DNA of 64,000 nt from a virus, in the IMG/VR virus record IMGVR_UViG_3300030329_004314, positions 21,903-85,902 of that record; one strand, written 5' to 3'. Made by a program: the position numbers and the translations under genes. The notes under the pieces are model-generated. The model ran no database searches, was not told the DNA's origin, and saw nothing but the letters and a program-made list of their open reading frames with translations. The number at the start of each line of letters is the position of its first letter. Position 1 is the stretch's first letter. Below are positions 1 to 64,000 of the stretch, one piece after another.

Positions 1-27
1 CGCAAAAGATGGTGTGTCGCATAACAT
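1..27 (-). CDS. Possible 5' end of the next gene (partial)
   Basis: Two in-frame-open starts lie just past the stop of the sialyltransferase-like gene: ATG at 27 (MLCDTPSFA) and ATG at 22 in another frame (MRHTIFC). Only about nine codons are visible and no clear ribosome site precedes either. Gene density makes a coding start here likely, but the frame cannot be decided from this window. Confidence 0.25.
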
Positions 28-34
28 TTTTGAC

Positions 35-676
35 TTATTCATAAGATATAATTAATCCTTTGTCTATCAATTCTTTTATTTTAGATCTTTCATATTTGTA
101 GTGATGGGTCATATGAGTCCCTTTGTCTTCCCAGTAATGCTGCGCGAACTCGTCATTCAACCCAAAACCGAATATATGAGGTATGACACCAACACGAATA
201 CATAGGTGTATTATCGCAAAACCTATGCTTGGTCTTCTATGGCCCGTGTTAACTTGACATATGTGTTGTATTGAAGAGTAGTCTCCTAGATAAGGATCGC
301 AAGACGAATGTATGTTCTCATGTCTTGACCTCCATTCATCACCCCTGCCGTTATGTTCATTAGTCTGTGGGCCAATCATTAATATTTTCATATTTCTAAG
401 ATCTTTGACGAAGTTTGCTGGTTGACCTTTGTTCGTCCAGTTGCCGACTCTTGGGTGCGGCACATTTGAAAATACATGTTGATTAGCAACACGAATAGTG
501 GTTCTAGAACCTACATGGGTTTCATAGCTTTCTGTTGGCGCTCTGTTAAATCTAACTATGTCGTCGAATTCGTCAATGAATTCACCGTATGTTCTATTAA
601 GTATAGATGGACTAGAAGCAATTATTGCTATGTTGTTACTTACATCTAGGTCTGGAGTTACATATTGAAGTATCAT
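35..676 (-). CDS. GT29 sialyltransferase-like protein
   Basis: A 213-residue protein with the ordered motifs of family GT29 sialyltransferases, which transfer sialic acid from CMP-sialic acid. Sialylmotif L is at about residues 16-61 (IAIIASSPSILNR, then DDIVRFNRAPT and HVGSRTT). Motif S is at about 146-174 (RRPSIGFAIIHLC and HIFGFGLN). A motif III-like HYWE is at 180-183 and an HxxxxE motif VS at 191-196. It is shorter than animal enzymes and has no signal peptide or membrane anchor. ATG 676 is preferred over ATG 685 because AGGAGG sits nine bases before it. It is the last complete gene of the left glycan block. The donor sugar is unproven; the fold assignment is strong by motif. Confidence 0.8.
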   Translation of the reverse strand: MILQYVTPDLDVSNNIAIIASSPSILNRTYGEFIDEFDDIVRFNRAPTESYETHVGSRTTIRVANQHVFSNVPHPRVGNWTNKGQPANFVKDLRNMKILMIGPQTNEHNGRGDEWRSRHENIHSSCDPYLGDYSSIQHICQVNTGHRRPSIGFAIIHLCIRVGVIPHIFGFGLNDEFAQHYWEDKGTHMTHHYKYERSKIKELIDKGLIISYE

Positions 677-1356
677 CCACAACATCCTCCTGAACTTACA
701 TTTTCAATAGCACCTAAGTCTTTTAAGAGAAGAACGTCTACTGAGTCTTCTTCTCCGTTTGGATTTGTGCCAAATGTATCCCATTTGAATATCGTATACC
801 CATTTTTCTTTATTGTTTGCAAAAACTCTGACTTGTTATATGAAAATTTATATGTCTTTATTCCGTATGGTGTTTGATAAACTTCGCTATTACTTTTTTC
901 TTTTGTTATTGGTATTCTCTGCAAAATTATCATATTTGCGCATATGCTAAGTATGTGTTCTAGGCATTCATTTCCATTTGGTAGTATGTCTATCAGCCCA
1001 TTAACAACAATAAGGTCATTATCAAAAATATCATCCCACTTGATATCTTGATAAGATTTGTTATAAAAACTACCAATCTCTCCAAATGATTCACTTGCTA
1101 GGTCAACTGCCTCTTTTGAATAGTCATACCCTATGTATTGAACATCCTCAAACTCTTGCGCTACTATCATTGAGTAGGCACCACACCCACAACCAATGTC
1201 AATAACTCTAGAAATTCTCTTCCTTACCATCGTTGCCTGATCAACAAAATGGTGCCAATGTGCAGGCCATTCATTTTGAAACTGGCTTATGTTAAGTCTT
1301 AATTGCTGTACAAATACATCTCTGTTTTTCCATGAGTCAATGTGTTCGGAATTCAT
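673..1356 (-). CDS. Class I SAM-dependent methyltransferase
   Basis: A 227-residue Rossmann methyltransferase. Motif I (VIDIGCGCGAY) is near residues 51-61, followed by an acidic motif II (YIGYDYS) and a strand with DNDLIVVNGL. A C-terminal strand pair (TIFKWDTFGT) completes the fold. The substrate is not evident; placement between glycosyltransferases suggests O- or N-methylation of a glycan. The last residues (SSGGCCG) are encoded by the ribosome site and start of the following gene, which it overlaps by four bases. Its start overlaps the preceding GT gene by 20 bases. Confidence 0.8.
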   Translation of the reverse strand: MNSEHIDSWKNRDVFVQQLRLNISQFQNEWPAHWHHFVDQATMVRKRISRVIDIGCGCGAYSMIVAQEFEDVQYIGYDYSKEAVDLASESFGEIGSFYNKSYQDIKWDDIFDNDLIVVNGLIDILPNGNECLEHILSICANMIILQRIPITKEKSNSEVYQTPYGIKTYKFSYNKSEFLQTIKKNGYTIFKWDTFGTNPNGEEDSVDVLLLKDLGAIENVSSGGCCG

Positions 1357-2230
1357 TTAGCTGATCCTCAAACCTTTTTTTCAACTTGTCCATATTCTGT
1401 AGAATTATCTCTGGGTGTTCTTCTTCAAAAGGCTTTGTTCTACAAGAGCCTCTTACACTAGGTTTGAACTCATGAACACCGTCATACTCTTCTTCTATTC
1501 GACTTCTGGTTGATTGACTTCCAGTAACCCAAGGAAGGTATACATTTTCAAAATAATCATCAATACAATTTTGTTTACTTACCGCTGCTTTATAGTAGCT
1601 TACTTTTTGTTTTACTTGTTGAGGGAAGACGTAGCTGTAGTGATACATTCTGACACCAAGTTTTTCATCCAGCGTATTATGGTCTAGGTGTCTTTTTGGC
1701 AATCTTTCGTGTATAGGTATCGTGTGAGCTATAGTAGGAGGTCTATGTGTTGCCCAATAAGAACCCGGATATACCTTTCGGATTCTCATAAATTCTGCTC
1801 CTTCTTCAAATCCTCCTAATACATTATCAAATCCCCCATAGAAACTTCTGCTTCTGAAACCTACTGAAGTGATTTTGAACTCTTCCAATACCTCCATGAT
1901 CGTTTCAATATCTCTTGACTTGAATACTTCATCACAATCTAAGTTCCATATGTAATCATTGTCTTCATCCAAAAGTTTCATATATGTATTGCACTGATGA
2001 TCCTTTTCCTGATATTGGCTACTTACGATCTGTATTTTATTTTCAGGGTCTGGAATAGAATTCAATACTTCTATGGTTCCATCTGTAGACTTGGATAGTC
2101 CTTGTTGTTGCCAGTATGTTACTGGGCCTTCAGCAATCAAAATTTGATTTGCATATGGGTAAACAGATTTTATGCACTCTTCAAGTACATAGTTTCCATT
2201 AAGAACAATCATTCCAAAGGCTATCTTCAT
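1337..2230 (-). CDS. GT2-like glycosyltransferase
   Basis: A 297-residue GT-A fold enzyme. The N-terminus (MKIAFGMIVLNGNYVLEECI) is typical of TPR/GT2 'low-fidelity' glycosyltransferases. The metal and donor site is seen as YIWNLDCDEVF, with acidic residues near 95-100. The middle carries a histidine-rich stretch (THRPPTIAHTIPIHERLPKR), which could bind acceptor or metal. Donor and acceptor are unknown. It starts within the end of the GT8-like gene (4-base ATGA-type overlap), so the two are probably translationally coupled. Confidence 0.8.
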   Translation of the reverse strand: MKIAFGMIVLNGNYVLEECIKSVYPYANQILIAEGPVTYWQQQGLSKSTDGTIEVLNSIPDPENKIQIVSSQYQEKDHQCNTYMKLLDEDNDYIWNLDCDEVFKSRDIETIMEVLEEFKITSVGFRSRSFYGGFDNVLGGFEEGAEFMRIRKVYPGSYWATHRPPTIAHTIPIHERLPKRHLDHNTLDEKLGVRMYHYSYVFPQQVKQKVSYYKAAVSKQNCIDDYFENVYLPWVTGSQSTRSRIEEEYDGVHEFKPSVRGSCRTKPFEEEHPEIILQNMDKLKKRFEDQLNEFRTH

Positions 2231-3135
2231 AGTTTATATGTACTCTTTATCATGTATGTGCAGTCATAGTAATTGTCGTAAACATCTTTTATTCCTAAGT
2301 TAGGCAATATATTTCCCCATTCTCCATGCCTGTCTACTCTATATAAACCCTCATCATAGTTAGGATTGAAATGGGAGAAGTGATTGAAAACTAAATCTTG
2401 AGTCACTTTCCCCTGCTTCATTACAAATTGAGAGTCCCACATTATTTTCTTATCTTGTATTTCAGCATGAGGAAAATTCCAAGGCGCACCATGCCCTATG
2501 TCTTCGTCTATAATTTTTACATTGTTCTGACCAAATATCTCCCCAAACAACTCTAGGTACTTTTGATCTCCGCATGTGCCATGTGTGACAGAAAACCTAT
2601 TATTAGTATCAACAACCACATCCTTCCAAAAACTTGAGCAGGGCAGACCTACCTCATCGTTACGGAAGTACACAATACCTACATTGTAATAACCAGTACG
2701 GCTATTAGACTCAAGCGATTGGTGCTTATGGGTAATTAATCCAATAGAGTAATTATCTACACAGTCAAATATGACTCGTGGGTCTTTATAAAATAGAATA
2801 TCGGAGTCCACATAGAGACACTCACTACATTTTTTCAATACAAAGTTTGTAAAGAAGGCCGACAAAGCCCAATGAAATTCACAATGACCATCAGGATGTG
2901 TTCCATCGTCCCTAGCGTTATTCTTCTTTAGTAGTTCAAAGTCGTCACTAGCTAAATCATCCAACCTATACGGAATAATCTCTCTGAAGTTTATATCGTT
3001 TAACTTGTGATAGGCAGTATCATCTGTACAAAGATAATGTAATTCAAATGGTTCTGATGCGTACTGCCTTATCGAATGATACATCGTAAGACCATATGTA
3101 AGATATTTACTGTCTGAAAGAGTTGCGAATATCAT
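2227..3135 (-). CDS. GT8-like glycosyltransferase
   Basis: A 302-residue protein starting with a GT8-like pattern (MIFATLSDSKYLTYGLTMYH). It has a DxD donor/metal motif (CLYVDSDILFYKDP, about residues 112-125), then GYYNVGIVYFRND, an acidic DQKYLE segment, and a C-terminal NHFSHF that may supply the third metal ligand. This order matches retaining GT8 hexosyltransferases, though length and C-terminus differ. There is no membrane segment, so a cytosolic role is likely. It is followed immediately by the GT2-like gene. Confidence 0.75.
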   Translation of the reverse strand: MIFATLSDSKYLTYGLTMYHSIRQYASEPFELHYLCTDDTAYHKLNDINFREIIPYRLDDLASDDFELLKKNNARDDGTHPDGHCEFHWALSAFFTNFVLKKCSECLYVDSDILFYKDPRVIFDCVDNYSIGLITHKHQSLESNSRTGYYNVGIVYFRNDEVGLPCSSFWKDVVVDTNNRFSVTHGTCGDQKYLELFGEIFGQNNVKIIDEDIGHGAPWNFPHAEIQDKKIMWDSQFVMKQGKVTQDLVFNHFSHFNPNYDEGLYRVDRHGEWGNILPNLGIKDVYDNYYDCTYMIKSTYKL

Positions 3136-3167
3136 TTTATGTAAAACCTAATTTTTATCTTAATATG

Positions 3168-3953
3168 TCATTTTAATTTGATGTAGGATATCCATGTATA
3201 ATCTGACGCTTCATTTGCGTATATGTCAAAATCTTTCTTGCGATCTGTTAATAAAGGGTCTGCCGTAATGTCTAGGTACTGCTGCCTGCTGATTTTAGCC
3301 CATTTATAGCCACGATCAGAATCTACGGCAGAATAAATAGGAGGAAACTCATAGTATATCTCTATGTTGTCTTTCAGCCATTGTGCATCTTTTGTATTCA
3401 ATAATAAGGACGACTTAGGAGAATATGACCTTTCGCCTTCACTCAAAGGCTCCATGTTGGCAACATTTCCATAAACCGGATGATAGCTATTACCTCTTCC
3501 ATCGTGGTAGTTATCTTCGTACAGTATGTGTGTAAACCCATGATGTGCGGCTTGTTTTACTCTATCAAGACCATAGTGGTCATCAAAAAAGCATAGTGTC
3601 TTGCTTTTATCAACTGAGTCCCAATTGATATTGTTAAAATCTGTAGTTGTGTATTTTATGCGTGGCGATATATATTGTCGAACAAGAAGGTTTGGATCAA
3701 TAGATATAATTTTTGCATTTGGACATGTAGTTTCTAGTAGCCAAGAACTTTGGCCTTTCCATATACCACTTTCAATAATGTATTCAGGTTGAAGCTGTCT
3801 ACACAAGAACCATGTAGCAAACATATGGGAGGAAGACATTCCTCCTCCGTTATTACGAATCGGACGAGACGCATATACTCTCAAAAAATCTTCTAGGGAA
3901 TCAATTAGGTTTTTGTTTTCCCACTGTACTTTTCCTATAGTCTCATACTTCAT
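3168..3953 (-). CDS. SAM methyltransferase-like (cephalosporin-hydroxylase/Methyltransf_24 type)
   Basis: A 261-residue protein with a Rossmann-type glycine motif (YIIESGIWKGQSSWLL, about residues 57-72), an acidic end of strand 2 (KIISIDP) and KTLCFFDDHYG at the usual position of strand 4. The class fits small-molecule or sugar O-methyltransferases. Part of the C-terminal half (PKSSLLLNTKDAQWL) is unfamiliar and may form the acceptor lid. It is flanked by glycosyltransferases with short gaps (about 24-32 bases), so it belongs to the same transcript. Confidence 0.65.
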   Translation of the reverse strand: MKYETIGKVQWENKNLIDSLEDFLRVYASRPIRNNGGGMSSSHMFATWFLCRQLQPEYIIESGIWKGQSSWLLETTCPNAKIISIDPNLLVRQYISPRIKYTTTDFNNINWDSVDKSKTLCFFDDHYGLDRVKQAAHHGFTHILYEDNYHDGRGNSYHPVYGNVANMEPLSEGERSYSPKSSLLLNTKDAQWLKDNIEIYYEFPPIYSAVDSDRGYKWAKISRQQYLDITADPLLTDRKKDFDIYANEASDYTWISYIKLK

Positions 3954-3977
3954 AGGATAATCCCTTACTTGATAGCA

Positions 3978-4808
3978 TTATTCAAAAACCAACTCAACTT
4001 CTTGATGACACCCAACGATATTGCTAAAGTCCATCTTGTCTATATTTATTCTTTTTCCATCAATGTATTTATCATTTAGTTCTTTTAGTGATATTCCATA
4101 AAATTCACCGCTTTGGTTTTCAGATGATCCAACAATGTTAATTGGCGTATTTACCAATACACTCTCCTTAAAGGAACACATTAGTGGAAAAAGCTGAGTT
4201 CCGACTGGAAACCTGCCTTCTAAAGAATTTGGAGTGTCATAACCATAAGAATCCAGTATTTCTATCATGTCAGACTTTCTGTAAACATGACCATCTACAG
4301 AAAAAGGATACCCGAAGTTAGAAGAGGAGGGCAGCAAGTACCATTCCCAGCCCATAAATCTATCATGTATCCAAGCACAATTTTTGGGTGTCTCTGATAT
4401 TGTCTTCTTATAGGGATTTTGAATATATGTGTTTTCTCCTAATCTAAGAGATAGACACATAGCTTGATCTATATTGAACAAATTTTCTATTTCTTCATAG
4501 GAAGCCTCCATCTTCCTGTAGAGTATACTGTCATCTGTAAAGAAACAGAACAATTCATCCTGCTTTGTATGCTCCTTTAATATATACATAAGACTTTCTT
4601 TGAAACCGTATTCTGGCTTTTGTTCTTTGAACATCGTTGCCTGCGGCTTTTCTGACCTAAGAAGATTATATCCTCTTTGGAAAGAGTTATCGCTGGCAGT
4701 GAATAGAACATTTAAGTCAAATATGCCCGGAGCATTCTTATGTATACTCTCAATACAAGCCTGTAATTGGGCAGGCCTATCTTTAGAAAAGATTATTCCT
4801 GTTATCAT
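3978..4808 (-). CDS. GT-A fold glycosyltransferase-like protein
   Basis: A 276-residue protein with a GT2-style start (MITGIIFSKDRPAQLQACIE) and an acidic donor motif (LFCFFTDDSILY, about residues 86-97). The central region holds FMGWEWYLLPSSSNFGYPFS and VDGHVYRKSD, which resemble acceptor-side loops. No family number can be assigned by eye. It overlaps the GDP-fucose synthase gene by 26 bases, linking it to sugar-nucleotide supply. Confidence 0.65.
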   Translation of the reverse strand: MITGIIFSKDRPAQLQACIESIHKNAPGIFDLNVLFTASDNSFQRGYNLLRSEKPQATMFKEQKPEYGFKESLMYILKEHTKQDELFCFFTDDSILYRKMEASYEEIENLFNIDQAMCLSLRLGENTYIQNPYKKTISETPKNCAWIHDRFMGWEWYLLPSSSNFGYPFSVDGHVYRKSDMIEILDSYGYDTPNSLEGRFPVGTQLFPLMCSFKESVLVNTPINIVGSSENQSGEFYGISLKELNDKYIDGKRINIDKMDFSNIVGCHQEVELVFE

Positions 4809-5724
4809 TAAACCACTCTATTGTGTCTTCCAGTCCTTCAGACAGTGAGGTCTCTGCCTCGAATCCAAATTCCTTAGCTCTACTAGTATCTAAACATCTT
4901 CTAGGCTGGCCATCTGGTTTGGATGTATCCCAGACAATCTCACCAGTGTAACCCATTTTTTCAGATATAAGGGCAACTAAATCTCTTATAGTTATCTCTT
5001 TTCCTGTACCAATATTAACAGGCTGTGGATCATTGTGTTGTTCCATAGCAGCAACTATAGCTTCCGCACAGTCTTCAACAAACAAAAACTCTCTACTTGC
5101 AGATCCACTTCCCCATACAACAACTTCTTTTTTGTTGCTCTTTATGGCTTCGTCAAACTTTAAAATTAAAGCAGGAATAACATGACTAATTGCTGGATCA
5201 AAGTTATCATTTGGCCCATACATATTTACTGGTATTAAGTTTACTCCATTAAAACCATATTGTTCTTTGTAGGAAATTATCATTTGCATCAATGCTTTTT
5301 TTGCTATTCCATAAGGAGCATTTGTTTCCTCTGGATAACCATTCCATATTTCTTCTTCTTTAAACGGCACAGGAGTAAACTTTGGATAAGCACAGACCGT
5401 TCCAATCATCACGAATTTTTTTAGATCATAATGCCTTGCTGTTTCGATAACATTCATTCCCATAGCCAAGTTGTCATGAATGAATTTTCCGGGATTTTCT
5501 TTATTTGCCCCAATCCCTCCGACCTTAGCTGCTAGATGAAGTACAACTTTTGGATTAAACATATCAAAAACTCCCGCACACAAGACTGGATCAGTCAAAT
5601 CATAGACAGAACCTACGGGAAATATTTTTTTGTATCCTTTAAACTTGAGTTCTTGAAGAACTGACTTTCCTAAAAATCCAGTTGCTCCAGTTAGCAAGAT
5701 GCTATCGTCTTTATTTATTTCCAT
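4783..5724 (-). CDS. fcl: GDP-L-fucose synthase
   Basis: A 313-residue short-chain dehydrogenase/reductase that makes GDP-L-fucose from GDP-4-keto-6-deoxymannose using NADPH (3,5-epimerase plus 4-reductase). Diagnostic pieces: nucleotide-binding GATGFLG near the N-terminus, LAAKVGGIGANK, the catalytic YxxxK in PYGIAKKALM, NMYGPNDNFD, HVIPALI, GSGSASREFLFVEDCAEA and the C-terminal KPDGQPRRCLD. Length is normal for the family. The partner GDP-mannose 4,6-dehydratase is not in this window, so the host or another phage region must supply the substrate. A fucosyltransferase-like gene lies at 42.8 kb. Confidence 0.92.
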   Translation of the reverse strand: MEINKDDSILLTGATGFLGKSVLQELKFKGYKKIFPVGSVYDLTDPVLCAGVFDMFNPKVVLHLAAKVGGIGANKENPGKFIHDNLAMGMNVIETARHYDLKKFVMIGTVCAYPKFTPVPFKEEEIWNGYPEETNAPYGIAKKALMQMIISYKEQYGFNGVNLIPVNMYGPNDNFDPAISHVIPALILKFDEAIKSNKKEVVVWGSGSASREFLFVEDCAEAIVAAMEQHNDPQPVNIGTGKEITIRDLVALISEKMGYTGEIVWDTSKPDGQPRRCLDTSRAKEFGFEAETSLSEGLEDTIEWFNDNRNNLF

Positions 5725-6739
5725 TTAAAATCTCCAAACATTTTTCCGCTTCTTCTTTGTATTGTAAGTGACGTAGCAGACTATTTATCCTGTGGCAATA
5801 TGTATGTTCTTTCATGACAGTCTCATAACAAGCCTCTGCATGAGACTTTCTTAAATTAGGACTATCAATAAAATATTCTATCATCTTGATAAATTCATTT
5901 TCGTCTCTTGCGACTGGCATCTCATTCTTTGTGAATACATCTTCTACAAGAGAGTCTATATGATCGGAGATACAAAAAGACTTGCAAGCAGAAATTTTGA
6001 AAACTCTTTCATTAACTTCAAATCCAAACTTATTTGCGTGAGGCTCGCTTACATTTGGGCATATCTTAGAAGAACAGAATAATTTTCTTACGGTGTCATC
6101 ATCTGTTACACCGCAATATTGTGGTATTCCCCATCCAGTACCAAATACTTTCATTCTATATTTACCAACCGGATTAGTAAGTGGGAATAGATACTTAGAT
6201 AAATTTTGACCTTTATAAGACCAGTAGCCACCAACAAATGAAATATCACACTCAAGTTTTTCATCAGGATAGTCTGGGTAGTACACAAAGTGATCTGCTG
6301 CTGGCTGCATAGGAATAACATTTATTCCACTATCAATCCAAGAAAGCATAGTGTCATGTATTCTTTTAGGATGATAAAAATTGAACAGGGAGAGCCTGTC
6401 GCCTATTAGTTGAGAAAGCTTGTAAGCACTTTCTTTTTCTTTCTGATCAGCAATACCAATTGGGTATTTTTTAATATCTATTATGTCGTCGTAAGGCCCC
6501 CAATTATTTGCTTTCAATACTGCCTTAGTATTATTTATAGCTAAACATTTCGCTGTAGCCCTATCTAAATCATAGGTCGTACCTATAAAAATATCTGGCT
6601 TAAACTCATCGAAACAATCAAAGATAGGCTTTGTACCATCCCACCATGCCCAGTCCCATCCAATAGACGTAAATACATTCTTCCACCCAGAAATAATGTG
6701 GTGTAAAGCAGATGGAAATGTTTTAGACAATACTCTCAT
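5711..6739 (-). CDS. CgeB-like GT-B glycosyltransferase
   Basis: A 342-residue protein. The C-terminal half resembles the 'glycosyl transferases group 1' domain of CgeB-type proteins: CDISFVGGYWSYKGQNLS, then NVSEPHANKFGFEVNERVFKI followed by SACKSFCISDH, the usual donor-binding E and glycine/serine turn of GT-B enzymes. A pattern of conserved hydrophobic strands continues to the end. Substrates are unknown. It lies between fcl (14-base overlap) and the nucleotidyltransferase gene (4-base overlap), a context that points to nucleotide-sugar use. Confidence 0.7.
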   Translation of the reverse strand: MRVLSKTFPSALHHIISGWKNVFTSIGWDWAWWDGTKPIFDCFDEFKPDIFIGTTYDLDRATAKCLAINNTKAVLKANNWGPYDDIIDIKKYPIGIADQKEKESAYKLSQLIGDRLSLFNFYHPKRIHDTMLSWIDSGINVIPMQPAADHFVYYPDYPDEKLECDISFVGGYWSYKGQNLSKYLFPLTNPVGKYRMKVFGTGWGIPQYCGVTDDDTVRKLFCSSKICPNVSEPHANKFGFEVNERVFKISACKSFCISDHIDSLVEDVFTKNEMPVARDENEFIKMIEYFIDSPNLRKSHAEACYETVMKEHTYCHRINSLLRHLQYKEEAEKCLEILNGNK

Positions 6740-7482
6740 ATTAACTTTATATTCATATTTAGTGTCTGTAAGTCTTTAGGAGAATCTATTTCAAAAATTC
6801 TCATACCATTGGGTTCAGATCCAGCAAACCTTCCCCCTTCTTCTATTACTTTATTTATTGCTTCGTATCCAAACCATTTTTCATGATTGTCTTGTATAGT
6901 TATATCTTCTAGATATGTCAATTCCCTGCCATGAAGATATGCTATCTGACACCATTTGTGTTTTAATCCAAAGGACAGGTTCGTCACCACGTTGTCATCA
7001 GACAAGAGAAGCCCAACCTCCTCATCTTTAAAAAAACCTTTTGTATCGACGACTAACTTTGATACTCCATCGTGAATACCTTTGATAGCTTTGTAATTAA
7101 AGACTAAGTCTCCATACATCAACAACACATTTTTTCTGTTGCAAACTTGTAAGCCAATGCCAATGCTTCGGCATACATTGTTATTTTCATAATCAAAGTT
7201 GTATACAAGTTTTACCGGATATCTTCTTCTTATCTTTTCTCTTACTAGGTTTGCACCAAATCCCACTACGACAATTATTTCACTTTGAGGATAATATTTA
7301 TGTATTAGCTTTATTTGTCTCTCAATTATTGAGCTATCTTTAATATGTATCAAAGACTTTGGCCCATGAGACTTCATCCTTCTTCCTATTCCAGCAGCAG
7401 GTATAACGACAGACAGATCTTCTCCCTTTTGATCTACCTGTTGCTCTTTTGCTTTGACTACATTTCTAGACGCTGCTGACAT
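6736..7482 (-). CDS. Sugar-phosphate/phosphocholine-type nucleotidyltransferase (LicC/GlmU-N-like)
   Basis: A 248-residue protein with the nucleotidyltransferase signature PAAGIGRRMKSHGPKSLIHI (about residues 28-47), an NDxYxxxNN-like segment (YNFDYENNNVCRSIG) and a LLMYGDLVF metal motif. This order is closest to LicC-type cytidylyltransferases and to the N-domain of GlmU/RmlA enzymes, which activate a phosphorylated sugar or choline with an NTP. The first 24 residues are a non-conserved hydrophilic extension. Which substrate it takes cannot be read from the sequence. It provides an activated donor for the neighbouring transferases. Confidence 0.72.
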   Translation of the reverse strand: MSAASRNVVKAKEQQVDQKGEDLSVVIPAAGIGRRMKSHGPKSLIHIKDSSIIERQIKLIHKYYPQSEIIVVVGFGANLVREKIRRRYPVKLVYNFDYENNNVCRSIGIGLQVCNRKNVLLMYGDLVFNYKAIKGIHDGVSKLVVDTKGFFKDEEVGLLLSDDNVVTNLSFGLKHKWCQIAYLHGRELTYLEDITIQDNHEKWFGYEAINKVIEEGGRFAGSEPNGMRIFEIDSPKDLQTLNMNIKLI

Positions 7483-7494
7483 TACGATTCCGCA

Positions 7495-8241
7495 TTAAGT
7501 TGATTGAGAGGATTCCTTTTGCAATCTAATTCTATCCCTTATCTTTTCCCAGTTTTTGTGCCATATTTCTGAAGGCACTGTATCTGATGCATTGAATCCT
7601 GTTACAGAATATGTTGACAACGGAACAGGTATATGTATAGCAACAAATTTACTTGTAATTCTTAGCCACAAGTCCCAGTCTTCGGCTGTCCTCATAGACT
7701 CATCATAAAGACCAACTTGATCTAATGCCTTTTTATTTATAAGAGGAGTATTGGAGATGATGCACTCCTTCTCTATTTCCTCTCTACTGTATGGTCTTCT
7801 TAGTTCGAGCATCTGCGTATTATTCTCTATGTTTTGAATTAATACATCAGCATATACAAGACCTATGTTAGAAATGTCTTCTTTAATTATTTCTACAGAC
7901 ATACTAATCTTATTTGGAAGATAAGTGTCATCTGCATCCAGCATGCAAAAGAAGTCAGTTTCATTCCAAAATTTTTGTATTGCTACATTCCTTGCGGCAG
8001 ATGGGCCTGTAGGAAATGTATTGTATATAGCGTCTATACCTATCTCTTCAGACATTGATTCTATTTTTTGTTTAGAACCATCAGTAGATCCATCATCTAC
8101 TACGACAACACGTTTATTTCCATAGTCTTGATCTAGAACACTTTGAACTGCACGCTCAACATACATTTCGTGATTGTGACATGGAATTACAACTGTTACG
8201 CTTGGAGTACTTGTTCCAGATTTCTTACCAAGTGTTTGCAT
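7495..8241 (-). CDS. GT2 family glycosyltransferase
   Basis: A 248-residue canonical GT2 enzyme: VTVVIPCHNHEMYVERAVQS at about residues 15-34, VVVVDDGSTDGS for uracil binding, GPSAARNVAI, the DxD motif in FCMLDADDTYL, and a late acidic TAEDWDLWLRI, which normally contains the catalytic base. Family function is inverting transfer from a nucleotide sugar. It overlaps the gene before it by 46 bases. It has no transmembrane segment. Confidence 0.9.
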   Translation of the reverse strand: MQTLGKKSGTSTPSVTVVIPCHNHEMYVERAVQSVLDQDYGNKRVVVVDDGSTDGSKQKIESMSEEIGIDAIYNTFPTGPSAARNVAIQKFWNETDFFCMLDADDTYLPNKISMSVEIIKEDISNIGLVYADVLIQNIENNTQMLELRRPYSREEIEKECIISNTPLINKKALDQVGLYDESMRTAEDWDLWLRITSKFVAIHIPVPLSTYSVTGFNASDTVPSEIWHKNWEKIRDRIRLQKESSQST

Positions 8242-9083
8242 CCTTGACTCTCCGAAATTCTCTTTATTTTGTCAATAAATAATTCTTCTCTTTCCTCTTC
8301 CGTGTCCAAATTTCCACCAGTCATTTTGTAGGCTTTCGTCTGGTACACGTCTCCATTTCCCTCATCTCCTTCTATGGCTAATATCTGTTCAAGATCATCA
8401 ACTATCGCTGTGTTTATTTTTGAGTAGAAATCTTTTATTGGTATATGTCCAGCATCAAATACGCTTATATAACCAAAGAAATTAGCATTAACCTTATTAG
8501 CGGCAATATTAACGCAAAGTCCTCTTGTTAGTGATTTATCATTTATATGTTCGATTGAAAAACTTATGTTAAATCTATTACAAAGTCTTTTTAATCCTAT
8601 TGGCTGTATAGAAGAATTGTTGTTGATAAATGTTACATGTTTAGGTTGAAGGTCTTGTTCTAATACAGATATCAATGTTTCTTCAACATCTTCCATATCA
8701 TTACTTTCGCTGATATAAATTATGCATTTGAATTTTATTTTTGACTCTCTTCTTACTGCGAAGACTGGGTCTTTATGTACGTTGGCCCAGTCCTCGTTTC
8801 TCCAAAAAACACAATATCTGTCACGAATGACAAAGAACTCATTTCCTTGGTCATCATAGCAGTCATCAACAACGACACCCTTATCTTTGAACTTTTGTAT
8901 TCTTCCTAACTCACAAGAAGTTTGTGTGTTTTCCTCATAAACTGCGAAAATGCAATTTCTGCACACCGTCTCTGGCGTTTCGGCTTCAGGTGAGAGATGA
9001 GATTCTTGCTTTAATGTTTTGTCTAAGAAAGCATCGGGCGGCTCTGCAAATTCATTGGAAAGACGATCATTATCTTCTGACAT
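8196..9083 (-). CDS. Cys-rich domain plus remote GT-A-like domain
   Basis: A 295-residue protein. Residues about 41-90 hold a cysteine cluster (CRNCIFAVYEENTQTSC, DDCYDDQG, YCVFW) of the kind that binds zinc or an Fe-S cluster. From about residue 115 there is a GT2-like pattern (KCIIYISESNDMEDVEETLI, VTFINNNSSIQ, ISVFDAGHIPIKDF), with D-A-G in place of the usual DxD. It may be a diverged transferase or an acceptor-binding partner of the GT2 protein encoded next, with which it overlaps. The function is not established. Confidence 0.5.
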   Translation of the reverse strand: MSEDNDRLSNEFAEPPDAFLDKTLKQESHLSPEAETPETVCRNCIFAVYEENTQTSCELGRIQKFKDKGVVVDDCYDDQGNEFFVIRDRYCVFWRNEDWANVHKDPVFAVRRESKIKFKCIIYISESNDMEDVEETLISVLEQDLQPKHVTFINNNSSIQPIGLKRLCNRFNISFSIEHINDKSLTRGLCVNIAANKVNANFFGYISVFDAGHIPIKDFYSKINTAIVDDLEQILAIEGDEGNGDVYQTKAYKMTGGNLDTEEEREELFIDKIKRISESQGCKHLVRNLEQVLQA

Positions 9084-9544
9084 TATGGTCTTTGTCCCTC
9101 TACTAATAACTTATGTTCAAAAGTCTGTTTTTTAATTATCTTTAACCCATGTGTTGACTCTAGATAATGAGCTAAACTAATTACAGTGATAGCGTTTTTT
9201 CTGATAAACGGTTCTTCTTCACCATATAGCATAGAATTTATGTCTGCTATACTAATGTCGTGTTCATAAAAAGACTTGCATATAGAATGTGAGTCAGCAG
9301 CACCAATAATTATTTTTCCACCATGTCTAAGTTTGCTGACCCAATGGTCTATTATACCTAACACTTCATTTTTACAGAAAAAATTTATAACATCTAATGC
9401 TAATATTTCAGAAGCTTCTGCGTCGTCAATGAATTCTGTCAAGTCTGTCATGTTTCCATGATGACAACCTTCAGAAGCACCTAAATGGTTTACATTCAAA
9501 TATCCACTGAGTGGTGCGCCTCCATATAATAAGTTAACCTTCAT
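9083..9544 (-). CDS. Short methyltransferase-fold protein
   Basis: A 153-residue protein resembling the second half of a class I methyltransferase: a strand with ASEILALDVINFF, then a helix and the motif-III-like KLRHGGKIIIGAADSHSICK. The usual glycine-rich motif I is replaced by YGGAPLSGYLNVNHLG, so SAM binding is doubtful. It may be an inactive or specialised relative of phage predicted methyltransferases. It touches the preceding gene with a one-base overlap at the start codon. Confidence 0.5.
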   Translation of the reverse strand: MKVNLLYGGAPLSGYLNVNHLGASEGCHHGNMTDLTEFIDDAEASEILALDVINFFCKNEVLGIIDHWVSKLRHGGKIIIGAADSHSICKSFYEHDISIADINSMLYGEEEPFIRKNAITVISLAHYLESTHGLKIIKKQTFEHKLLVEGQRP

Positions 9545-10559
9545 CTGATGCTTCCTCGAATAGTATATTCCAATTTGTTAAAAATTTGTCTAAAGAAAAT
9601 CTTTCTTCTATTGTTTTTCTCGCCGCTTCACCCATTTTTTTTGCTAAAGAATCATTTAAAAGAAGTTCTTGTGTGTACTGACGAAGATCCATTGGGTCAT
9701 TAGACAGAAATCCATTCACTCCATGTTCTATAATTTCTGGAATCATACAATTATTTGTAGAGACTATAGCACATCCGCAAGACATCGCCTCTAACATAGA
9801 TGTAGGTATTGGTGATGCTGTAGACGTATTTAGATAAACTCTTGAGTTATCGTAAACAGAAGCCAGTTCTTTAGTATCAGTAGCAGGTTTTGATATTCCG
9901 GGATTGTCACCAATAACTTTGACGGGAACGACTTGATTATGAGGAAAGCCAGTAGCGGTTCTCCATAGCGTAAACCCACAGCACCAGTCTCTGTTAGCCC
10001 AATCATTAACAACTGACAGGGCAACCTTTTCCCTGTCTAATATATCTGTAGAGCATTTAAAAACATCCATATCAATTCCATGATGGATAACATGATATGG
10101 GTTTTCCCACTCCCATGCTTGCCTATTGTATTCTGAAATATACACATTGTAGTCAGCAATCATCTTTTTGCTCTCTGTCAATGCATCTTGATGCAAGGGG
10201 TTTGCTGTAGTCGTAGTGGTATGTTCTATATTGATAAGAGAACAGCCTATCTGTCTGGCTAGATCTTGTCCTACCCAAAATTGTCCATACTTATTCTGAC
10301 TAAGGACAAGGTCTATATCTATGTACGAAGGAACTTCTATATTATCTGGATTAGAATATATGATATGGTAGTTGCTTGGAATTTCCGCATACTGTTCATT
10401 CCAGTTTCCTTTTGTAAAGTCTTTTATTGCGAGAGAATAGAAGTTATGGCCTGTCTTACATAAGTTGCTTTCATATCTCTCATGAGTAGGAAAAGTTATT
10501 ATGTTTAGAGGTTCGCCTTTTTCTCTAGTCGCTTTTCTAAGTAATGTTCTTAATAGCAT
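9534..10559 (-). CDS. GT4 family glycosyltransferase
   Basis: A 341-residue GT-B enzyme. The C-terminal domain carries the GT4 donor signature (SMLEAMSCGCAIVSTNNC, about residues 253-270, followed by PEII and a GVNGFL turn) and ends in an ERFSLDKF helix as in many GT4 proteins. The N-terminal domain is acceptor-specific and not recognised. GT4 enzymes are retaining transferases using nucleotide sugars. It overlaps the next GT4 gene by 23 bases. Confidence 0.85.
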   Translation of the reverse strand: MLLRTLLRKATREKGEPLNIITFPTHERYESNLCKTGHNFYSLAIKDFTKGNWNEQYAEIPSNYHIIYSNPDNIEVPSYIDIDLVLSQNKYGQFWVGQDLARQIGCSLINIEHTTTTTANPLHQDALTESKKMIADYNVYISEYNRQAWEWENPYHVIHHGIDMDVFKCSTDILDREKVALSVVNDWANRDWCCGFTLWRTATGFPHNQVVPVKVIGDNPGISKPATDTKELASVYDNSRVYLNTSTASPIPTSMLEAMSCGCAIVSTNNCMIPEIIEHGVNGFLSNDPMDLRQYTQELLLNDSLAKKMGEAARKTIEERFSLDKFLTNWNILFEEASDEG

Positions 10560-11664
10560 CTTTCATTTCTTTCCCAACATTGCTCAACGAAAAATCATAA
10601 GCCCTATTAATTCCAGAATCAGACTTGCTTTTCCTTTTTTCATGATCTTTGTATGCTTCTCTCATGCATCTCATCAAGTCAAGAACATCAATGTTCCACC
10701 AGTTCTCTCTGGCAGAAAACATTGAAGGAAGAGAGCTATTACTCATTCCAAAAACAGGTTCTTGATTATTCTTGACAAGCCATCCATTACTGTCGTCGAT
10801 AAATTCAGTCATCCCGCCTACATTATTAACGATAGGTGTATTTCCCATAGCCATTGCATCAAAAGCAGGCATGCACCATCCTTCACCAAAAGACGGCATT
10901 ACAAAACAGTCACATGTCTGATGAACAACCATCATCATTTCCTGACTAAGATTTTGACAGAGAATGAGTTCTTGCTTATAGTCATTTTTGTTTTTATATA
11001 TTTTAAGTTCTGTTTTAACTGTGTCACACATTTCCTGTACTTTTTGCGAGCATTCAGCGTCTGACATTCCCGAAAGATTCGCCTTTATTAACAGGTGTAC
11101 ATTTTCAGAAGGAGCAAACTCTAAATGAAAAGCCTTGAGCAAAGCTACTAGATTTTTTCTTCGTGTTACTTCACCAACAAAGTAGAAAACAAAATTGTCT
11201 TTTAGTTCTGGTAACTGTTGATATAAGTTGTCATATTCTTTTTCATAAACAGAAGTGTCTACTGGAACATGAAACTTTCTAATTGGAATATTAACTCCAC
11301 TGGATTCAGAAACTTTTCTTGATTGAAAGTTTGCTACCCAAGCTTCATCTAAGAGATTTATCTTTTCTACCCATCCAGATCTTTTTATGCTACTAGTCTC
11401 AGTAAAATACAATCCGACGTTCTTCAACTTGCCGTGATATTCCATCTGGTAAGGAAGTATATTTTGAATTACTAATTCACATCCACTGATATCTTTCTTC
11501 TCAAGCTCAAGTATTCTTTCTGGAACATCTGCTTGGTTGTTATTCAGTTTTATATGTCTAGGAACAACATCAACATTTGCAGCATCCAAAGCTAGTATGT
11601 AATTTTGGGCTGCGTTTCCCCACCCTGTTCCGTCTCTATAGACTCCAACAAATAAAGTTTTCAT
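10537..11664 (-). CDS. GT4 family glycosyltransferase
   Basis: A 375-residue GT-B enzyme. Evidence: the interdomain start of the second Rossmann fold (FYFVGEVTRRKNLVALLKAF) and the donor site (PSFGEGWCMPAFDAMAMG, then NNVGGMTEFI and NGWLV). The N-terminal TGWGNAAQNYILALDAA is typical of phage and bacterial GT4 proteins that act on surface glycans. Its acceptor is unknown. It overlaps its neighbours on both sides, suggesting coupled expression of three GT4 enzymes. Confidence 0.87.
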   Translation of the reverse strand: MKTLFVGVYRDGTGWGNAAQNYILALDAANVDVVPRHIKLNNNQADVPERILELEKKDISGCELVIQNILPYQMEYHGKLKNVGLYFTETSSIKRSGWVEKINLLDEAWVANFQSRKVSESSGVNIPIRKFHVPVDTSVYEKEYDNLYQQLPELKDNFVFYFVGEVTRRKNLVALLKAFHLEFAPSENVHLLIKANLSGMSDAECSQKVQEMCDTVKTELKIYKNKNDYKQELILCQNLSQEMMMVVHQTCDCFVMPSFGEGWCMPAFDAMAMGNTPIVNNVGGMTEFIDDSNGWLVKNNQEPVFGMSNSSLPSMFSARENWWNIDVLDLMRCMREAYKDHEKRKSKSDSGINRAYDFSLSNVGKEMKDAIKNIT

Positions 11665-13349
11665 TTTGGATCAGCGGCCTTTATAAATTCTGGAACATAA
11701 TCACTAGGATTTGTTCTGATATGCTCCCAATAGTTATTTACTTCACACATTTCTTGGCAGAATTCAATCACCTCTTTAGATGTATAAGGAACTTGCGACC
11801 TTCTTCTCTCAGCAAATGCCGAAGATTCATCTAAATTGTATGCACCATTGATTGGAGAAACAGAGAATCCTATGTTGAGGTCTCTAAGCATCCTTTGACA
11901 TAGATAGCTATCTTTCTTACCTACGTCTCCCCATATATTGCATATGCACCATTCAACAAAGTCTTTCTTAGACAAGTTAGTAGGAATTTCTTGCTGTGGA
12001 TTATGTGTTCTTGCAGGAGAGTCCCAAGTCTGGTCATGAGGAACTATCTCTACAGTATCAAAGTGGTCTTCCCATTTTTTTGCTGTTTTGTCCCAGTCGT
12101 ATCTATCTGTTGCGCATTTGTAAGTATTCTTGGAAATACTATCTCTTTCTTCTTTACTTTTTGAAAGTAGAGAATACAACTTTGTAATGAAATCTTCTTC
12201 TATTGGGTATGCTCTGTATGTGTGGGTCTCATATTCTCTGAACATAGTGCAGTCGATAGGCACGCCTCCTACATTTCTTACCACAGATGACATTGCAGAA
12301 TAATCAACAGACATAACTGGCACGCCACAAAAAGCAGCTTCAACTTGTGGCATACCAAAGCCTTCACATATGCTGTACTGAACATAGACATCAAAACAGT
12401 TAATAATGTTTGCTAACTGCGAAGATGATATTCCTCCTTGAGTAGAAGGCATAAAAGCTGAAATATTACCCGTTGGAGGACAGACGGTTCTTCCTCCTTT
12501 AAAGAATGAAGGGAATGTATACTCACAATCTTTACAGTCGTAAGTCACAAGCACTTTACTACCAACTCCTGATTCCCTTATTAATCTAGGAATGTCCCAT
12601 CCTAAGTCTGGATAGGTTGTGTGCATGTAAAGATAAGTCTTCTCTCCAATCTCAGGGTATCGTTTCACAAACTCTGCAAATGCCTGAAGAAGCTCTGGGT
12701 ATAGTTTTCTTTTTTGATTCCTCATGACGGTTCCAATGATGAAAATATCATCTTCAAAACCCATTTCTTTACGAAATTTTTTCCTATCTTGTGGCGGCTT
12801 AAATATTTTTCTATCTGCCGCTGGAGAGCATATGTCTAATACCTCAATTAGGCCATTGGTCTCTTCCTCTAAAACTTCTTTTCCATATTCAGAATATGTG
12901 AACACGGCATCAGCATCCATATAGGTAGCAAGCCATTCTTCTTGGTTTGGCGCTGAGTCTATAGTAGGCATAATTACCCAATGATAAAAAGGTCTAAAAG
13001 GAGACCTTTGCTCAAACTCCATCATCCACCAGTCACGAATATCGCAAACTATGTCTGGCTTAAAGTTCAGACAGACATCTTCAAACCTCCAAGCCCCAAA
13101 TTGATTCAATGCATTAGACATGTACTGTTGGTGTGCGACAGTATCATTTTCATGAGGAGCATTCCCATAAAACTTCCAAGGAATACCTGCTCTTCTTTTG
13201 TCGTCATAAGTTGAATAACAGGCGAACTCAGCAAGTTCGTATTTTCCAGTAGCATACAGTCTGGACATAACCTCCTTCGTATAGATGGAGTATCCAGTAT
13301 GCATGAAAGATGCTTCTGTACAAAAAAGAATTCTAGGTTTTCTATTCAT
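11661..13349 (-). CDS. Large GT4-like glycosyltransferase
   Basis: A 562-residue GT-B enzyme, longer than usual. The C-terminal fold starts around IIGTVMRNQKRKLYPELLQA and contains SICEGFGMPQVEAAFCGV and DYSAMSSVVRNVGG. An inserted segment (VTYDCKDCEYTFPSFFKGGR) contains a C-x2-C pair. The last 120 residues (from about 440) are an extra domain with WCICNIWGDVGKKDSYLCQR of unknown role. The ATG at 13349 is chosen because it overlaps the SSB stop (AATGAATAG); the upstream start would overlap the SSB gene by 35 bases. Confidence 0.82.
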   Translation of the reverse strand: MNRKPRILFCTEASFMHTGYSIYTKEVMSRLYATGKYELAEFACYSTYDDKRRAGIPWKFYGNAPHENDTVAHQQYMSNALNQFGAWRFEDVCLNFKPDIVCDIRDWWMMEFEQRSPFRPFYHWVIMPTIDSAPNQEEWLATYMDADAVFTYSEYGKEVLEEETNGLIEVLDICSPAADRKIFKPPQDRKKFRKEMGFEDDIFIIGTVMRNQKRKLYPELLQAFAEFVKRYPEIGEKTYLYMHTTYPDLGWDIPRLIRESGVGSKVLVTYDCKDCEYTFPSFFKGGRTVCPPTGNISAFMPSTQGGISSSQLANIINCFDVYVQYSICEGFGMPQVEAAFCGVPVMSVDYSAMSSVVRNVGGVPIDCTMFREYETHTYRAYPIEEDFITKLYSLLSKSKEERDSISKNTYKCATDRYDWDKTAKKWEDHFDTVEIVPHDQTWDSPARTHNPQQEIPTNLSKKDFVEWCICNIWGDVGKKDSYLCQRMLRDLNIGFSVSPINGAYNLDESSAFAERRRSQVPYTSKEVIEFCQEMCEVNNYWEHIRTNPSDYVPEFIKAADPK

Positions 13350-13689
13350 TAAGATCTTGCCACTGAGGGTATTCAAATTCGTTTACTCTAAATCTGACTT
13401 TTTGTGTTTTGTGTCCATCGTCATCAGTATAAGTATCTACTTTTGCAGAACTATGGACAGCAATCCAGTCTCCAACATCAAAGCTGTCAAAGATTCTTTG
13501 GCCACCAGAATCCCAAGCCTCAAAGTCTAAATAACTTTTGCGTGTGCCTGCTTCTCCGTTTTTCTTTTCAAATTTTCTCCCAACTTCGAGAGTAAAATTA
13601 ATTACTGGAACACTTCTTCCGTCTTTTCTTTCAACAACTTTGCGAAGTATTGGCCTAGCAATTTTTCCAACAAAATGACATTTGTTCAT
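13342..13689 (-). CDS. ssb: Single-stranded DNA-binding protein (OB fold), diverged
   Basis: A 115-residue OB-fold protein with the SSB order: CHFVGKIARPILRKV, then VINFTLEVGRKFEKK, SYLDFEAWDSGGQRI and DWIAVHSSAKVDTYTDDDG. It would coat single-stranded DNA during replication. It lacks the acidic, phenylalanine-ended tail of classical SSB; the end is WQDLNE. A second, more classical SSB lies at 56.2 kb. It sits directly downstream of the polymerase genes, separated by 62 bases that hold a possible promoter. Confidence 0.75.
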   Translation of the reverse strand: MNKCHFVGKIARPILRKVVERKDGRSVPVINFTLEVGRKFEKKNGEAGTRKSYLDFEAWDSGGQRIFDSFDVGDWIAVHSSAKVDTYTDDDGHKTQKVRFRVNEFEYPQWQDLNE

Positions 13690-13726
13690 GAATACACCCT
13701 TACCTAAAATAAAACTAAATACTCAA

Positions 13727-13754
13727 ATTATAACAAGACATAAAGAATGTCCTA
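13727..13754 (-). promoter_or_regulatory. Possible promoter before the SSB/GT4 genes
   Basis: On the minus strand a perfect TATAAT (13727-13732) lies about 40 bases before the SSB start. The hexamer 16 bases upstream is TAGGAC, a poor -35. This 62-base gap is one of few non-coding stretches in the left half. It may re-start transcription for SSB and the glycan block. Judged by eye only. Confidence 0.35.
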
Positions 13755-15338
13755 GATTTGCGTAACCTCTTTTACAACAAGGCCGTTTCTTTTCTTGTCT
13801 CTCTCGCCTTGAATTAAAACCGTATTTCCTTCTTGCAGTAGGCCTTGATATTCAGACCATTCTTCAGGAAAGCATACTACACTGTCAACAACGCATGAAC
13901 CATCAGAAATAGACATAAATGCCATCTTAGATCCGGGATTCTTGCCGTTTTTTGTGGTTATCTCATTTGATCTAACAATTTCTACGCCCATAACAATGTA
14001 ACCAGACTTGCCATCCAAAAATTCTTTGCAGGTAGTATTAGACTCTACAGATTTTTCGCAAGCATCAACCTTGTTGCAAGTAATAGATATTCCGAGATGC
14101 TTCTTTTCATTCCAAGCAATCTGTCCTGCGCTATCATCAAGACTATGTGGAGGATTGTCTAAAACTTTAATCAAGTCATTCAGAACATCTACACGCTTGT
14201 AATTGCTACATCCCCCACCCTGCTTCTTTGGAAAGGCACATGCACCAAGAGCATCTTTCAGAGTGTCCCATTTTTCTCCCTGCATCCATTCTCTTTCCTT
14301 GTCCGTCAACTTACCCCAAATCTCAATCTCATAAAGCATTCTGTTTCTTGACACACCAAAACAATCCATAGCACCAGAGCAAATCATTGCCTGATTTGCC
14401 ATAGAGTTTATTTTTTTTGAGTGATGAATTAAGAATGTTATCCAATCCAAATTTTCTAAGTTATCTACAGATGAGAAATTTTCTATTATCTTTTCAACGG
14501 CTGATTCGCCTACGCCTTTTATGTCAGATAAACCAAAATATATATGGTTGTCTTTTATGTAAAATGTTTTCTTCTGATGTTTGATGTTAGGTGTTCTAAC
14601 TTCTATTTCGCTTATTTTTGCATCAGATACAAGTTCATATATTTCTTCATGACTATTTTGCTTCCAAGCAGAACCTATAAGGTATGAACAAAAGAATTCG
14701 ACAGGAAAATGTGCTTTGCAGTATGCAGACCAATAGGCATTTTTTGCATAACTAACAGCATGAGACTTGTTGAAAGAATATCTTTGAGATTCTCTAATCC
14801 AGCCGAATATTTCCTTTGCTTCTTCTTTAGATACTAATCCTTTGCTATCGCATCCCTTTAGAAATTGCCCTTCTACTTTGGACATAACATCGGCTTTTTT
14901 CTTTCCAATCGCTTTCCTTAAAACATCTGCCTCTTGAAGGCTGAACCCTGCTAAAGATTGTGCTATCTGCATGGCCTGTTCTTGATATACCAAAACGCCA
15001 TAGGTTTTATTCAATATTGGTTCTAACGACTCATGAAAATACTCTATGCTCTCAAGACCAGCTTTACGATCAACATAACGCTGAGTCATGCTTTTAGGTG
15101 GATTTCCACTTACTGCCCTGAGACATCCCGGTCTAATAAGGCTTACGAGTGCCGCTAAATCTTCAATGCTGTTTGGCTTTAACCTTTTTGACCATTCTTT
15201 TCCAAGCTGGCTTTCTAGCTGAAAGACACCTTTTGTTGCGCCTTCATGAAAAAGCTTCCAAGTAGCAGGGCATTCCAAATTTATCTTATAGAAGTCAATA
15301 GTGCCTTCTAAAACACAACCGCAATCAAAATTAATCAT
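13752..15338 (-). CDS. dnaE: DNA polymerase III alpha, C-terminal half (fingers to OB fold)
   Basis: A 528-residue protein matching DnaE from just after the palm: TKGVFQLESQLGKEWSKRL, LAALVSLIRPGCLRAV, the fingers helix TYGVLVYQEQAMQIAQSL, ADVLRKAIGKKKADVM, YSFNKSHAVSYAKNAYWSAY, a helix-hairpin-helix (FGLSDIKGVGESAVEKI) and a C-terminal OB fold (GYIVMGVEIVRSNEI to VLIQGERDKK). All three catalytic aspartates are in the other half. Start ATG 15338 overlaps the exonuclease stop (ATGATTAA); an upstream ATG at 15383 would add 15 unconserved residues. There is no intein sequence at its N-terminus. Confidence 0.9.
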   Translation of the reverse strand: MINFDCGCVLEGTIDFYKINLECPATWKLFHEGATKGVFQLESQLGKEWSKRLKPNSIEDLAALVSLIRPGCLRAVSGNPPKSMTQRYVDRKAGLESIEYFHESLEPILNKTYGVLVYQEQAMQIAQSLAGFSLQEADVLRKAIGKKKADVMSKVEGQFLKGCDSKGLVSKEEAKEIFGWIRESQRYSFNKSHAVSYAKNAYWSAYCKAHFPVEFFCSYLIGSAWKQNSHEEIYELVSDAKISEIEVRTPNIKHQKKTFYIKDNHIYFGLSDIKGVGESAVEKIIENFSSVDNLENLDWITFLIHHSKKINSMANQAMICSGAMDCFGVSRNRMLYEIEIWGKLTDKEREWMQGEKWDTLKDALGACAFPKKQGGGCSNYKRVDVLNDLIKVLDNPPHSLDDSAGQIAWNEKKHLGISITCNKVDACEKSVESNTTCKEFLDGKSGYIVMGVEIVRSNEITTKNGKNPGSKMAFMSISDGSCVVDSVVCFPEEWSEYQGLLQEGNTVLIQGERDKKRNGLVVKEVTQI

Positions 15339-16008
15339 CTGAAAAAGAGCCTTCCATTTTAAGACGAGCTTCTTTTCCATCACTACCAGTCAAGTTTCTC
15401 TGCATTTGAAGAAGCCTGATGATTATTCTTGCTGTATTCATTACGTCTTGTAATGCGTCATGTGCATTCTCAATATCTGCTTTTGCAAATCCCAGCCACT
15501 CACAAACTGAAGTTAACTTCAATGATTTAAGATTCGGATTGTTTTCAGTCCAAAACCACATATGGTGCATAAGATCAAATTTGTGTATAGGATTAAATAA
15601 TTTTTGTTGTCCTCTGTTATCATTATACGGGCCGTATTTTTTGCAGTATCTATCTACAATTATCATGTCGTATCCAAGAATATTATATCCAGCAGGAATA
15701 GGTGCCATATAAGTACCTATATTTCCTTTAGATTTGTTATGCTTGTTTACCCAGTCTACAAATTGGCCCCATACAATTTTTATATCTGGCGCTTGCTCAA
15801 GCTGTTCTAATGTAAAGCCCGTAACCTCCAATGCTCCTTGTTCTACCCTATCTAAATTTTCTGGTCTCGCCATAGATTCAAATGTGTCTATTATTTTCAG
15901 ATCCCACCTATTGATAATGCAAGCTCCGATTTGTGTTATTTCACATTCGTTAGGGTTTGCGCCTCCCGTTTCAAAGTCAAAGACGCAAATTTGGTTATAG
16001 GTTCCCAT
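15331..16008 (-). CDS. DnaQ-like DEDDh 3'-5' exonuclease
   Basis: A 225-residue proofreading-type exonuclease. Exo I is CVFDFETGGANPNECEITQI (DxE), Exo II is GYNILGYDMIIVDRYC, and Exo III is ENAHDALQDV (HxxxxD), so all DEDDh catalytic residues are present. It should remove mismatched 3' ends for the phage polymerase. Its gene sits exactly between the two halves of the polymerase alpha gene and overlaps both (14 and 8 bases). This stoichiometric coupling suggests a three-part core polymerase. Confidence 0.9.
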   Translation of the reverse strand: MGTYNQICVFDFETGGANPNECEITQIGACIINRWDLKIIDTFESMARPENLDRVEQGALEVTGFTLEQLEQAPDIKIVWGQFVDWVNKHNKSKGNIGTYMAPIPAGYNILGYDMIIVDRYCKKYGPYNDNRGQQKLFNPIHKFDLMHHMWFWTENNPNLKSLKLTSVCEWLGFAKADIENAHDALQDVMNTARIIIRLLQMQRNLTGSDGKEARLKMEGSFSDD

Positions 16009-17950
16009 TATATTTCTCCAATATCATATTTTGAACGCCATGAACCTTATCTAGTAAAGCAATACCAAGTATGTCAAACTTTACATGACCCATAGCCTCT
16101 AAGTCGTTCATTTCCATTCCGGCAATATTTTGTCCTGTTCTCTTATCGTATAAGATGGGACATATCTCATTTAATGGCTCTTGTGCTATTACAATTCCGG
16201 CTGCATGTTTAGACTGAGATCTATTTGTGCCTTCAAGCCTAATTGCTTGCTCGAATCTTTTTGCCATACTTCCTTGCAATTTTCCGTTTGCATCTTTATA
16301 ACACCAATTCTCAAGTTCTTTAGAATTATTTTCTAATGCCCATCTTATGATACTAGCCTCTCCATCTTCTCTCATCTCTTCTAGCTGATCTGATATTTCT
16401 GCTTCATCTGGAATCCATTTGGTTATTCGATTCATTTCTTCAAAACCACATGCTGAGTGAACACGAAGAACATCTTTAAGAACACTTCTGCCTTGCATTC
16501 TTGTGTAAGTTAATATTTGAGCTACTCTGTCAGAGCCAAATCTATCTTTGATGTATTGTATTGTGTCGTCTCTTTTTTGAATTTCAAAATCCATGTCAAC
16601 ATCAGGCAAACTAACACGGTCTTTTGTATTTCTTCCGGCGTTATAGAACCTCTCAAAATAGAGATCGTACTCTATTGGATCTACATCAGTAACTCCTAGT
16701 AGATAAAGAACAAGACTACCAGCAGCAGATCCTCTTCCTGCACCAACTATTTCTCCTCTGTCTCTTGCTGCATTAATGATGTCATGAACAATAAGAAAAT
16801 AGTCATTTAAATCAGCACCTGTAAGAACTTCTAATTCTTTCTTAAACCTATCGCCATATTGTTTTTTTCTTTTCTTGTACTGTTCTTCAGTGATATATCC
16901 GCATCGCTTTATAGAATCTTCGATCTGTTCTTCTCTTTTCTTCCATCCATCACGACACAGCTTTGTAAGATAATCTTCCGATGTCATACCATCGGGACAA
17001 GGGAATTTGGGCAACCTTGGTTTTCCAGTGATATCATATTCTTCACACATGTCAGCTATGACGCACGTGTTGTTTATCTCCTCGTCAGTGTGTATCTCTT
17101 TCATTTCTTCAAGGCTAGGTATGTGGTAGTTAGATGACTTAAAAAATATTGATAATGCAAAGTCCTTGTCTCCCCTCATCTTATTATCTACATCTTGAAG
17201 CGTTGTCTCTAACTTATTGCATAAAAGAACACGTTGGTCATATGCGTCTTCACGTCTAGCATAATGTGCGTCTGGAGTTGCCACAGGAGGTATTCCAGTT
17301 TTTTTGCTAACGTACCTCAACGCCTCTGCTACTACTTTAGCTGCTGGAAAAGAATTTTGATCAATAAGCTGAATCTCAATAAAAAAGTTTTCTTCTCCAA
17401 AAATGTTTTGATATTTGGTTGCAAGACTGCAAGACAACTCATACCAGTTGTCTCTGACTAAAGACTTTGCTTCTTCGTATGTTGAGCAATTGTAAGCTTG
17501 ATATGGGTCAGAGAAGATGATGTTGGCTAAGTCACTTCCTGCGTGTCCACTAAAGGCTATAAGATTGCCATCAGCAAAATTAGACAATCTTTCTAAATCA
17601 AGTCTGGGTTTATAATGAAAATTTTCTGGCTTATTGGACTCAGAAGTTGCCTGTAGTAATCTTTTCCATCCTATTTCATTTTTAGCCAAAACAACTAGAT
17701 GGGTAAGTTTTTCTCTAGGTGGCTTTTCAGATATGTCTTTAGATAGATAAAATTCGCAACCAAGTATGGCTTTCTTTCCTTTTGACTTCATTGCATTGAT
17801 GAAAGATACGGCACCTCCAACATTTCCATGATCTGTTAGTGCAGAACCTTCAAGACCAAGTTCTTCACACCTTTTTGCAATGTCTTTTGGCTTACTAAGT
17901 CCATCTAAAAGCGAATAATGACTATGTACATGAAGAGGAAAAAACCTCAT
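15995..17950 (-). CDS. dnaE: DNA polymerase III alpha, N-terminal half (PHP and palm)
   Basis: A 651-residue protein. Residues about 5-70 begin the PHP domain (LHVHSHYSLLDGLSKPKDIA, ALTDHGNVGG, ILGCEFYLS); PDAHYARRED near 226 continues it. Metal-type residues look intact, so PHP exonuclease activity is possible. The palm follows: VGAGRGSAAGSLVLYLLGVT near 402, catalytic aspartates 452 and 454 in PDVDMDF, SKHAAGIVIA, and aspartate 626 in VKFDILG. It stops 25 residues later (LEKYNGNL), where normal DnaE runs on into fingers. That remainder is encoded at 13.75-15.34 kb. Confidence 0.92.
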   Translation of the reverse strand: MRFFPLHVHSHYSLLDGLSKPKDIAKRCEELGLEGSALTDHGNVGGAVSFINAMKSKGKKAILGCEFYLSKDISEKPPREKLTHLVVLAKNEIGWKRLLQATSESNKPENFHYKPRLDLERLSNFADGNLIAFSGHAGSDLANIIFSDPYQAYNCSTYEEAKSLVRDNWYELSCSLATKYQNIFGEENFFIEIQLIDQNSFPAAKVVAEALRYVSKKTGIPPVATPDAHYARREDAYDQRVLLCNKLETTLQDVDNKMRGDKDFALSIFFKSSNYHIPSLEEMKEIHTDEEINNTCVIADMCEEYDITGKPRLPKFPCPDGMTSEDYLTKLCRDGWKKREEQIEDSIKRCGYITEEQYKKRKKQYGDRFKKELEVLTGADLNDYFLIVHDIINAARDRGEIVGAGRGSAAGSLVLYLLGVTDVDPIEYDLYFERFYNAGRNTKDRVSLPDVDMDFEIQKRDDTIQYIKDRFGSDRVAQILTYTRMQGRSVLKDVLRVHSACGFEEMNRITKWIPDEAEISDQLEEMREDGEASIIRWALENNSKELENWCYKDANGKLQGSMAKRFEQAIRLEGTNRSQSKHAAGIVIAQEPLNEICPILYDKRTGQNIAGMEMNDLEAMGHVKFDILGIALLDKVHGVQNMILEKYNGNL

Positions 17951-18171
17951 ACCAACCTCTTAATTTCTTCAATAATTTTGTCAATTTGTCTTTGTCTTTT
18001 ATAGTTCCCGAATAGACCTTTGTCTTCTTCGGTATCAACAAGTCTTCTCAATATCAATCTTAAATTTTTAAGATCATAGCACATTTTAAAAATAGCAGTA
18101 CCCATTATGGGCTTACCTTCTCTGCTTAATTCTAAAATTTGGTCTAGTTGCTCATCGCTTAATAACTTCAT
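17947..18171 (-). CDS. Small unknown protein
   Basis: A 74-residue, charged, helical protein (LLSDEQLDQILELSREGKP, ending QIDKIIEEIKRLV). It overlaps the polymerase gene by four bases and the nuclease gene by one. No family recognised. Its position suggests an accessory replication role, which is inference only. Confidence 0.6.
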   Translation of the reverse strand: MKLLSDEQLDQILELSREGKPIMGTAIFKMCYDLKNLRLILRRLVDTEEDKGLFGNYKRQRQIDKIIEEIKRLV

Positions 18172-19193
18172 TAGCCCGGAGCCTCATAATAATCAAAATG
18201 ATGATTTGGATTGATGTCTTCTACCAAAGAGGCATTCATTCCCTTTTTTCTAATTTTGTTTGCAACATATGAACATATTGTGTGTGGATTACCAGTCTTT
18301 GGGTTTATCTCCCCACTAGGATGTTCGTTTTTGCCGAAATGACAAATTCTAGTACATTTCCAAGATTTCTTTAATGATGGAACTTTCGTTCTTTTTATTT
18401 CTTGGAACCTTTTCTTTATCATTTTTTTTGTGTCTTCCATATCATCTTTTGTGAAAGAAAGAGTATATGGGCCACCATCTTTTATAAAAAATATAGTCAT
18501 TATAAACTGTTCTATATCAGGATATATTTTTGACAGAGCGTAATGATAAATTCTTAGCTGTGGGTCAGTTGTAAGCTTCTTATAAGTCTTCTCTTTGCCA
18601 GTCGCCCAGTCTAGTCTCCTTCCTGTTTTCCAATCTATTACTTCATAAATCCCCGGTCTTACTTCAGTAATTAAGTCAATTGTCCCTTTCATAGATAATT
18701 TACCAGAAAGAGCCTCACCACTCGGCAGTTCATATTCATAGTTAGACCAATCTTCATCTATTTCAAAATTAAACGCTCCTTCAGGTTCAACTATATTTCT
18801 TTTTCGTGGATCAAATGCTCCATTGCAATATTCAATAGCGTCCCAACTCCATTTTCTACATTCTTTAAAATGTCTAGGTTGCCAATGATGAAGTGAAGAC
18901 TTAGTGTAATGATCTATGCTTCTTTCAATAAGCTCTTTGATATATTCATCTGTATACATATATTCATAATCAACCGTCATCTCTCCGAAAGCGTCATCAA
19001 CGAAAGTATTTGTTTGGTCTTGATGGCATTTTTTTGCCGCCGCAAGACATTCCATCACTTTGTGGACTATTGTTCCTTGTTCTGCCTTCTGACCTGAAGG
19101 TGAAGAGTGACCAAGGACATAGGTTAAGTAGTAGGCATGTGGACACATGCTGTATTGATTGTATGAGCTTGATCTGAAATATGTGATTATCAT
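18171..19193 (-). CDS. RecB/Cas4-like PD-(D/E)XK nuclease
   Basis: A 340-residue nuclease of the PDDEXK_1 group. Motifs: SYNQYSMCPHAYYLTYVLG (N-terminal cysteine and QxxxCP pattern), GTIVHKVMECL, then MKGTIDLI and YEVIDWKTG (the D...DxK catalytic core, about residues 175-195) and the QxxxY motif in QLRIYHYALSK. A C-terminal set (CTRICHFG plus a later CSYV) with the N-terminal Cys could hold a 4Fe-4S cluster, as in AddB/Cas4. Likely role: exonuclease in phage recombination or host DNA breakdown. There is no CRISPR array, so it is not a Cas system. Confidence 0.82.
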   Translation of the reverse strand: MIITYFRSSSYNQYSMCPHAYYLTYVLGHSSPSGQKAEQGTIVHKVMECLAAAKKCHQDQTNTFVDDAFGEMTVDYEYMYTDEYIKELIERSIDHYTKSSLHHWQPRHFKECRKWSWDAIEYCNGAFDPRKRNIVEPEGAFNFEIDEDWSNYEYELPSGEALSGKLSMKGTIDLITEVRPGIYEVIDWKTGRRLDWATGKEKTYKKLTTDPQLRIYHYALSKIYPDIEQFIMTIFFIKDGGPYTLSFTKDDMEDTKKMIKKRFQEIKRTKVPSLKKSWKCTRICHFGKNEHPSGEINPKTGNPHTICSYVANKIRKKGMNASLVEDINPNHHFDYYEAPG

Positions 19194-20057
19194 TTATTTT
19201 CTTGCCCTTGCAACATATCCATCTTGTGCAGTAGGAGCAGGAACTTTCATTGGCTTTGGTATATCGACGTTATTTACAATAAAATCTTTTTCTACCCACC
19301 CCCATTCAGCGAGTGCGTCATAAACTATCTTATTCGTCTCTTTGACAGCTAAATTTTCATTGTTTATTACCAAATCAAAGTTATTCCAATCGTAGTTTTC
19401 TTTTTCTAAAGCAAGCTCACTCTCATGTTTGTCTTCAGGACTTTTCACTCTTGTCAGCCTTATTACTTTACCTCCATTTTTCTGTATTGCCTCTACTTCA
19501 TTAGGAAATCTAACATCAGTAAATATTGCAAGTTGAGACCCATGAGATAATGCCATTTTTATTCCACAGTCAGCCCAAACGTCAGGGTAAATTCTTCTAA
19601 AGAAGTCTGTCCCTACATATTGCATGACCTCCCTAGCCGTCATCTTCTTGCTTTTGAGATTTGTATTGGGCGTAGGAAGGTCGCGCCAATAAATATGAGT
19701 CTCTGTGTTCTTTTCTTCATCAGTTCCGTAGCATTGTTCATGCGTTAGGCCAAGTATGTCAATGCATACATTTCGTTTCAAAACATCTGCAAATGAGTAG
19801 TCTTTTATAAATGGCCACAACTGATCAATAGCCCATCCTACAAATTCATCATCTGTTCTTGTAACATCGAACTCTCCCCATACTATCTTCTCTTCGCCTT
19901 TCTCGACGATAAGAGAAGGAACAACAAGATTTCCATTATCTCCCATTTGGAATTTTTCAATCATTTTAAGAGAGATCATTTCCATTCCATAGAGAAAGTT
20001 ACAGGTGGTATTTTTGCCGCTCTGCTTCCTGCCAGATATCCCAAGTATTTTTGTCAT
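19194..20057 (-). CDS. Deoxynucleoside monophosphate kinase-like protein
   Basis: A 287-residue P-loop kinase. The Walker A is at the N-terminus (GISGRKQSGKNTTCNFL), and the phage dNMP-kinase core motif is TAREVMQYVGTDFFRRIYPD followed by VWADC. A conserved strand carries IFTDVRFPNEVEAI and the late helix RLTRVKSPEDKHESE. It would phosphorylate dNMPs released from degraded host DNA, feeding the polymerase. A segment of about 50 residues after the P-loop (GDNGNLVVPSLIVEKGEEK) and a proline-rich tail are extra. It overlaps the primase gene by four bases. Confidence 0.82.
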   Translation of the reverse strand: MTKILGISGRKQSGKNTTCNFLYGMEMISLKMIEKFQMGDNGNLVVPSLIVEKGEEKIVWGEFDVTRTDDEFVGWAIDQLWPFIKDYSFADVLKRNVCIDILGLTHEQCYGTDEEKNTETHIYWRDLPTPNTNLKSKKMTAREVMQYVGTDFFRRIYPDVWADCGIKMALSHGSQLAIFTDVRFPNEVEAIQKNGGKVIRLTRVKSPEDKHESELALEKENYDWNNFDLVINNENLAVKETNKIVYDALAEWGWVEKDFIVNNVDIPKPMKVPAPTAQDGYVARARK

Positions 20058-21115
20058 ATTACACTCACAGCCTTGTTTAATATTGGTTCAATATCTTTTG
20101 TAATGTCATCAGTATTCATGTCGCCAACGTCTGTCTTGATCTTAGGAAAGTATAATCTAAATATACGCCCGCACTTTTCTTTAATTTTTTGAGCAGACAA
20201 AATTCCCGCCTTATCGTTATCGGTCATTACGATTATGTTCAATGCTCCAGATCTCTCCAGTATTACCATCTGCTCTTCAGATAATTCAGTTCCGAACATT
20301 GCTACAGAATTATGTATACCGTTTTCCTCTAACTTCCACACATCTCCCGGCCCTTCGACCAAAATCACTTGCTTGCTTTTGTAAATATCTTCTTTCGCAA
20401 ACCAAAAATTATATAAGCAATGATTTGCTCTAAACCCAGAGGTGTGAATCCATTTGTTCTTAGGATCTTGCCAAGTTGCTCTGCCGGTTAAACCTATTGC
20501 GTGCGTATATTCATCATTATAAATTGGAACAACAGCCCTGCCTTTGAATCTTCCATTACTACTAAGTCCAACATCATACTTGTCTAGTATGGATTTACTG
20601 TATCCCCTGTCTATATAGTAGTTGCATGGTATTTTCAATCTTTGTCTTATTAATGATCTAGGGAATATGCCTTCTTGCTTCTGAGGTTCTCGATCTAAAT
20701 ATGCATCTACAGACCAATCCTTTTTAATTACGACAATACTATCATCATTTTTTATCTGTTCAATTGGTATTCCTAGAAACTCTGTTGCCCAGTCTACTGT
20801 TTTGAACCAATTTTTGCCAAATTGTTTAACTCCCCTAATCAAACCTAACAAGTTATCTTTGCATTCTTTTTCACAATGCTGCGATCTACAAATCCAATTG
20901 CCTTTTAGTCCATTCTCAAGCTCTTCTATATACAAGTTCCATGCGGTACTATTGTCTCCTTCGTGAACAGGGCAATTTCCAACAATCATCTTGCCTGAGT
21001 ATCTAAATTCTATATTCAATGCTAACAGCATATCGTTCAAATTTTGAAACAAAAGCTCCTGTATTTTTCTTAATACCTCTTGATCAAAATATAAGTCTTT
21101 ATTTTGTTTCTTCAT
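20054..21115 (-). CDS. dnaG: DnaG-type DNA primase
   Basis: A 353-residue primase. A CHC2-like zinc site is formed by CPVHEGDNSTAWNLY and WICRSQHCEKEC. The toprim domain follows, with VILVEGPGDVWKLEENGI (catalytic glutamate), AMFGTEL and IIVMTDNDKAG (DxD). It is shorter than bacterial DnaG and lacks a helicase-binding C-domain. It would make RNA primers for the phage fork together with the adjacent DnaB. ATG 21115 overlaps the DnaB stop by 17 bases; an earlier ATG at 21151 is possible. Confidence 0.88.
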   Translation of the reverse strand: MKKQNKDLYFDQEVLRKIQELLFQNLNDMLLALNIEFRYSGKMIVGNCPVHEGDNSTAWNLYIEELENGLKGNWICRSQHCEKECKDNLLGLIRGVKQFGKNWFKTVDWATEFLGIPIEQIKNDDSIVVIKKDWSVDAYLDREPQKQEGIFPRSLIRQRLKIPCNYYIDRGYSKSILDKYDVGLSSNGRFKGRAVVPIYNDEYTHAIGLTGRATWQDPKNKWIHTSGFRANHCLYNFWFAKEDIYKSKQVILVEGPGDVWKLEENGIHNSVAMFGTELSEEQMVILERSGALNIIVMTDNDKAGILSAQKIKEKCGRIFRLYFPKIKTDVGDMNTDDITKDIEPILNKAVSVI

Positions 21116-22589
21116 TAGACGGTTTTCCCATAGATACTTGCTCATCCCCATCGACGCTCATCTTCGGAGGATTAGATCTAGCAGACTGTGTACTCTGTCT
21201 AAGATTATCTCTAGTATCTTTCTCAATTACTCTTGCAAACTTACCAACCATATACATATTAATGTAGTTACCTCCTGATAACCCTCCTCCATGTCGAGCT
21301 TTAATTACTACAAGCTTTCTGTTCCCATTTTCTTCTCCGTCATCTTGAACAATTTCTTCTTCTGTTTTTGGTTTAAATATTGTTAGATTAGACGTAAGCC
21401 ATACAACACGATCAGAACCAGAGACAGCGGCAGTGCTTTCCTTGTCAATTCCATCTCTATTCAATTGGATAAATGTTACGATAGGGAGATTATTCCTAAC
21501 AGCAAAATTGTGGAAAGTAGTGGCCATGAATCCAAGTATCTGGTACTCCTGCATTGAGGAAGTAATTCCTTCTCCAGACATCATCTTTAAGTAGTCATAA
21601 ATTATTAAGCAATCATTTGTATTTCCGTTCTCGTCATAACCGACAACCTTATGAACCCATCGTCTCATGATGGATATAGTTTCTTCAAAAGGTCTTCCAG
21701 ATATATTTAGGTAGTGTAAAGGTATTTCAAGAGTTTTTGCTGAATCTCTTACGGACTGTTTTTTCATTGTATTAGTAACATATGTACCAGTCTCAATCTC
21801 ATTGATCGGCACACTAGCTTTATTTGCTAAAATTCTTACCCAATGGTCTTCAGTCGTCATTTCCGTATCCAGATACAATACTGGTATACCAAGCTTTTCA
21901 GCGACATGAACACCGATGTTGTCGGCAAGCATACTCTTCCCTATGCCAGTTCTAGCCCCAATCATATTGACAGATTTTCTTCTAAACCCTCCACCAATGG
22001 CAGAGTCATAATGAGTAAATCCACTACTAATACCTACAGTGTCGGTTGGATTCTCTTCGATTGTATCTAAGAATGTATCAATTCCATCGTGTATCAGAGT
22101 CGGATCGTTTTGTCCATCATCAGAAACTAAGCTCGCAAAATCAAAAATCCTTTGCTCTGCCAAACCAATAATGTGGGCTATTGGTTCTTCTCCCTTTAGT
22201 TCGGATATTTCTTTTTGGCAATCGCTAAGTTGTTGATTAAGAAGTCGTATAACATGTAGCTTCCTTATTTTCGCTGCCCATCCCCTAACATTCTCAAGAT
22301 TAACCGGAGTATTTAGTGCTGCTCTAACGATTCTCCAATCATCTTTTGCAAAATGTTTATCGACATTTAACTCATTTGCTATAGCTAACAATGAAGGCTT
22401 ATCAATGTTTGACATCTTCTTAACTTGAAAGCCGTGGAAAAAACACTTAAATAAACACTGGTGCGTTAAGTCAGTGAAAGTGTCTTCCTGTAAGAAATCT
22501 ACTACATCTATATATGCGTCTTGTCCGTGTTGAAAAAGACCTGCTAAAACTACCCTTTCAGCCGATACATCTGTGTGTATTTCCATCAT
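21099..22589 (-). CDS. dnaB: Replicative DnaB-type helicase
   Basis: A 496-residue helicase. The N-terminal domain begins AERVVLAGLFQHG. The RecA-like motor has Walker A in GARTGIGKSMLADNI (about residues 208-222), DnaB motif H1a (PVLYLDTEMTTEDH), Walker B (CLIIYDYLKMMSG), sensor histidine/Q region (FIQLNRDG) and the arginine-finger strand (VVIKARHGGGLSG). It unwinds DNA 5'-3' as a hexamer. The acidic, polar C-terminal tail (about 45 residues) is not conserved. The stop overlaps the primase start, as expected for a coupled primosome. Confidence 0.93.
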   Translation of the reverse strand: MMEIHTDVSAERVVLAGLFQHGQDAYIDVVDFLQEDTFTDLTHQCLFKCFFHGFQVKKMSNIDKPSLLAIANELNVDKHFAKDDWRIVRAALNTPVNLENVRGWAAKIRKLHVIRLLNQQLSDCQKEISELKGEEPIAHIIGLAEQRIFDFASLVSDDGQNDPTLIHDGIDTFLDTIEENPTDTVGISSGFTHYDSAIGGGFRRKSVNMIGARTGIGKSMLADNIGVHVAEKLGIPVLYLDTEMTTEDHWVRILANKASVPINEIETGTYVTNTMKKQSVRDSAKTLEIPLHYLNISGRPFEETISIMRRWVHKVVGYDENGNTNDCLIIYDYLKMMSGEGITSSMQEYQILGFMATTFHNFAVRNNLPIVTFIQLNRDGIDKESTAAVSGSDRVVWLTSNLTIFKPKTEEEIVQDDGEENGNRKLVVIKARHGGGLSGGNYINMYMVGKFARVIEKDTRDNLRQSTQSARSNPPKMSVDGDEQVSMGKPSNEETK

Positions 22590-22963
22590 TTATCCCTTCT
22601 TTCAAACACTCTCTTAGGCGTAGTGCCTAAGTGCGGATTATTTTTGACTGAATCCTCTTTAGCTATTGTCCCGTCATCTGTCCATCCCAATTCACGATTG
22701 CCTTCACTTGGTATTTGCATTGGCTCTCTTTTTGCGATTCTACCGACATCGCCTTTAATAGGCTCGTCTCTATCTCTCATCTTAAACTTTTCATATTTTT
22801 GTGGAGGAGTATCAACATCCTTAAAGCTAATTTCACTATCGCTATCTTCGGAAACAATATTTTCGTCAGTCAGATTTTCACCAGTTAACATTTGGTGAGC
22901 CTGTGAGACTAAAGACCAGTCGTTCTCTTCGTAAGCTCGCTTCAAAATATCTGGAATAGACAT
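22586..22963 (-). CDS. Unknown hydrophilic protein
   Basis: A 125-residue, highly charged and probably largely disordered protein (ISFKDVDTPPQKYEKFKMRD, then ELGWTDDGTIAKEDSVKNNP). The N-terminus (IPDILKRAYEENDWSLVSQA) looks helical. It overlaps the helicase gene by four bases. A helicase-loader role would fit the position, but no loader motif is seen. Confidence 0.6.
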   Translation of the reverse strand: MSIPDILKRAYEENDWSLVSQAHQMLTGENLTDENIVSEDSDSEISFKDVDTPPQKYEKFKMRDRDEPIKGDVGRIAKREPMQIPSEGNRELGWTDDGTIAKEDSVKNNPHLGTTPKRVFERRDK

Positions 22964-22964
22964 G

Positions 22965-23465
22965 TTAATTCCTTTTCGTTTGTTGAAGTTCTAAAAGTGT
23001 TTTGCACATGTAATTTATCCTTGCCGGTATATACTCCAGCCTATCTATTACTTGCTTTGCCTTATTTTTTATTTCAAGCAATTTCTTTGCGTAACCGTTG
23101 TCCTTTATTGCCATCATTTTCTTCTCAGCAAAAGGCGTATATTGCCCACCATAATTATTAACTTGTCCACAAATAATAGCATCAATATTGCTGTCAGCCC
23201 AACTAATACGCTGATTATTTCTATTAATCTGATGCTGAATATATAAAGTTTGTTGAGAAAGGATGAAAGCGTATTCACCACACTGCTCCGCACTAAGCTT
23301 TCTTAGCTGCTCAGATTTCATACTAAAGATATGTGTTGTCTCTTCAGTATTAGTTGTCGGTATAATTCCGAGTGATTTTTCAAAATCATCAAGAATTTTT
23401 TCTACTTCAGCAAGCCTGTTATCTACCTTTAACTCGCTGTTTCCATTCGTCGTCTGATTCGTCAT
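22965..23465 (-). CDS. Possible UvsY-like recombination mediator
   Basis: A 166-residue protein when started at ATG 23465 (MTNQTTNGN). The helical core (SQQTLYIQHQINRNNQRISW, then EKKMMAIKDNGYAKKLLEIK and PARINYMCKTLLEL) has the pattern of phage UvsY proteins, which load UvsX onto SSB-coated DNA. Overall identity to T4 UvsY is not apparent, so this rests on architecture and proximity to the recombinase gene 0.9 kb upstream. The start overlaps the nuclease gene by 47 bases and no Shine-Dalgarno site is clear. Confidence 0.45.
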   Translation of the reverse strand: MTNQTTNGNSELKVDNRLAEVEKILDDFEKSLGIIPTTNTEETTHIFSMKSEQLRKLSAEQCGEYAFILSQQTLYIQHQINRNNQRISWADSNIDAIICGQVNNYGGQYTPFAEKKMMAIKDNGYAKKLLEIKNKAKQVIDRLEYIPARINYMCKTLLELQQTKRN

Positions 23466-23817
23466 ATGGAAGTTCCACAATTCTAATATTGTTAATTTCA
23501 CACCACTCAACCTTCTTGCGGTCATTGTGTGTGTATTCAAAAAATCCTAATTTGCTACCATGAAAATGTGCAACAAATTCATAATGTTGTCTTCCGTGAC
23601 ATTCTATGATTAATTTTCTATCTGGAAGATAAAAATCTGCTCTGAGATTTCCTGTTCCCGGAAGAACCACTTCTTCTAGAAGAATGTCTAGTGGATATAT
23701 TTTTTTAAGAAGTGATCTAGTTCTTTTATGTAATTTTGAAGCATTCTTCTGTTCTTTCTTCAGCTTATGTTTTTTGGGGAATTTGTATTCCCTTCCATCA
23801 AAACCTGTAACTTTCAA
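23419..23817 (-). CDS. PD-(D/E)XK endonuclease (Vsr/DUF559-like)
   Basis: A 132-residue protein. The core LRADFYLPDRKLIIECHGRQ gives the D...ExK-type catalytic triad (about residues 58-77), followed by HYEF and a second conserved strand NDRKKVEWCEINNIRIVELP. This is the pattern of Vsr-like nucleases common in phages. The basic N-terminal 40 residues (KFPKKHKLKKEQKNASKLHK) likely bind DNA. Its placement among recombination genes suggests DNA processing; a homing role cannot be excluded. Confidence 0.75.
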   Translation of the reverse strand: MKVTGFDGREYKFPKKHKLKKEQKNASKLHKRTRSLLKKIYPLDILLEEVVLPGTGNLRADFYLPDRKLIIECHGRQHYEFVAHFHGSKLGFFEYTHNDRKKVEWCEINNIRIVELPYDESDDEWKQRVKGR

Positions 23818-24308
23818 AGTAATACATCCTCAAGTTGATCTATTCTCAAGTTGTAGCAATCAGCCTTTACAACGAACTTATTAGACCCATCGAGTTGTCC
23901 TTTAAGAAGCTTTCTTCCTTTTCTAAAGTATTCATTTCTATCAATTCTTCCACAGATCCAAGCTCTCTTCCAATCATTTGGTTTAGACTTATTCCATTCT
24001 ATCCTAACAAATATGTACTCAGTACATTTTTGATGTGTGCTAGTGCTTGCGATTGAACAATCATAGAACCCTTTAGGTCTTGAAGTGCATCGTTTTGTCT
24101 TTACGTCTATCAATCTGTGACCAACTATGATGTCATAATCGTAATGATCTACAATTTTTCCACCAATATATTCATTGACTACTTCTTCTCCTATAAATCC
24201 AGCTATGTTACCCTGACCAGAAGTGATTGAGTTTCTGATGCTACCCATCTTTCTTGATCGCAGTATTGCACGATTGATCATGTCTTGTTTTATTTTGACT
24301 TCTATCAT
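23814..24308 (-). CDS. Putative PD-(D/E)XK nuclease-like protein
   Basis: A 164-residue protein. GFIGEEVVNEYIGGKIVDHY gives the helix-glutamate element, then DYDIIVGHRLIDVKTKR the D...DxK core (about residues 58-74), as in restriction-enzyme-like folds. A tryptophan-rich strand (RAWICGRIDRNEYF) follows. Start ATG 24308 overlaps the recombinase stop (ATGA). A gene of the same length and layout occurs at 48.9 kb and may be a distant paralogue. Confidence 0.6.
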   Translation of the reverse strand: MIEVKIKQDMINRAILRSRKMGSIRNSITSGQGNIAGFIGEEVVNEYIGGKIVDHYDYDIIVGHRLIDVKTKRCTSRPKGFYDCSIASTSTHQKCTEYIFVRIEWNKSKPNDWKRAWICGRIDRNEYFRKGRKLLKGQLDGSNKFVVKADCYNLRIDQLEDVLL

Positions 24309-25378
24309 GTCAACATGCTCTTTATTTCTTTCTCTAGTATCGAAAGCCATTCAGGATTTTCTCTCAGAAGATTAGACAACTTTTCTTGACCTTGAGCTTT
24401 GCATCTTTTTTGAGTTTCTTCATCCCATTCCTTAGCATCTAACACATCTAAATGTTCTTGCATGAAGTTACATGTGTACCAGCCTTTTCCTGTTATGAAA
24501 CCCAACTTTTGCCCAAGTGTTACCAGTTCCGTAATTTCATCAATACCTTTACCATATCTTAAATATGAAGTGATTTTTCTTCCCGGAGGTACTATGGCTG
24601 TTGATTCTGTAATCCAAGTGATTATTTGTCCTACAGGTGCCTCTTTTAAATCGTCTATTTTTTTTGACGAAGAAGCAAACCATTTTTCTACCTTTGACGC
24701 ATGCATTTTTATGTCTACTGCATATGCAATTTTTCTTCCACCACTTTCAACCTTTGTCTTTCCATAACCGCTGATATTTGCTATGAGGTGAGTAATGGCA
24801 ATGACTATGTTTCCATTTACCGGAAGCAGATTGGCAACCCTCCTGCAAAATTGTGATACTACTTTCGCACCCGGCGCTCTGTGTGCTTCTCCCATTTCTC
24901 CTTCAAGTTCTTTTTGAGTTATTAGTTGAGAAACAGAATCAATAATAACTAAACATCCCGGATCATCTTTTAGAATTTTTTCTGCATAACTCAAATATTC
25001 TTCTGCTGTTAGTATTCTCCCTTCTCCGGTTTTCTTGTCGTAGTAAGATTGGACAGAGAAAAACTTGTCCATCTTCAAGTTTGGTATGCCTTCTAGGTCT
25101 CTCTGTTTTAGTCTGCCCTCAATATTTAAGTAGTATACATTTCGTTCTCCGTGTTCCTTACTTTGACATTTAGCAGCGAAGTGCAATGCGCTAGTTGTCT
25201 TTCCACACTTAGGCTCTCCTGTAAGAGTGACCCAGCTACCTTCAGGGACTCCTCCTCCGAGTATAATGTCAACACATGGACTCCAAGGAATGATTTGCTT
25301 TTCTTCTTCAAGAATAGCGTCACCAGATATCAAAACGTCTTTGCCAATGATATCTGCTATTTCTTTTGTTTTACTCAT
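24305..25378 (-). CDS. uvsX: RecA/UvsX-type recombinase
   Basis: A 357-residue recombinase. Walker A is GEPKCGKTTSALHF (about residues 54-67), and Walker B is CLVIIDSVSQLIT. The L1/MAW-like region is GEMGEAHRAPGAKVVSQFCR, and ITHLIANISGYGKTKVESGG gives loop L2 and the GG turn. It would drive strand exchange and recombination-dependent replication. The C-terminal 60 residues (KGWYTCNFMQEHLDVLDAKE onward) resemble the UvsX/RecA C-terminal regulatory part. It is flanked by nucleases and the possible UvsY-like gene. Confidence 0.9.
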   Translation of the reverse strand: MSKTKEIADIIGKDVLISGDAILEEEKQIIPWSPCVDIILGGGVPEGSWVTLTGEPKCGKTTSALHFAAKCQSKEHGERNVYYLNIEGRLKQRDLEGIPNLKMDKFFSVQSYYDKKTGEGRILTAEEYLSYAEKILKDDPGCLVIIDSVSQLITQKELEGEMGEAHRAPGAKVVSQFCRRVANLLPVNGNIVIAITHLIANISGYGKTKVESGGRKIAYAVDIKMHASKVEKWFASSSKKIDDLKEAPVGQIITWITESTAIVPPGRKITSYLRYGKGIDEITELVTLGQKLGFITGKGWYTCNFMQEHLDVLDAKEWDEETQKRCKAQGQEKLSNLLRENPEWLSILEKEIKSMLT

Positions 25379-25820
25379 TTTCTGTTTCTTCCAATAGAGC
25401 TAATATGTTTTTACTGCCCGTTGGTTTTCTTGGTTTATCTGTTACTGACTTTCTAGGGCTTATTTGAACTTCTTTTGACTCTTGATACTGAATATGTTTC
25501 TGATTAGTATCTAATATTTTTTTCAAATTACCAGACTTTTTAAAAATACCAAAAGAGTAAACGCTCCGACATCTTTTGTCTCGGAGCGTCTTTAATATAG
25601 CGTGTGGGCTATATTCTTTAAGTAATCGGTTTACAAGAACAACCTGATACTGAAAGTCTTTCTTCCAGTCTTCGTGATTCCAAAAGTTCTCTGGTAAATC
25701 TATATTCTTAGATTTTGCTATAAGATAGAACAACGCTTCAGTAATATATTGTGCGGCAGTTACATAACTATTACTATATATTGACCGAAACTTACTCTTA
25801 TCTGACTTTTGCCTTGCCAT
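25371..25820 (-). CDS. Unknown protein
   Basis: A 149-residue basic protein. The first 100 residues are helical (SNSYVTAAQYITEALFYLIA, then NFWNHEDWKKDFQYQVVLVN), and the rest looks disordered. It overlaps the recombinase start by eight bases. A strong hairpin lies inside its reading frame at 25561-25589. No family recognised; association with recombination is by position only. Confidence 0.6.
   Translation of the reverse strand: MARQKSDKSKFRSIYSNSYVTAAQYITEALFYLIAKSKNIDLPENFWNHEDWKKDFQYQVVLVNRLLKEYSPHAILKTLRDKRCRSVYSFGIFKKSGNLKKILDTNQKHIQYQESKEVQISPRKSVTDKPRKPTGSKNILALLEETENE
25561..25589. repeat. Intragenic inverted repeat (9-bp stem)
   Basis: ACGCTCCGA (25561-25569) and its exact complement TCGGAGCGT (25581-25589) are separated by 11 bases. 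The stem is GC-rich within an AT-rich gene. On the minus strand it is followed by GTTTACTCTTTT, which is U-rich in RNA, so it could pause or partly terminate transcription before the recombinase gene. Confidence 0.6.
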
Positions 25821-26259
25821 GAATTAACTTATCCAAATTATCCAAATCATCAATAGTCAAGCGGTCATTTCGGAATCTAGTTACCTCTGGCACTCTCCAC
25901 CAAGATTTCATAACCGTTCCACCGTAGACTTTTCCAATAATAATATAGTTGTCTTGGCTCTGATCTTCTCCAAACATTAAGCCAACGCCACGAGTGAACA
26001 CATACTGATCTGCATCGTGGCCTACAACTTCCGTGTGATCTCTAAACCTAATTCTTAATTCTTCTATACAAGCTTCATTTTCACAGCAATACTTTTGAAG
26101 ACTTAGCCATCCCTCAGTATCATTCAGGTAAGCTGTCTCATCATTATCTAAAGCGATCTCAGCCCATGTATCATTTTCCATCTTTTCTGGACTGTAAAAG
26201 TTCTTCAAACCATATTCTGTTAAGCAAGACTTGCTCTCTTTATTTGCATCCTCAGTCAT
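25798..26259 (-). CDS. Unknown protein
   Basis: A 153-residue acidic protein (GLKNFYSPEKMENDTWAEIA, RGVGLMFGEDQSQDNYIIIG, SWWRVPEVTRFRNDRLTIDD). Alternating hydrophobic strands suggest a folded globular domain. It overlaps both neighbours (23 and 8 bases). No family recognised. Confidence 0.6.
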   Translation of the reverse strand: MTEDANKESKSCLTEYGLKNFYSPEKMENDTWAEIALDNDETAYLNDTEGWLSLQKYCCENEACIEELRIRFRDHTEVVGHDADQYVFTRGVGLMFGEDQSQDNYIIIGKVYGGTVMKSWWRVPEVTRFRNDRLTIDDLDNLDKLIHGKAKVR

Positions 26260-26602
26260 TTCTTATCCTATGAATTCTGTCGCTTGTATTAGATCGTGCC
26301 TCTTCTGTATTAACTGCACTTCTGTGTTCGTCTGCTAATTCGCTTGCTTCTTGTGTCATTACCACAACGCCATACTCTTCATTGCGAGATAACAGATTAC
26401 CAGCCTTATGCCCACCAGAGTCCTCTGATTTTGCCGTGGCAATATTCTCTTGACCCTGTTCCCCCTCGTCAAGTGTATCTAGATAAGATTCGACAGTCTT
26501 AGGGCCAATGCCATCAAGTTTACTAGCGATTTCTTGACTTGTCAAGTGTTTGTGTTCACGAATGTAAAATTTTTCTATGTCACCTAGTGTTTTTTTAGGC
26601 AT
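26252..26602 (-). CDS. Small helix-turn-helix protein
   Basis: A 116-residue protein starting at ATG 26602, which has GGGAG nine bases upstream and overlaps the previous stop. Residues about 4-42 form a helix-turn-helix-like segment (DIEKFYIREHKHLTSQEIAS followed by KLDGIGPKTVESYLDTL), similar to sigma-factor region 4 and HTH_23 domains. The acidic C-terminal part looks disordered. A regulatory DNA-binding role is plausible but unproven. Confidence 0.55.
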   Translation of the reverse strand: MPKKTLGDIEKFYIREHKHLTSQEIASKLDGIGPKTVESYLDTLDEGEQGQENIATAKSEDSGGHKAGNLLSRNEEYGVVVMTQEASELADEHRSAVNTEEARSNTSDRIHRIRND

Positions 26603-26987
26603 TTCTGGACTCCCGTTGAGCATTGTGTAGCCAAGCAGGATTCCTGCTAGACAAAAACTGTTTATAAAAATTGAACGACTTAAAAGAAACTTCAACTAAA
26701 TTCCAAACATATTTACCCCTATGTTTTGCAAACTTGTTTGAGCTTCCTTCTGAATACATTCCCCAAGGATTGAAAAGCTCGCCGGTACTGCCAACCTTTA
26801 CATAATACTTGTGTCTTTCACCCGCCTCACTAACTATCACTACTGATTTAGCAAGACATTCTTGGCTATCAGCGTCTACTTCAGTAAGACCTTCTGCATA
26901 TCCTATTACGGAAGAGGTAGTTCCAGCAGAATCTAGAACCTCTCCTTTTTGTTCTTTTGAAGAATTGATTTTATGTATATGTTCCAT
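26595..26987 (-). CDS. Unknown protein
   Basis: A 130-residue protein. The second half (GERHKYYVKVGSTGELFNPW, then GMYSEGSSNKFAKHRGKYVW) reads as a small beta-rich domain. RBS-like GGAAT lies before the start. No family recognised. It overlaps the HTH gene by eight bases, so the two are probably expressed together. Confidence 0.6.
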   Translation of the reverse strand: MEHIHKINSSKEQKGEVLDSAGTTSSVIGYAEGLTEVDADSQECLAKSVVIVSEAGERHKYYVKVGSTGELFNPWGMYSEGSSNKFAKHRGKYVWNLVEVSFKSFNFYKQFLSSRNPAWLHNAQRESRNA

Positions 26988-26993
26988 GTTATT

Positions 26994-27233
26994 CTATTCC
27001 GTTCTTTTGGCTATTACATTGACAGCGCCTTCTTCATACTCAATGTCTTGCACTTCTACCATGCCCTCTAGTTGACCAACTGCAAAGTCACCAACTACAC
27101 CAACAGAATGTGTTTCATTACAGCAAGATAAAGATATATCAGTTTTTTTGAAAGTGCTTGGGTCATGAACCCAAATGTCAACTACTGGAGATTTACACTT
27201 TTTGCAGGACAATACTATGTGGTGGTCTTCCAT
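26994..27233 (-). CDS. Small zinc-ribbon-like protein
   Basis: A 79-residue protein with a CKKC pair at about residues 10-13 and a CC pair near 37-38 (LSCCNETH), which together can bind one zinc ion. The remaining residues are acidic. The partner or nucleic acid it binds is unknown. It overlaps the following small gene by 19 bases. Confidence 0.6.
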   Translation of the reverse strand: MEDHHIVLSCKKCKSPVVDIWVHDPSTFKKTDISLSCCNETHSVGVVGDFAVGQLEGMVEVQDIEYEEGAVNVIAKRTE

Positions 27234-27415
27234 AATGCTTTACATTCCTTTAAAAATTTATCCATCTTTTTTTCCGATTCTTCTTCAGTCATTCCATCAA
27301 AGTACAAAACTAGATGTCTGACATTAGACTCTGTTTGTTTTTGAGTTCCGTCTGGATTGATCTTATACACAAATCCGTTTATTGAAAGCCGGGCTTGATG
27401 CGGTATTCTATCCAT
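27215..27415 (-). CDS. Small unknown protein
   Basis: A 66-residue protein (PHQARLSINGFVYKINPDGT, then LVLYFDGMTEEESEKKMDKF). It combines two or three strands with an amphipathic helix. It overlaps both neighbours. No family recognised. Confidence 0.55.
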   Translation of the reverse strand: MDRIPHQARLSINGFVYKINPDGTQKQTESNVRHLVLYFDGMTEEESEKKMDKFLKECKALWKTTT

Positions 27416-27863
27416 CTTTAATCCATTTTGCCTTTTCTTTATCTGTCATCTTGTGTATTTTCTTCATAGACAATTCTTTTTCTCTTTGTTCATTTGCCTT
27501 GTCTACGATGTCGTCATAACTCATTGGCTTGTCTGTCTTCACTCTTACCATACCATCTGGAAGATCCTTAGAGCTTGGAATTCTTTTCGTTTTATTCTTT
27601 GCATGAATAGCCATCTTGTGGTCATTAGAAAGCGTTTCAGAGTTACGTTCTGCAAGATGACCTAGATTTTTTATTTCTGAAGAGGCTGCTCTGACAGAAA
27701 AATGAGGAGCCTGCAAAATTACCTGTTTGACTTCAGGGTTTCCTTCACAACACGGTTCGTCAAGTTCAAGATCAGAAACAGTGTCTGGTTTTGCCTCATT
27801 GAATCGTTTGTAGACTTCGTGAACCTCTCCACATTTTTGGCACTCAAAATCGTATGTAGGCAT
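27408..27863 (-). CDS. FmdB-like zinc-ribbon protein
   Basis: A 151-residue protein. The first 60 residues match the FmdB-type putative regulatory zinc ribbon: MPTYDFECQKCGEVHEVYKR then a CC pair in LDEPCCEGNPEVK. The remaining 90 residues are charged and helical. Start ATG 27863 is chosen because AAAGGA sits six bases before it and the FmdB family begins MPTY. Such proteins are common next to phage structural and nucleotide genes; their role is not defined. Confidence 0.75.
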   Translation of the reverse strand: MPTYDFECQKCGEVHEVYKRFNEAKPDTVSDLELDEPCCEGNPEVKQVILQAPHFSVRAASSEIKNLGHLAERNSETLSNDHKMAIHAKNKTKRIPSSKDLPDGMVRVKTDKPMSYDDIVDKANEQREKELSMKKIHKMTDKEKAKWIKDG

Positions 27864-27865
27864 CT

Positions 27866-28267
27866 TCATTCCTTTATGTAGACTGGAGAAACATAAATTG
27901 TTCCGTCCTCTAGCTTCTGTAAGTTGTACAGATTCTTGGAGCCAGTATATTCTTCTTTGGGCTTGCTATAGACATAGTATATTAAGAAAGTTTGAAAAAT
28001 TACTATGCCAGTTATGACTGACCAAGCCAACTTCTTATTTTTATTATAAAGAGCAGAAAGTATCATGACCACAAATATTGTGCCTAAAAACTTAAAAGAC
28101 ATAAACAAGGCAACGCTATCGTCATTTTTTTCTATCAAGAACACACCAATAGGATTCTGTTCTATATCTAATAAAACTTCATGTATTTTTATAGACCAGT
28201 ACATATCAATAGAAGATACTACTGCTATATAAATAATCATAATGTAATAAAAGATCTTAGAAATCAT
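27866..28267 (-). CDS. Membrane protein, about three TM segments
   Basis: A 133-residue protein with hydrophobic stretches at about residues 5-24 (IFYYIMIIYIAVVSSIDMYW), 51-72 (ALFMSFKFLGTIFVVMILSA) and 79-98 (LAWSVITGIVIFQTFLIYYV), followed by a polar tail. It is predicted to sit in the host inner membrane. It overlaps NrdB by 11 bases, which is coupling rather than function. No family recognised. Confidence 0.65.
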   Translation of the reverse strand: MISKIFYYIMIIYIAVVSSIDMYWSIKIHEVLLDIEQNPIGVFLIEKNDDSVALFMSFKFLGTIFVVMILSALYNKNKKLAWSVITGIVIFQTFLIYYVYSKPKEEYTGSKNLYNLQKLEDGTIYVSPVYIKE

Positions 28268-29264
28268 CTTCTATGTTTCCACTAGAGTACTCAGTCACCC
28301 TTGTCTCAAAAAAGTTTTTGCATTTTTCTAGATCAATTATTTCGCTCATCCAAGGAAAAGGATTCTTTGCATCTTTGTATGGAGAATCCATATTGAGATT
28401 GACTAGCCTTCTATTCGCTATGTATTTTACATAGTCTATAAACATATCAGAGTTTAGTCCGAGTATTCCGTTTGGCAAAACATCTTTTGCGTATTGAACT
28501 TCAAGCTCGATTGCTTTTTCAATGTGAGACATAGTCTCTTGCTCAAAAGACTTGCTCCACACTTTTGGGTTGTCCTCTCTAATTCTGTTGATTAGGTTGG
28601 TTCCGAATTTGATGTGTAAACTTTCATCTCGTAATGTGTATTGAATTTGCTCTCCAATTCCCGGCATCTTGTTTTGTCTATTAAGAGAAAGAAGCATAGC
28701 AAAACCTGAAAAGAAGAATATTCCTTCACAAATTACATAGTAAGTAATTATGTTTCTTAGGAACTCTTTCTTTCCTTCAATAGTATTTATGTTGAAGTTA
28801 GGCCTATTTATGTCTGTACTAATTTCCATAAGAAAGTCATCTTTGACTTTGATGCTAGGTATAGATAGATAAGCCTGATAGACTTCATCAATATCTAAAC
28901 CCAAAGAATCGCACACATAAACAACGGTAAGGTTATGCAGGCTTTCTTCATAAGCCTGTCGCAATATATATTGTCTACACTCAGCATCAGTAACAAACTT
29001 AAATATGCTTAGTAGTAAGTTATTAGCCACTAAAGACTCTGATCCAGCAAAAAACCCAAGACACCTTTTGACCATCAGTCTCTCATCATCAGACAGTTGG
29101 GAAGATCTCCACTGTTCAATATCCTTTGACATTGGTACTTCTGTTGGCATCCAGTTATTTGCTGCTCCATCTAAGAACAGTTGCCAAGCCCACTTGTTTG
29201 TGTGCGGAAGAATCTGATTTACAACTGAAACCTTGTCTGAAATTATTTCTTTACTTTTTTTCAT
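28257..29264 (-). CDS. nrdB: Ribonucleotide reductase beta subunit (class I), tyrosine-less
   Basis: A 335-residue R2 protein that would generate the oxidant for ribonucleotide reduction with NrdA. The six metal ligands are visible: E76 in GSESLVANN, E107 and H110 in YEESLH, E180 in ICEGIFFF, E214 and H217 in RDESLH. The residue four after H110, where E. coli has radical Tyr122, is Val114; the first ligand is Glu rather than Asp. Both features point to a tyrosine-independent class I subtype (Ic-like). The true start is ATG 29264; a TTG upstream is unlikely. Confidence 0.9.
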   Translation of the reverse strand: MKKSKEIISDKVSVVNQILPHTNKWAWQLFLDGAANNWMPTEVPMSKDIEQWRSSQLSDDERLMVKRCLGFFAGSESLVANNLLLSIFKFVTDAECRQYILRQAYEESLHNLTVVYVCDSLGLDIDEVYQAYLSIPSIKVKDDFLMEISTDINRPNFNINTIEGKKEFLRNIITYYVICEGIFFFSGFAMLLSLNRQNKMPGIGEQIQYTLRDESLHIKFGTNLINRIREDNPKVWSKSFEQETMSHIEKAIELEVQYAKDVLPNGILGLNSDMFIDYVKYIANRRLVNLNMDSPYKDAKNPFPWMSEIIDLEKCKNFFETRVTEYSSGNIEDDF

Positions 29265-29385
29265 CCTGCAATCTCTCAATAATTTTTTGTAGAAGGTCTT
29301 TTACTTTTTCTGCTTCTTCTGGTTTAAGTTCTAATATGTATCTCAATGGAGAAGTTCTAGATTGTCTATGCTCACTGAACTTCAT
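29251..29385 (-). CDS. Small charged protein between nrdA and nrdB
   Basis: A 44-residue ORF (MKFSEHRQSRTSPLRYILEL, then KPEEAEKVKDLLQKIIERLQ). Its ATG overlaps the NrdA stop (ATGA) and its stop overlaps the NrdB start by 14 bases, so it fills the whole gap. The C-terminal half is an amphipathic helix. It may be a small RNR-associated factor, but no family is known to me. Confidence 0.6.
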   Translation of the reverse strand: MKFSEHRQSRTSPLRYILELKPEEAEKVKDLLQKIIERLQDEKK

Positions 29386-31832
29386 TGGCAACTCTCACAG
29401 TCTGGATCAAGTATTGAACATGCTTTGACGTTTCTTAGATCCTCTTCAGGCACTTCTTCTTCTACAATGTTTTGCACGGTTGACTTTTCTACTCTGGTCG
29501 CCGCTTTGCTTCTCAAATAATACGTTGTCTTTAATCCTTTTTCCCAACAATACATATACATATCATTAAGAAATTTAAGACTACTGGCCTTGTTGTATAA
29601 ATTCAATGATTGACCCATATCAATCCATTTTTGTCTTGCTGAAGCAGCATCTATTAATACATTATAATCAATATCAAACGCAGTCAAGAATTCTTCTTTA
29701 ATATTTTTTTCAATAGATAGTAAAGAAATATCTCCATCTACTTCTTTAAGTGCATCAACAAGTTGATTGCACCATATTCCTTTCTTTTTGGCTATTTCAA
29801 CAAAGTGTTCATTCACCATAGTAAACTCCCCACTTAATGTTGAATAAACATAAAGCACAGAGTAGTCAGGTTCAATAGACTGAGAGCATCCTTGTATGTA
29901 AGATATAGTCGCTGTAGGAGCGATTGCCATGACATTAGAGTTTCTGACACCATGATCTTCGACATGGCTTCTCACTTTATCCCATTCGAGATTCTCAAGC
30001 GTAGATGCTTGATAAGTATCGGTAGATTCTCTTTCGTTCATCATTGAACAGTAGGTATCAATCGGAAGGTTTCCTTTGTACCATTCTGATCCTACATAAG
30101 AAGGGTACTGGCCTCTTTCTTTTGCCAGCTTCGATGAGGTAAGGATTGCGTGAAAAGATATAAACTCTTGTATAGAATCGCAAAGAGATACGGCCTCCTG
30201 AGAGTTGTATGGGATTCCTAATTTATGAAGGACATCGTGTGTACCCATCACCCCTAAACCAACAGGCCTGTTTCTTAGATTAGAATTTTTAGCCTCTTCT
30301 GTAGGGTAAAAGTTCAAGTCAATAACATTGTCGAGTCCTCTAATCGCAACATTAACTGTTTCCTCAAGCTTTTTCCAATCAACAGTCCTTACCTTCAAAT
30401 GATTTGAAAGATTGATACTGGCTAAGTTGCAGACTGCTGTTTCTCCTCTTTGCTTGACGTTACCGTTTTCATATGTTGTAGGCTTGGTATGTAACAAAAT
30501 TTCTGTGCAAAGATTTGAAGAATGAACAACACCTTCATGCTTGTTGCTATACCTAATATTAGAAGCATCTTTGAAGGTAATCCAAGGATGGCCAGTTTCA
30601 TATAAAGACGTGAGTATCTTTTTCCACAGGTCTTTGGCATTGATGATCCTGAAGTTGTGAACTTCCCCATCGTCTGCCATCTTTTTGTACTTCTCGTAGT
30701 ATTTTGTGAATTCTTTTCCATATGTTTCATGCAACTCTGGACATTCTTTAGGATCAAACAAATACCAATCTGACTCTTTTTTGGCGGCGATAATAAAATC
30801 ATCACATACCCAAAGAGCAGTATTCATGTCATGACATCTTCTTCTGTCATCTCCAGTATTTTTTCTGAGATCGAGAAACTCTTCAACATCCATATGCCAG
30901 ACTTCTAAGTAAGCACAGCCAGCACCTTTCCTCTTTCCTCCTTGATTAACACCAACAAGAGTATCGTTGAATATTTTTAACCAAGGAATAAGTCCAGAAG
31001 ATATTCCATTTGTTCCTTGAATATGAGAACCAGTAGATCTTACAGGAGTCCAATCAACTCCTAAGCCGCCAGCGTATTTAGACAATCTCGCTTGACCATG
31101 AATAGTACCAAATATTCCGTCGATAGAATCATCGACTGTACTTAGATAACAAGAAGAAAGCTGAGACCTAGCAGTGCCACTGTTAAACAATGTTGGTGTA
31201 GAAGGGCAGTATCTGAAAGAAGATATCATTTCATATATCTCTATCGCTCTTTCTTCCTTGTTTTCCTCATTAATGCACAGCCCCATAGCCACTCTCATCC
31301 AAAATGACTGAGGTGCCTCCATCCTTCTACCTTCAATATGAATGAAGTATCGGTCATATAGAGTCTGTATTCCTAAATACTTGAATTGAGAGTCTCTTTT
31401 TGTATCAAGTTTTTCAGCCAGAAGTTTCAAATTAAAGCTTAGAAGTTTCTCACTAAGCCTTTTTTCTCTGACTAATTTTTTTATGTTTTGTATAAAAGAC
31501 TTCTTATGTTGAAGATCGAATGTGTCTGAGTCAACAGTTTCGCCAAATACCTCTTTGTATATATTATTCAGAAGCATCCTAGCTGCGATTTTTGAGTAGT
31601 TAGGCTCTTTTTCTATCTTAGACCTTGCAGACATAATAAGAGCTTTGTCAATTTCAGCCGTGGTAATTTTGTCATATAATTGAAGGCTTGCATCTAGTAC
31701 AACTTCACTTACAGACACATTCTCAAGATTAGATGATGCTCTCTCAACGCATTCGTTAATTTTGTCTAAGTTTACTTCTTGTAGTCTTCCGTTTCTTTTC
31801 TTTACTCTAATCTCTCTCTGAGTCACAGCCAT
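29382..31832 (-). CDS. nrdA: Ribonucleotide reductase alpha subunit (class I)
   Basis: An 816-residue enzyme that reduces NDPs to dNDPs. The first 90 residues are an ATP-cone regulatory domain (RVKKRNGRLQEVNLDKINEC). Active-site cysteines are in ARSQLSSCYLS and SNLCTEILLH, the radical-transfer tyrosine pair in TTYYLRSKAATRVE, and the C-terminal redox pair in CESCQ. Length is normal. ATG 31832 follows GAGG; the upstream TTG is not needed. It is the first of the nrdA-small ORF-nrdB-membrane-protein run. Confidence 0.95.
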   Translation of the reverse strand: MAVTQREIRVKKRNGRLQEVNLDKINECVERASSNLENVSVSEVVLDASLQLYDKITTAEIDKALIMSARSKIEKEPNYSKIAARMLLNNIYKEVFGETVDSDTFDLQHKKSFIQNIKKLVREKRLSEKLLSFNLKLLAEKLDTKRDSQFKYLGIQTLYDRYFIHIEGRRMEAPQSFWMRVAMGLCINEENKEERAIEIYEMISSFRYCPSTPTLFNSGTARSQLSSCYLSTVDDSIDGIFGTIHGQARLSKYAGGLGVDWTPVRSTGSHIQGTNGISSGLIPWLKIFNDTLVGVNQGGKRKGAGCAYLEVWHMDVEEFLDLRKNTGDDRRRCHDMNTALWVCDDFIIAAKKESDWYLFDPKECPELHETYGKEFTKYYEKYKKMADDGEVHNFRIINAKDLWKKILTSLYETGHPWITFKDASNIRYSNKHEGVVHSSNLCTEILLHTKPTTYENGNVKQRGETAVCNLASINLSNHLKVRTVDWKKLEETVNVAIRGLDNVIDLNFYPTEEAKNSNLRNRPVGLGVMGTHDVLHKLGIPYNSQEAVSLCDSIQEFISFHAILTSSKLAKERGQYPSYVGSEWYKGNLPIDTYCSMMNERESTDTYQASTLENLEWDKVRSHVEDHGVRNSNVMAIAPTATISYIQGCSQSIEPDYSVLYVYSTLSGEFTMVNEHFVEIAKKKGIWCNQLVDALKEVDGDISLLSIEKNIKEEFLTAFDIDYNVLIDAASARQKWIDMGQSLNLYNKASSLKFLNDMYMYCWEKGLKTTYYLRSKAATRVEKSTVQNIVEEEVPEEDLRNVKACSILDPDCESCQ

Positions 31833-31872
31833 TTCCTCATAGTGCAATTTTTATGTAAATAATTTTTAATTT

Positions 31873-32544
31873 TTATAAATCATTGGGATCAACTGAAACC
31901 GAATTAATATCAACAGATGATAGTTTATGAATGTAATTCAGGTATTCGGGATTGATTATACTATCATATGTCTTTCGGTCTATATTTGGTGCTTTCCGAT
32001 CTATGTTTACAGTTTGCCCATTACATTGTATTACAAGTACCGAAAACCCATAAAATTTTTTATCTGGCTCCCAACCCGGTGGATTGTAAGGCATGGATAC
32101 AATATCACCGCCGTAAATGCTCTGTATCTCTCTTGCCGTACCAAGTTGCATTCCATATTCATAATCAGTATTTATACCACACATGATTACTGGATTGGTT
32201 GTTCCACGCAATTCTAGAATTTTCTCCACCCACCATTGCATCCCACTCGTTTTTTTTCTATAGTTTGTCCAAAAGTAAAACACGTCTGGATTTATGTGCG
32301 TGTTTTCTTTTAAAAAATTATAAGCGTCAGCATGTACTATGCTTGTTTCACACTTATAATCCCTTGCGTTCGCTGAATCTATAAACGGTAAATCTACTTC
32401 TATGCCGATTGCTTTCTTAGCATATTTTGACATCTCGTATAATACCGCTCCATCTGCACAACCAATTTCACAGACAAATTTATTAGAGATGAATTTATTT
32501 AGCCGATCTGATATAGCCAATCCTCTTTCCGTCCCATCTTCCAT
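31873..32544 (-). CDS. SAM-dependent methyltransferase
   Basis: A 223-residue class I methyltransferase. Motif I is FVCEIGCADGAVLYEMSKYA (about residues 23-42), then an acidic IGIEVDLPF and an INPDVFYFWTNYR strand. The middle part contains tryptophan-rich QWWVEKILEL. The substrate is unknown. A strong terminator lies just upstream, so its transcription depends on read-through or on a start in the 25-base gap. AAGGA precedes the ATG. Confidence 0.72.
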   Translation of the reverse strand: MEDGTERGLAISDRLNKFISNKFVCEIGCADGAVLYEMSKYAKKAIGIEVDLPFIDSANARDYKCETSIVHADAYNFLKENTHINPDVFYFWTNYRKKTSGMQWWVEKILELRGTTNPVIMCGINTDYEYGMQLGTAREIQSIYGGDIVSMPYNPPGWEPDKKFYGFSVLVIQCNGQTVNIDRKAPNIDRKTYDSIINPEYLNYIHKLSSVDINSVSVDPNDL

Positions 32545-32579
32545 TTTTGATCTTCCTTAACAATTTTGAAAAAAAAAGC

Positions 32580-32597
32580 CCGTAGCCAAAGCTACGG
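32580..32597 (-). terminator. Rho-independent terminator
   Basis: CCGTAGC (32580-32586), a four-base loop and GCTACGG (32591-32597) form a 7-bp stem, followed on the minus strand by GC and nine T residues. It ends transcripts of the holin-like gene. T residues on the other side allow weak bidirectional action. Confidence 0.85.
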
Positions 32598-32626
32598 ACT
32601 TTTATGAATCCTAAGCATTTGTTTTG

Positions 32627-32800
32627 CTATTCAGTGATTCTCAAACTGTCACCTACGATCCAAGCTACACCTAATGCAACAATGCTGTTGGCTGTATTTT
32701 CTGGAAGCCCAATAAGATCTTGCAAACAAACTACAGCGACACCGCCTACGGCAGTCCAAAATCGTCTAGAATTGATAAGTGATTTGAATTTTTCTTTCAT
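32627..32800 (-). CDS. Small holin-like membrane protein
   Basis: A 57-residue ORF (MKEKFKSLINSRRFWTAVGG, then VAVVCLQDLIGLPENTANSI). A basic N-terminus precedes two hydrophobic stretches (about residues 15-28 and 37-50), the layout of many small phage holins. GGAG lies eight bases before the ATG. It has its own promoter-like site and terminator. Holin function is inferred from layout only. Confidence 0.6.
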   Translation of the reverse strand: MKEKFKSLINSRRFWTAVGGVAVVCLQDLIGLPENTANSIVALGVAWIVGDSLRITE

Positions 32801-32833
32801 CAGAATTACTCCAAAGATAAATAGTTTGTGATT

Positions 32834-32862
32834 AATTTAACACCGAAATCCGTGTCAGTCAA
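32834..32862 (-). promoter_or_regulatory. Sigma70-type promoter before the holin-like gene
   Basis: Minus strand TTGACT (32857-32862), 17 bases, then TAAATT (32834-32839), ending 34 bases before the holin-like start. The -35 is near consensus. The gap of 87 bases has no other coding potential. Confidence 0.6.
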
Positions 32863-32887
32863 GCTTCTTTTTATAAATTCTGATACG

Positions 32888-33181
32888 TTATTGTCTTTCT
32901 ATAGAATCTAATTTTTCCCTGAGCTTCGCTATCTCAACATTCAATTCGTTCAACACTGCTGTATTAGCACTAAGATTCAATCTTACTTCGTTCAATGTTG
33001 CGCGAACTAGCTCTTTATCAATAACGTAAGGAGATTCCTTTTGAATCATTTCCGATACTTTATTTTCCGTAACGTATGCCTTTGCCTCAACCAGCCAAAA
33101 CCCAACCATTAGGACGATACAGCTTATCGCAGTCACAGTTGTTGTTTTCCAAATGGTTTCTTTATCAGACTTATCACCCAT
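32888..33181 (-). CDS. Membrane-anchored coiled-coil protein
   Basis: A 97-residue protein. One transmembrane segment lies at about residues 13-31 (TTVTAISCIVLMVGFWLVEA); the rest is an amphipathic coiled coil (NTAVLNELNVEIAKLREKLD). It faces a holin-like gene and a virion-like gene, a context that would fit a lysis (spanin-like) or virion-membrane role, but no lipobox or signal cleavage site is seen. Function unknown. Confidence 0.6.
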   Translation of the reverse strand: MGDKSDKETIWKTTTVTAISCIVLMVGFWLVEAKAYVTENKVSEMIQKESPYVIDKELVRATLNEVRLNLSANTAVLNELNVEIAKLREKLDSIERQ

Positions 33182-33206
33182 GTCGATCCCCTCTGTGAGA
33201 AGAATA

Positions 33207-33232
33207 CCGCCGCACCCTTTCGGGTGCGACGG
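33207..33232 (-). terminator. Hairpin terminator after the virion-like gene
   Basis: CCGCCGCACCC (33207-33217), loop TTTC and GGGTGCGACGG (33222-33232) make an 11-bp GC-rich stem with one G-T pair. The minus-strand tail TATTCTTCTC is only moderately T-rich. Placed between the virion-like gene and the next gene. Confidence 0.7.
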
Positions 33233-33248
33233 ATTATTCTAATTCAAA

Positions 33249-33977
33249 CTAACCTACCAAGCTGGAGCTTGCTTTGCTGCGATCAGTACCTTCGTACTCA
33301 TCTCTGGTCGCACCAGTGGTGTTACCAACAACTGCACCTGATTCGCTACCAGTTGGGAATGCTTTACCTTCGTGATAGGTAAGCTGACCCGGAATAGCGT
33401 AAACAGAAGTATCTCCAACTTGAACTGCGTAGTCATAAATACTTCCAGCAATTTTGTGGAAGGAACTACCCAGAGCAGCAGGGGCTTCTGCGGCGTTTGA
33501 AGCATCAACCCAGTTATGTCTTGAACCAGATGTACCAGTCCAAGAGAACTGATTTGCTCTCCATTTAGTAAGAGTCTTAGCACCAACAGGAGTTGGGTTT
33601 CTTTCCGTAGTACCATCAGCTACAGCATAAGTTGCCGAAGCCATATACATGGCACTGTTTGCAGATCCACCACTTACTCCAGCGAGAATAGTTGGTAATC
33701 TCAACATAACGAATCCAGTGTCTGTCTTTGAACGAGACGTAGTCACATGTGGATTGTGAGCGAAATTACCACCACTCACAGCCTTAGAAGCGGTAGCAGC
33801 AGTTGCTCCTTCTCTTGGGCTGTTACTGTGAGAAGTATCTATTGTTCTACCCGGAGTAATAGACTTAGTAATCTGATTTGTGCTGTCAATGTTTCCTGCG
33901 TGGAAAATTGTTCCACCATTATTAACATCGTTAGCTGGTGTATTAGCAAGATGGTTATTGCCTACTGGGACTGCCAT
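33249..33977 (-). CDS. Putative virion structural protein
   Basis: A 242-residue protein rich in Ala, Gly, Ser, Thr and Asn, with no cysteine (VGNNHLANTPANDVNNGGTI, FVMLRLPTILAGVSGGSANS, GVSGGS, SYVQVGD-like repeats). This composition is typical of abundant capsid or decoration proteins. ATG 33977 follows a full GGAGG with ideal spacing; the track-style upstream ATG would use that site as codons. A strong late-type promoter motif and a terminator frame it, so it is probably highly expressed alone. Exact role not recognised. Confidence 0.6.
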   Translation of the reverse strand: MAVPVGNNHLANTPANDVNNGGTIFHAGNIDSTNQITKSITPGRTIDTSHSNSPREGATAATASKAVSGGNFAHNPHVTTSRSKTDTGFVMLRLPTILAGVSGGSANSAMYMASATYAVADGTTERNPTPVGAKTLTKWRANQFSWTGTSGSRHNWVDASNAAEAPAALGSSFHKIAGSIYDYAVQVGDTSVYAIPGQLTYHEGKAFPTGSESGAVVGNTTGATRDEYEGTDRSKASSSLVG

Positions 33978-34049
33978 AATTAAAACCTCCATAAATGGAA
34001 CGTGTACATCCTAGCAAGATCCTAAAATAAATTCCTATGTCCCGGCAAC

Positions 34050-34063
34050 ATATAATACACCAG
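34050..34063 (-). promoter_or_regulatory. Late-promoter-like motif
   Basis: On the minus strand CTGGTGTATTATAT lies about 70 bases before the virion-like start. The core TGGTGTATTATAT recurs before the metalloprotease gene at 46.27 kb. Its role as a late promoter is inferred from its position. Confidence 0.5.
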
Positions 34064-34074
34064 AAAAATGCCGA

Positions 34075-34533
34075 TTAATTTTCAGAATTAAAATTTATCA
34101 TTTTGTCTAATATCGTGTTTGACGCTTCATTCTCATGCTTCTTGACTTTATCATTTATCTCTTTTCTGACTTTAGAAGCTTCAAATAATCCAGTCATAGG
34201 TATACCTATTCGTAACCGATACCTAGAATACACGTCTAATGTTTCTACGCCAGAAATTTTACTGATTATATCGACTATTTTTTCTGTAATGTCAAAATTA
34301 GTATGCATTAGCCAAAAGTTAAACTTTTCGCATAACAATGCCTCATCTGATATAGAGTATAGTCCAAGTGGAGTGTGAATTAGTTTTGAAGAGCCAATAT
34401 CAAACTCATCACTAATTTCAGAAAACAAGTCTTCTCCAAATTGTTCCTCTTCATCAGACGAAGAATTTACAACTTTGGTTACATTTCCAAAAAGAGGATC
34501 GTTCCACTTCTCCCATATTATCTCTTTAGCCAC
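34075..34533 (-). CDS. Unknown conserved-looking protein
   Basis: A 152-residue protein if started at GTG 34533 (MAKEIIWEKWNDPLFGN), which overlaps the previous stop by eight bases; ATG 34566 is the alternative. Segments KLIHTPLGLYSISDEALLCE and VYSRYRLRIGIPMTGLFEAS look conserved in pattern and could belong to a baseplate or T4-like conserved protein. No firm family. Confidence 0.55.
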   Translation of the reverse strand: MAKEIIWEKWNDPLFGNVTKVVNSSSDEEEQFGEDLFSEISDEFDIGSSKLIHTPLGLYSISDEALLCEKFNFWLMHTNFDITEKIVDIISKISGVETLDVYSRYRLRIGIPMTGLFEASKVRKEINDKVKKHENEASNTILDKMINFNSEN

Positions 34534-34867
34534 CGATATCACCAGCTTTTCTAAACTCAAATACATTGATAGGAGAGACGTATGGGTCTTTTTCTTTGTC
34601 TGAGATTATACGTCGCTTCCATTTAGTCATAATTTTTTTAACTGTAGTTTCTGTATTGTTGGTAATTCCATATGAAATCATGGACTTAGCTGTATCTTCA
34701 ATAAATGAACCATTGGAAATAGAATGAAGCATATTAGAAATGTCTTCACATACTTTTTCATCTCCAAAGTATGGACTTATATTAGTTTTTACATATATAC
34801 AATCTTCATCATGGTCATATTCGTATTTTACATATGATCTCATGCTAGTTTCAAATTCGTCAATCAT
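34526..34867 (-). CDS. Unknown protein
   Basis: A 113-residue protein (MIDEFETSMRSYVKYEYDHD, then DISNMLHSISNGSFIEDTAK and a basic TKWKRRIISDKEKDPYVSP). ATG 34867 overlaps the preceding stop (ATGA). The three genes from 34.1 to 35.2 kb form a coupled set. No family recognised. Confidence 0.58.
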   Translation of the reverse strand: MIDEFETSMRSYVKYEYDHDEDCIYVKTNISPYFGDEKVCEDISNMLHSISNGSFIEDTAKSMISYGITNNTETTVKKIMTKWKRRIISDKEKDPYVSPINVFEFRKAGDIGG

Positions 34868-35244
34868 GATACAAAACAAGCCTTTCTACAAACAGTGAGG
34901 TGGGGAACAGAGGTGTCTGCCTCTAATTCTCTAATATTTTTCCAAACCATTCCCTCCTCAAGATTATTCATTATTGGAGGAAGTTTAACTCTAAAGGTTA
35001 GATAGACAGTCTTTTCTTCTGCCACGATCATTTCTACAAAACCTATGTTTTCAACAGACAGCCATCTTATTTCACAAAGTGTATACTTTCTTGCAATTGA
35101 TAATGCTAATTGTTCAGATTCTTTCTCGTTATCAACATCGCAAGTGGGTATTAAAAACACACCATCTTCTTCTACAAATCCGCATTCTTCTGGTTGTTTC
35201 TCTGCTGACCATTTTACAAAGACAACTGCTATTTTAACTTTCAC
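34864..35244 (-). CDS. Unknown beta-rich protein
   Basis: A 126-residue protein (KIAVVFVKWSAEKQPEECGF, FLIPTCDVDNEKESEQLALS, YLTFRVKLPPIMNNLEEGMV). The strand pattern is vaguely Nudix-like, but the Nudix box (GX5EX7REUXEEXGU) is absent. No function assigned. It overlaps the exostosin-like gene by 11 bases. Confidence 0.58.
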   Translation of the reverse strand: MKVKIAVVFVKWSAEKQPEECGFVEEDGVFLIPTCDVDNEKESEQLALSIARKYTLCEIRWLSVENIGFVEMIVAEEKTVYLTFRVKLPPIMNNLEEGMVWKNIRELEADTSVPHLTVCRKACFVS

Positions 35245-36196
35245 TAAACACTTTCCCCCAATAGCTCAATTTTAATTTTTCTATAGTAGACCAGTCTGGA
35301 AATCCATTCATTATCAATTCATATTGTTCATCAAGAAAATCTTTTGTAATACAATACATGTTCTCAACTATTAGAATTGGAAGATCAGAAAAAGACTCTG
35401 AAACATAACTTCTTTCAACAATAGGAATAGTACCAAGGGCTAATGCTTCCCAAGTTCTAAAGCAATCTATCCCGTTTCCATTTGGACAGAGGACAAACTT
35501 GTGAGAAGATAATTCATTCAAATAAGTTTCGTTATCTTTAGCTTCATCTACATATGTACAAAACGAAAAGTTTGAGTCTCTGTAAAAACTTTTTATATTC
35601 AGTCTTTCTACAGTATATGTTTGAAAGTTTACATACAGAGACTTATCTTGTCTCTTTTCTGTAAGATTAATATTGTCCAGTATTTCATATGACCAGCTAG
35701 GTATTCCAAAAGGTATGCACTCAATCTTAGGATGCTTGCACATCATATTGACAGTAAACCATTTTCTGATGTTACTAGGAATATCTGAAAACGTAGACTT
35801 TGTATAACTATCACATTTGACTGAGAAAAGATCTGATTGATTACAGTTCTCTACATCGCATCTTGGGGGAACAATAAAGTGTCTATAGCCTAACTGAGAC
35901 AAGTCTACAGTATGATCATACGGAATACTTTTGATCGCTTTGTGCATGTCCATCCATACCGAATGTTCATGTTGGTAAGCAATACCAAAGTCGCTTCTAG
36001 GACTAACAATTACATATTCTCTTCCATTGTCGCCACATCTGTTAAAAAATTCAGATATTTCATCATTGTGGACTTGTACAATTCCAGAATCAGGAACATG
36101 TTTTAGGTTGTCGTACTTGTATTCATCATCACAATATTTGATATATGATTGTGATTCAAGACAATCAGACGATGGAATTATCAGTTTCTTTTCCAT
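35234..36196 (-). CDS. Exostosin-like (GT47-type) glycosyltransferase
   Basis: A 320-residue GT-B enzyme. The C-terminal half has the exostosin core: SLYVNFQTYTVERLNIKSFY, SSHKFVLCPNGNGIDCFRTW and EALALGTIPIVERSYV (about residues 242-275), where donor binding occurs. The N-terminal half (REYVIVSPRSDFGIAYQHEH) is acceptor-specific. Exostosin-family enzymes transfer uronic acid, xylose, arabinose or galactose. It has no membrane anchor, unlike animal relatives. The end overlaps the preceding reading frame by 32 bases. Confidence 0.8.
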   Translation of the reverse strand: MEKKLIIPSSDCLESQSYIKYCDDEYKYDNLKHVPDSGIVQVHNDEISEFFNRCGDNGREYVIVSPRSDFGIAYQHEHSVWMDMHKAIKSIPYDHTVDLSQLGYRHFIVPPRCDVENCNQSDLFSVKCDSYTKSTFSDIPSNIRKWFTVNMMCKHPKIECIPFGIPSWSYEILDNINLTEKRQDKSLYVNFQTYTVERLNIKSFYRDSNFSFCTYVDEAKDNETYLNELSSHKFVLCPNGNGIDCFRTWEALALGTIPIVERSYVSESFSDLPILIVENMYCITKDFLDEQYELIMNGFPDWSTIEKLKLSYWGKVFSES

Positions 36197-36401
36197 AATG
36201 TTTTTTCAACACCTCTATCCTGTCCGTTGCGTCTACCAACATGTCTAAAGCTTGGTCTAGGTTTTCGTGATAGTCTACAGTAGAGTGATCACCAATGCCA
36301 ACTCCATTATTCAATAAAAGCTCAAAAGAAAGATGTGCCTTATTTTTATCTGAAATAGCCTTATTCCATAGGTAGTCTAAAGAATGTTTTCTAATTGACA
36401 T
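36165..36401 (-). CDS. Small unknown protein
   Basis: A 78-residue helical protein (MSIRKHSLDYLWNKAISDKN, then NLDQALDMLVDATDRIEVLK). It follows a small membrane-protein gene with an 11-base overlap. No family recognised. Confidence 0.58.
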   Translation of the reverse strand: MSIRKHSLDYLWNKAISDKNKAHLSFELLLNNGVGIGDHSTVDYHENLDQALDMLVDATDRIEVLKKHYGKETDNSIV

Positions 36402-36516
36402 TTTTATTCCTTCTATTTATCACTTTTTTTTCCTCTCTTTTTAGTAGAAACATAGCAGACAAAGCCACAAAAATTTCTATAGACCAAGCTAAAAGTCCAG
36501 CTAGTATGGCTTCCAC
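36391..36516 (-). CDS. Small single-pass membrane protein
   Basis: A 41-residue ORF with GTG start (VEAILAGLLAWSIEIFVALS then AMFLLKREEKKVINRRNKN). Residues 3-24 are transmembrane, the tail is basic. GGAGGGG lies six bases before the GTG, and the GTG overlaps the previous stop (TAGTG). Function unknown. Confidence 0.6.
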   Translation of the reverse strand: MEAILAGLLAWSIEIFVALSAMFLLKREEKKVINRRNKNVN

Positions 36517-37571
36517 TACAGCCCCTCCATAACTTTTTGTGCAGAATTAGTCCATGAAAAATTTTCTGCTGTCAAACGGCCTTCTTCATTATATGTCTTG
36601 CCTGATTGAACCTTGTCATGAACAGTTCTCATTATATCAACCATTTCATCAATATGTCTATCTTCTATTTTTGCCCAGTTTCCTTGTCCATTGAACCATA
36701 TTCCATCAAATGCCTTTTCTGTTTTTTGTATATCAACTAGATGGCAATTGTCTTGATTGCAAAATTCTGTGTGGGCAGAGTAGTTAGTAGATATTACATG
36801 CTTTCCACAAGACATCATCTCTAGAAGCTCAAGATTCCAGCCCTCTGCTCTTGAAGGGAATAAGCCACAATGCGAGTCACCCATTATTCTTGATAGTTCT
36901 TCATGAGTTTCTACACGAGGAATAATTTTTACTTTGTCTCCTAGTTTTGAACCTCTATAAAATCTCTGCCAGTTATGTGTTTGTTCATCACTAAGAAATG
37001 GGTTGCTGTTCATCATCCATAATTGAACATTATCTTTTTTGGTAAAGGCTTTATTAAATATCTTAGCAATAATATCGTGTCCTTTTCTCTTTTCCCACTT
37101 ACCAATATTTATAAACACAGTATCTGACTGATTAGACTCTTGAACAGAGAATACGTTTGAGTCAACGCCAAGAGGGGCGACACTAACATCCATGTCTGGG
37201 ATGTGGTTTAATATTATTGACTTCGCCCATTCTGAGCAAACGATTATAGAATCTAACTGTGACAGGTGATGCATCTCTTGTGTTGAGAACTTATCTAACT
37301 CAAATATAGGAAAGCCTACACGTTTTCCTCTTCCGACATGCATTGCCATATCATGCTGATGCCAAAGTCTCAAGCTAACAGCATCAGGATTAAAAAGCTT
37401 TTGATTTTCTATGTAATGAGCAACAGATTCAGCATCTGCCTTACTATCTACTTCAGGACTTCCTATTGGAAAATAACAAACATCTGCCATTACTCCCAAC
37501 TTTTTTAATATATTCCATCCTGCTACTCCATATCCCAAACTATTAACGGGGGAAATGTAATTGATATCCAT
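36516..37571 (-). CDS. GT4 family glycosyltransferase
   Basis: A 351-residue GT-B enzyme. The second fold starts VFINIGKWEKRKGHDIIAKI and holds EGWNLELLEMMSCGKHVI, followed by NYSAHTEFC, the usual GT4 donor site (about residues 238-265). The N-terminus (MDINYISPVNSLGYGVAGWN) fits a GT4 acceptor domain. ATG 37571 is preferred (TTAGGA upstream); ATG 37604 adds 11 residues. The acceptor is unknown. Confidence 0.86.
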   Translation of the reverse strand: MDINYISPVNSLGYGVAGWNILKKLGVMADVCYFPIGSPEVDSKADAESVAHYIENQKLFNPDAVSLRLWHQHDMAMHVGRGKRVGFPIFELDKFSTQEMHHLSQLDSIIVCSEWAKSIILNHIPDMDVSVAPLGVDSNVFSVQESNQSDTVFINIGKWEKRKGHDIIAKIFNKAFTKKDNVQLWMMNSNPFLSDEQTHNWQRFYRGSKLGDKVKIIPRVETHEELSRIMGDSHCGLFPSRAEGWNLELLEMMSCGKHVISTNYSAHTEFCNQDNCHLVDIQKTEKAFDGIWFNGQGNWAKIEDRHIDEMVDIMRTVHDKVQSGKTYNEEGRLTAENFSWTNSAQKVMEGL

Positions 37572-37585
37572 CCTTATTCCTAAAT

Positions 37586-37861
37586 CTACATTCTTTGATT
37601 CCATCTATTTTTGGCATCATCAAAGCTACTACAGTCCTCAGTCATGCACCCACAGTCTTCACACTCATACCAATAGTAAGGATTAACACCCCATGTGCTT
37701 GCCTGCGCCATCGCTGATCCTCCACAAAAAGGACACGGCAAGAGGGATTCCCCCGTAAACTTTGACACTTGGATGTCATGCCTGCCACACTTTATGCACC
37801 ATATTGGTTTGTTGTCTGCATTTACGATTCTACTGCAACAACTAAGTATATATCTGTCCAT
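37586..37861 (-). CDS. Lar-like restriction alleviation zinc protein
   Basis: A 91-residue protein. The C-terminal part matches the Lar family of phage and prophage antirestriction proteins: LPCPFCGGSAMAQ, WYECEDCGCMTEDC and FDDAKNRWNQR. The first 40 residues add another CC...CIKCGRHD zinc site. Family members relieve type I restriction by an unclear route. Zinc-binding is confident; anti-restriction activity is family inference. Confidence 0.75.
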   Translation of the reverse strand: MDRYILSCCSRIVNADNKPIWCIKCGRHDIQVSKFTGESLLPCPFCGGSAMAQASTWGVNPYYWYECEDCGCMTEDCSSFDDAKNRWNQRM

Positions 37862-37873
37862 AGTCTAGCGTCT

Positions 37874-38884
37874 TTACCACATTTTGCATGACCAATATCT
37901 TGGCGTTGTTTTGTCCTTAGCCGTATCGCATTTGTGTCTGGCACGAAAACTTTTTCTTCTAGCGGGGTTATCTCTTTTTATTTCCATGTTTGGATCGCCA
38001 AAGTTGACTTTAATAACATTGCCTTTTTGGTTTTTAACATACACAGAAAACTTTTTTGGCCCATCTGGAGTTCTAAAAGGTTTATTAAGAGTTACTTTTC
38101 TTCCTTGATATTCAGCGGCTTTGCCTTTGTATCGCAAGGTAACTCCGTCTTTCTTATAAACGCCTCTTCTTACATATGTAAATATTTCTCCAGTTTTAGG
38201 ATGCTCATACTTGTAGTCGCCTTTTGCTTCTTTAGACTTTTTAGGAGAGTGCTTTTCATACCAATCTTTAAATTCTTTCATGTTTTTTCCGGGCATATAA
38301 ATTGTTTTGCCGTCTCCAGTTTTATGTGGATGAGCAAAAGGCTTTAGACCTATTTCTTTAGCCATCTTGATTGCTTTTTCTTCGGAATCAAAAGCATACT
38401 TTTCCATTGGGCCAGCATCATGAGACATGTCTTTATACATGTAGCCTTTACCTGTTGGTTTTTGTGCCTTCTTCCAAGACTCAGGGTCTGGTCTATCAGG
38501 ATCTCCCGGCTTTGCGGGCTTATATTTTTTGCCTTCTCTTTCTTTCTTCTTTCTTATATTGTCCCAGAGTCCGGGCTTTGCTTCTGCAATATCCCATTCT
38601 TCTGTTTCTTCTCCGAAGTCTACATAATCTGAATCTTCTGGAACAACAAAATTTTCAGCAGTAATATCTTCTGTGTAACCAATTGTATTGCAGAACTGAT
38701 CCGCTGCCTGCATATACTTATCTTTATTATCAAACATATATTCACCGTCTCCGTCACTATTAAATTGGCTGTAGCAAAAAGCTAATCTTTGTTCGTTTTC
38801 TGGAAAAGTTTCCTTAGACTTAGGATCTGACATACATCTTGAAACAAAATCCCTTTGACTTTCCCCTGATTTTGGTGAAGGCAT
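37874..38884 (-). CDS. Putative virion/head-associated protein
   Basis: A 336-residue, lysine-rich protein. The N-terminus (MPSPKSGESQRDFVSRCMSD, then RLAFCYSQF) and the C-terminus (RRKSFRARHKCDTAKDKTTP, RYWSCKMW) both match short motifs that recur in large-phage head-maturation or scaffold-associated proteins. The middle (YKYEHPKTGEIFTYVRRGVY) is beta-rich. ATG 38884 follows GGGG and gives the motif start; the upstream ATG at 38944 adds 20 basic residues. Exact virion role is inference. Confidence 0.6.
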   Translation of the reverse strand: MPSPKSGESQRDFVSRCMSDPKSKETFPENEQRLAFCYSQFNSDGDGEYMFDNKDKYMQAADQFCNTIGYTEDITAENFVVPEDSDYVDFGEETEEWDIAEAKPGLWDNIRKKKEREGKKYKPAKPGDPDRPDPESWKKAQKPTGKGYMYKDMSHDAGPMEKYAFDSEEKAIKMAKEIGLKPFAHPHKTGDGKTIYMPGKNMKEFKDWYEKHSPKKSKEAKGDYKYEHPKTGEIFTYVRRGVYKKDGVTLRYKGKAAEYQGRKVTLNKPFRTPDGPKKFSVYVKNQKGNVIKVNFGDPNMEIKRDNPARRKSFRARHKCDTAKDKTTPRYWSCKMW

Positions 38885-38940
38885 TTCAGTTACCCCTTTT
38901 TTTTTACTAATGTATTTATTTTTGGATTTTTGAAGAGATA

Positions 38941-39339
38941 TCAATAGTCCCTATATATTAACAATGTAATATGATAATAATCTAGCTCGACTTTTACTTG
39001 GATCTTGTTTATCGCTGATTTTGCTGCGGAAACATACTTTTCATCAGTTTTATCTCTTACTATTAATAATACACCGGGAGGCCTATTAGTTAGCCTAGAA
39101 TAATGTGCTGCTTGTCCTACAGCTTCATACCATTTTTTAGCGAAGTCAACTTCGATAGCTAGGCAATCAGTAAGTATATCTACCCTTGTCCCATCAGGAA
39201 GCCTATACTCAACTTCTCCCTGCAATATTTGGTTGCAATGTAATTGATACTCTCTCTCTGTACGAAGCCCTTCATGAACAATCTTTTCTATTTGAGGGTG
39301 CTTTCTACCCCATAAGAAGCTGATGACTTTGTTTAACAT
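38941..39339 (-). CDS. PD-(D/E)XK-like nuclease
   Basis: A 132-residue protein. EYRLPDGTRVDILTDCLAIE then VDFAKKWYEAVGQAAHYSRL (about residues 43-82) gives the D...ExD-x-K core and a GQAxxY helix typical of small PD-(D/E)XK nucleases. The N-terminal REYQLHCNQ may contribute the first acidic helix. Context is GT and virion genes rather than replication. Function unproven. Confidence 0.62.
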   Translation of the reverse strand: MLNKVISFLWGRKHPQIEKIVHEGLRTEREYQLHCNQILQGEVEYRLPDGTRVDILTDCLAIEVDFAKKWYEAVGQAAHYSRLTNRPPGVLLIVRDKTDEKYVSAAKSAINKIQVKVELDYYHITLLIYRDY

Positions 39340-40609
39340 TTATCTTATCTCTCACTAGATTCATACACTTTATCTTGTTTTCTACGCCAACAGTCCAATT
39401 TCCATGATGCAATATCGCTTTTTTTTCTGGAGATATATCTTCTCCAGACCATGCTTTTCGATTATTGGAATATCCAATTGTATAGTATCTCTTTGGGCAT
39501 AAGGAGACACTTGTTATATATTCATCTTTAAGTTGATTAAATGCTTCCTGATCATGCATATATTTATCAACATCTGAAAGCATATGCTTAAATAGTCTCA
39601 TATTTTTATCATTATTCTTAAATATAAAAAACCCTAAACATATCGTGTCTGGTTCACAGTCTAGTTGTCCTGCAAAATCATTGTCTCCCAGACAACAGTA
39701 AAGATCTTTGATGAATGGAGAAAAGTATTGCACATCTGGGTCAGACCATATGATGTAGTCTGAATCATCATTCTCCATAGTCTTTATAGTCCATTCCCAT
39801 TTGTCCTTCATTGTTTGGTTGAATCCAGTAGAAGGCGGTTTTCTAGCGTCTCCCCAGCTTCCTTCTGGGTCTCTTTGAGGAGTTACTGTCACCACTATGT
39901 CATCACAACTCCACCCACAGTCTGTAACAGATGGAAAAAAGTATTCATCATAAAATCTTTTGTGAGTACCCGTATAAAACGTGTACATGGTAATTTTTTT
40001 ACTTTTTAAATCATGAATTGGCTTGAGGTGACACGGCTCTGGAAACTTTCTCTTTCCATCAACGGTAGAATGCTGTGAGGAAGTCCTGAAAGGGGTAGTA
40101 TGTAAATGATTGGCGATAATATCTAAACATGGATTGCTTACGTTATAACCTGAGCTTTCAAGTTCTTGCGCAAATACGTTATCGCATCCTCGCTGACCAA
40201 GACAAAATGCTCCATTGATTCCTTTTTTTACTGCACCTTTGACTATCCATGTGTCCTGAGATCTAGATTGACTTTTAACTACATGAGCATCTAAAAACTT
40301 TGACTCTAATGTGCCTTTAGGTAGATCCCATCTACTCAACGCATAAGCATCGTCGTCTCCCATATGACGACACAAATCAATTGACTCATCAAAAAAAATA
40401 TCTGCATTAGATAGAATATTAATATCATCAGGAAAAATTTTTGTAAATTCGATGAATCTTCCATAAGTCAGCATCCCATTTTCAGTATTTATAATAAATA
40501 TGTTATCTATATATCTATTATAAGTGTTGAGGAGAAGGCACTTTTCATACTCTTTGTTTCTTACAGAATTATTTGTCTTTACATTTTGTACAAACAGGTT
40601 AATATTCAT
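39305..40609 (-). CDS. Two-domain glycosyltransferase
   Basis: A 434-residue protein with two GT-A-type domains. Domain 1 (about residues 1-190) has TYGRFIEFTKIFPDDINILS followed by NADIFFDESI and ends near HLHTTPF. Domain 2 (about 205-434) has MYTFYTGTHKRFYDEYFFPS, DYIIWSDPDVQYFSPF (donor DxD), GQLDCEPDTICLGFFIFKNN, DQEAFNQL and a late ILHHGNW, as in GT77-like and related families. A gene fusion of two transferases is the simplest reading. It overlaps both neighbouring genes. Confidence 0.72.
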   Translation of the reverse strand: MNINLFVQNVKTNNSVRNKEYEKCLLLNTYNRYIDNIFIINTENGMLTYGRFIEFTKIFPDDINILSNADIFFDESIDLCRHMGDDDAYALSRWDLPKGTLESKFLDAHVVKSQSRSQDTWIVKGAVKKGINGAFCLGQRGCDNVFAQELESSGYNVSNPCLDIIANHLHTTPFRTSSQHSTVDGKRKFPEPCHLKPIHDLKSKKITMYTFYTGTHKRFYDEYFFPSVTDCGWSCDDIVVTVTPQRDPEGSWGDARKPPSTGFNQTMKDKWEWTIKTMENDDSDYIIWSDPDVQYFSPFIKDLYCCLGDNDFAGQLDCEPDTICLGFFIFKNNDKNMRLFKHMLSDVDKYMHDQEAFNQLKDEYITSVSLCPKRYYTIGYSNNRKAWSGEDISPEKKAILHHGNWTVGVENKIKCMNLVRDKINVKQSHQLLMG

Positions 40610-41379
40610 TTGCTTATATCCTTCAAGTGATCCACATACGCTTGAATATAGTGGTCTGGAAAAACCTCTCTTGGGTTTTCTAATATTCTGTAGTCCTTGT
40701 CTATTTCCCCCAGTAGATGACTTGGCAACCTAGATGTTTTGTGACCATAAAAGTCATGAAGATGAATATGGCAAATTTTAGGCTCATAGAACCTTCTCTT
40801 TGTTGGGTTTACAGAGCAGTCTTGAGTCTTGTTTGTTTTATGCTTGCTTCTCCATCCCTGTTTGTACCTCATTTTTTCTGATGACCTCCAAACTCTAATA
40901 TGTGGATCGTGCATGACGAAAGTGCTTCCGTATGCAGAATTTCTGTCCCATATATAAATAGACGGAGATATAAAAGGAAAACAACTAAGATCAACTACTT
41001 TGTCTATTTTTTCGTCAGTCATATATGTCAATATATCTTTCAGAAGCGGAGTGAAAAACTCATCAGGATCACAGCAGATAATCCACTCATTGCCCTTTTC
41101 TTCTGCCAAACTAACTCCATAGTCACGACAAGCTATCTCATTAAAGCCTCCGTTTATAACTGACTTATCAAATCCAGACCCAAAGTCTTTCCAGTGTTCA
41201 GTAACTTTAAAATACTCTCCTTCTAATTCACCAAAGTAATCTGGCCTTTTTGGATCTGTATGCAAGACAACTATATCAGTAACCCACCAGTAAGAACTCA
41301 TTGTTTTTACAGAGTCCTTGATGTAAAACCAGTCAGGTAAGCTGTTAATGTAATAAACTGTAGAAGTTACGTTTTTCAT
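40606..41379 (-). CDS. GT2/GT92-like glycosyltransferase
   Basis: A 257-residue GT-A enzyme. WFYIKDSVKTMSSYWWVTDI is followed by CRDYGVSLAEEKGNEWIICC and the donor/metal site DPDEFFTPLLKD (about residues 100-115). Further on, HIRVWRSSEKMRYKQGWRSK and HIHLHDFYGHK form acceptor-side histidines. Closest by pattern to GT2 or GT92 enzymes. It overlaps the two-domain GT by four bases. Confidence 0.76.
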   Translation of the reverse strand: MKNVTSTVYYINSLPDWFYIKDSVKTMSSYWWVTDIVVLHTDPKRPDYFGELEGEYFKVTEHWKDFGSGFDKSVINGGFNEIACRDYGVSLAEEKGNEWIICCDPDEFFTPLLKDILTYMTDEKIDKVVDLSCFPFISPSIYIWDRNSAYGSTFVMHDPHIRVWRSSEKMRYKQGWRSKHKTNKTQDCSVNPTKRRFYEPKICHIHLHDFYGHKTSRLPSHLLGEIDKDYRILENPREVFPDHYIQAYVDHLKDISK

Positions 41380-42774
41380 TTATATTCTGAATGAGTCTCC
41401 ATTATGATCTTCGCACCAGTTCATATAGTTGTACAGTAAAATTTGGCTAGGGTTTACGAATATTTTTCCACCATTATCTTTGATAGCTTTATTAAACACT
41501 ACATGCTCTGATGTTTCTCCTGAATATCTAGCACCAGAGTCAATGATATCTTTTAACTTATAAACTGCCATTCCTCCAAAACAAGAATTTACTTCTAAAA
41601 GAGGATCTCCTCTCTGAAGTGACGCATATCGAGAACCATATCTCATCATCTGTGTTCTTGATATTCTTAGTTCAGTGTGTTCTAAATCTCTATGAGGAAA
41701 CGTATCCCAATACCTAATTGATTTCCTCAAAGTATTCTTTCCATTTGAACCCATTACTGACCAATCATCATGAGAGATGCTGTGTGCTATTCCGTCATAG
41801 CTGAATCCTCCTATCAAATCTAAATCTACAGGTATATAGTAATCAAAGTCAGGAGCAATCTCTATTATCTTGTCTAGACATATATTTCTACAGTGAGCAA
41901 GTCTTTCTGTTCTTTCTTTAAGTCTTCCTCCTATTCTTTCTAAGCTCAAACTTTCAGACATACATATTCTTTTGTCAGGGTCTCTCTTCGACCAATCATT
42001 TAGATATAATCCTGTTGCATCTCTAGAGTCATTTTCATATGTCACAAACACACAGTCCTTAAAAAGACTAGACAAATGCTCAAGTCTAGGGATACCAGTC
42101 GTCTCAAGGCAATGTTTTACATCTCTAGCCAGACCACATATTACCAATTTTGATTTGGACATCCTTTCATATCCATTAACGACTCTTTTTCGATAGTCTT
42201 CTTCCATGACAGGAACGAACTTGTTCTCTGGAAATTGATGAAGCCAAGAGTCCTTCATTGATTGCAAAGAGCCAGAGTGATTTATATTCATATCTCCACA
42301 ATCAAAATATTTAGCATTTAGATATATAACTTGATGGTTATTAAATATTGCATTTATAGTTACTTCTTCACTAAAGTCCTGCCCTTGATTGTAAGAATAA
42401 GCTTCTCTTAGCATGAAACAAACATCAGCAACCGCAAAACCTAAGCAACTATGCCTGAAGTGGCCTGAAGGAATGGCAACAACCCCATGATCTTTCTTCA
42501 TCATTAGTTGAGTTAGACAGTGGAAAATTGTATTCTCTTTGAGCCTAAGACCTTCTGGTGAGAAAAATATATACTTAGAATCGCCTTGAGATATTAAGTA
42601 AGGCAAATCCTTATCAGGAAAGATGGATATGCTCTTAAATCTAATGTCGTTTTTTTCTAGAGGTTGGTTGGTGGATATGTACAGATTAATCAGGTGAGAT
42701 TCATTTTTGAATCCTGCTAGATCATTTAGGTCTTCTGTAACAATGCAAACGTCTACAGATTCAAATCCACTCAT
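41380..42774 (-). CDS. Two-domain glycosyltransferase, C-domain GT69-like
   Basis: A 464-residue protein. The N-terminal ~200 residues are GT2-like (INLYISTNQPLEKNDIRFKS, YIFFSPEGLRLKENTIFHCL, CGDMNINHSGSL). The C-terminal ~255 residues resemble GT69 (Cap59/CMT1 mannosyltransferase): VICGLARDVKHCLETTGIPR, DCVFVTYENDSRD, AHCRNICLDKI, YYIPVDLDLIGGF and EVNSCFGGMAVYKL. GT69 is known mainly from fungi, so this is an unusual phage relative. Acceptor unknown. Confidence 0.7.
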   Translation of the reverse strand: MSGFESVDVCIVTEDLNDLAGFKNESHLINLYISTNQPLEKNDIRFKSISIFPDKDLPYLISQGDSKYIFFSPEGLRLKENTIFHCLTQLMMKKDHGVVAIPSGHFRHSCLGFAVADVCFMLREAYSYNQGQDFSEEVTINAIFNNHQVIYLNAKYFDCGDMNINHSGSLQSMKDSWLHQFPENKFVPVMEEDYRKRVVNGYERMSKSKLVICGLARDVKHCLETTGIPRLEHLSSLFKDCVFVTYENDSRDATGLYLNDWSKRDPDKRICMSESLSLERIGGRLKERTERLAHCRNICLDKIIEIAPDFDYYIPVDLDLIGGFSYDGIAHSISHDDWSVMGSNGKNTLRKSIRYWDTFPHRDLEHTELRISRTQMMRYGSRYASLQRGDPLLEVNSCFGGMAVYKLKDIIDSGARYSGETSEHVVFNKAIKDNGGKIFVNPSQILLYNYMNWCEDHNGDSFRI

Positions 42775-43537
42775 AATCTTCTACATCAGATAAGATAGTA
42801 GCCATTTCAGAAAAGCTACTGTTTTTTGTTCCTACTATGGCGTTGCATCTTGAAAGAGAGCAAAAGTCTGTAATTGCTTCTCTGATGCCCATTATAGATC
42901 TGTTTCTTACTACTGGCCTTTGCGATACTACTAAATCTCCATATTTCTCAGCAAATTTGTAATAGTATTGTGTTGTGTCCGAACAGAAAAATATTTTAGG
43001 ATCACTGTGCGATCCTAAGAATTCTTCAACAAAAGGATAGCACTTTTCAAGAGTCCCTCCAAAAGTCTTTCTTATATGAACACCAATAGTGTTTTTGGTA
43101 AAGTTAGATATTATTATCTTTACTCTTTGATGTATGTCTTCTTTTGGCCTCACTAATCTTTTTAGATAAGGCCTTACTTTTTCCTTTGTATTCCAATCTG
43201 AACAGTAGTAACAAGAACAAACTTCAATCCATTTATGATCTGAGTCTTTTAGTTGGTTTGCCTGTTTCAGCTTATATCTCTTCAACCTGCCAGACTTAAT
43301 TAGTTCTTCTCTGTCTTGCCCTTCATAACAGCGGTCATAATCACCTAAGAAACTCGCAAGGTTAGGCCTGAATATCTGGTTCCAATGTGCATCACAACCT
43401 ATTGGTGGAACCCATCTGAGAGCAAACCTTCTCCCCATTTCTTCCGCAGCAGCCCAGCAAGAGGAAGAAGATTTCAAACGGTCGCCAAGACCGTTTCTAG
43501 GCCATGCCACCAAATACTTAACGGAGGGGTCTGACAT
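42761..43537 (-). CDS. NodZ/GT23-like fucosyltransferase candidate
   Basis: A 258-residue protein. N-terminal WPRNGLGDRLKSSSSCWAAA, then the HxRK motif (NTIGVHIRKTFGG, about residues 149-161), a nucleotide-binding KIFFCSDTTQYYYKFAEKYG, and REAITDFCSLSRCNAIVGTK. This order matches NodZ and GT23 alpha-1,6-fucosyltransferases, which use GDP-fucose. The phage also encodes GDP-fucose synthase at 4.8 kb. NodZ has HIRHGNGE; here the residues after HIR differ, so the donor is likely but not certain. Confidence 0.68.
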   Translation of the reverse strand: MSDPSVKYLVAWPRNGLGDRLKSSSSCWAAAEEMGRRFALRWVPPIGCDAHWNQIFRPNLASFLGDYDRCYEGQDREELIKSGRLKRYKLKQANQLKDSDHKWIEVCSCYYCSDWNTKEKVRPYLKRLVRPKEDIHQRVKIIISNFTKNTIGVHIRKTFGGTLEKCYPFVEEFLGSHSDPKIFFCSDTTQYYYKFAEKYGDLVVSQRPVVRNRSIMGIREAITDFCSLSRCNAIVGTKNSSFSEMATILSDVEDYEWI

Positions 43538-43835
43538 GAAAAGTTGACTTTATTCTTTTTAGAAATTTCCTAGATCTTCCTTGATGTTCTGCTTCCAAGT
43601 ATGCAAGTAAAGGACAATCATATAAGAGATCGTATATGACACCTAATTCTTCTGCTTCGTCTGGCTTCTTGTCTAAGACTAGGTTTGCTATTGCTACTTC
43701 TATCACTTCGATAAGTCTGTGCTGCATATAGCAAGCAGGGCAAGAGTAGAAAGATTCTCCTTCTTCAATTATTCCACTACCATCACAAGAATCGCAATGG
43801 AGTATCTTATTATTCGGTTTTTCTGGATTGTCCAT
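43518..43835 (-). CDS. DnaJ-type zinc-finger-like protein
   Basis: A 105-residue protein with CDSCDGSGIIEEGESFYSCP then ACY, the CxxCxGxG and CxxC pair of a DnaJ central zinc finger (one zinc site). The remaining 70 residues are helical and acidic (VIEVAIANLVLDKKPDEAEE). It has no J domain. It overlaps two GT genes by 20 and 26 bases. Possibly a protein-binding cofactor; unproven. Confidence 0.6.
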   Translation of the reverse strand: MDNPEKPNNKILHCDSCDGSGIIEEGESFYSCPACYMQHRLIEVIEVAIANLVLDKKPDEAEELGVIYDLLYDCPLLAYLEAEHQGRSRKFLKRIKSTFHVRPLR

Positions 43836-44562
43836 TGTATCGCCTTTGGGGTAGGTTAATTAGGTACTCTTCCAACCTATTTATTACCGTCCTCATTGGC
43901 GTAAAATATTTTCTACACCGTCTGACCATTTCCGTTCTTTCAGACCTATGTGTTGGTCTTCTATGAATAGCGTGCTTGTCAGGCAGTCTTTTTAACTTGA
44001 TAGGAATTTGCAAGTTTCTTTGTCCGAATACACTCATAGCACAGTATGAGATGAATATGTCCTCATGAAAATTATTTGTCATTGTTTTGATTTCATATTT
44101 GCTATAGAAGTCAAACTCACATGACAAAACATATGGTATCAATGATCTAGGAACACACGCAGCAGACGTTATAACAACTTCTACTGCTCCTTTTGCGTTG
44201 ATATAGTTATATCCTCCGTCTGCGTCTGGTACTCTTCCAGAGGCACAATAAATTCTTTCTGGGTCAGACTTAAAAAATCTCCAAAAAGTATCAAAGCCTT
44301 CTTCTTCAATGATTACATCGTCATCCTGATATACTAGACATTCATTGGTAGCCAAAACTGCGTTTGCCCACCGAGTTCTAAGACCTAAATCTAAATTTGT
44401 ATTTATTATTTTTACTTTTTCATTCTTTATGTAATCAAAATAAACATCAGGATTATTATTAAAGACTATAATCTCATCAACAAGCTCATAATCTTTTTGT
44501 TTATTTAATATCCTGAGTACGTTTTCAGGTCTCTTCCATCCATTGATTAGTACACTAATCAT
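43810..44562 (-). CDS. GT64/GT2-like glycosyltransferase
   Basis: A 250-residue GT-A enzyme. ISVLINGWKRPENVLRILNK is followed by LGLRTRWANAVLA, the DxD site ECLVYQDDDVIIEEEGFDTF (about residues 79-98), GAVEVVITSAACVPRSLIPY and the acidic NFHEDIFISYCAM. This is close to exostosin-type GT64 catalytic domains. ATG 44562 overlaps the previous stop (ATGATTAG). It is the eighth-to-last GT of the right block and lies next to the zinc-finger gene. Confidence 0.76.
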   Translation of the reverse strand: MISVLINGWKRPENVLRILNKQKDYELVDEIIVFNNNPDVYFDYIKNEKVKIINTNLDLGLRTRWANAVLATNECLVYQDDDVIIEEEGFDTFWRFFKSDPERIYCASGRVPDADGGYNYINAKGAVEVVITSAACVPRSLIPYVLSCEFDFYSKYEIKTMTNNFHEDIFISYCAMSVFGQRNLQIPIKLKRLPDKHAIHRRPTHRSERTEMVRRCRKYFTPMRTVINRLEEYLINLPQRRYNGQSRKTE

Positions 44563-44908
44563 CTGCGCTTTCAATAAGCTCCTGTATTTCCTCGTCCGAC
44601 AATTTGTATGCCGTCTTTAATATAGAAGACAGGATATTATCGGTCAAATCTTTGTCATTTCCAACCTCGTCGGAAATTTTTTTTCTAAGAAGAGAAACTT
44701 GTATTTTTGTTGGTTTTCTAAACTTCTCAGAAATAATCCTAAAAGATTCGCTGCAATCTTTAATCATCTTGATAGATTCTAGAACAACACCAGCAACAAT
44801 CAAAGCTAAGGCAGGATCTACATTTATAACAGATTCTCTACCATCAGTTTGTTTATAGTATTCTTGACAGACAAGTTCTGAAAACTTTACATAATTCATC
44901 TTGTTCAT
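44555..44908 (-). CDS. Unknown protein
   Basis: A 117-residue protein starting near ATG 44908 (MNKMNYVKFSELVCQEYYKQ). DPALALIVAGVVLESIKMIK is a hydrophobic helix, followed by SLLRKKISDEVGNDKDLTDN and an acidic end. It may be membrane-associated. No family recognised. Confidence 0.55.
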   Translation of the reverse strand: MNKMNYVKFSELVCQEYYKQTDGRESVINVDPALALIVAGVVLESIKMIKDCSESFRIISEKFRKPTKIQVSLLRKKISDEVGNDKDLTDNILSSILKTAYKLSDEEIQELIESADD

Positions 44909-44918
44909 CAGACTTAAA

Positions 44919-45119
44919 CTAACAGCACCCACATTCACATGGACAATCTTGGCAATCAAGACAGGCTTGTTTAATTGCTACATCATCGCCCATGACGCTG
45001 TTTACCTTTTCCACTACTTTAGGATTTTGAGAAGCTATAACCATGCCAAGTAGGATACCTACAGCAAAAGGAATAACTTTCATTATGCTTTTCTTTTTTG
45101 ATTTATTTTCTTCTGACAT
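44919..45119 (-). CDS. Membrane protein with cysteine-rich tail
   Basis: A 66-residue protein. A transmembrane segment is at about residues 14-33 (VIPFAVGILLGMVIASQNPK). The last 14 residues (CLDCQDCPCECGCC) hold seven cysteines. ATG 45119 follows CGGAG; the TTG upstream is not used. The tail could bind metal ions or be a disulfide knot outside the membrane. It starts a run of three small membrane-protein genes. Confidence 0.6.
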   Translation of the reverse strand: MSEENKSKKKSIMKVIPFAVGILLGMVIASQNPKVVEKVNSVMGDDVAIKQACLDCQDCPCECGCC

Positions 45120-45120
45120 T

Positions 45121-45417
45121 TTATTTCTCCGCAATAAGATTTATAGTTTTTAGTTTTGTTTGATCGTCAGGAACAATCTCTACTCCCATTTTTTCAAGAG
45201 TGTTCAGGGTCTTCAAGTTAACTTGTAGTAATATACTGTCTCTAATCACACTTTGTGCTGTAAATTTTCTCACCTCATCCATAAACATTTTTTGCTCAAT
45301 ATCTATAGAATTATTTTCTACTTTAGGTGGTGTTGTTTTCTTTTTAAAAGTGTTAATAGAGTTTATTAATAAATTAACGGCAAGTAGTATCACTATTGCC
45401 CTCAAATAAGCATTCAT
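45121..45417 (-). CDS. Small membrane protein with coiled tail
   Basis: A 98-residue protein when started at ATG 45417 (MNAYLRAIVILLAVNLLINS). Residues 5-22 are transmembrane, the rest a helical, possibly coiled tail (KMFMDEVRKFTAQSVIRDSI). No signal cleavage site or lipobox. One base separates it from the Cys-rich gene. Function unknown; a virion or lysis link is only positional. Confidence 0.58.
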   Translation of the reverse strand: MNAYLRAIVILLAVNLLINSINTFKKKTTPPKVENNSIDIEQKMFMDEVRKFTAQSVIRDSILLQVNLKTLNTLEKMGVEIVPDDQTKLKTINLIAEK

Positions 45418-45427
45418 GGTTACACCA

Positions 45428-45682
45428 TTAGAAAAACAGCTTATATACCAAACCAACTACTCCAGCAGCAATAGAAAGCCATTTTAGTACAGAAGCTAAG
45501 GCCAATAACAAATCTTTCAAAGGTCTAGGTTTGTCCTGTTTCCACTGCCTCTTATCTTCGATCTTTTCGTCACGGTCTTTCTCTCTCTGGTCTTTTTTCT
45601 CTTCTCTCTCTTGTTTTCTTAATTGTGACTTTGTTTTGTTTTCTTCAACAATTTCAACTATCCGGTTCATTTTTTTCACCAT
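45428..45682 (-). CDS. Coiled-coil protein with C-terminal membrane anchor
   Basis: An 84-residue protein. A highly charged coil (KTKSQLRKQEREEKKDQREK, then DRDEKIEDKRQWKQDK) leads into one or two C-terminal hydrophobic segments (LLLALASVLKWLSIAAGVVG). Starts at ATG 45682 or 45670 are equally possible. The tail-anchored layout is unlike known holins; it may tether a protein complex to the membrane. Confidence 0.55.
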   Translation of the reverse strand: MVKKMNRIVEIVEENKTKSQLRKQEREEKKDQREKDRDEKIEDKRQWKQDKPRPLKDLLLALASVLKWLSIAAGVVGLVYKLFF

Positions 45683-46238
45683 ATAAGGATTGTATTCTAG
45701 GTATGTCATCATCTTTCTGTGGCTCTTTAATCATTGGATTATAGTGAGGAGCCATCAAAGCCTTTGGTACTTCAGAATGTGTTAGCCCAAGTATATGTCC
45801 TATTTCGTGAGTAGCAACATTAAGAAGTAATATCCCTTTGTTTGAAAGAGAAGATGACCAAATTTCATCAGTGTCAAATCTCATAAGTAGTTGACCAGTA
45901 AAGTTATCTTTAGGTGGCAAAAAAGCCCAAGCTAAAGTACCCATCGGGCCATCAAAATGATATTCTTGTCCTTTTCCAATATCTATAATAACATTTGCAG
46001 ACTCATCTTCAATTTGTTCAAAAGACAAGTTTGTTACGTTTTCCCAAGATTGGAAAGCCTTCTTTATAATCTCATCCCACTTTTGTGGTTCAAGATCATC
46101 ATCCCTGTTTCGTATGTAGTATTTTATGTGATCTATTCCCCATTTGTTCAGACTACCGTCTGCTCGTATAAAACTGGGACAACCACATCTAGGAACACCA
46201 AAAGAATCAATATAAGAAATAGCCAACTGTGTATTCAT
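45654..46238 (-). CDS. Matrixin (MMP-like) metalloprotease with cysteine switch
   Basis: A 194-residue zinc protease. Zinc motif HEIGHILGLTH is at residues 144-154, with the Met-turn methionine at 162 (KALMAPHY). The catalytic-domain front matches animal matrix metalloproteases: NKWGIDHIKYYIRNRDDDLE, FDGPMGTLAWAF and FDTDEIW. At residues 15-21 there is VPRCGCP, equivalent to the MMP cysteine switch PRCGxPD, which keeps the zinc blocked until activation. No signal peptide or prodomain fold precedes it. A late-type promoter motif lies upstream. Confidence 0.85.
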   Translation of the reverse strand: MNTQLAISYIDSFGVPRCGCPSFIRADGSLNKWGIDHIKYYIRNRDDDLEPQKWDEIIKKAFQSWENVTNLSFEQIEDESANVIIDIGKGQEYHFDGPMGTLAWAFLPPKDNFTGQLLMRFDTDEIWSSSLSNKGILLLNVATHEIGHILGLTHSEVPKALMAPHYNPMIKEPQKDDDIPRIQSLYGEKNEPDS

Positions 46239-46271
46239 TGCACAAATCCCCCTCAAAAATTGGTGCTAATA

Positions 46272-46283
46272 TATAATACACCA
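46272..46283 (-). promoter_or_regulatory. Late-promoter-like motif
   Basis: On the minus strand TGGTGTATTATA is followed by TATT, 30-40 bases before the metalloprotease start. It shares 12 bases with the motif before the virion-like gene at 34.05 kb. The interval (46239-46284) is otherwise empty. Confidence 0.5.
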
Positions 46284-46284
46284 A

Positions 46285-47208
46285 CTAGAGAATCTCTAAA
46301 CCATGAATGCAATGTCTAATATCTGTCTCTAGAACAATCTCTCTTTTATACCTTAGAGTTTCTAGGTCAAATACTAGAATTCTAGCTGGAGATGAACCTA
46401 TAAAGAGAAGGTTATCTTTCCTAGCAAGACCTCTATTCCAGTTGTCTTCAGCCACTTTATCTGAACTTTGATCGGCATGTCTGGATGATGGGACAGGAAT
46501 GAGTAGCTCTTGTCCCTGACTAACTATTTTTATGTGTCTCAGGGTTGTCTTGTTAGATATTATCATGTCTGGGTACTCGTAAAAATTATGAGTGAACCCG
46601 CCTGAAGTTCTTGGGGCTACCAGATTTCCTGTCTCGACTTCGTATAAATCCGACAACGCTGCTGAGAATACCACTCGGCCATTGAACGCCGAGATTGAGT
46701 TTATGTGGTTTTCGTCAGTCCTCTGATTCATACAGCTTGATGTCGAGTTACAGCTTGCTTCTTCGCAACTAACTTCTTTAACACTAACTATTTTCTGGTA
46801 GTCATCAAAGTATTCAGCCTCACATTCCCATATTTTCTGTACATTAAAGTCTAAGTCTGTTTTGACAATACAATTTCTGCCTGTCGATGTAACCCAGATC
46901 GAGTCATCATGAAAACATATTTCGTGAATTGATTGAAACGCAGTTGGGTTTTCTACTTTTTTTACAATCTCATAAGTGTCTTTGTCTAGTTCCATCAGTC
47001 CTGTAGCACCAGCCACAATGATTCTGTCATCAAGAACTTCAATCCCACGAAGACCCCTCTCCCCTCCTCTCTCATTGTAATTAACAAAGTCTGAGCTTAG
47101 AGGTTTATGATAGACTATGTCGTCTTTTTCTAAGTCTATTACATACAAGCCGCCATGAGTTTCTCCTTGCTCGGCTGCTCTAACGACTGTTGTGCATATT
47201 ATCTTCAT
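46285..47208 (-). CDS. Beta-propeller-like protein
   Basis: A 307-residue protein with repeated four-stranded units: GGLYVIDLEKDDIVYHKPL, GLRGIEVLDDRIIVAGATGL, IHEICFHDDSIWVTSTGRNC, HINSISAFNGRVVFSAALSD and NRGLARKDNLLFIGSSPARI. Six or seven such blades form a beta-propeller, similar to proteins found near glycan and radical SAM genes. A CSCEEASCNSTSSC-like Cys cluster lies in the middle. No catalytic residues are obvious; a binding role is more likely. It overlaps the next gene by four bases. Confidence 0.65.
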   Translation of the reverse strand: MKIICTTVVRAAEQGETHGGLYVIDLEKDDIVYHKPLSSDFVNYNERGGERGLRGIEVLDDRIIVAGATGLMELDKDTYEIVKKVENPTAFQSIHEICFHDDSIWVTSTGRNCIVKTDLDFNVQKIWECEAEYFDDYQKIVSVKEVSCEEASCNSTSSCMNQRTDENHINSISAFNGRVVFSAALSDLYEVETGNLVAPRTSGGFTHNFYEYPDMIISNKTTLRHIKIVSQGQELLIPVPSSRHADQSSDKVAEDNWNRGLARKDNLLFIGSSPARILVFDLETLRYKREIVLETDIRHCIHGLEIL

Positions 47209-47768
47209 AGATCAAAAAATAGCCATCTCTTTTTTGGGCGTATGTTATCGTAATTAATATTATCCAAGTAGTCTGTTAATTCTTCCCACTTGCCAAATAT
47301 ATTATCGTGAGGTATAGCGCCAAGAAGCCAGTCTGGTGTTGCTTCTTTACCCTGCTCAACTCTAACAATAATAGGTTTCATTTGTCTGTTAGCTAAAAAC
47401 AGTTCTTCATAAGTGCCGCAAGGATGAACATCTAAGTCTAGATTTACAATCAAGAAGTCTGATATATCAACCATTCTAAGATCAGTATTCCTAATGACCC
47501 TCATATCTGAAGCAATATGATCGTAATGACCTTGCTGTTTTAATTTTTGTCTGTTTTCTCTATTTTCGGAATCTTCAAAACCAATGTTAATAGGCTTCTT
47601 GCAAGGATCTAAGACTACTACGTTTCTTGCTTTTAGGTATACGGATATTTTTTCTCTCCACCCAACTCCTCCATCAGAAACTCTATCCATAGCTCCTGAA
47701 AGGTAACACCTTTGATTCTTTAGCTTATTCACTTTTACTGGGAGATTCATTGTGTATTTTTTGTCCAT
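47205..47768 (-). CDS. Nucleoside 2-deoxyribosyltransferase-like protein
   Basis: A 187-residue protein. CYLSGAMDRVSDGGVGWREK (N-terminal fold start), NVVVLDPCKKP, RNTDLRMVDISDFLIVNLDL (acidic active-site strand) and HPCGTYEELFLANRQMKPII with the catalytic glutamate. The order fits the deoxyribosyltransferase/YtoQ fold, whose members swap bases on deoxynucleosides. It could salvage bases during phage DNA synthesis. It has a one-base overlap with the next gene. Confidence 0.72.
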   Translation of the reverse strand: MDKKYTMNLPVKVNKLKNQRCYLSGAMDRVSDGGVGWREKISVYLKARNVVVLDPCKKPINIGFEDSENRENRQKLKQQGHYDHIASDMRVIRNTDLRMVDISDFLIVNLDLDVHPCGTYEELFLANRQMKPIIVRVEQGKEATPDWLLGAIPHDNIFGKWEELTDYLDNINYDNIRPKKRWLFFDL

Positions 47769-48673
47769 TATAAACCTCTATTTGCAATTTCTTCTACAAA
47801 CTCAAATGCTTCTTCTCTTTTCATTCCGTCTTTTTCTAAAAATTCAACTAAAGGGATAAAACCTCTTTGATTTAAGGGAGACTTATTTTTTCTTCTCTTC
47901 TCTTTGAAGTGTGACCAGTATGTCTGATGCTCAAGTTCAACAGGGTAAGTGAACATCCATTGAATATTTACCCATTGGTCAACCCTTAACATGCTTGTCG
48001 GACAACTCCTTCCATATTTTATATCCAACACTTTATAGTTACTCCTATAGCCAGCCATGAAGAACCATATTTTGTCAAACCATCTTATAGGCCAAAGCCT
48101 CTGTTCTTGCGACATGTAGCCATATATTTCCTTGAGCAAGTCTGTTCTAACTACACAATGATTTGGTGCCTGCCAGTTTTCTACTGTCAAATACCTATCT
48201 ATTCTTTCCAGCCTATCATCACTATAAAAATTTGTTTTTATGTAAAAGTCTTCTGGTTCTTTCCAAAAAAGCTCTTCTCCACAATGCCATCTTCCTTGAG
48301 CAAATTGGTACTCTTGGTTTTGTTTTAGAAAAGATAAAACCTCCTTAATAGCATCCTTGTAGATTACATCGTCATCTGGTATCTCAACAACATATGGTGT
48401 CTCTACCAGATCAAGAGCCTTGAACATCTTCCTATAATAAACTTCATTTGGCTCATGTATATAGATTATTTCTTCAGACTCAAAATAATGAGGAAAGAGT
48501 TCATGATCCTTGTACTTTTTAGACAAAGAATAATTCATTGAAGACATTGGCTTGTCTGTTGAATCTGTCAGAATTATTTTACAAGGAAAGTCATCATAAT
48601 ATTCTAAGAATTCATCAAGAAAATTTTCTCTGTAATGAAGAGGACATATGATTGTCAAGTCGTCTTTTAACAT
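47768..48673 (-). CDS. GT-A-fold glycosyltransferase
   Basis: A 301-residue enzyme starting at ATG 48673 (MLKDDLTIICPLHYRENFLD). Donor features are KIILTDSTDKPMSSMNY and the DxD-type VVEIPDDDVIYKDAIKEVL (about residues 93-111), then HCVVRTDLLKEIYGYM. It resembles the 'TIGR00180' group of glycosyltransferases. There is no clear Shine-Dalgarno site, and in-frame ATGs exist at 48706-48703. It is the last GT of the right block. Confidence 0.72.
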   Translation of the reverse strand: MLKDDLTIICPLHYRENFLDEFLEYYDDFPCKIILTDSTDKPMSSMNYSLSKKYKDHELFPHYFESEEIIYIHEPNEVYYRKMFKALDLVETPYVVEIPDDDVIYKDAIKEVLSFLKQNQEYQFAQGRWHCGEELFWKEPEDFYIKTNFYSDDRLERIDRYLTVENWQAPNHCVVRTDLLKEIYGYMSQEQRLWPIRWFDKIWFFMAGYRSNYKVLDIKYGRSCPTSMLRVDQWVNIQWMFTYPVELEHQTYWSHFKEKRRKNKSPLNQRGFIPLVEFLEKDGMKREEAFEFVEEIANRGL

Positions 48674-48791
48674 TTTTGAAACCGCTTGTTCCCGCATCAA
48701 CATCATGAACCAGACTGCATCAGGTAGTACAAACCACTGGCTCCCACACAAAAATCAAGAGCAGATTAGATAAGCTGACACAAAGTGTTCA

Positions 48792-48923
48792 TTAGGAATT
48801 AAAATAGTCTAGTATTAGTTTTGCAAGAAGAAATATAGAAATTAAGAATGGCACTAACATTCCAGACAATAATACTAATAACCAACCTCTTGCTTGATTG
48901 ACTTCTGTAAATATCTTTTTCAT
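48792..48923 (-). CDS. Small single-pass membrane protein
   Basis: A 43-residue ORF (MKKIFTEVNQARGWLLVLLS then GMLVPFLISIFLLAKLI). Residues 13-38 are strongly hydrophobic. Its ATG overlaps the stop of the nuclease-like gene (ATGA), and it lies in a gap where no longer gene fits. Function unknown. Confidence 0.6.
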   Translation of the reverse strand: MKKIFTEVNQARGWLLVLLSGMLVPFLISIFLLAKLILDYFNS

Positions 48924-49414
48924 TTATTAGTCCTGATGATATTCTTGATGGGGTTTAGTTTTTGATAAGGAACTCTGTAGCAAGGTCTATTTCTAAACGC
49001 AGGCCAATTACTACCATCCTCCCAGTATTCATCCTTCTTTGCATCCGCACCCTTAATCCACCCAACAATTTCCATCTCAGGAAAGTTATGAGACTTTACG
49101 AGAATGAATACTTGTTCGTCTTTATCTTTTGGGTGAATAAGTAGGTTTCCATACTTGTAATCTGTACTTCTTACTTGAATATTTTTTCCAACGTCAGCTT
49201 CTAGTAATTCATAGTCTTCGCTAAAGTCTATCCAATCTTCATTCAAAGCAATAGAAACCGCAAGTTCAGCAGTAGCACCTTGTATGTGTATTTTTCTTCC
49301 ATTACCTCTGAATCCGTATGCGTCTTTTTTTCCTATCTTCTCATTATAGCTTTGTCTATTATTGCCAGCTTTATTGGCTTGGTTTATCTGTTCTTTTGTC
49401 AGTACAATTTTCAT
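48920..49414 (-). CDS. Putative PD-(D/E)XK-like protein
   Basis: A 164-residue protein. HIQGATAELAVSIALNEDWI (helix), ADVGKNIQVRSTDYKYGNLL (D..QxR core), then QVFILVKSHNFPEMEIVGWI. This layout matches the protein at 23.8 kb, where the core reads DVKTK; here the lysine is replaced by arginine in QVR, so catalysis is uncertain. No firm function. It overlaps a possible 35-residue gene by 44 bases. Confidence 0.52.
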   Translation of the reverse strand: MKIVLTKEQINQANKAGNNRQSYNEKIGKKDAYGFRGNGRKIHIQGATAELAVSIALNEDWIDFSEDYELLEADVGKNIQVRSTDYKYGNLLIHPKDKDEQVFILVKSHNFPEMEIVGWIKGADAKKDEYWEDGSNWPAFRNRPCYRVPYQKLNPIKNIIRTNK

Positions 49415-49478
49415 TGTATATATCCCATCTCATACAAACATTCATTCGTTTATCTACGCTCAAATATCTATCTTCCAT
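49371..49478 (-). CDS. Possible tiny protein
   Basis: A 35-residue ORF (MEDRYLSVDKRMNVCMRWDI). AAGGAAG lies eight bases before its ATG, which comes three bases after the methyltransferase stop. It overlaps the following gene by 44 bases, which is within the range seen here. No family. Confidence 0.42.
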   Translation of the reverse strand: MEDRYLSVDKRMNVCMRWDIYNENCTDKRTDKPSQ

Positions 49479-49480
49479 AT

Positions 49481-50071
49481 TTAATTCTTCCTTATCCAAA
49501 GTTGGTAGTCTTTATGAATTATCGTAAGCTCATCATAGAACAGCCCAACAAAATAATCTATTGCGATCTTTGTCAGTCCTTTATTTGCTAATGACCCTTC
49601 TGATTCGGGATACCTAATACAAAGTAGATAGTCATCTAGTGCCATAATACCTCCAGATTTGAGAACCCTAAATGAGAGTAACATGTCCTGCAATACTGCT
49701 CTTTCATCATGATTCCCGTCAACATAAATAAAGTCAAAGTAATCTCTGGGAAACTTGCCTACATAATCTATAGAGTCACCCTTGATAATCTCAACTTTAT
49801 CTTTGTGTCCGCTGAGTTTAATATTATTTACAAATGTAGAGAAAGCATCACCAGTCCATTCAGCCCAAGAATCAACGCACCAAAGTTTTGAGTCTTCATG
49901 TGTCAAGACATTATCAAGCATCCATAGTGCTGACATGCCTTCGTAAGAACCTATTTCGAGGAACTTGCACGGTTTGTCTTTATAGCAAGAAAGGAACTTG
50001 TCAAACTCTCTTACCACTGGTTCGCCGTTACTTTCAGAGAACCAATCATTTGTAAAAGTATAATTAGACAA
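49481..50071 (-). CDS. Methyltransf_24-like SAM methyltransferase
   Basis: A 196-residue class I methyltransferase. Motif I is KFLEIGSYEGMSALWML (about residues 36-52), then LWCVDSWAEWTGDAF, VEIIKGDSIDYVGKF and the metal-like DFIYVDGNHDERAV with LKSGGIMALDDYL. This matches the family acting on sugars and small molecules, often metal-assisted. It is the first minus-strand gene left of the divergent plus-strand gene. Confidence 0.78.
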   Translation of the reverse strand: MSNYTFTNDWFSESNGEPVVREFDKFLSCYKDKPCKFLEIGSYEGMSALWMLDNVLTHEDSKLWCVDSWAEWTGDAFSTFVNNIKLSGHKDKVEIIKGDSIDYVGKFPRDYFDFIYVDGNHDERAVLQDMLLSFRVLKSGGIMALDDYLLCIRYPESEGSLANKGLTKIAIDYFVGLFYDELTIIHKDYQLWIRKN

Positions 50072-50077
50072 CTGTTT

Positions 50078-50089
50078 TGTGTATTATTA
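50078..50089 (+). promoter_or_regulatory. Possible promoter of the plus-strand gene
   Basis: TGTGTATTATTA on the plus strand, 16 bases before the ATG, shares TGTATTAT with the two minus-strand late-type motifs. The 33-base divergent gap must drive at least this gene. TATAAT at 50059-50064 is a second option. Confidence 0.3.
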
Positions 50090-50104
50090 GACAGGGGGTT
50101 AGAA

Positions 50105-50740
50105 ATGTATAATTTGCAGATAGAAATGTGTAGAAAGCATTTCAAAGAAAATTACTTTGACTTACTTGAAGACTCTGGAATTTATTTTTGGATTGCTGGT
50201 GGTTGTGTTGCTGATAATATATTTAACAGAGAGTACAGAGATGTAGACCTTTTTTTTAGATCAAAAGAAGATAGTCAGGAAGCTATAAATTTTTGTGTTG
50301 AAAATTACGGATTCGATGTTATCAAGAAATATAATATGCTTGAGGCTTTTATCTCGCATAGAATGGATACTTGGGAGTTCTGGCACTATCCAAATCTTAA
50401 TGATCTTTCTCCGCAGGTCTGTATAAAATATTTTGATTTTACGGTAATCTCATGCGCTATAGATTCAAACCTTGAATTTTATTATTGTGATTCATTCTTT
50501 CAAGATAACGAAAATAAAGACTTGGTTTACACTGGCAACCATTATAACTTGAGTAATGGCCGACACACTACATGCGTAAACAGACTTAATAGATATAATG
50601 AAAAAGGTTTTAATATTAAAAATTTAGATTTTTGGTTAAAGTGCAACTCTGAAAGAACCGACATGTTAGTTGGTAGAGAGCATTGGAAGCCGATTATAAA
50701 AACAGAATTAGATATTATAGTAGATAAGCCCAATGGCTAA
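50105..50740 (+). CDS. Nucleotidyltransferase-fold protein (plus strand)
   Basis: A 211-residue protein with the minimal nucleotidyltransferase signature: IYFWIAGGCVADNIFNREYR then DVDLFFRS (about residues 28-53), a GG...DVD core as in poly(A) polymerase heads. A later acidic residue in IKYFDFTVISC could complete the site. GGGGG precedes the ATG. It is the only plus-strand gene in 64 kb, placed between two minus-strand operons. No HEPN or polymerase tail is attached. Function unknown; a small RNA- or protein-modifying enzyme or a defence gene are options. Confidence 0.78.
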   Translation: MYNLQIEMCRKHFKENYFDLLEDSGIYFWIAGGCVADNIFNREYRDVDLFFRSKEDSQEAINFCVENYGFDVIKKYNMLEAFISHRMDTWEFWHYPNLNDLSPQVCIKYFDFTVISCAIDSNLEFYYCDSFFQDNENKDLVYTGNHYNLSNGRHTTCVNRLNRYNEKGFNIKNLDFWLKCNSERTDMLVGREHWKPIIKTELDIIVDKPNG

Positions 50741-50743
50741 GTA

Positions 50744-50854
50744 TTAGAAAAACATACCCTGCCTTTTTGGTGGATCAGGGAGTCCATGTTCTTTTAATCT
50801 AATGTAGTCTTTATAACCGAGATATAGACCAACGGATAAACCTATAAAAAACAT
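50744..50854 (-). CDS. Tiny membrane-type protein
   Basis: A 36-residue ORF (MFFIGLSVGLYLGYKDYIRL, then HGLPDPPKRQGMFF). The first 15 residues are hydrophobic. GGGA lies nine bases before the ATG, which follows the stop of the next gene immediately. It converges on the plus-strand gene with three bases between stops. No terminator was seen between them. Confidence 0.55.
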   Translation of the reverse strand: MFFIGLSVGLYLGYKDYIRLKEHGLPDPPKRQGMFF

Positions 50855-50855
50855 A

Positions 50856-51161
50856 TCATTCCCTTTCTTCAATACTATCAAGCTCTTGATACCTTTGTTG
50901 TACCTTTTCTAATTTTTCCTGTATAGCTGGATTTGTTCGTCTTAGTTCTACATTAAATAATGTTTCTATCTGTCTGCTTTGTATCACACTCAAAAGATAA
51001 AGACTTTGTATCTCTTCTTTCAACTCTGATATTTCTTGTGACTGTTTATCTACTGATGAAGAAATAGAATTGTAGATTATAAACTGAAAGAAGATGGCAG
51101 AGATAATTGTAGAAATACAGAGTCCAAATACAATATTAGACTTGTTGCTTTTGTTTGTCAT
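50856..51161 (-). CDS. Membrane-anchored coiled-coil protein
   Basis: A 101-residue protein. A transmembrane segment at about residues 9-30 (NIVFGLCISTIISAIFFQFI) is followed by a coiled coil (KQSQEISELKEEIQSLYLLS, then EKLEKVQQRYQELDS). ATG 51161 has AGGAG at the right spacing. It begins 25 bases after the tRNA-Arg gene in the same orientation. Confidence 0.62.
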   Translation of the reverse strand: MTNKSNKSNIVFGLCISTIISAIFFQFIIYNSISSSVDKQSQEISELKEEIQSLYLLSVIQSRQIETLFNVELRRTNPAIQEKLEKVQQRYQELDSIEERE

Positions 51162-51185
51162 GTTTCTTCTCCTATAAAAATAAAG

Positions 51186-51258
<73 letters not shown>

Positions 51259-51259
51259 A

Positions 51260-51454
51260 TTAAATTTCTTCAGCAGAAACTATTGTTATAATTTCTGAGA
51301 AATCAAGACAGCCGCAACTGTCTTTCTTTTTTAGATCTGATATTATTTCATCGGTTATCTTTTTCCTTGCTTTGTCTTCATCTTTAGCAAGCACTTCTTT
51401 TTGTGATATAAGGCCACAGTTTGAAACTCTAAAATTTATCAGATACTTTTTCAT
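51260..51454 (-). CDS. Small unknown protein
   Basis: A 64-residue protein (MKKYLINFRVSNCGLISQKE) with a CGC pair in SCGCLDFSEI and a beta-type core. ATG 51454 is selected; upstream codons lie in the hairpin region. Its stop is one base before the tRNA. No family. Confidence 0.55.
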   Translation of the reverse strand: MKKYLINFRVSNCGLISQKEVLAKDEDKARKKITDEIISDLKKKDSCGCLDFSEIITIVSAEEI

Positions 51455-51470
51455 ATTAATATTAAGCGAG

Positions 51471-51523
51471 AGCAGGGCTACCTTAATCGACAAAAGGAGA
51501 TAAGTCGTAGATAGCCCTGCTCA
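51471..51523. repeat. Long-stem hairpin with an inner stem
   Basis: GAGCAGGGCTA (51471-51481) and TAGCCCTGCTC (51513-51523) pair perfectly; inside, CGAC and GTCG add an inner stem around a loop. In minus-strand RNA the loop reads UUAUCUCCUUUU, complementary to a Shine-Dalgarno sequence. The rest of the 82-base gap 51455-51536 has no gene. No T run follows, so it is probably not a terminator. Confidence 0.7.
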
Positions 51524-51536
51524 TCGAGGGGGGTGT

Positions 51537-51704
51537 CTAATTGTTTTCTACATCAATACTATTTTTTTTTAATACATTCTTGCATGTCTTGATCCATTCT
51601 TCAATACCTTCAAGCTCGGCTCTCATATGAGCAGCACGATTAGTCAAATCTTCAATGTGTTGCTGTGCCATTTCTTCAATAGTTGGTTCGATATTATTCT
51701 CCAT
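51537..51704 (-). CDS. Small coiled-coil protein
   Basis: A 55-residue protein (MENNIEPTIEEMAQQHIEDL, then RAAHMRAELEGIEEWIKTCK), almost entirely helical. ATG 51704 overlaps the rIIB stop and has AGAGGA upstream. No family recognised. Confidence 0.58.
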   Translation of the reverse strand: MENNIEPTIEEMAQQHIEDLTNRAAHMRAELEGIEEWIKTCKNVLKKNSIDVENN

Positions 51705-52521
51705 CGTAACAATCCTCTTCTTCATCATACAGATGAGTTGATAATCCACTGAAAAGACTAATAAGAGATTCTATACCACCACCTTCAGAAAATTGATAAA
51801 CTTCTTCTTGCATGTCAATTTCGTATTCATCTACAACTTCATAAGCACAAGTTCTAATCTTTGTGCATTTAGAATCAAGAGGAACTGATACAACATCTTT
51901 AGGGTGGATTTTTACAATAACCATCTTTCCGTCTTTACGTCCATAATCTTTTGCATATTCTATTGCTCCCGCATGAAGTCCTTCAGAACAACCCACGTTA
52001 CAATTATCATCTACTCTATTTCTTGGCATAGAAATTTTTTCACCAACACGATTGTCGATTGTTCCCGTCCAAACATCTGTCCAGTCATCTCTTAGTCTCT
52101 TATAAGCTAAGAAGCAACCATCAGCGGTAATCGGTAGACTACGGTTTTCCAAGAAAGTATACAGTTCTTTTACAGCCCGTCCAGAAGGATTTTCCATTAG
52201 GTTGTTCAAGAATTTTAACATGTAATCAAAAGGATGACCAGCAACCATCAACTTCATAAGTCTTTCTGTAAGAGAATTGTGAAGCTCAAGTCCATCATAA
52301 AGGAAAAGTCCTTCCCTTATCTTTATTTTGCCTTCAGTGTATTCTGATACAGCAGTAGCCACATCTAGTAGCTTTCTCAATTCTTCTGCATCTGGCTCTC
52401 TAAGATTCTCGATGATCTTAAAGTAACTAGGATGGTCTACTGCAATGCTATATGTCTCATTGCCTAACATCAGGGTGATCGCACCAGAGTTAGATTGTAA
52501 ATAAGCGATTCTGTCTTTCAT
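51694..52521 (-). CDS. rIIB: rIIB-like protein
   Basis: A 275-residue protein resembling phage rIIB: GAITLMLGNETYSIAVDHPS, the ENLREPDAEELRKLLDVATA helix, KFLNNLMENPSGRAVKELYT, FLENRSLPITADGCFLAYKR and GCSEGLHAGAIEYAKDYGRK. In T4, rIIA and rIIB act together at the membrane in rapid-lysis control and exclusion escape. It lies directly downstream of the rIIA-like gene, as in T4. The biochemical function is not known. Confidence 0.85.
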   Translation of the reverse strand: MKDRIAYLQSNSGAITLMLGNETYSIAVDHPSYFKIIENLREPDAEELRKLLDVATAVSEYTEGKIKIREGLFLYDGLELHNSLTERLMKLMVAGHPFDYMLKFLNNLMENPSGRAVKELYTFLENRSLPITADGCFLAYKRLRDDWTDVWTGTIDNRVGEKISMPRNRVDDNCNVGCSEGLHAGAIEYAKDYGRKDGKMVIVKIHPKDVVSVPLDSKCTKIRTCAYEVVDEYEIDMQEEVYQFSEGGGIESLISLFSGLSTHLYDEEEDCYDGE

Positions 52522-52548
52522 TGTAATTCTCCTTTGATCTTTATTAAT

Positions 52549-54768
52549 TTAGTTTATGCTATCCAAAAGGTCAACATAATCCTGCCAAATTTTGAAATCT
52601 ATTTCCTCTGATGGACGGTAATAATCAGGAATAGCATATAAACCCTTTAACACTGGGTACTCAGAGAAAAGCTGTTTCTCTAGATGCTCCATCCTTTCTC
52701 CACTTATAAGGCCATCGGTTTCTATGCTTATGTCCATTCCAGCTTTGTACTTCATGTTCATGAGAAAGAGTTTGATAGATTTCATTTCATTGGTATTTGC
52801 AGAGTCCTTAATGTTAATTAGTTCATTAAGAGCTTTTGAATATTTAGAACCAAAGCTATCTCCTTCTTGTTTGATAAATTTGAAAAAAGTATCAACAAGA
52901 CCTAAAGAGTCATGAGCCTTTTTGCTTTTGACGATAGTTCTTAATAGTTCAGATTTTTCTTCAACTAAAAATTTTTCAATGAAATCGAAGAAGTTAATCC
53001 AGTTTTCAGAAACTTTATATTTCTTCGATGATGATTTTTTTACCCCATATATCTTTAACCTATGTTCCCGTCCTTCTCTTTCATCTAAATACTTTTCTGG
53101 TATATCATGTTTAGAAGATAGTCCATCATAAAGTGGTTCGATTATCTCTTTACAAAACTCATAAGCACTAATCTCTCGTCCATCTAAACACAGAATATTG
53201 TAGCGGTTTATCTCTACATAAATTCCTTCATCATTGTTTACATCAACTATAGTTGAGTCCCAGCATTCACTTCTATTTGTTTCGCTTGGAAAAACACAAT
53301 CTAATTGGAAAACTTTTTCTTTACGAACACCAGAGCCACTTCTATAGCTAGTTCGATTAGGAGCAGGCAGATCAGAAGTAACACTTATGTGACTGTCCAA
53401 GAATCCAACCTTGTCCATAAACTGTGTTCGTGTTTCATCACTATCGAAACTCAGTAGATATACTGGCTTTTGTGTCTCCTCAGCATACTTTTTCAGACGA
53501 GCATTACCGCCACGATCTAAGTCATCTTCAAAGAACTCAAATCGTTCATCTACCTTGAAAGAGTCTTTTCTTGACTTCTTTGCATTCGCTAGATGTCTAC
53601 TTCGTTTATCAGAGTATGTGGTAAATTTATAAATCTTGAATCTGGCAATGTCGTATTCATCTCTTAGATGACTTAGCTCACTCCAATTACTACTAATACG
53701 GTCGTGGGTAACATTGTGTCCTTCATATGTAAAATCCCCAGAACTAAACATAGAACCGATATGATGAAGAGGACTCTGAAAGCTATTAAATAAACTTTTC
53801 GATAATAATCTAGCATCCCAAAGACTATCACAGTTATCAAACTTCCTAGAAATATATCCTTTAAGTTGGCTCACTACACATTTTATCTTTTCGCAAATCT
53901 TAATTACATCTCTTGATTTAAGAGAAATACTTTCTCTGGAAGGAGTTGGCTTTAACTCTCCAACATCAAAATAAAGAACAAGCCCGTTGAGAATATTTCG
54001 ATAAGTATCATCAAACTCTTTTTGTTCGGGAAGATTGTTGATTGGATATGCGATGTCACCCATAACAATAATAGGGTCGTCATATCTTTGACCAGTAATC
54101 AACCAGTCTTTTTCTTCACCAAGAACATATTTTATCTCTTTAATTTGCCAGTCATCATTAGAATTTATTACATTTGGTTTATAATCAAACCATTTGTAGA
54201 CACCACTGGCTTTGGCGTTGAACTCACTACAGTCATAATTCTTAACAGCAAACTGTATTTTTATACCGTTATGTTCTGTAGTCTCGCACTCATCTAAGAA
54301 ATTAATCTCAGGATAATTATCTTCATTAATACATGCTGTATATGTTCTTTGAATTCCATCTTTATAAGACACAATAGTAAAGTTGTCAGTGTATGCAAAA
54401 GGACTTTTGGAACCAAGACCAAATTGACCAGTGTAGTCATTACTGTCAGTCTTAGTGCTACCAAAGTATGTAGCGAAAAGACCCATGCAATCTTCGTGAG
54501 ATAGACCAGTCCCATAGTCACGAATATAAAAATAAGGATTCAAAGAATCAGGAAGAAATACATCGTATCCTCTGTCAAATGTCTTTGCTTCTATAACTGA
54601 ATCTACAGCATTAGTAGATAGCTCACGAATCACTGCTTTGATTTTGTCTGAGTAAAGCTGGTCAGACAGAATAGCAAAAACCTCTGGAGACTGGTGGATA
54701 CTAAAATTGTTTGACTCAAACTTTTCAGACTGAGCCACTTTGTTTTTTTGTTGTTCTACAATAGCCAT
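52549..54768 (-). CDS. rIIA: rIIA-like GHKL ATPase-type protein
   Basis: A 739-residue protein. The N-terminal 200 residues have the GHKL (Hsp90/histidine-kinase) ATP site: VIRELSTNAVDSVIEAKTFD (N box), YIRDYGTGLSHEDCMGLFAT (G1) and GQFGLGSKSPFAYTDNFTIV (G2). This order matches T4 rIIA closely. The middle and C-terminal domains are less conserved. ATG 54768 follows GAGGGG. It is transcribed with rIIB, probably from the promoter at 55.2 kb. Confidence 0.9.
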   Translation of the reverse strand: MAIVEQQKNKVAQSEKFESNNFSIHQSPEVFAILSDQLYSDKIKAVIRELSTNAVDSVIEAKTFDRGYDVFLPDSLNPYFYIRDYGTGLSHEDCMGLFATYFGSTKTDSNDYTGQFGLGSKSPFAYTDNFTIVSYKDGIQRTYTACINEDNYPEINFLDECETTEHNGIKIQFAVKNYDCSEFNAKASGVYKWFDYKPNVINSNDDWQIKEIKYVLGEEKDWLITGQRYDDPIIVMGDIAYPINNLPEQKEFDDTYRNILNGLVLYFDVGELKPTPSRESISLKSRDVIKICEKIKCVVSQLKGYISRKFDNCDSLWDARLLSKSLFNSFQSPLHHIGSMFSSGDFTYEGHNVTHDRISSNWSELSHLRDEYDIARFKIYKFTTYSDKRSRHLANAKKSRKDSFKVDERFEFFEDDLDRGGNARLKKYAEETQKPVYLLSFDSDETRTQFMDKVGFLDSHISVTSDLPAPNRTSYRSGSGVRKEKVFQLDCVFPSETNRSECWDSTIVDVNNDEGIYVEINRYNILCLDGREISAYEFCKEIIEPLYDGLSSKHDIPEKYLDEREGREHRLKIYGVKKSSSKKYKVSENWINFFDFIEKFLVEEKSELLRTIVKSKKAHDSLGLVDTFFKFIKQEGDSFGSKYSKALNELINIKDSANTNEMKSIKLFLMNMKYKAGMDISIETDGLISGERMEHLEKQLFSEYPVLKGLYAIPDYYRPSEEIDFKIWQDYVDLLDSIN

Positions 54769-54779
54769 TTAATTTCCCC

Positions 54780-55157
54780 TCAAACGCTAAAATTAATTTT
54801 CAAAATATCTTCAATAAGTTTTTCAGGTGTCTCATAATCTTTGTATGATGTCGCATCTTTGACTAATTTTTTAGCATCAGACTTTCTGTATCCCATACTA
54901 TGCAGGGATACAATCACATCACCAAAGTCTTTCTCCTTTGAGACATCTTTGGATTTTGTGCCAACATTGTTTTTATATTTAATGTTGACTTGAACCTCAT
55001 CCACTGGTTCAAGTTTGATTTTTGCATCACAGTAACATACGGTTTTTCCAACGAACTTTGCTTCCTCAACGGTCTGTTCAAATTCACTACCGCACTCTGG
55101 ACATCTGTAAATTAGATTTACTTCTGTTTTGAATGGTTTTACATTACTGAATATCAC
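54780..55157 (-). CDS. Zinc ribbon plus RuvA-C-like domain protein
   Basis: A 125-residue protein from GTG 55157, chosen because AAAGGAG is six bases upstream. A zinc ribbon (YRCPECGSEFEQTVEEAKFV, then VCYCDAKIKL) precedes a three-helix C-terminal segment (VIVSLHSMGYRKSDAKKLVK, then ATSYKDYETPEKLIEDILK) like the RuvA C-terminal (UBA-like) domain. It may touch DNA and a helicase. Direct evidence of function is lacking. Confidence 0.62.
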   Translation of the reverse strand: MIFSNVKPFKTEVNLIYRCPECGSEFEQTVEEAKFVGKTVCYCDAKIKLEPVDEVQVNIKYKNNVGTKSKDVSKEKDFGDVIVSLHSMGYRKSDAKKLVKDATSYKDYETPEKLIEDILKINFSV

Positions 55158-55180
55158 AATCAACTCCTTTGTTACACCCA

Positions 55181-55208
55181 ATCCTACCATGTAAATCGTC
55201 ATGGTCAA
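55181..55208 (-). promoter_or_regulatory. Early-type sigma70 promoter
   Basis: Minus strand TTGACC (55203-55208), 16 bases ending CATGG, then TAGGAT (55181-55186). The first codon of the zinc-ribbon gene is about 25 bases from the -10. It should drive this gene, rIIA and rIIB. It shares spacer length and the TGG before the -10 with promoters at 57.8 and 59.3 kb. Confidence 0.72.
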
Positions 55209-55232
55209 GAACAAACTTTATTTTTTCTAGGA

Positions 55233-55655
55233 TTATTTTCCAGAGCTTCCGAAGCCTTTTTCGCCACGCTCTGAATCTGAAAGACTATCTACATCAAGAA
55301 ATGATACGTCTTCTACTTTTTGAATGATAGCTTGTGCTATCTTGTCTCCTTTGTTTATCTTGTAATCATTGTTGCCATGATTAAACAAGATTACTTTCCA
55401 CTCACCTCGATACTCAGAATCTATCACTCCAGCAAACCGGTGAATAGACTTAGACCCCATGCTAGACCTATCCCATATTAATGCACAATAACCATCTGGT
55501 ATTTCTGTAGATATTCCAGTAGAAACAAATCTTTTCGCATTAGGATTTATTGTTAGTTCTTCAGAGGAGAACAAGTCCCAACCTGCGTCTGTGTTATGAT
55601 TCTTCTGAGGTATCTTCGCTGTCTCGTTCAGTCTCTTTACTTTTATCTCTATCAT
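55233..55655 (-). CDS. dut: dUTPase
   Basis: A 140-residue trimeric dUTPase. All five motifs are present: DAGWDLFS (1), WDRSSMGSK (2), FAGVIDSEYRGEWKVIL (3), KGDKIAQAII (4) and RGEKGFGSSGK (5, the P-loop-like tail). It turns dUTP into dUMP, preventing uracil incorporation and feeding dTTP. Length is normal. It overlaps a small basic gene by 62 bases. Confidence 0.95.
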   Translation of the reverse strand: MIEIKVKRLNETAKIPQKNHNTDAGWDLFSSEELTINPNAKRFVSTGISTEIPDGYCALIWDRSSMGSKSIHRFAGVIDSEYRGEWKVILFNHGNNDYKINKGDKIAQAIIQKVEDVSFLDVDSLSDSERGEKGFGSSGK

Positions 55656-55821
55656 TTCTCAGAGGCACAATCCTTTCCCTGTTGTCCCATTTAATCTTTT
55701 CAACTTCTTTTTCAAGTCTCTTTTCATATCTACTCTTGGCTCTGTTCCTGAGAACCTTGCTACGGGCTTTCTTTTCTCTTGCTTTCTTCTTCTTGAACTT
55801 TCTTTTGTTCGAGTATTGCAT
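55594..55821 (-). CDS. Small highly basic protein
   Basis: A 75-residue protein. The N-terminal 50 residues are extremely basic (YSNKRKFKKKKAREKKARSK, then VLRNRAKSRYEKRLEKEVEK) and the tail is acidic (ETERDSEDTSEES). It may bind nucleic acid. The overlap of 62 bases with dut is long, but the reading frame is open and translational coupling is common here. ATG 55821 is selected. Confidence 0.5.
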   Translation of the reverse strand: MQYSNKRKFKKKKAREKKARSKVLRNRAKSRYEKRLEKEVEKIKWDNRERIVPLRNDRDKSKETERDSEDTSEES

Positions 55822-55960
55822 TGAAATACCTTGCGTCAAGACCTATGTAGTGCGAATCGTAACATCTCTTACAAACATACATTCTATCTTCAATAACAAG
55901 CTCTACGTTGTTATTGCAACAATTACCAAAACTATCCTGATGATCGCAAAAATAATTCAT
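55760..55960 (-). CDS. Small zinc-binding protein
   Basis: A 66-residue protein. CDHQDSFGNCCNNN and VCKRCYDSHY give five cysteines plus histidines, a likely zinc finger. The remainder is a charged helix (ILEQKKVQEEESKRKE). ATG 55960 directly follows a tRNA-like remnant. No clear Shine-Dalgarno site. Function unknown. Confidence 0.55.
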   Translation of the reverse strand: MNYFCDHQDSFGNCCNNNVELVIEDRMYVCKRCYDSHYIGLDARYFNAILEQKKVQEEESKRKESP

Positions 55961-55962
55961 AA

Positions 55963-56014
55963 TGGAGAGGAGGCAGGATTTGAACCTGCTTGCATACCTC
56001 AATAACACCTCTCA
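55963..56014 (-). tRNA. tRNA-like remnant (degenerate)
   Basis: The 3' side of a tRNA is present: T arm GCAGG, TTCAAAT loop, CCTGC, then acceptor strand CTCCTCTC. A partly matching 5' acceptor (GAGAGGTG) is only 14-16 bases upstream, so the D arm and anticodon arm are largely missing. The length is about 52 bases. It is probably a decayed tRNA or a processing signal. It lies between two small genes and overlaps neither. Confidence 0.4.
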
Positions 56015-56015
56015 G

Positions 56016-56207
56016 CTATGCAGGAATGACTTCATTCTTATGCACAGCAAGTAAAAGTTTTCTGCCATGTTCACGCTGACTAACTTCCACTACAAAGCGA
56101 TTGTTAGGTTGCGGTCTTGTGACAACGGTAGCAGTTCTTCTACGGTATCGAGTAGGAATACCACTGGAATTTCGTAAAAGAACAATCATACCTTTTCTAA
56201 TTTTCAT
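56016..56207 (-). CDS. Small SH3/KOW-like protein
   Basis: A 63-residue basic, beta-rich protein (KIRKGMIVLLRNSSGIPTRY, then VVTRPQPNNRFVVEVSQREH). The pattern resembles small SH3/KOW-type nucleic-acid-binding folds. It ends two bases before the tRNA-like remnant. No family assigned with confidence. Confidence 0.55.
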   Translation of the reverse strand: MKIRKGMIVLLRNSSGIPTRYRRRTATVVTRPQPNNRFVVEVSQREHGRKLLLAVHKNEVIPA

Positions 56208-56219
56208 TAGAATACTTTC

Positions 56220-56612
56220 TTAAAATGGAACAGCTTCACTATCTTCATTTGAAGTATCGTGTTCTTCCACTGTTTCTTTTTTAGTAGAATTTTGTTTAGT
56301 TCCATCTGGAACAAAGCTGAAATCGTTTCCAATGACACCTAGTCTAGTTCTTTTCTGACCAGACTCTTTGTCTTCCCAACGATCTAACTTCAAACGTCCT
56401 GTAACGATAATATATCTACCTTTTTGAAGATACTCAGCAATAACCTCTGCTTGTTTTCCCCAGAAAGTAACATCAACGAAATCACATTGATCTTCTTTTC
56501 GACCATTAACAGCTAATGAAATCTCGCAAAGAGCAGTATCGCCTTTAGTTGACTTTAGTTTTGGTGTTTGTGTAAGTCTTCCTGAAATCTGTACTGAATT
56601 TAGATCAGCCAT
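56220..56612 (-). CDS. ssb: Single-stranded DNA-binding protein (classical)
   Basis: A 130-residue SSB. The OB fold reads NSVQISGRLTQTPKLKSTKG, LCEISLAVNGRKEDQCDFVD, VTFWGKQAEVIAEYLQKGRY and VTGRLKLDRWEDKESGQKRT. The acidic C-terminal tail ends DSEAVPF, the usual tip for binding partner proteins. It is one of two SSBs here, the other at 13.3 kb lacking this tip. It likely coats single-stranded DNA early in infection. Confidence 0.93.
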   Translation of the reverse strand: MADLNSVQISGRLTQTPKLKSTKGDTALCEISLAVNGRKEDQCDFVDVTFWGKQAEVIAEYLQKGRYIIVTGRLKLDRWEDKESGQKRTRLGVIGNDFSFVPDGTKQNSTKKETVEEHDTSNEDSEAVPF

Positions 56613-56648
56613 ATTCTTCTCCTAAAGTAATATTAAAAATTGTTTGTA

Positions 56649-57194
56649 TTATTCGTTGGTAACTTCTTTGATCTTATCGTTAAGTTCATCAACAAGTTCT
56701 GTATTGTCTTTCAATCCTTCGTTACTTGAATCAAACTTAGGCTTGCCAATAGCATTAGGTTTAACATCTCTTGGTGGATAATTAATAAAACTAGGATAGT
56801 CACCATTTGGGAATGCTTTTTCTAAAGCGGAACGATAGCCTCTTTCAAAATTAGATTCAGAAAGAGCATCGTACTCCCAGTCAACCTGAGACAATCCTCG
56901 CATATAACCTTCATGCCAAAGATTTTCAACTACGTCTTTGTCATCTCCGTTAATGTGGGCTATGACACCCTCAAGTCTTCCTTGAGCAATTAAGTTTTCT
57001 TTATTGAGACTGTGAACATCATTAATTCTTAACCAGAGTAACTCATCAGCAAATTCAGTATTAACTTTTGCTCGCATATCTGAAATAGATAGTTGATCTG
57101 TTAGGTCATTAATTCTGCTTTGTTGGTAAATACCAAAGTTGACAAAAGTAATAACGAAACCAATCGCAATAAAATTGTAAAGTTTGTTATTCAT
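56649..57194 (-). CDS. Membrane-anchored unknown protein
   Basis: A 181-residue protein with an N-terminal transmembrane segment (YNFIAIGFVITFVNFGIYQQ, about residues 6-25) and a polar periplasmic-type domain (EGYMRGLSQVDWEYDALSES, then GYRSALEKAFPNGDYPSFIN). It could be surface-facing. It overlaps the next small gene by four bases. No family recognised. Confidence 0.62.
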   Translation of the reverse strand: MNNKLYNFIAIGFVITFVNFGIYQQSRINDLTDQLSISDMRAKVNTEFADELLWLRINDVHSLNKENLIAQGRLEGVIAHINGDDKDVVENLWHEGYMRGLSQVDWEYDALSESNFERGYRSALEKAFPNGDYPSFINYPPRDVKPNAIGKPKFDSSNEGLKDNTELVDELNDKIKEVTNE

Positions 57195-57358
57195 TTTCTT
57201 CTTTCCCTGTAAAAATCCTTCATATCAAAAAAAGTTTTTGGAATATAGAACTGACCACCTCTAATTTTTATTAAAAACCAGTCAGTTCCTTCAGATAACA
57301 CTCTGTATTTTCTACCTTTTTGGGCAGGGTAATAGTCTACTTTACAAAATACCATCAT
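57191..57358 (-). CDS. Small unknown protein
   Basis: A 55-residue ORF (MVFCKVDYYPAQKGRKYRVL, then WFLIKIRGGQFYIPKTFFDM) with a compact beta-rich pattern. ATGATG at 57358 overlaps the previous stop, and its stop overlaps the membrane-protein start (ATGA). No family recognised. Confidence 0.58.
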   Translation of the reverse strand: MMVFCKVDYYPAQKGRKYRVLSEGTDWFLIKIRGGQFYIPKTFFDMKDFYRERRK

Positions 57359-57717
57359 TCTATTTTTCTAAGCCTTATAAGTTCACGGACTTCTTCTTCA
57401 TCAAAGTAGTCCTCTACATTTGGCATTCTTTTATCAAAGTCCTTTAAGTCAAATGGGCTAATATCTTCACCAACTACTTTTTCAACACTTACTGCTTTTC
57501 TTCCGTCAGTTTCTCCTGCTGGCATTACCCAAACTCTAACTGTCTCTGGGTAGCACTCTTCGTACAATTCCCTCAGTTTTTCTACTCTAGCATTAAAATA
57601 TGCGTCTATGTTTTCGTGCCTTACCCTACCTTTTGTAGAGCCATGTTTTCTTTCCTGTAAACGCAGTAAATTTAATGGCTGTATAGCAAAATGAGATAAC
57701 GTATCTTCGCCTACCAT
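57355..57717 (-). CDS. Unknown protein
   Basis: A 120-residue helical protein (FAIQPLNLLRLQERKHGSTK, then NIDAYFNARVEKLRELYEEC). The acidic C-terminus (PNVEDYFDEEEVRELIRLRK) is typical of small early phage proteins. An early-type promoter lies 70-100 bases before its ATG. Confidence 0.6.
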   Translation of the reverse strand: MVGEDTLSHFAIQPLNLLRLQERKHGSTKGRVRHENIDAYFNARVEKLRELYEECYPETVRVWVMPAGETDGRKAVSVEKVVGEDISPFDLKDFDKRMPNVEDYFDEEEVRELIRLRKIE

Positions 57718-57789
57718 CTTAATACCTTTAAGAAAAACGGCGAGAACAAAACGACATCCATGCCGAGTATGTGTCTCACCTTGACAGGC

Positions 57790-57817
57790 ATCTTACCACA
57801 ATGAACACATTTGTCAA
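57790..57817 (-). promoter_or_regulatory. Early-type sigma70 promoter
   Basis: Minus strand TTGACA (57812-57817), a 16-base spacer ending TGTGG, then TAAGAT (57790-57795). A perfect -35 and a good -10. The downstream gap 57718-57829 holds no ORF. It should drive the genes from 57.7 kb leftward. Confidence 0.82.
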
Positions 57818-57829
57818 CAGTTTGTAAAA

Positions 57830-58129
57830 TTATTTATCGTATTTTTTTAATAAGGTATCTGAAATAGCTTCTGCCAGTTTGAAGTGACCATCATAGTAGT
57901 ACCTGAAAGCACTCTTGCAATCCCTAACATCATTTTGCCAATCATCAATCGAATGTGATGATCCTGTCATAATCAATGTGTCTGACCTAAGAAGTTTCTT
58001 AAACAGTCTTACCTTGTTTTGATGCTCTTCTTTTTGTTCCTGTCTCTTCTTTTTTCTTTCAGCAATCTGCTTTGATGATAGTCTTTTTCTAGTTTTCTTC
58101 TTTGGCTTTGCTTTATTTTTTGTTGTCAT
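57830..58129 (-). CDS. Unknown basic protein
   Basis: A 99-residue protein with a very basic N-terminus (KNKAKPKKKTRKRLSSKQIA, then ERKKKRQEQKEEHQNKVRLF) and a more neutral helical C-terminus (SAFRYYYDGHFKLAEAISDT). It probably binds nucleic acid. It overlaps the next gene by four bases. Confidence 0.58.
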   Translation of the reverse strand: MTTKNKAKPKKKTRKRLSSKQIAERKKKRQEQKEEHQNKVRLFKKLLRSDTLIMTGSSHSIDDWQNDVRDCKSAFRYYYDGHFKLAEAISDTLLKKYDK

Positions 58130-58326
58130 TTGATTCCATTAAGATAGAGTGCATCTTGCACAACGCATTTGAAAATAGAGTATAAAACATCTTCGCTACT
58201 CTTATGTCCTGCATAATCAGAGAATTCATTCAAAGCTGCTTCTCCAGATATAGTATTCTCTTTAATTTCTTTACAAATATTCTTTGCTCTTTTTCTAATA
58301 GAGTTATCAATATTGATGTTCAACAT
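58126..58326 (-). CDS. Small unknown protein
   Basis: A 66-residue helical protein (INIDNSIRKRAKNICKEIKE, then DVLYSIFKCVVQDALYLNGI). It follows the basic-protein gene with a four-base overlap. No family recognised. Confidence 0.58.
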   Translation of the reverse strand: MLNINIDNSIRKRAKNICKEIKENTISGEAALNEFSDYAGHKSSEDVLYSIFKCVVQDALYLNGIK

Positions 58327-58344
58327 CCTTGTGTCGTCCTTATC

Positions 58345-58641
58345 CTAAATTGAATTAAATTCTTCGACGGGAATCCTTGCGAGTATATCTACAAATATAG
58401 GCCTATTGTTGTTAGGCCATATGTGATGCCGGAACAATGTATTAAATTCTGTAAATTCTCTGGCTTGCTGATAATTACAACCCTTGTTCTGCAAAATTTT
58501 TATCATCATTTCAGAATCATAAACTACTTTGGTATCACCGCATTCTTCTGCAAGACCAATGATAGCGTTATCGAATTGACCATCTGCGTCAACAAAAACA
58601 ACATCTTCATGAACTTCTGATATTATCTTCCTAAGACTCAT
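58345..58641 (-). CDS. Small alpha/beta unknown protein
   Basis: A 98-residue protein (DVVFVDADGQFDNAIIGLAE, then VVYDSEMMIKILQNKGCNYQ). FVDADG resembles a phosphatase or metal-binding strand, but no full motif follows. It starts with an ATGA overlap on the zinc-ribbon gene. Confidence 0.58.
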   Translation of the reverse strand: MSLRKIISEVHEDVVFVDADGQFDNAIIGLAEECGDTKVVYDSEMMIKILQNKGCNYQQAREFTEFNTLFRHHIWPNNNRPIFVDILARIPVEEFNSI

Positions 58642-58808
58642 TTACATTGCCTAATAATAGTTACAAATACTCCACAATCATCATCTGGGCAAGACCAAAA
58701 TGACTCAATGAATTCTTTTCCGTCTGCATCTTCTGAGTCAGTGTCAGAGTTCCAAGTCAATTCTAAACCACAGTCAGGACAGTTTCCATTTTCTAAATTT
58801 CTATTCAT
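58638..58808 (-). CDS. Small zinc-ribbon protein
   Basis: A 56-residue ORF. CPDCGLELTW and SFWSCPDDDCGVFV give two CxxC-type knuckles (second one CxxxxC), a one-zinc ribbon. ATG 58808 is the first in-frame start. The middle is acidic. Function unknown. Confidence 0.62.
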   Translation of the reverse strand: MNRNLENGNCPDCGLELTWNSDTDSEDADGKEFIESFWSCPDDDCGVFVTIIRQCK

Positions 58809-58820
58809 AATGTATTACCT

Positions 58821-59024
58821 TTACGATCTTTTACTTCTTCTACTCATTGAGTCCATCATAGAGTTAAAAGATGATAATGCTAATATGTCGTAGATATACT
58901 CTTCTTCTTCTAAAGTCTTTTCTACTTGTGACTCAGCTTCATTAATACAACTTGCGTGTATCTTAAAGTCACGAACCTTTCTTTTCTTGTCTGCCTTCTT
59001 TGTTATAACCCTGTATTCTGGCAT
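58821..59024 (-). CDS. Small unknown protein
   Basis: A 67-residue protein (PEYRVITKKADKKRKVRDFK then IHASCINEAESQVEKTLEEE). Beta-strand start and acidic helix; serine/arginine-rich end. No family. It closely follows the winged-helix gene. Confidence 0.55.
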   Translation of the reverse strand: MPEYRVITKKADKKRKVRDFKIHASCINEAESQVEKTLEEEEYIYDILALSSFNSMMDSMSRRSKRS

Positions 59025-59025
59025 G

Positions 59026-59304
59026 TTATTCTTCTTCCATGAACTTATCTACTATTCTTTCTGCTTCCTCTTGTTGCTCTGCTTCGGATGCTTGAATATT
59101 ATTAGCTTTCTCTATTAACTTAGCACACTCTATACCTTTTTCGGTGAGGCTAAAATAGAATTTCCCGTCTTCACCAATGGATTGTTCAATTATTCCGTTT
59201 GCTACCATATCAGACAAATCTTCCCCAAGCTCTGCTTCGCTGAAGCCAGTAACTTCAGCAAGTTCTTGATGATTCAAATCTTTGTCTTCACTTCTATCAC
59301 ACAT
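59026..59304 (-). CDS. Winged-helix-type regulator candidate
   Basis: A 92-residue protein from ATG 59304, which has AAAGGAG seven bases before it. NHQELAEVTGFSEAELGEDL is helix-turn-helix-like and MVANGIIEQSIGEDGKFYFS with LTEKGIECAKLI fits the wing and last helix of an ArsR/MarR-size domain. It may regulate early phage or host genes. An early-type promoter is directly upstream. Confidence 0.62.
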   Translation of the reverse strand: MCDRSEDKDLNHQELAEVTGFSEAELGEDLSDMVANGIIEQSIGEDGKFYFSLTEKGIECAKLIEKANNIQASEAEQQEEAERIVDKFMEEE

Positions 59305-59333
59305 AACTTCTCCTTTATTTATGTTGTGCCACA

Positions 59334-59361
59334 ATTCTACCACAGGATTGTAGAGGGGCAA
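59334..59361 (-). promoter_or_regulatory. Early-type sigma70 promoter
   Basis: Minus strand TTGCCC (59356-59361), 16 bases ending TGTGG, then TAGAAT (59334-59339), about 30 bases before the winged-helix start. It shares the spacer and TGTGGTA with the promoter at 57.8 kb. Confidence 0.7.
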
Positions 59362-59378
59362 CTTGAAAGCGCAAAATA

Positions 59379-59822
59379 CTAAGAAATATTTGCTGAATTT
59401 ATGAGATCGGAAGAAGATCGTGATTTACTTCCTCCTACTCCATATGCGGTATTGATACCAAATTGTTTACAGAAATCTTCTTCTGGAGAATTTCCTTCGG
59501 TTCTATCTCCACCATTACAAAATGTCATGCTGACAAAGAATGGGTCATTGATATAAGTATCATATATACGTTTAAGAGTTGTAACTACAGACCTACCACA
59601 GTCTTCAGAGACTACGGCTCTGTCTACACCTTTGATAGAACTTACAATCCTTAGACGGTCATTCTCATTCATAAAAGGAACACTTCCCTTTAGATCTACC
59701 TGAAAATCATTATTAACAATTACTATCAAGTAGTCCCCTAGTTTTTTAGCAGACTCAATATAGTCTAAATGACCAACATGAATAGGATTAAAATATCCAG
59801 ATATAACTACAACTTTACTCAT
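59379..59822 (-). CDS. Cytidylyltransferase-type nucleotidyltransferase (TagD/RfaE-like)
   Basis: A 147-residue enzyme with the HxGH signature (SGYFNPIHVGHLDYIESAKK, about residues 8-27) and the late ADP/CDP-binding pattern GVGGSKSRSSSDLI. Middle residues NENDRLRIVSSIKGVDRAVV match the family. It transfers CMP or AMP to a phosphorylated sugar, glycerol or coenzyme precursor; which one is not determined. It may serve the glycan pathway. Confidence 0.82.
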   Translation of the reverse strand: MSKVVVISGYFNPIHVGHLDYIESAKKLGDYLIVIVNNDFQVDLKGSVPFMNENDRLRIVSSIKGVDRAVVSEDCGRSVVTTLKRIYDTYINDPFFVSMTFCNGGDRTEGNSPEEDFCKQFGINTAYGVGGSKSRSSSDLINSANIS

Positions 59823-60039
59823 TTGATTCCTTGTCTAATTGTTTATGGTAAGACTTAAATTGTTTATATACTTTTTTTATTTCAATGAAAGCCTCTTTTT
59901 CAGTCATCTTACCGCCCTGTTGTAAGTCACATATGATAGACATATGAATACTCAAACCTCTAAAATAATCTTTGTATTTGTCAAAGTTAATTTCATCTAC
60001 CAACTCTAAATCTCCCAAATTATCTGAGATACTACTCAT
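59815..60039 (-). CDS. Small unknown protein
   Basis: A 74-residue protein (INFDKYKDYFRGLSIHMSII, then MTEKEAFIEIKKVYKQFKSY), mostly helical. It overlaps the cytidylyltransferase gene by eight bases. No family recognised. Confidence 0.57.
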   Translation of the reverse strand: MSSISDNLGDLELVDEINFDKYKDYFRGLSIHMSIICDLQQGGKMTEKEAFIEIKKVYKQFKSYHKQLDKESNE

Positions 60040-60042
60040 GTT

Positions 60043-60537
60043 TTATCTTCCGTAGTCGTCATCAATTCTAATGATGTCGTCTTCCTGACATTCGCCAGTT
60101 TGTATTTCAATTATTATTAAATCATCATCGCCAGTATTTTTTACTCTATGAACCTCAAACTTTTTAATTGTATGAGCAGAGCCAGAAGAAACAGGAACCA
60201 CTGTCTGTCCTATTTGCAATTCACCTTCACCAGATATTATTTTCCATAGTTCATCTCTTTTTCTATGAAGTTGAAGGCTTAACCTATGATTAGGTTTAAC
60301 TATAATTTTTTTTACTTTTACATATGCTTCATCTAGTAATACTTGGAATGAACCCCACTGACGGTCTTCATAATTTTTATCTCCTGAGAAACCAGAGAGG
60401 TGCATGAAAACCATATCCTCTTTATCTACCTCAGAACAAATTGGGTTTTTTTTACCACAATAACGACAAACTTTTTCTGAGCAAATTTCTCTGGGAACTA
60501 TTCTGTTACAACATTCCAGTTTGAACTGCATTCTCAT
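60043..60537 (-). CDS. Cupin (mannose-6-phosphate isomerase-like) with zinc ribbon
   Basis: A 164-residue protein. The C-terminal 100 residues match the ManC/PMI type II cupin: WGSFQVLLDEAYVKVKKIIV, PNHRLSLQLHRKRDELWKII, SGEGELQIGQ and HRVKNTGDDDLIIIEIQTGE, with metal-binding histidine/glutamate pattern. The N-terminal 35 residues add a zinc ribbon (CCNRIV, CSEKVCRYCGKK). This could isomerise mannose-6-phosphate to feed GDP-mannose and GDP-fucose, but the isomerase or only a binding role is unclear. Confidence 0.72.
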   Translation of the reverse strand: MRMQFKLECCNRIVPREICSEKVCRYCGKKNPICSEVDKEDMVFMHLSGFSGDKNYEDRQWGSFQVLLDEAYVKVKKIIVKPNHRLSLQLHRKRDELWKIISGEGELQIGQTVVPVSSGSAHTIKKFEVHRVKNTGDDDLIIIEIQTGECQEDDIIRIDDDYGR

Positions 60538-60728
60538 TCTTCAACAAGTCCCTCTGTTCTCTTTATAATTCTTCCTGTATTGTCTGCTAATCCAAAACCG
60601 CATCCTTCACAAAGAACTGGTATAAGAAATCCATCCTTAACTTGTTCTTCTGTCAAAAGATTACTTAACTCAGTACGATCTTCGTCACCAAAGAATTCTT
60701 TAGAACAATCTCTACAAAACTCAGCCAT
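60534..60728 (-). CDS. Small zinc-ribbon protein
   Basis: A 64-residue protein. CRDCSKEFFGDEDR and VLCEGCGFGLAD form two CxxC knuckles. ATG 60728 overlaps the previous stop (ATGGCTGA). It overlaps the cupin gene by four bases. Function unknown. Confidence 0.6.
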   Translation of the reverse strand: MAEFCRDCSKEFFGDEDRTELSNLLTEEQVKDGFLIPVLCEGCGFGLADNTGRIIKRTEGLVEE

Positions 60729-61020
60729 CCGATATTTCCGGTGATGAACTAATGATCTTTCCATTGTTATCAACAGAAATAAAATAGCTATGTTCAATTC
60801 TTATAGACCTTGAAGCCATTAGTAGTCCCTCAATATCATGCTTGCACCAGACATTGACTCTCCAATTATTTGCAAAAACATTTCCTGCTGTAATAAATTC
60901 AAACTTTTCAGGCTTACCAAGTATAGACATCACTTGGTCTTTAACCAATGACTCGATGTCTTTAGATTTGATAGGCTGGTGCATTTCTTCTTCTTGGGGT
61001 TTATCAATAACGGACTGCAT
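60721..61020 (-). CDS. Unknown protein
   Basis: A 99-residue protein (MQSVIDKPQEEEMHQPIKSK, then GNVFANNWRVNVWCKHDIEG and SRSIRIEHSYFISVDNNGKI). It has a beta-rich second half. ATG 61020 has only a weak ribosome site (GTTGG). No family recognised. Confidence 0.55.
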   Translation of the reverse strand: MQSVIDKPQEEEMHQPIKSKDIESLVKDQVMSILGKPEKFEFITAGNVFANNWRVNVWCKHDIEGLLMASRSIRIEHSYFISVDNNGKIISSSPEISDG

Positions 61021-61024
61021 ACTA

Positions 61025-61111
61025 TTACCAACTTTCTCTTCTGTCACAAAGATAATAAAATAATTCCAAAAAACCAAAACTTACAACTGAAATAAGCACA
61101 ACAAATAACAT
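61025..61111 (-). CDS. Possible tiny membrane peptide
   Basis: A 28-residue ORF (MLFVVLISVVSFGFLELFYY). It is almost wholly hydrophobic up to residue 22. No Shine-Dalgarno site. Its ATG overlaps the next stop (TAATG). It fills a gap where nothing else fits. Confidence 0.35.
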   Translation of the reverse strand: MLFVVLISVVSFGFLELFYYLCDRRESW

Positions 61112-61257
61112 TATAACCACAACTTTATATCAAAACCTTTGGCTATTCCTTGTAGCTTCTTCATGCTTCCTGTGTACACAAACAATAAGTTGTCAGAAGA
61201 ATCCCATATGCTAAATGAGTAGAAGCCATCAGATATTTTTACCAAATTATATTTCAC
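61111..61257 (-). CDS. Possible small protein (GTG start)
   Basis: A 48-residue ORF (VKYNLVKISDGFYSFSIWDS, then LLFVYTGSMKKLQGIAKGF). It has a natural beta-strand pattern. It overlaps the neighbouring gene by 11 bases. No Shine-Dalgarno is visible, so the start is uncertain. Confidence 0.45.
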   Translation of the reverse strand: MKYNLVKISDGFYSFSIWDSSDNLLFVYTGSMKKLQGIAKGFDIKLWL

Positions 61258-61357
61258 TGTCTACGCACTGTGTTAAAGAAGTAGGTGAAAATTTACCCTT
61301 GTCTTCTTTATGATACACTTGTGCCACAATTATTTCTATGTTGTTATTTATCTCCAT
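61247..61357 (-). CDS. Possible small protein
   Basis: A 36-residue ORF (MEINNNIEIIVAQVYHKEDK, then KFSPTSLTQCVDSEI). Its ATG lies inside the end of the preceding basic gene. The upstream part of the same frame to 61486 overlaps that gene in full and is judged non-coding. No ribosome site beyond AAGG. Confidence 0.42.
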   Translation of the reverse strand: MEINNNIEIIVAQVYHKEDKGKFSPTSLTQCVDSEI

Positions 61358-61505
61358 CCTTATTGACGAACAATGGAATGTTTTTTTCTGCAAGTTTTGT
61401 ATATTCTTTAATTCGTCGTTCCCTGACTTCTGTACGCATCTTCCTGATACGTCTTTTCTTTGTGGGGTCAAGAAAGAAGTCTCCATACTTCACAATCTTA
61501 CTCAT
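61344..61505 (-). CDS. Small basic protein
   Basis: A 53-residue ORF (MSKIVKYGDFFLDPTKKRRI, then KMRTEVRERRIKEYTKLAEK). AGGAAAT precedes the ATG with good spacing. Rich in arginine and lysine, probably nucleic-acid-binding. No family recognised. Confidence 0.58.
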   Translation of the reverse strand: MSKIVKYGDFFLDPTKKRRIRKMRTEVRERRIKEYTKLAEKNIPLFVNKDGDK

Positions 61506-61516
61506 CTTAAATTTCC

Positions 61517-61651
61517 TCAGCTAAAAAAATAATTCACAAAATAAAATATAGTAGAGGCTATTGTTATTATTGCCATGATCTTTGCCATTCTTTCTAGCCT
61601 CGATAATAAACTTAATAATTCAGGCACACTCATGTCGTCCAATTTTCTCAT
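61517..61651 (-). CDS. Small membrane protein
   Basis: A 44-residue ORF (MRKLDDMSVPELLSLLSRLE, then MAKIMAIITIASTIFYFVNY). A polar helix leads into one transmembrane segment. Its ATG overlaps the previous stop (ATGA). Function unknown. Confidence 0.6.
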   Translation of the reverse strand: MRKLDDMSVPELLSLLSRLERMAKIMAIITIASTIFYFVNYFFS

Positions 61652-61806
61652 TTCCAGACCACACTTTCTATGAATTTTAATTCATACTTATCTAAGTCCC
61701 ACTCATCCCATCTAATAATAGATAGGAATCGACTTCCATCTTTACGTTCATACTCAAAGTATTTCTCGCCTACCTTTGTATCAAAGGCCACTGTTGGTTT
61801 ACTCAT
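61648..61806 (-). CDS. Small unknown protein
   Basis: A 52-residue ORF (MSKPTVAFDTKVGEKYFEYE, then RKDGSRFLSIIRWDEWDLDK). Its ATG overlaps the stop of the next gene upstream (ATGAGTAA). Beta-rich pattern, no family. Confidence 0.58.
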   Translation of the reverse strand: MSKPTVAFDTKVGEKYFEYERKDGSRFLSIIRWDEWDLDKYELKFIESVVWK

Positions 61807-62206
61807 TACCATTTCCTTTATCTAAATCTTCCAAGTCATAAGATTCAGCATCTGTAACAGCACAATCAATATTATATTGATAATTTTGAAACACTTGCTC
61901 ATATGCATAACTTAACAAGGTATCCATATCCCAGTCATCCACAACTAACTTAGCAAGATTCCCAAGACGTTGAGTTGTTAAGTCTGTATCTTTTATGTTT
62001 CCTCCAACGCCCTTCCTCCATTTCCTTTTGATAAGACTCCACTGCTTTTCTGTATTAATTGTTTTAAGTGCATTCAACAACTCTAAAACTAAATGGTTAG
62101 CTTCAGAAAAACTGTAAACATTATTCTCTACAGTTACCTCAATCGTTTCATCAACTAAGCCTACTAATACAAACTCTCCTTTGTGTAGTGTGGTTATCTC
62201 ACTCAT
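61799..62206 (-). CDS. Unknown protein
   Basis: A 135-residue protein from ATG 62206 (MSEITTLHKGEFVLVGLVDE). ANHLVLELLNALKTINTEKQ and LVVDDWDMDTLLSYAYEQVF are helical. GGAGG lies upstream of the start. No family recognised; the acidic end (LEDLDKGNGNE) contains the next gene's ribosome site. Confidence 0.6.
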   Translation of the reverse strand: MSEITTLHKGEFVLVGLVDETIEVTVENNVYSFSEANHLVLELLNALKTINTEKQWSLIKRKWRKGVGGNIKDTDLTTQRLGNLAKLVVDDWDMDTLLSYAYEQVFQNYQYNIDCAVTDAESYDLEDLDKGNGNE

Positions 62207-62360
62207 CTTCACATACCTCCAGTTCATGCTCAAACGCTTCAACAGCCCCATCGTCGTTGCTCAAAGAATAAACTTCGCCGCAGATTCTGTCGATAGTGTA
62301 TAAACCGCTTGACAGATCGCCGTCAGGATCGGTAAACCATACTTTATCACCTTCACTCAT
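62199..62360 (-). CDS. Small acidic protein
   Basis: A 53-residue protein (MSEGDKVWFTDPDGDLSSGL, then RICGEVYSLSNDDGAVEAFE). Beta-rich, acidic end CEDE. The start sits in the GGAG-ATTGAAG-ATG module shared by its neighbours. No family. Confidence 0.58.
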   Translation of the reverse strand: MSEGDKVWFTDPDGDLSSGLYTIDRICGEVYSLSNDDGAVEAFEHELEVCEDE

Positions 62361-62514
62361 CTTCAATCTCCGGTGGACAATCTCTATCATCAATGTAATA
62401 CTGCCAGTCAGCAGGTAGTCCATTAACTTCAACTACCATGCCACCCTCTACAACAATGCTTACTAGCTTGTCGCTACCAGCAACTTCTCCAGTCTTATAA
62501 TTAAGATCGCTCAT
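62353..62514 (-). CDS. Small acidic protein
   Basis: A 53-residue protein (MSDLNYKTGEVAGSDKLVSI, then GGMVVEVNGLPADWQYYIDD). It ends EIEDE, encoded by the next gene's start module. No family recognised. Confidence 0.58.
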   Translation of the reverse strand: MSDLNYKTGEVAGSDKLVSIVVEGGMVVEVNGLPADWQYYIDDRDCPPEIEDE

Positions 62515-62515
62515 A

Positions 62516-62722
62516 TTAAAAATCCTCCTCAACTTCATAGCCTAGACTTCTTACAAATTCATCTAACTGGTGAGCCTTCTTCTCATATGCTTGAAGAATC
62601 CTAATTGTTTCGTTAGGAGGAAAATCTCTCTCCCAACCATCTGCTCCATGAGCTATTTCCCAAATAGCATCTACAGTTTCTAGACTAATCTCTACTATTT
62701 TATTGTCATTATTCTCAATCAT
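62516..62722 (-). CDS. Small acidic protein
   Basis: A 68-residue protein (MIENNDNKIVEISLETVDAI, then HGADGWERDFPPNETIRILQ). ATG 62722 is used. Helical C-terminus (AYEKKAHQLDEFVRSLGYEV). No family. Confidence 0.57.
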   Translation of the reverse strand: MIENNDNKIVEISLETVDAIWEIAHGADGWERDFPPNETIRILQAYEKKAHQLDEFVRSLGYEVEEDF

Positions 62723-62733
62723 TATAAACTTCC

Positions 62734-62868
62734 TTAAATAGTGGTAGTTGTACCAATTTCCCAATTCAAATCATTATTTTCCATTAGCTCGTTTAGATAT
62801 TCATGTACATCTATGTCATCAATATCGTCACGTTCAAAGTCTAAATATATTACTACTGTCTTACTCAT
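62734..62868 (-). CDS. Small acidic protein
   Basis: A 44-residue ORF (MSKTVVIYLDFERDDIDDID, then YLNELMENNDLNWEIGTTTT). GGAGATTGAAC precedes the ATG. Its start overlaps the previous stop (ATGAGTAA). No family. Confidence 0.58.
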   Translation of the reverse strand: MSKTVVIYLDFERDDIDDIDVHEYLNELMENNDLNWEIGTTTTI

Positions 62869-63019
62869 GTTCAATCTCCTCATTTACTCTATCAACAACT
62901 ATTTGGCATAGTTTATTGGTGAGTGAATCCAATTCGCCTTTCTCCATAAAGCTATATCCATCTACACATGCTGTAATGTCATCTTGGATTAATTCTCTCA
63001 AGTTTTCTAAATTACTCAT
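62861..63019 (-). CDS. Small acidic helical protein
   Basis: A 52-residue protein (MSNLENLRELIQDDITACVD, then SLTNKLCQIVVDRVNEEIEH). It ends EIEHE, encoded within the next gene's leader. No family. Confidence 0.58.
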   Translation of the reverse strand: MSNLENLRELIQDDITACVDGYSFMEKGELDSLTNKLCQIVVDRVNEEIEHE

Positions 63020-63200
63020 ATTCAACCTCCTTAACTTCAATACCAAGTTCACTATAACTTTTGTTAGTAGTTGCTATACAGTCATCTAAACTCCAAGCCT
63101 CGGCAACAATACCTTCATCATCTAATTTAATCTGAACAGTAGCACCAGACTCAGGACTTATCATATGTGGTTCTAAATGTAGGTATAAAGTTTTATTCAT
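63012..63200 (-). CDS. Small acidic protein
   Basis: A 62-residue protein from ATG 63200 (MNKTLYLHLEPHMISPESGA, then QIKLDDEGIVAEAWSLDDCI). It ends EVEYE through overlap with the next start. No family. Confidence 0.58.
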   Translation of the reverse strand: MNKTLYLHLEPHMISPESGATVQIKLDDEGIVAEAWSLDDCIATTNKSYSELGIEVKEVEYE

Positions 63201-63381
63201 CATCAATATCCTTATCTGCAAGATGAATATCCCACAGTTCTTGGAATGTATCATCGCACTGTTCAAAGACATGTAGTTGTTCTTCATATAGAGCCTGAAT
63301 CATATCTTTCATCTCCATACTCTCAACAACCGCTTCTGCTAACTTCTCACGGTTCTCTTCGTTGTTCTTAACTTTACTCAT
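63193..63381 (-). CDS. Small acidic helical protein
   Basis: A 62-residue protein (MSKVKNNEENREKLAEAVVE, then MIQALYEEQLHVFEQCDDTF). GGAG lies ten bases before ATG 63381. Ends DIDDE. No family. Confidence 0.58.
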   Translation of the reverse strand: MSKVKNNEENREKLAEAVVESMEMKDMIQALYEEQLHVFEQCDDTFQELWDIHLADKDIDDE

Positions 63382-63454
63382 CTTCGAGGTACTCCACATA
63401 ATCTACCCACTCTAGTCCAAACATTTCAATTAGGTCATCTTCAGTAACTGTCAT
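63374..63454 (-). CDS. Tiny protein with FGLEWxDYVEYL motif (copy 1)
   Basis: A 26-residue ORF (MTVTEDDLIEMFGLEWVDYV, then EYLEDE). AAGGAGATTGAAG leads to its ATG, a strong ribosome site. It is a near-paralogue of the ORF at 63.78 kb. Its own end encodes the start module of the next gene. Confidence 0.55.
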   Translation of the reverse strand: MTVTEDDLIEMFGLEWVDYVEYLEDE

Positions 63455-63468
63455 CTTCAATCTCCTTT

Positions 63469-63798
63469 TTATGGAACAACAAGATCATAAAGAACTCTGT
63501 ATAAGTCTTCGCTGTATTCCCGAATCTTTTTCTCTGCCGCTTCCAGTCTTTTATCTGGACTTGCGTAAAGTCTGACTTCTAATTGTTCGGAGTCATATCC
63601 TTCAGAATATGCCTCAGTTACGGAATATAATAAGTCTTCTTTATCTGAAAGTATATTAACCATATCTAATACTTCCTTTTCATATCCTTTAATAAACTCT
63701 TCAAAGTCTTCATACCAACATTCATCATCCGATATTCGAGGAATAGAGGGAATCTCTTCCCTATCTAAGCAACTAGCAATCTCATAAATACTCCACAT
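63469..63798 (-). CDS. Small acidic protein
   Basis: A 109-residue protein from ATG 63798 (MWSIYEIASCLDREEIPSIP, then YEDFEEFIKGYEKEVLDMVN and DSEQLEVRLYASPDKRLEAA). GGGGAG precedes the ATG. Helical and acidic. No family recognised. Confidence 0.58.
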   Translation of the reverse strand: MWSIYEIASCLDREEIPSIPRISDDECWYEDFEEFIKGYEKEVLDMVNILSDKEDLLYSVTEAYSEGYDSEQLEVRLYASPDKRLEAAEKKIREYSEDLYRVLYDLVVP

Positions 63799-63859
63799 AA
63801 TCTCCCCACTCAAGTCCAAACATATCGGTTAGTATATTAATCTGTTCCTGTGATAGCAT
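63782..63859 (-). CDS. Tiny protein with FGLEWxDYVEYL motif (copy 2)
   Basis: A 25-residue ORF (MLSQEQINILTDMFGLEWGD, then YVEYL). It shares DMFGLEW-DYVEYL with copy 1 (12 of 13 positions). GGAGATTGAAA is directly upstream of the ATG. Its last codons contain the ribosome site of the next gene. Confidence 0.52.
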   Translation of the reverse strand: MLSQEQINILTDMFGLEWGDYVEYL

Positions 63860-64000
63860 TTTCAATCTCCACTAAATCGCTGTCATCAACTGACTCTGCT
63901 ATATGTGACCAATCAAAATCATGATGGGCGGTGAATAGCTTTACAGTACCATCTTCATTACATATCTCATCACCATTTTCATCACACTTAGAAAATGTAC
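63837..64000 (-). CDS. Partial C-terminus of the next gene
   Basis: An open frame runs in from the right edge and stops at 63837-63839 (FDWSHIAESVDDSDLVEIEN near the end). It overlaps the tiny ORF at 63.78 kb by 23 bases. Acidic. Only the last 53 codons are visible, no family. Confidence 0.55.
   Translation of the reverse strand, partial: TFSKCDENGDEICNEDGTVKLFTAHHDFDWSHIAESVDDSDLVEIENAITGTD

Follow-up and report, generated by a model that had tools for sequence, protein, structure and literature searches.

A matrixin gene with a cysteine-switch motif in a tailed-phage genome and its relatives in other phages

Several metzincin proteases are known with a short pro-segment. Karilysin of Tannerella forsythia, which has a bacterial MMP-type catalytic domain, carries 14 residues and an aspartate as its latch, as opposed to the cysteine of the protein described below, myroilysin carries 37 residues, and mirolysin, a secreted bacterial enzyme of another metzincin family (pappalysin), carries 34, in which an Arg and a Cys-Gly motif (R21, C23, G) block the zinc (PMC6949598, PMC8259862). 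Promirolysin mutated at Cys23 was activated in minutes instead of days (PMC8259862), and by these precedents short segments can keep metzincins latent through either a Cys or an Asp switch. In Listeria prophages, a metzincin adjoining the holin-lysin genes raises lysis sensitivity, which may serve as an experimental analogy for a lysis role of a phage matrixin (PMC8235301). This Mtz-Tim system resembles the present locus in combining a phage metzincin, often beside holin-lysin genes, with an adjacent small envelope protein, and differs in the Sec signal of Mtz and in its partner being a lipoprotein; the part of that study cited here mentions no cysteine switch (PMC8235301).

Insect viruses (granulovirus, ascovirus, iridovirus, entomopoxvirus) likewise carry an MMP fold; these are eukaryotic viruses of animal hosts, and identities are at most ~35% and mostly <30%. 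Finding an M10 protease in a phage is, by itself, no novelty, as distant phage M10 proteins are present in databases, and the annotated matrixins of Lactobacillus phage 3-521, Maribacter phage Colly_1 and uncultured Caudovirales share the M10-type fold while being only 9-20% identical to the branch described here. Phages go unmentioned in the main text of a survey from 2025 on the transfer of MMP genes (PMC12587646). In the literature searched, a branch lacking the structural zinc, with a minimal cysteine switch and a lysis-like context, appears to be undescribed.

The matrixin gene and its phage relatives

The DNA analysed (hereafter the window) comprises 64,000 nt of IMGVR_UViG_3300030329_004314, positions 21,903 to 85,902. 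A minus-strand ORF extends from an ATG at 46238 to a stop at 45654, encodes 194 aa and has a ribosome-site-like GAGGGGG ~10 nt 5' of the ATG; the translation includes VPRCGCP (C18), FDGPMGTLAWAF, HEIGHILGLTH and ALMAP. An earlier note on this DNA had read the product as a matrixin in a phage, and this was borne out. The Pfam Peptidase_M10 profile was matched over its whole length (1-159 of 159) with 132.9 bits and E 1.3e-38 against a curated cut-off of 24, and phmmer matched human MMP-9 (E 1e-29) and MMP-13 (E 3e-29). Structure prediction, one of the checks which the earlier note had proposed, gave an AlphaFold2 model with a mean pLDDT of 88 (catalytic part mostly >92, residues 1-12 of low confidence, vicinity of the switch moderate only), and its top Foldseek matches were MMP-13 and MMP-2. 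With similarity this far above chance, 45654-46238 (-) is confirmed to encode a real M10 matrixin, which would be expected to act as a zinc-dependent endopeptidase. The features of the gene are as follows.

45654..46238 (-), phage matrixin (M10), 194 aa, called by ORF, profile, phmmer and fold prediction
46143..46238 (-), putative pro-segment, residues 1-32, of which 4-14 (QLAISYIDSFG) correspond to prodomain helix 1 of the phage relatives
46179..46193 (-), cysteine-switch motif PRCGC, residues 16-20, with C18 conserved in 28/28
45774..45809 (-), zinc-binding motif HEIGHILGLTHS, residues 144-155, ligands and catalytic Glu conserved in 28/28
45753..45755 (-), Met-turn methionine M162 (ALMAP), conserved in 27/28

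The same virus is represented in IMG/VR by another, longer contig, IMGVR_UViG_3300030098_005028 (143 kb; G001), which has an identical gene, is 98.6-100% identical to the window across all overlaps and represents a tailed-phage genome encoding terminase, tape measure, PhoH, RNR and rIIA. G001 also encodes a phage-borne M19 membrane dipeptidase (L143:759-2598, E 6.7e-47) that adjoins a ClpP-like gene near terminase. The near-identical G001 lacks ~364 bp at window 63425-63788, which contains most of a 116-aa ORF and, with ~35 bp common to both junctions, looks like a small insertion or duplication. A tRNA-Arg (tct) at window 51185-51258 shares 87% identity with tRNA-Arg genes from T4-like and Klebsiella phages, to which the window phage is otherwise unrelated at the DNA level.

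IMG/VR was scanned with degenerate DNA patterns that covered the zinc helix and the LAWA region, and ~30 distinct contigs (L numbers below) were found to encode relatives of the window matrixin. In a tree of 43 sequences (phage proteins, animal MMPs and 12 bacterial rows), a 100/100 branch split all phage proteins from the animal MMPs and 10 of the 12 bacterial rows. The phage side also took in two very long rows from planctomycetes, near L136, and strict monophyly is thus not established. The window protein and the short form of L252 (L252-A), 55% identical, were sisters (99/97). Bacterial relatives reached 110 bits at best in 392 Planctomycetota genomes and 155 bits in one Streptomyces protein. 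No PHROG family matched the window matrixin, and when the window protein, L252-A and L125 were compared by tblastn with 50,697 phage records, no relative of the branch was found. Among the matches listed from a scan of genome contigs there were distant bacterial matrixins only, which leaves some likelihood to a host origin. A search with an animal-seeded alignment recovered only the same virus, because its patterns suited animal MMPs. The tree thus places the window matrixin as a member of a phage branch and not as a stray animal-type gene. Horizontal transfer from animals was considered and rejected, since the phage proteins lie across the 100/100 branch and have the loss of zinc ligands in common.

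The catalytic site HExxHxxGxxH is intact in the window protein (HEIGHILGLTH), and the same motif, with three zinc histidines and the catalytic Glu, is present in all 28 aligned phage matrixins. Together with the catalytic fold, the Met-turn, the FDG calcium loop and the PRCG motif, this is what the protein shares with animal MMPs such as MMP-1, -9 and -13. The calcium loop FDGxxG...FDxDE (D96, G97, D122, E125) is retained in the window protein and changed in 11 members with twin-arginine (Tat-type) signals. In contrast, the ligands of the MMP structural zinc (H, D, H, H) are K, Q, W and R; LAWAF stands in place of LAHAF and MRFD in place of AHFD, so that the site is gone. None of the 28 phage members has these ligands, whereas 8 of the 9 MMP or bacterial sequences have the full set of four. 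The match to animal MMPs claimed earlier thus holds for the zinc motif, Met-turn and PRCG, but judged from the alignment the resemblance is incomplete: the structural-zinc ligands, signal, hemopexin domain and prodomain core are all absent from the window protein, which falls on a separate branch.

Two further features of the relatives were observed. In L135, a second, tandem matrixin (7738-8559) has no PRCG switch while the neighbouring copy keeps the Cys, and it is a natural 'unlatched' paralogue. The matrixins of L125, L127, L253, L130, L132 and L254 end, after a Pro-rich linker, in a common short tag (for example ITGIxxLxxIxINGKxVxDFTLI), which may be a docking or sorting tag.

Putative pro-segment and cysteine-switch motif

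Three architectures were found among the phage matrixins. The first (e.g. L124, L125, L130, L131) has a full MMP-type prodomain with PG_binding_1-like helices and PRCGxPD, and no signal peptide. These full-prodomain relatives also match the MMP prodomain: the sequence match of L125 to proMMP-1 spans prodomain and catalytic domain, and its model matches proMMP-10, -1 and -3. The second has a twin-arginine signal of RR-x-F/L type, with RR within the first 12 residues in 11/11, and a short stretch in which the switch Cys is kept. In the third, represented by the window protein and L252-A, 14-15 residues are followed by PRCGC; the window protein has no secretion signal, unlike its 11 Tat-type sisters. 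L252, which is syntenic with the window, carries matrixins of the third and second type ~0.6 kb apart, with two membrane-protein genes (T1 and T2) between them.

Only ~31 residues precede the catalytic domain of the window protein and the ~80-residue helical MMP prodomain is absent, in agreement with the earlier description of a protein without a prodomain fold whose switch lies ~15 residues from the start. Residues 4-14 matched helix 1 of the full-prodomain type with a score of 21.45 (true members 17.8-25.3), which 0 of 100000 shuffles reached, and PRCG follows this match directly. The alternative that the N-terminus is the last prodomain helix was rejected, as this register scores -5.6. The prodomain core was probably deleted between helix 1 and the switch, as far as this alignment indicates; by eye, the N-terminus of L252-A fits helix 1 less well.

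While the remainder of the N-terminal segment varies, the switch Cys is invariant in 28/28 aligned phage matrixins across all three architectures. The earlier note would have been contradicted by an unconserved Cys18 in close relatives; the closest relative, L252-A, has the same short N-terminus and keeps the residue. The window motif is PRCGCPS as compared with PRCGxPD in MMPs, with Arg and Cys kept and Ser for the Asp that most phage members have, a change which may weaken latency. From this conservation and the mirolysin precedent, latency of the window protein through Cys18 appears plausible. Tat is a transporter of folded proteins, so that a latch acting in the cytoplasm would be useful to the exported forms.

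Gene neighbourhood and host

Small membrane proteins are encoded next to the window matrixin.

45428..45712 (-), T1, small charged protein with a C-terminal transmembrane helix, overlapping the matrixin end
45121..45456 (-), T5, protein with a transmembrane helix at its N-terminus, for which the compared loci yielded no relatives
44919..45134 (-), T3, small transmembrane protein with a Cys-rich tail, whose homologue in L137 is two genes from the matrixin
44555..44959 (-), T4, membrane protein, whose homologue adjoins the matrixin in L129 and L248

An internal ATG of T1 near 45670 would reduce its overlap with the matrixin to ~17 nt. Homologues of T1 occur in L252, L137, L141 and L139; in the window and in L252 the gene is the direct neighbour of the matrixin, and in L137 and L141 it is one gene away. 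T4 homologues are also found in the matrixin neighbourhood of L124, L126 and L135. A further membrane protein of 57-60 aa (T6), members of which match PHROG 'holin' families weakly (best E 1e-5), is encoded directly beside the matrixin in L141 and forms a cluster with it, T1 and T2 in L137. In L142, L244 and L140, kilobases separate the T6 and matrixin genes, and in the window this holin-like gene was not found. The small membrane-protein neighbourhood of the matrixins thus recurs across relatives. No peptidoglycan endolysin gene adjoins the matrixin, and there was no lysozyme or amidase among the Pfam matches listed for ~70 G001 proteins in a non-exhaustive search. Predicted secreted trypsin-like proteases are encoded near the matrixin in L137 and L129.

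The window matrixin is surrounded by sugar and glycosyltransferase genes, and ~60-95 kb separate it from the structural genes. Many minus-strand genes for sugar metabolism and glycosyltransferases occupy window 1-13400 and 36500-48800, around and upstream of the matrixin.

A DUF1501 gene, an unusual cargo typical of planctomycete genomes, is present in seven contigs of the phage group, including L252 (8872-10083) and L139 (8255-9508), where at least these two have twin-arginine starts. The L252 protein scored 336 bits, near the 340-550 bits frequent in Planctomycetota, where 41 of 59 genomes were above the cut-off, and far above the maximum of 109 bits in Bacteroidota; a host among Planctomycetota or related PVC bacteria is therefore likely for the group and may, by synteny, be extended to the window phage. 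Peptidoglycan is present in Planctomycetes (PMC4432640), and in Planctopirus limnophila some peptidoglycan-synthesis genes are non-essential, while a Cys-rich YTV-domain protein, nearly restricted to Planctomycetes and suggested to influence wall rigidity, is encoded by an essential gene (PMC10632474).

Possible roles of the matrixin

The family, the intact catalytic residues, the conserved Cys, the lost prodomain core and the recurring small membrane-protein neighbours are observations, while the activity, latency, timing and target of the window matrixin are inferred as follows. It may be a latent zinc-dependent matrixin with a cysteine-switch pro-segment that is active outside the cytoplasm and cuts host-envelope proteins or debris, aiding egress, a tentative reading to which we give a probability of roughly 0.42. 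The enzyme would be made in the host cytoplasm in latent form, the first ~31 residues forming a minimal pro-segment in which Cys18 of PRCG would bind the catalytic zinc and which alone would do the job of the ~80-residue animal MMP prodomain. Once outside the cytoplasm the enzyme would be activated, either through cleaving itself or because the Cys-Zn bond is broken. As the window copy has no signal, its export would depend on lysis, whereas sister copies would leave by the Tat pathway; late in infection the active protease would then cut envelope or debris proteins, possibly working together with the small membrane proteins encoded beside it. Counted against this reading are the absence of T6 from the window, the sugar-gene setting remote from the structural genes, the lack of a signal, the Ser in the switch, the limited model confidence at residues 1-12 and near the switch, the distance between T6 and matrixin in L142, L244 and L140, and the weakness of the holin matches.

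It is unlikely, if less so than the readings that follow, that the protease instead sheds or trims host surface proteins such as receptors, blocking superinfection or the sticking of progeny to debris. The Tat signals of the sister matrixins, the position amid sugar and glycosyltransferase genes and the DUF1501 genes nearby in several related phages would fit, but the window copy, having neither signal nor anchor, would need some other route to get to the surface ahead of lysis, and some relatives cluster with holin-like genes.

Less likely again is a virion protease, either part of the tail or baseplate that serves entry or an enzyme trimming structural proteins at assembly. Processing of virion proteins was one of two roles suggested previously, beside action on host surface protein, and it emerges as the weaker of the two given the 11 Tat-exported sisters and the remote structural genes; moreover, the window protein has no C-terminal extension, and the ClpP-like gene near terminase, assigned by eye, could serve maturation. 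In its favour, full-prodomain members have C-terminal extensions and no signal peptide, and in one of them (L134) the gene lies immediately next to Baseplate_J (E 6.7e-13); the role may therefore not be the same in every branch.

We consider it improbable that the matrixin is the main wall-breaking enzyme, a proteolytic 'endolysin' that a minimal cysteine switch keeps latent in the cytoplasm, that suits planctomycete-like hosts with unusual, partly protein walls, and that is released or activated by the adjacent small membrane proteins. More doubtful still is an intracellular effector that cleaves a regulatory or defence protein of the host: without a signal the window protein and L252-A would indeed stay cytoplasmic until lysis, but close syntenic relatives are exported, matrixins typically work outside the cytoplasm, and a zinc-bound Cys latch is expected to be most stable in the reducing cytoplasm. 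An inactive relic of a prodomain-bearing enzyme is very unlikely, for although the protein has lost the prodomain core and the structural-zinc ligands and has a changed switch Asp, all catalytic residues are intact in an open frame, the same short form recurs in L252 at 55% identity, and the zinc-ligand loss is common to the whole branch.

In conclusion, MMP-type proteases of an apparently undescribed branch occur in several lineages of phages, in which forms with a full prodomain, with Tat export and with a stripped-down N-terminus coexist. The three forms are a natural series for how far the MMP latency module can shrink, and the branch is a source of MMP catalytic domains that lack the structural zinc. 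It also provides a testable case of a protease, and not a peptidoglycan hydrolase, aiding the exit of phages, and the probable host phylum is one for which phages have hardly been studied.
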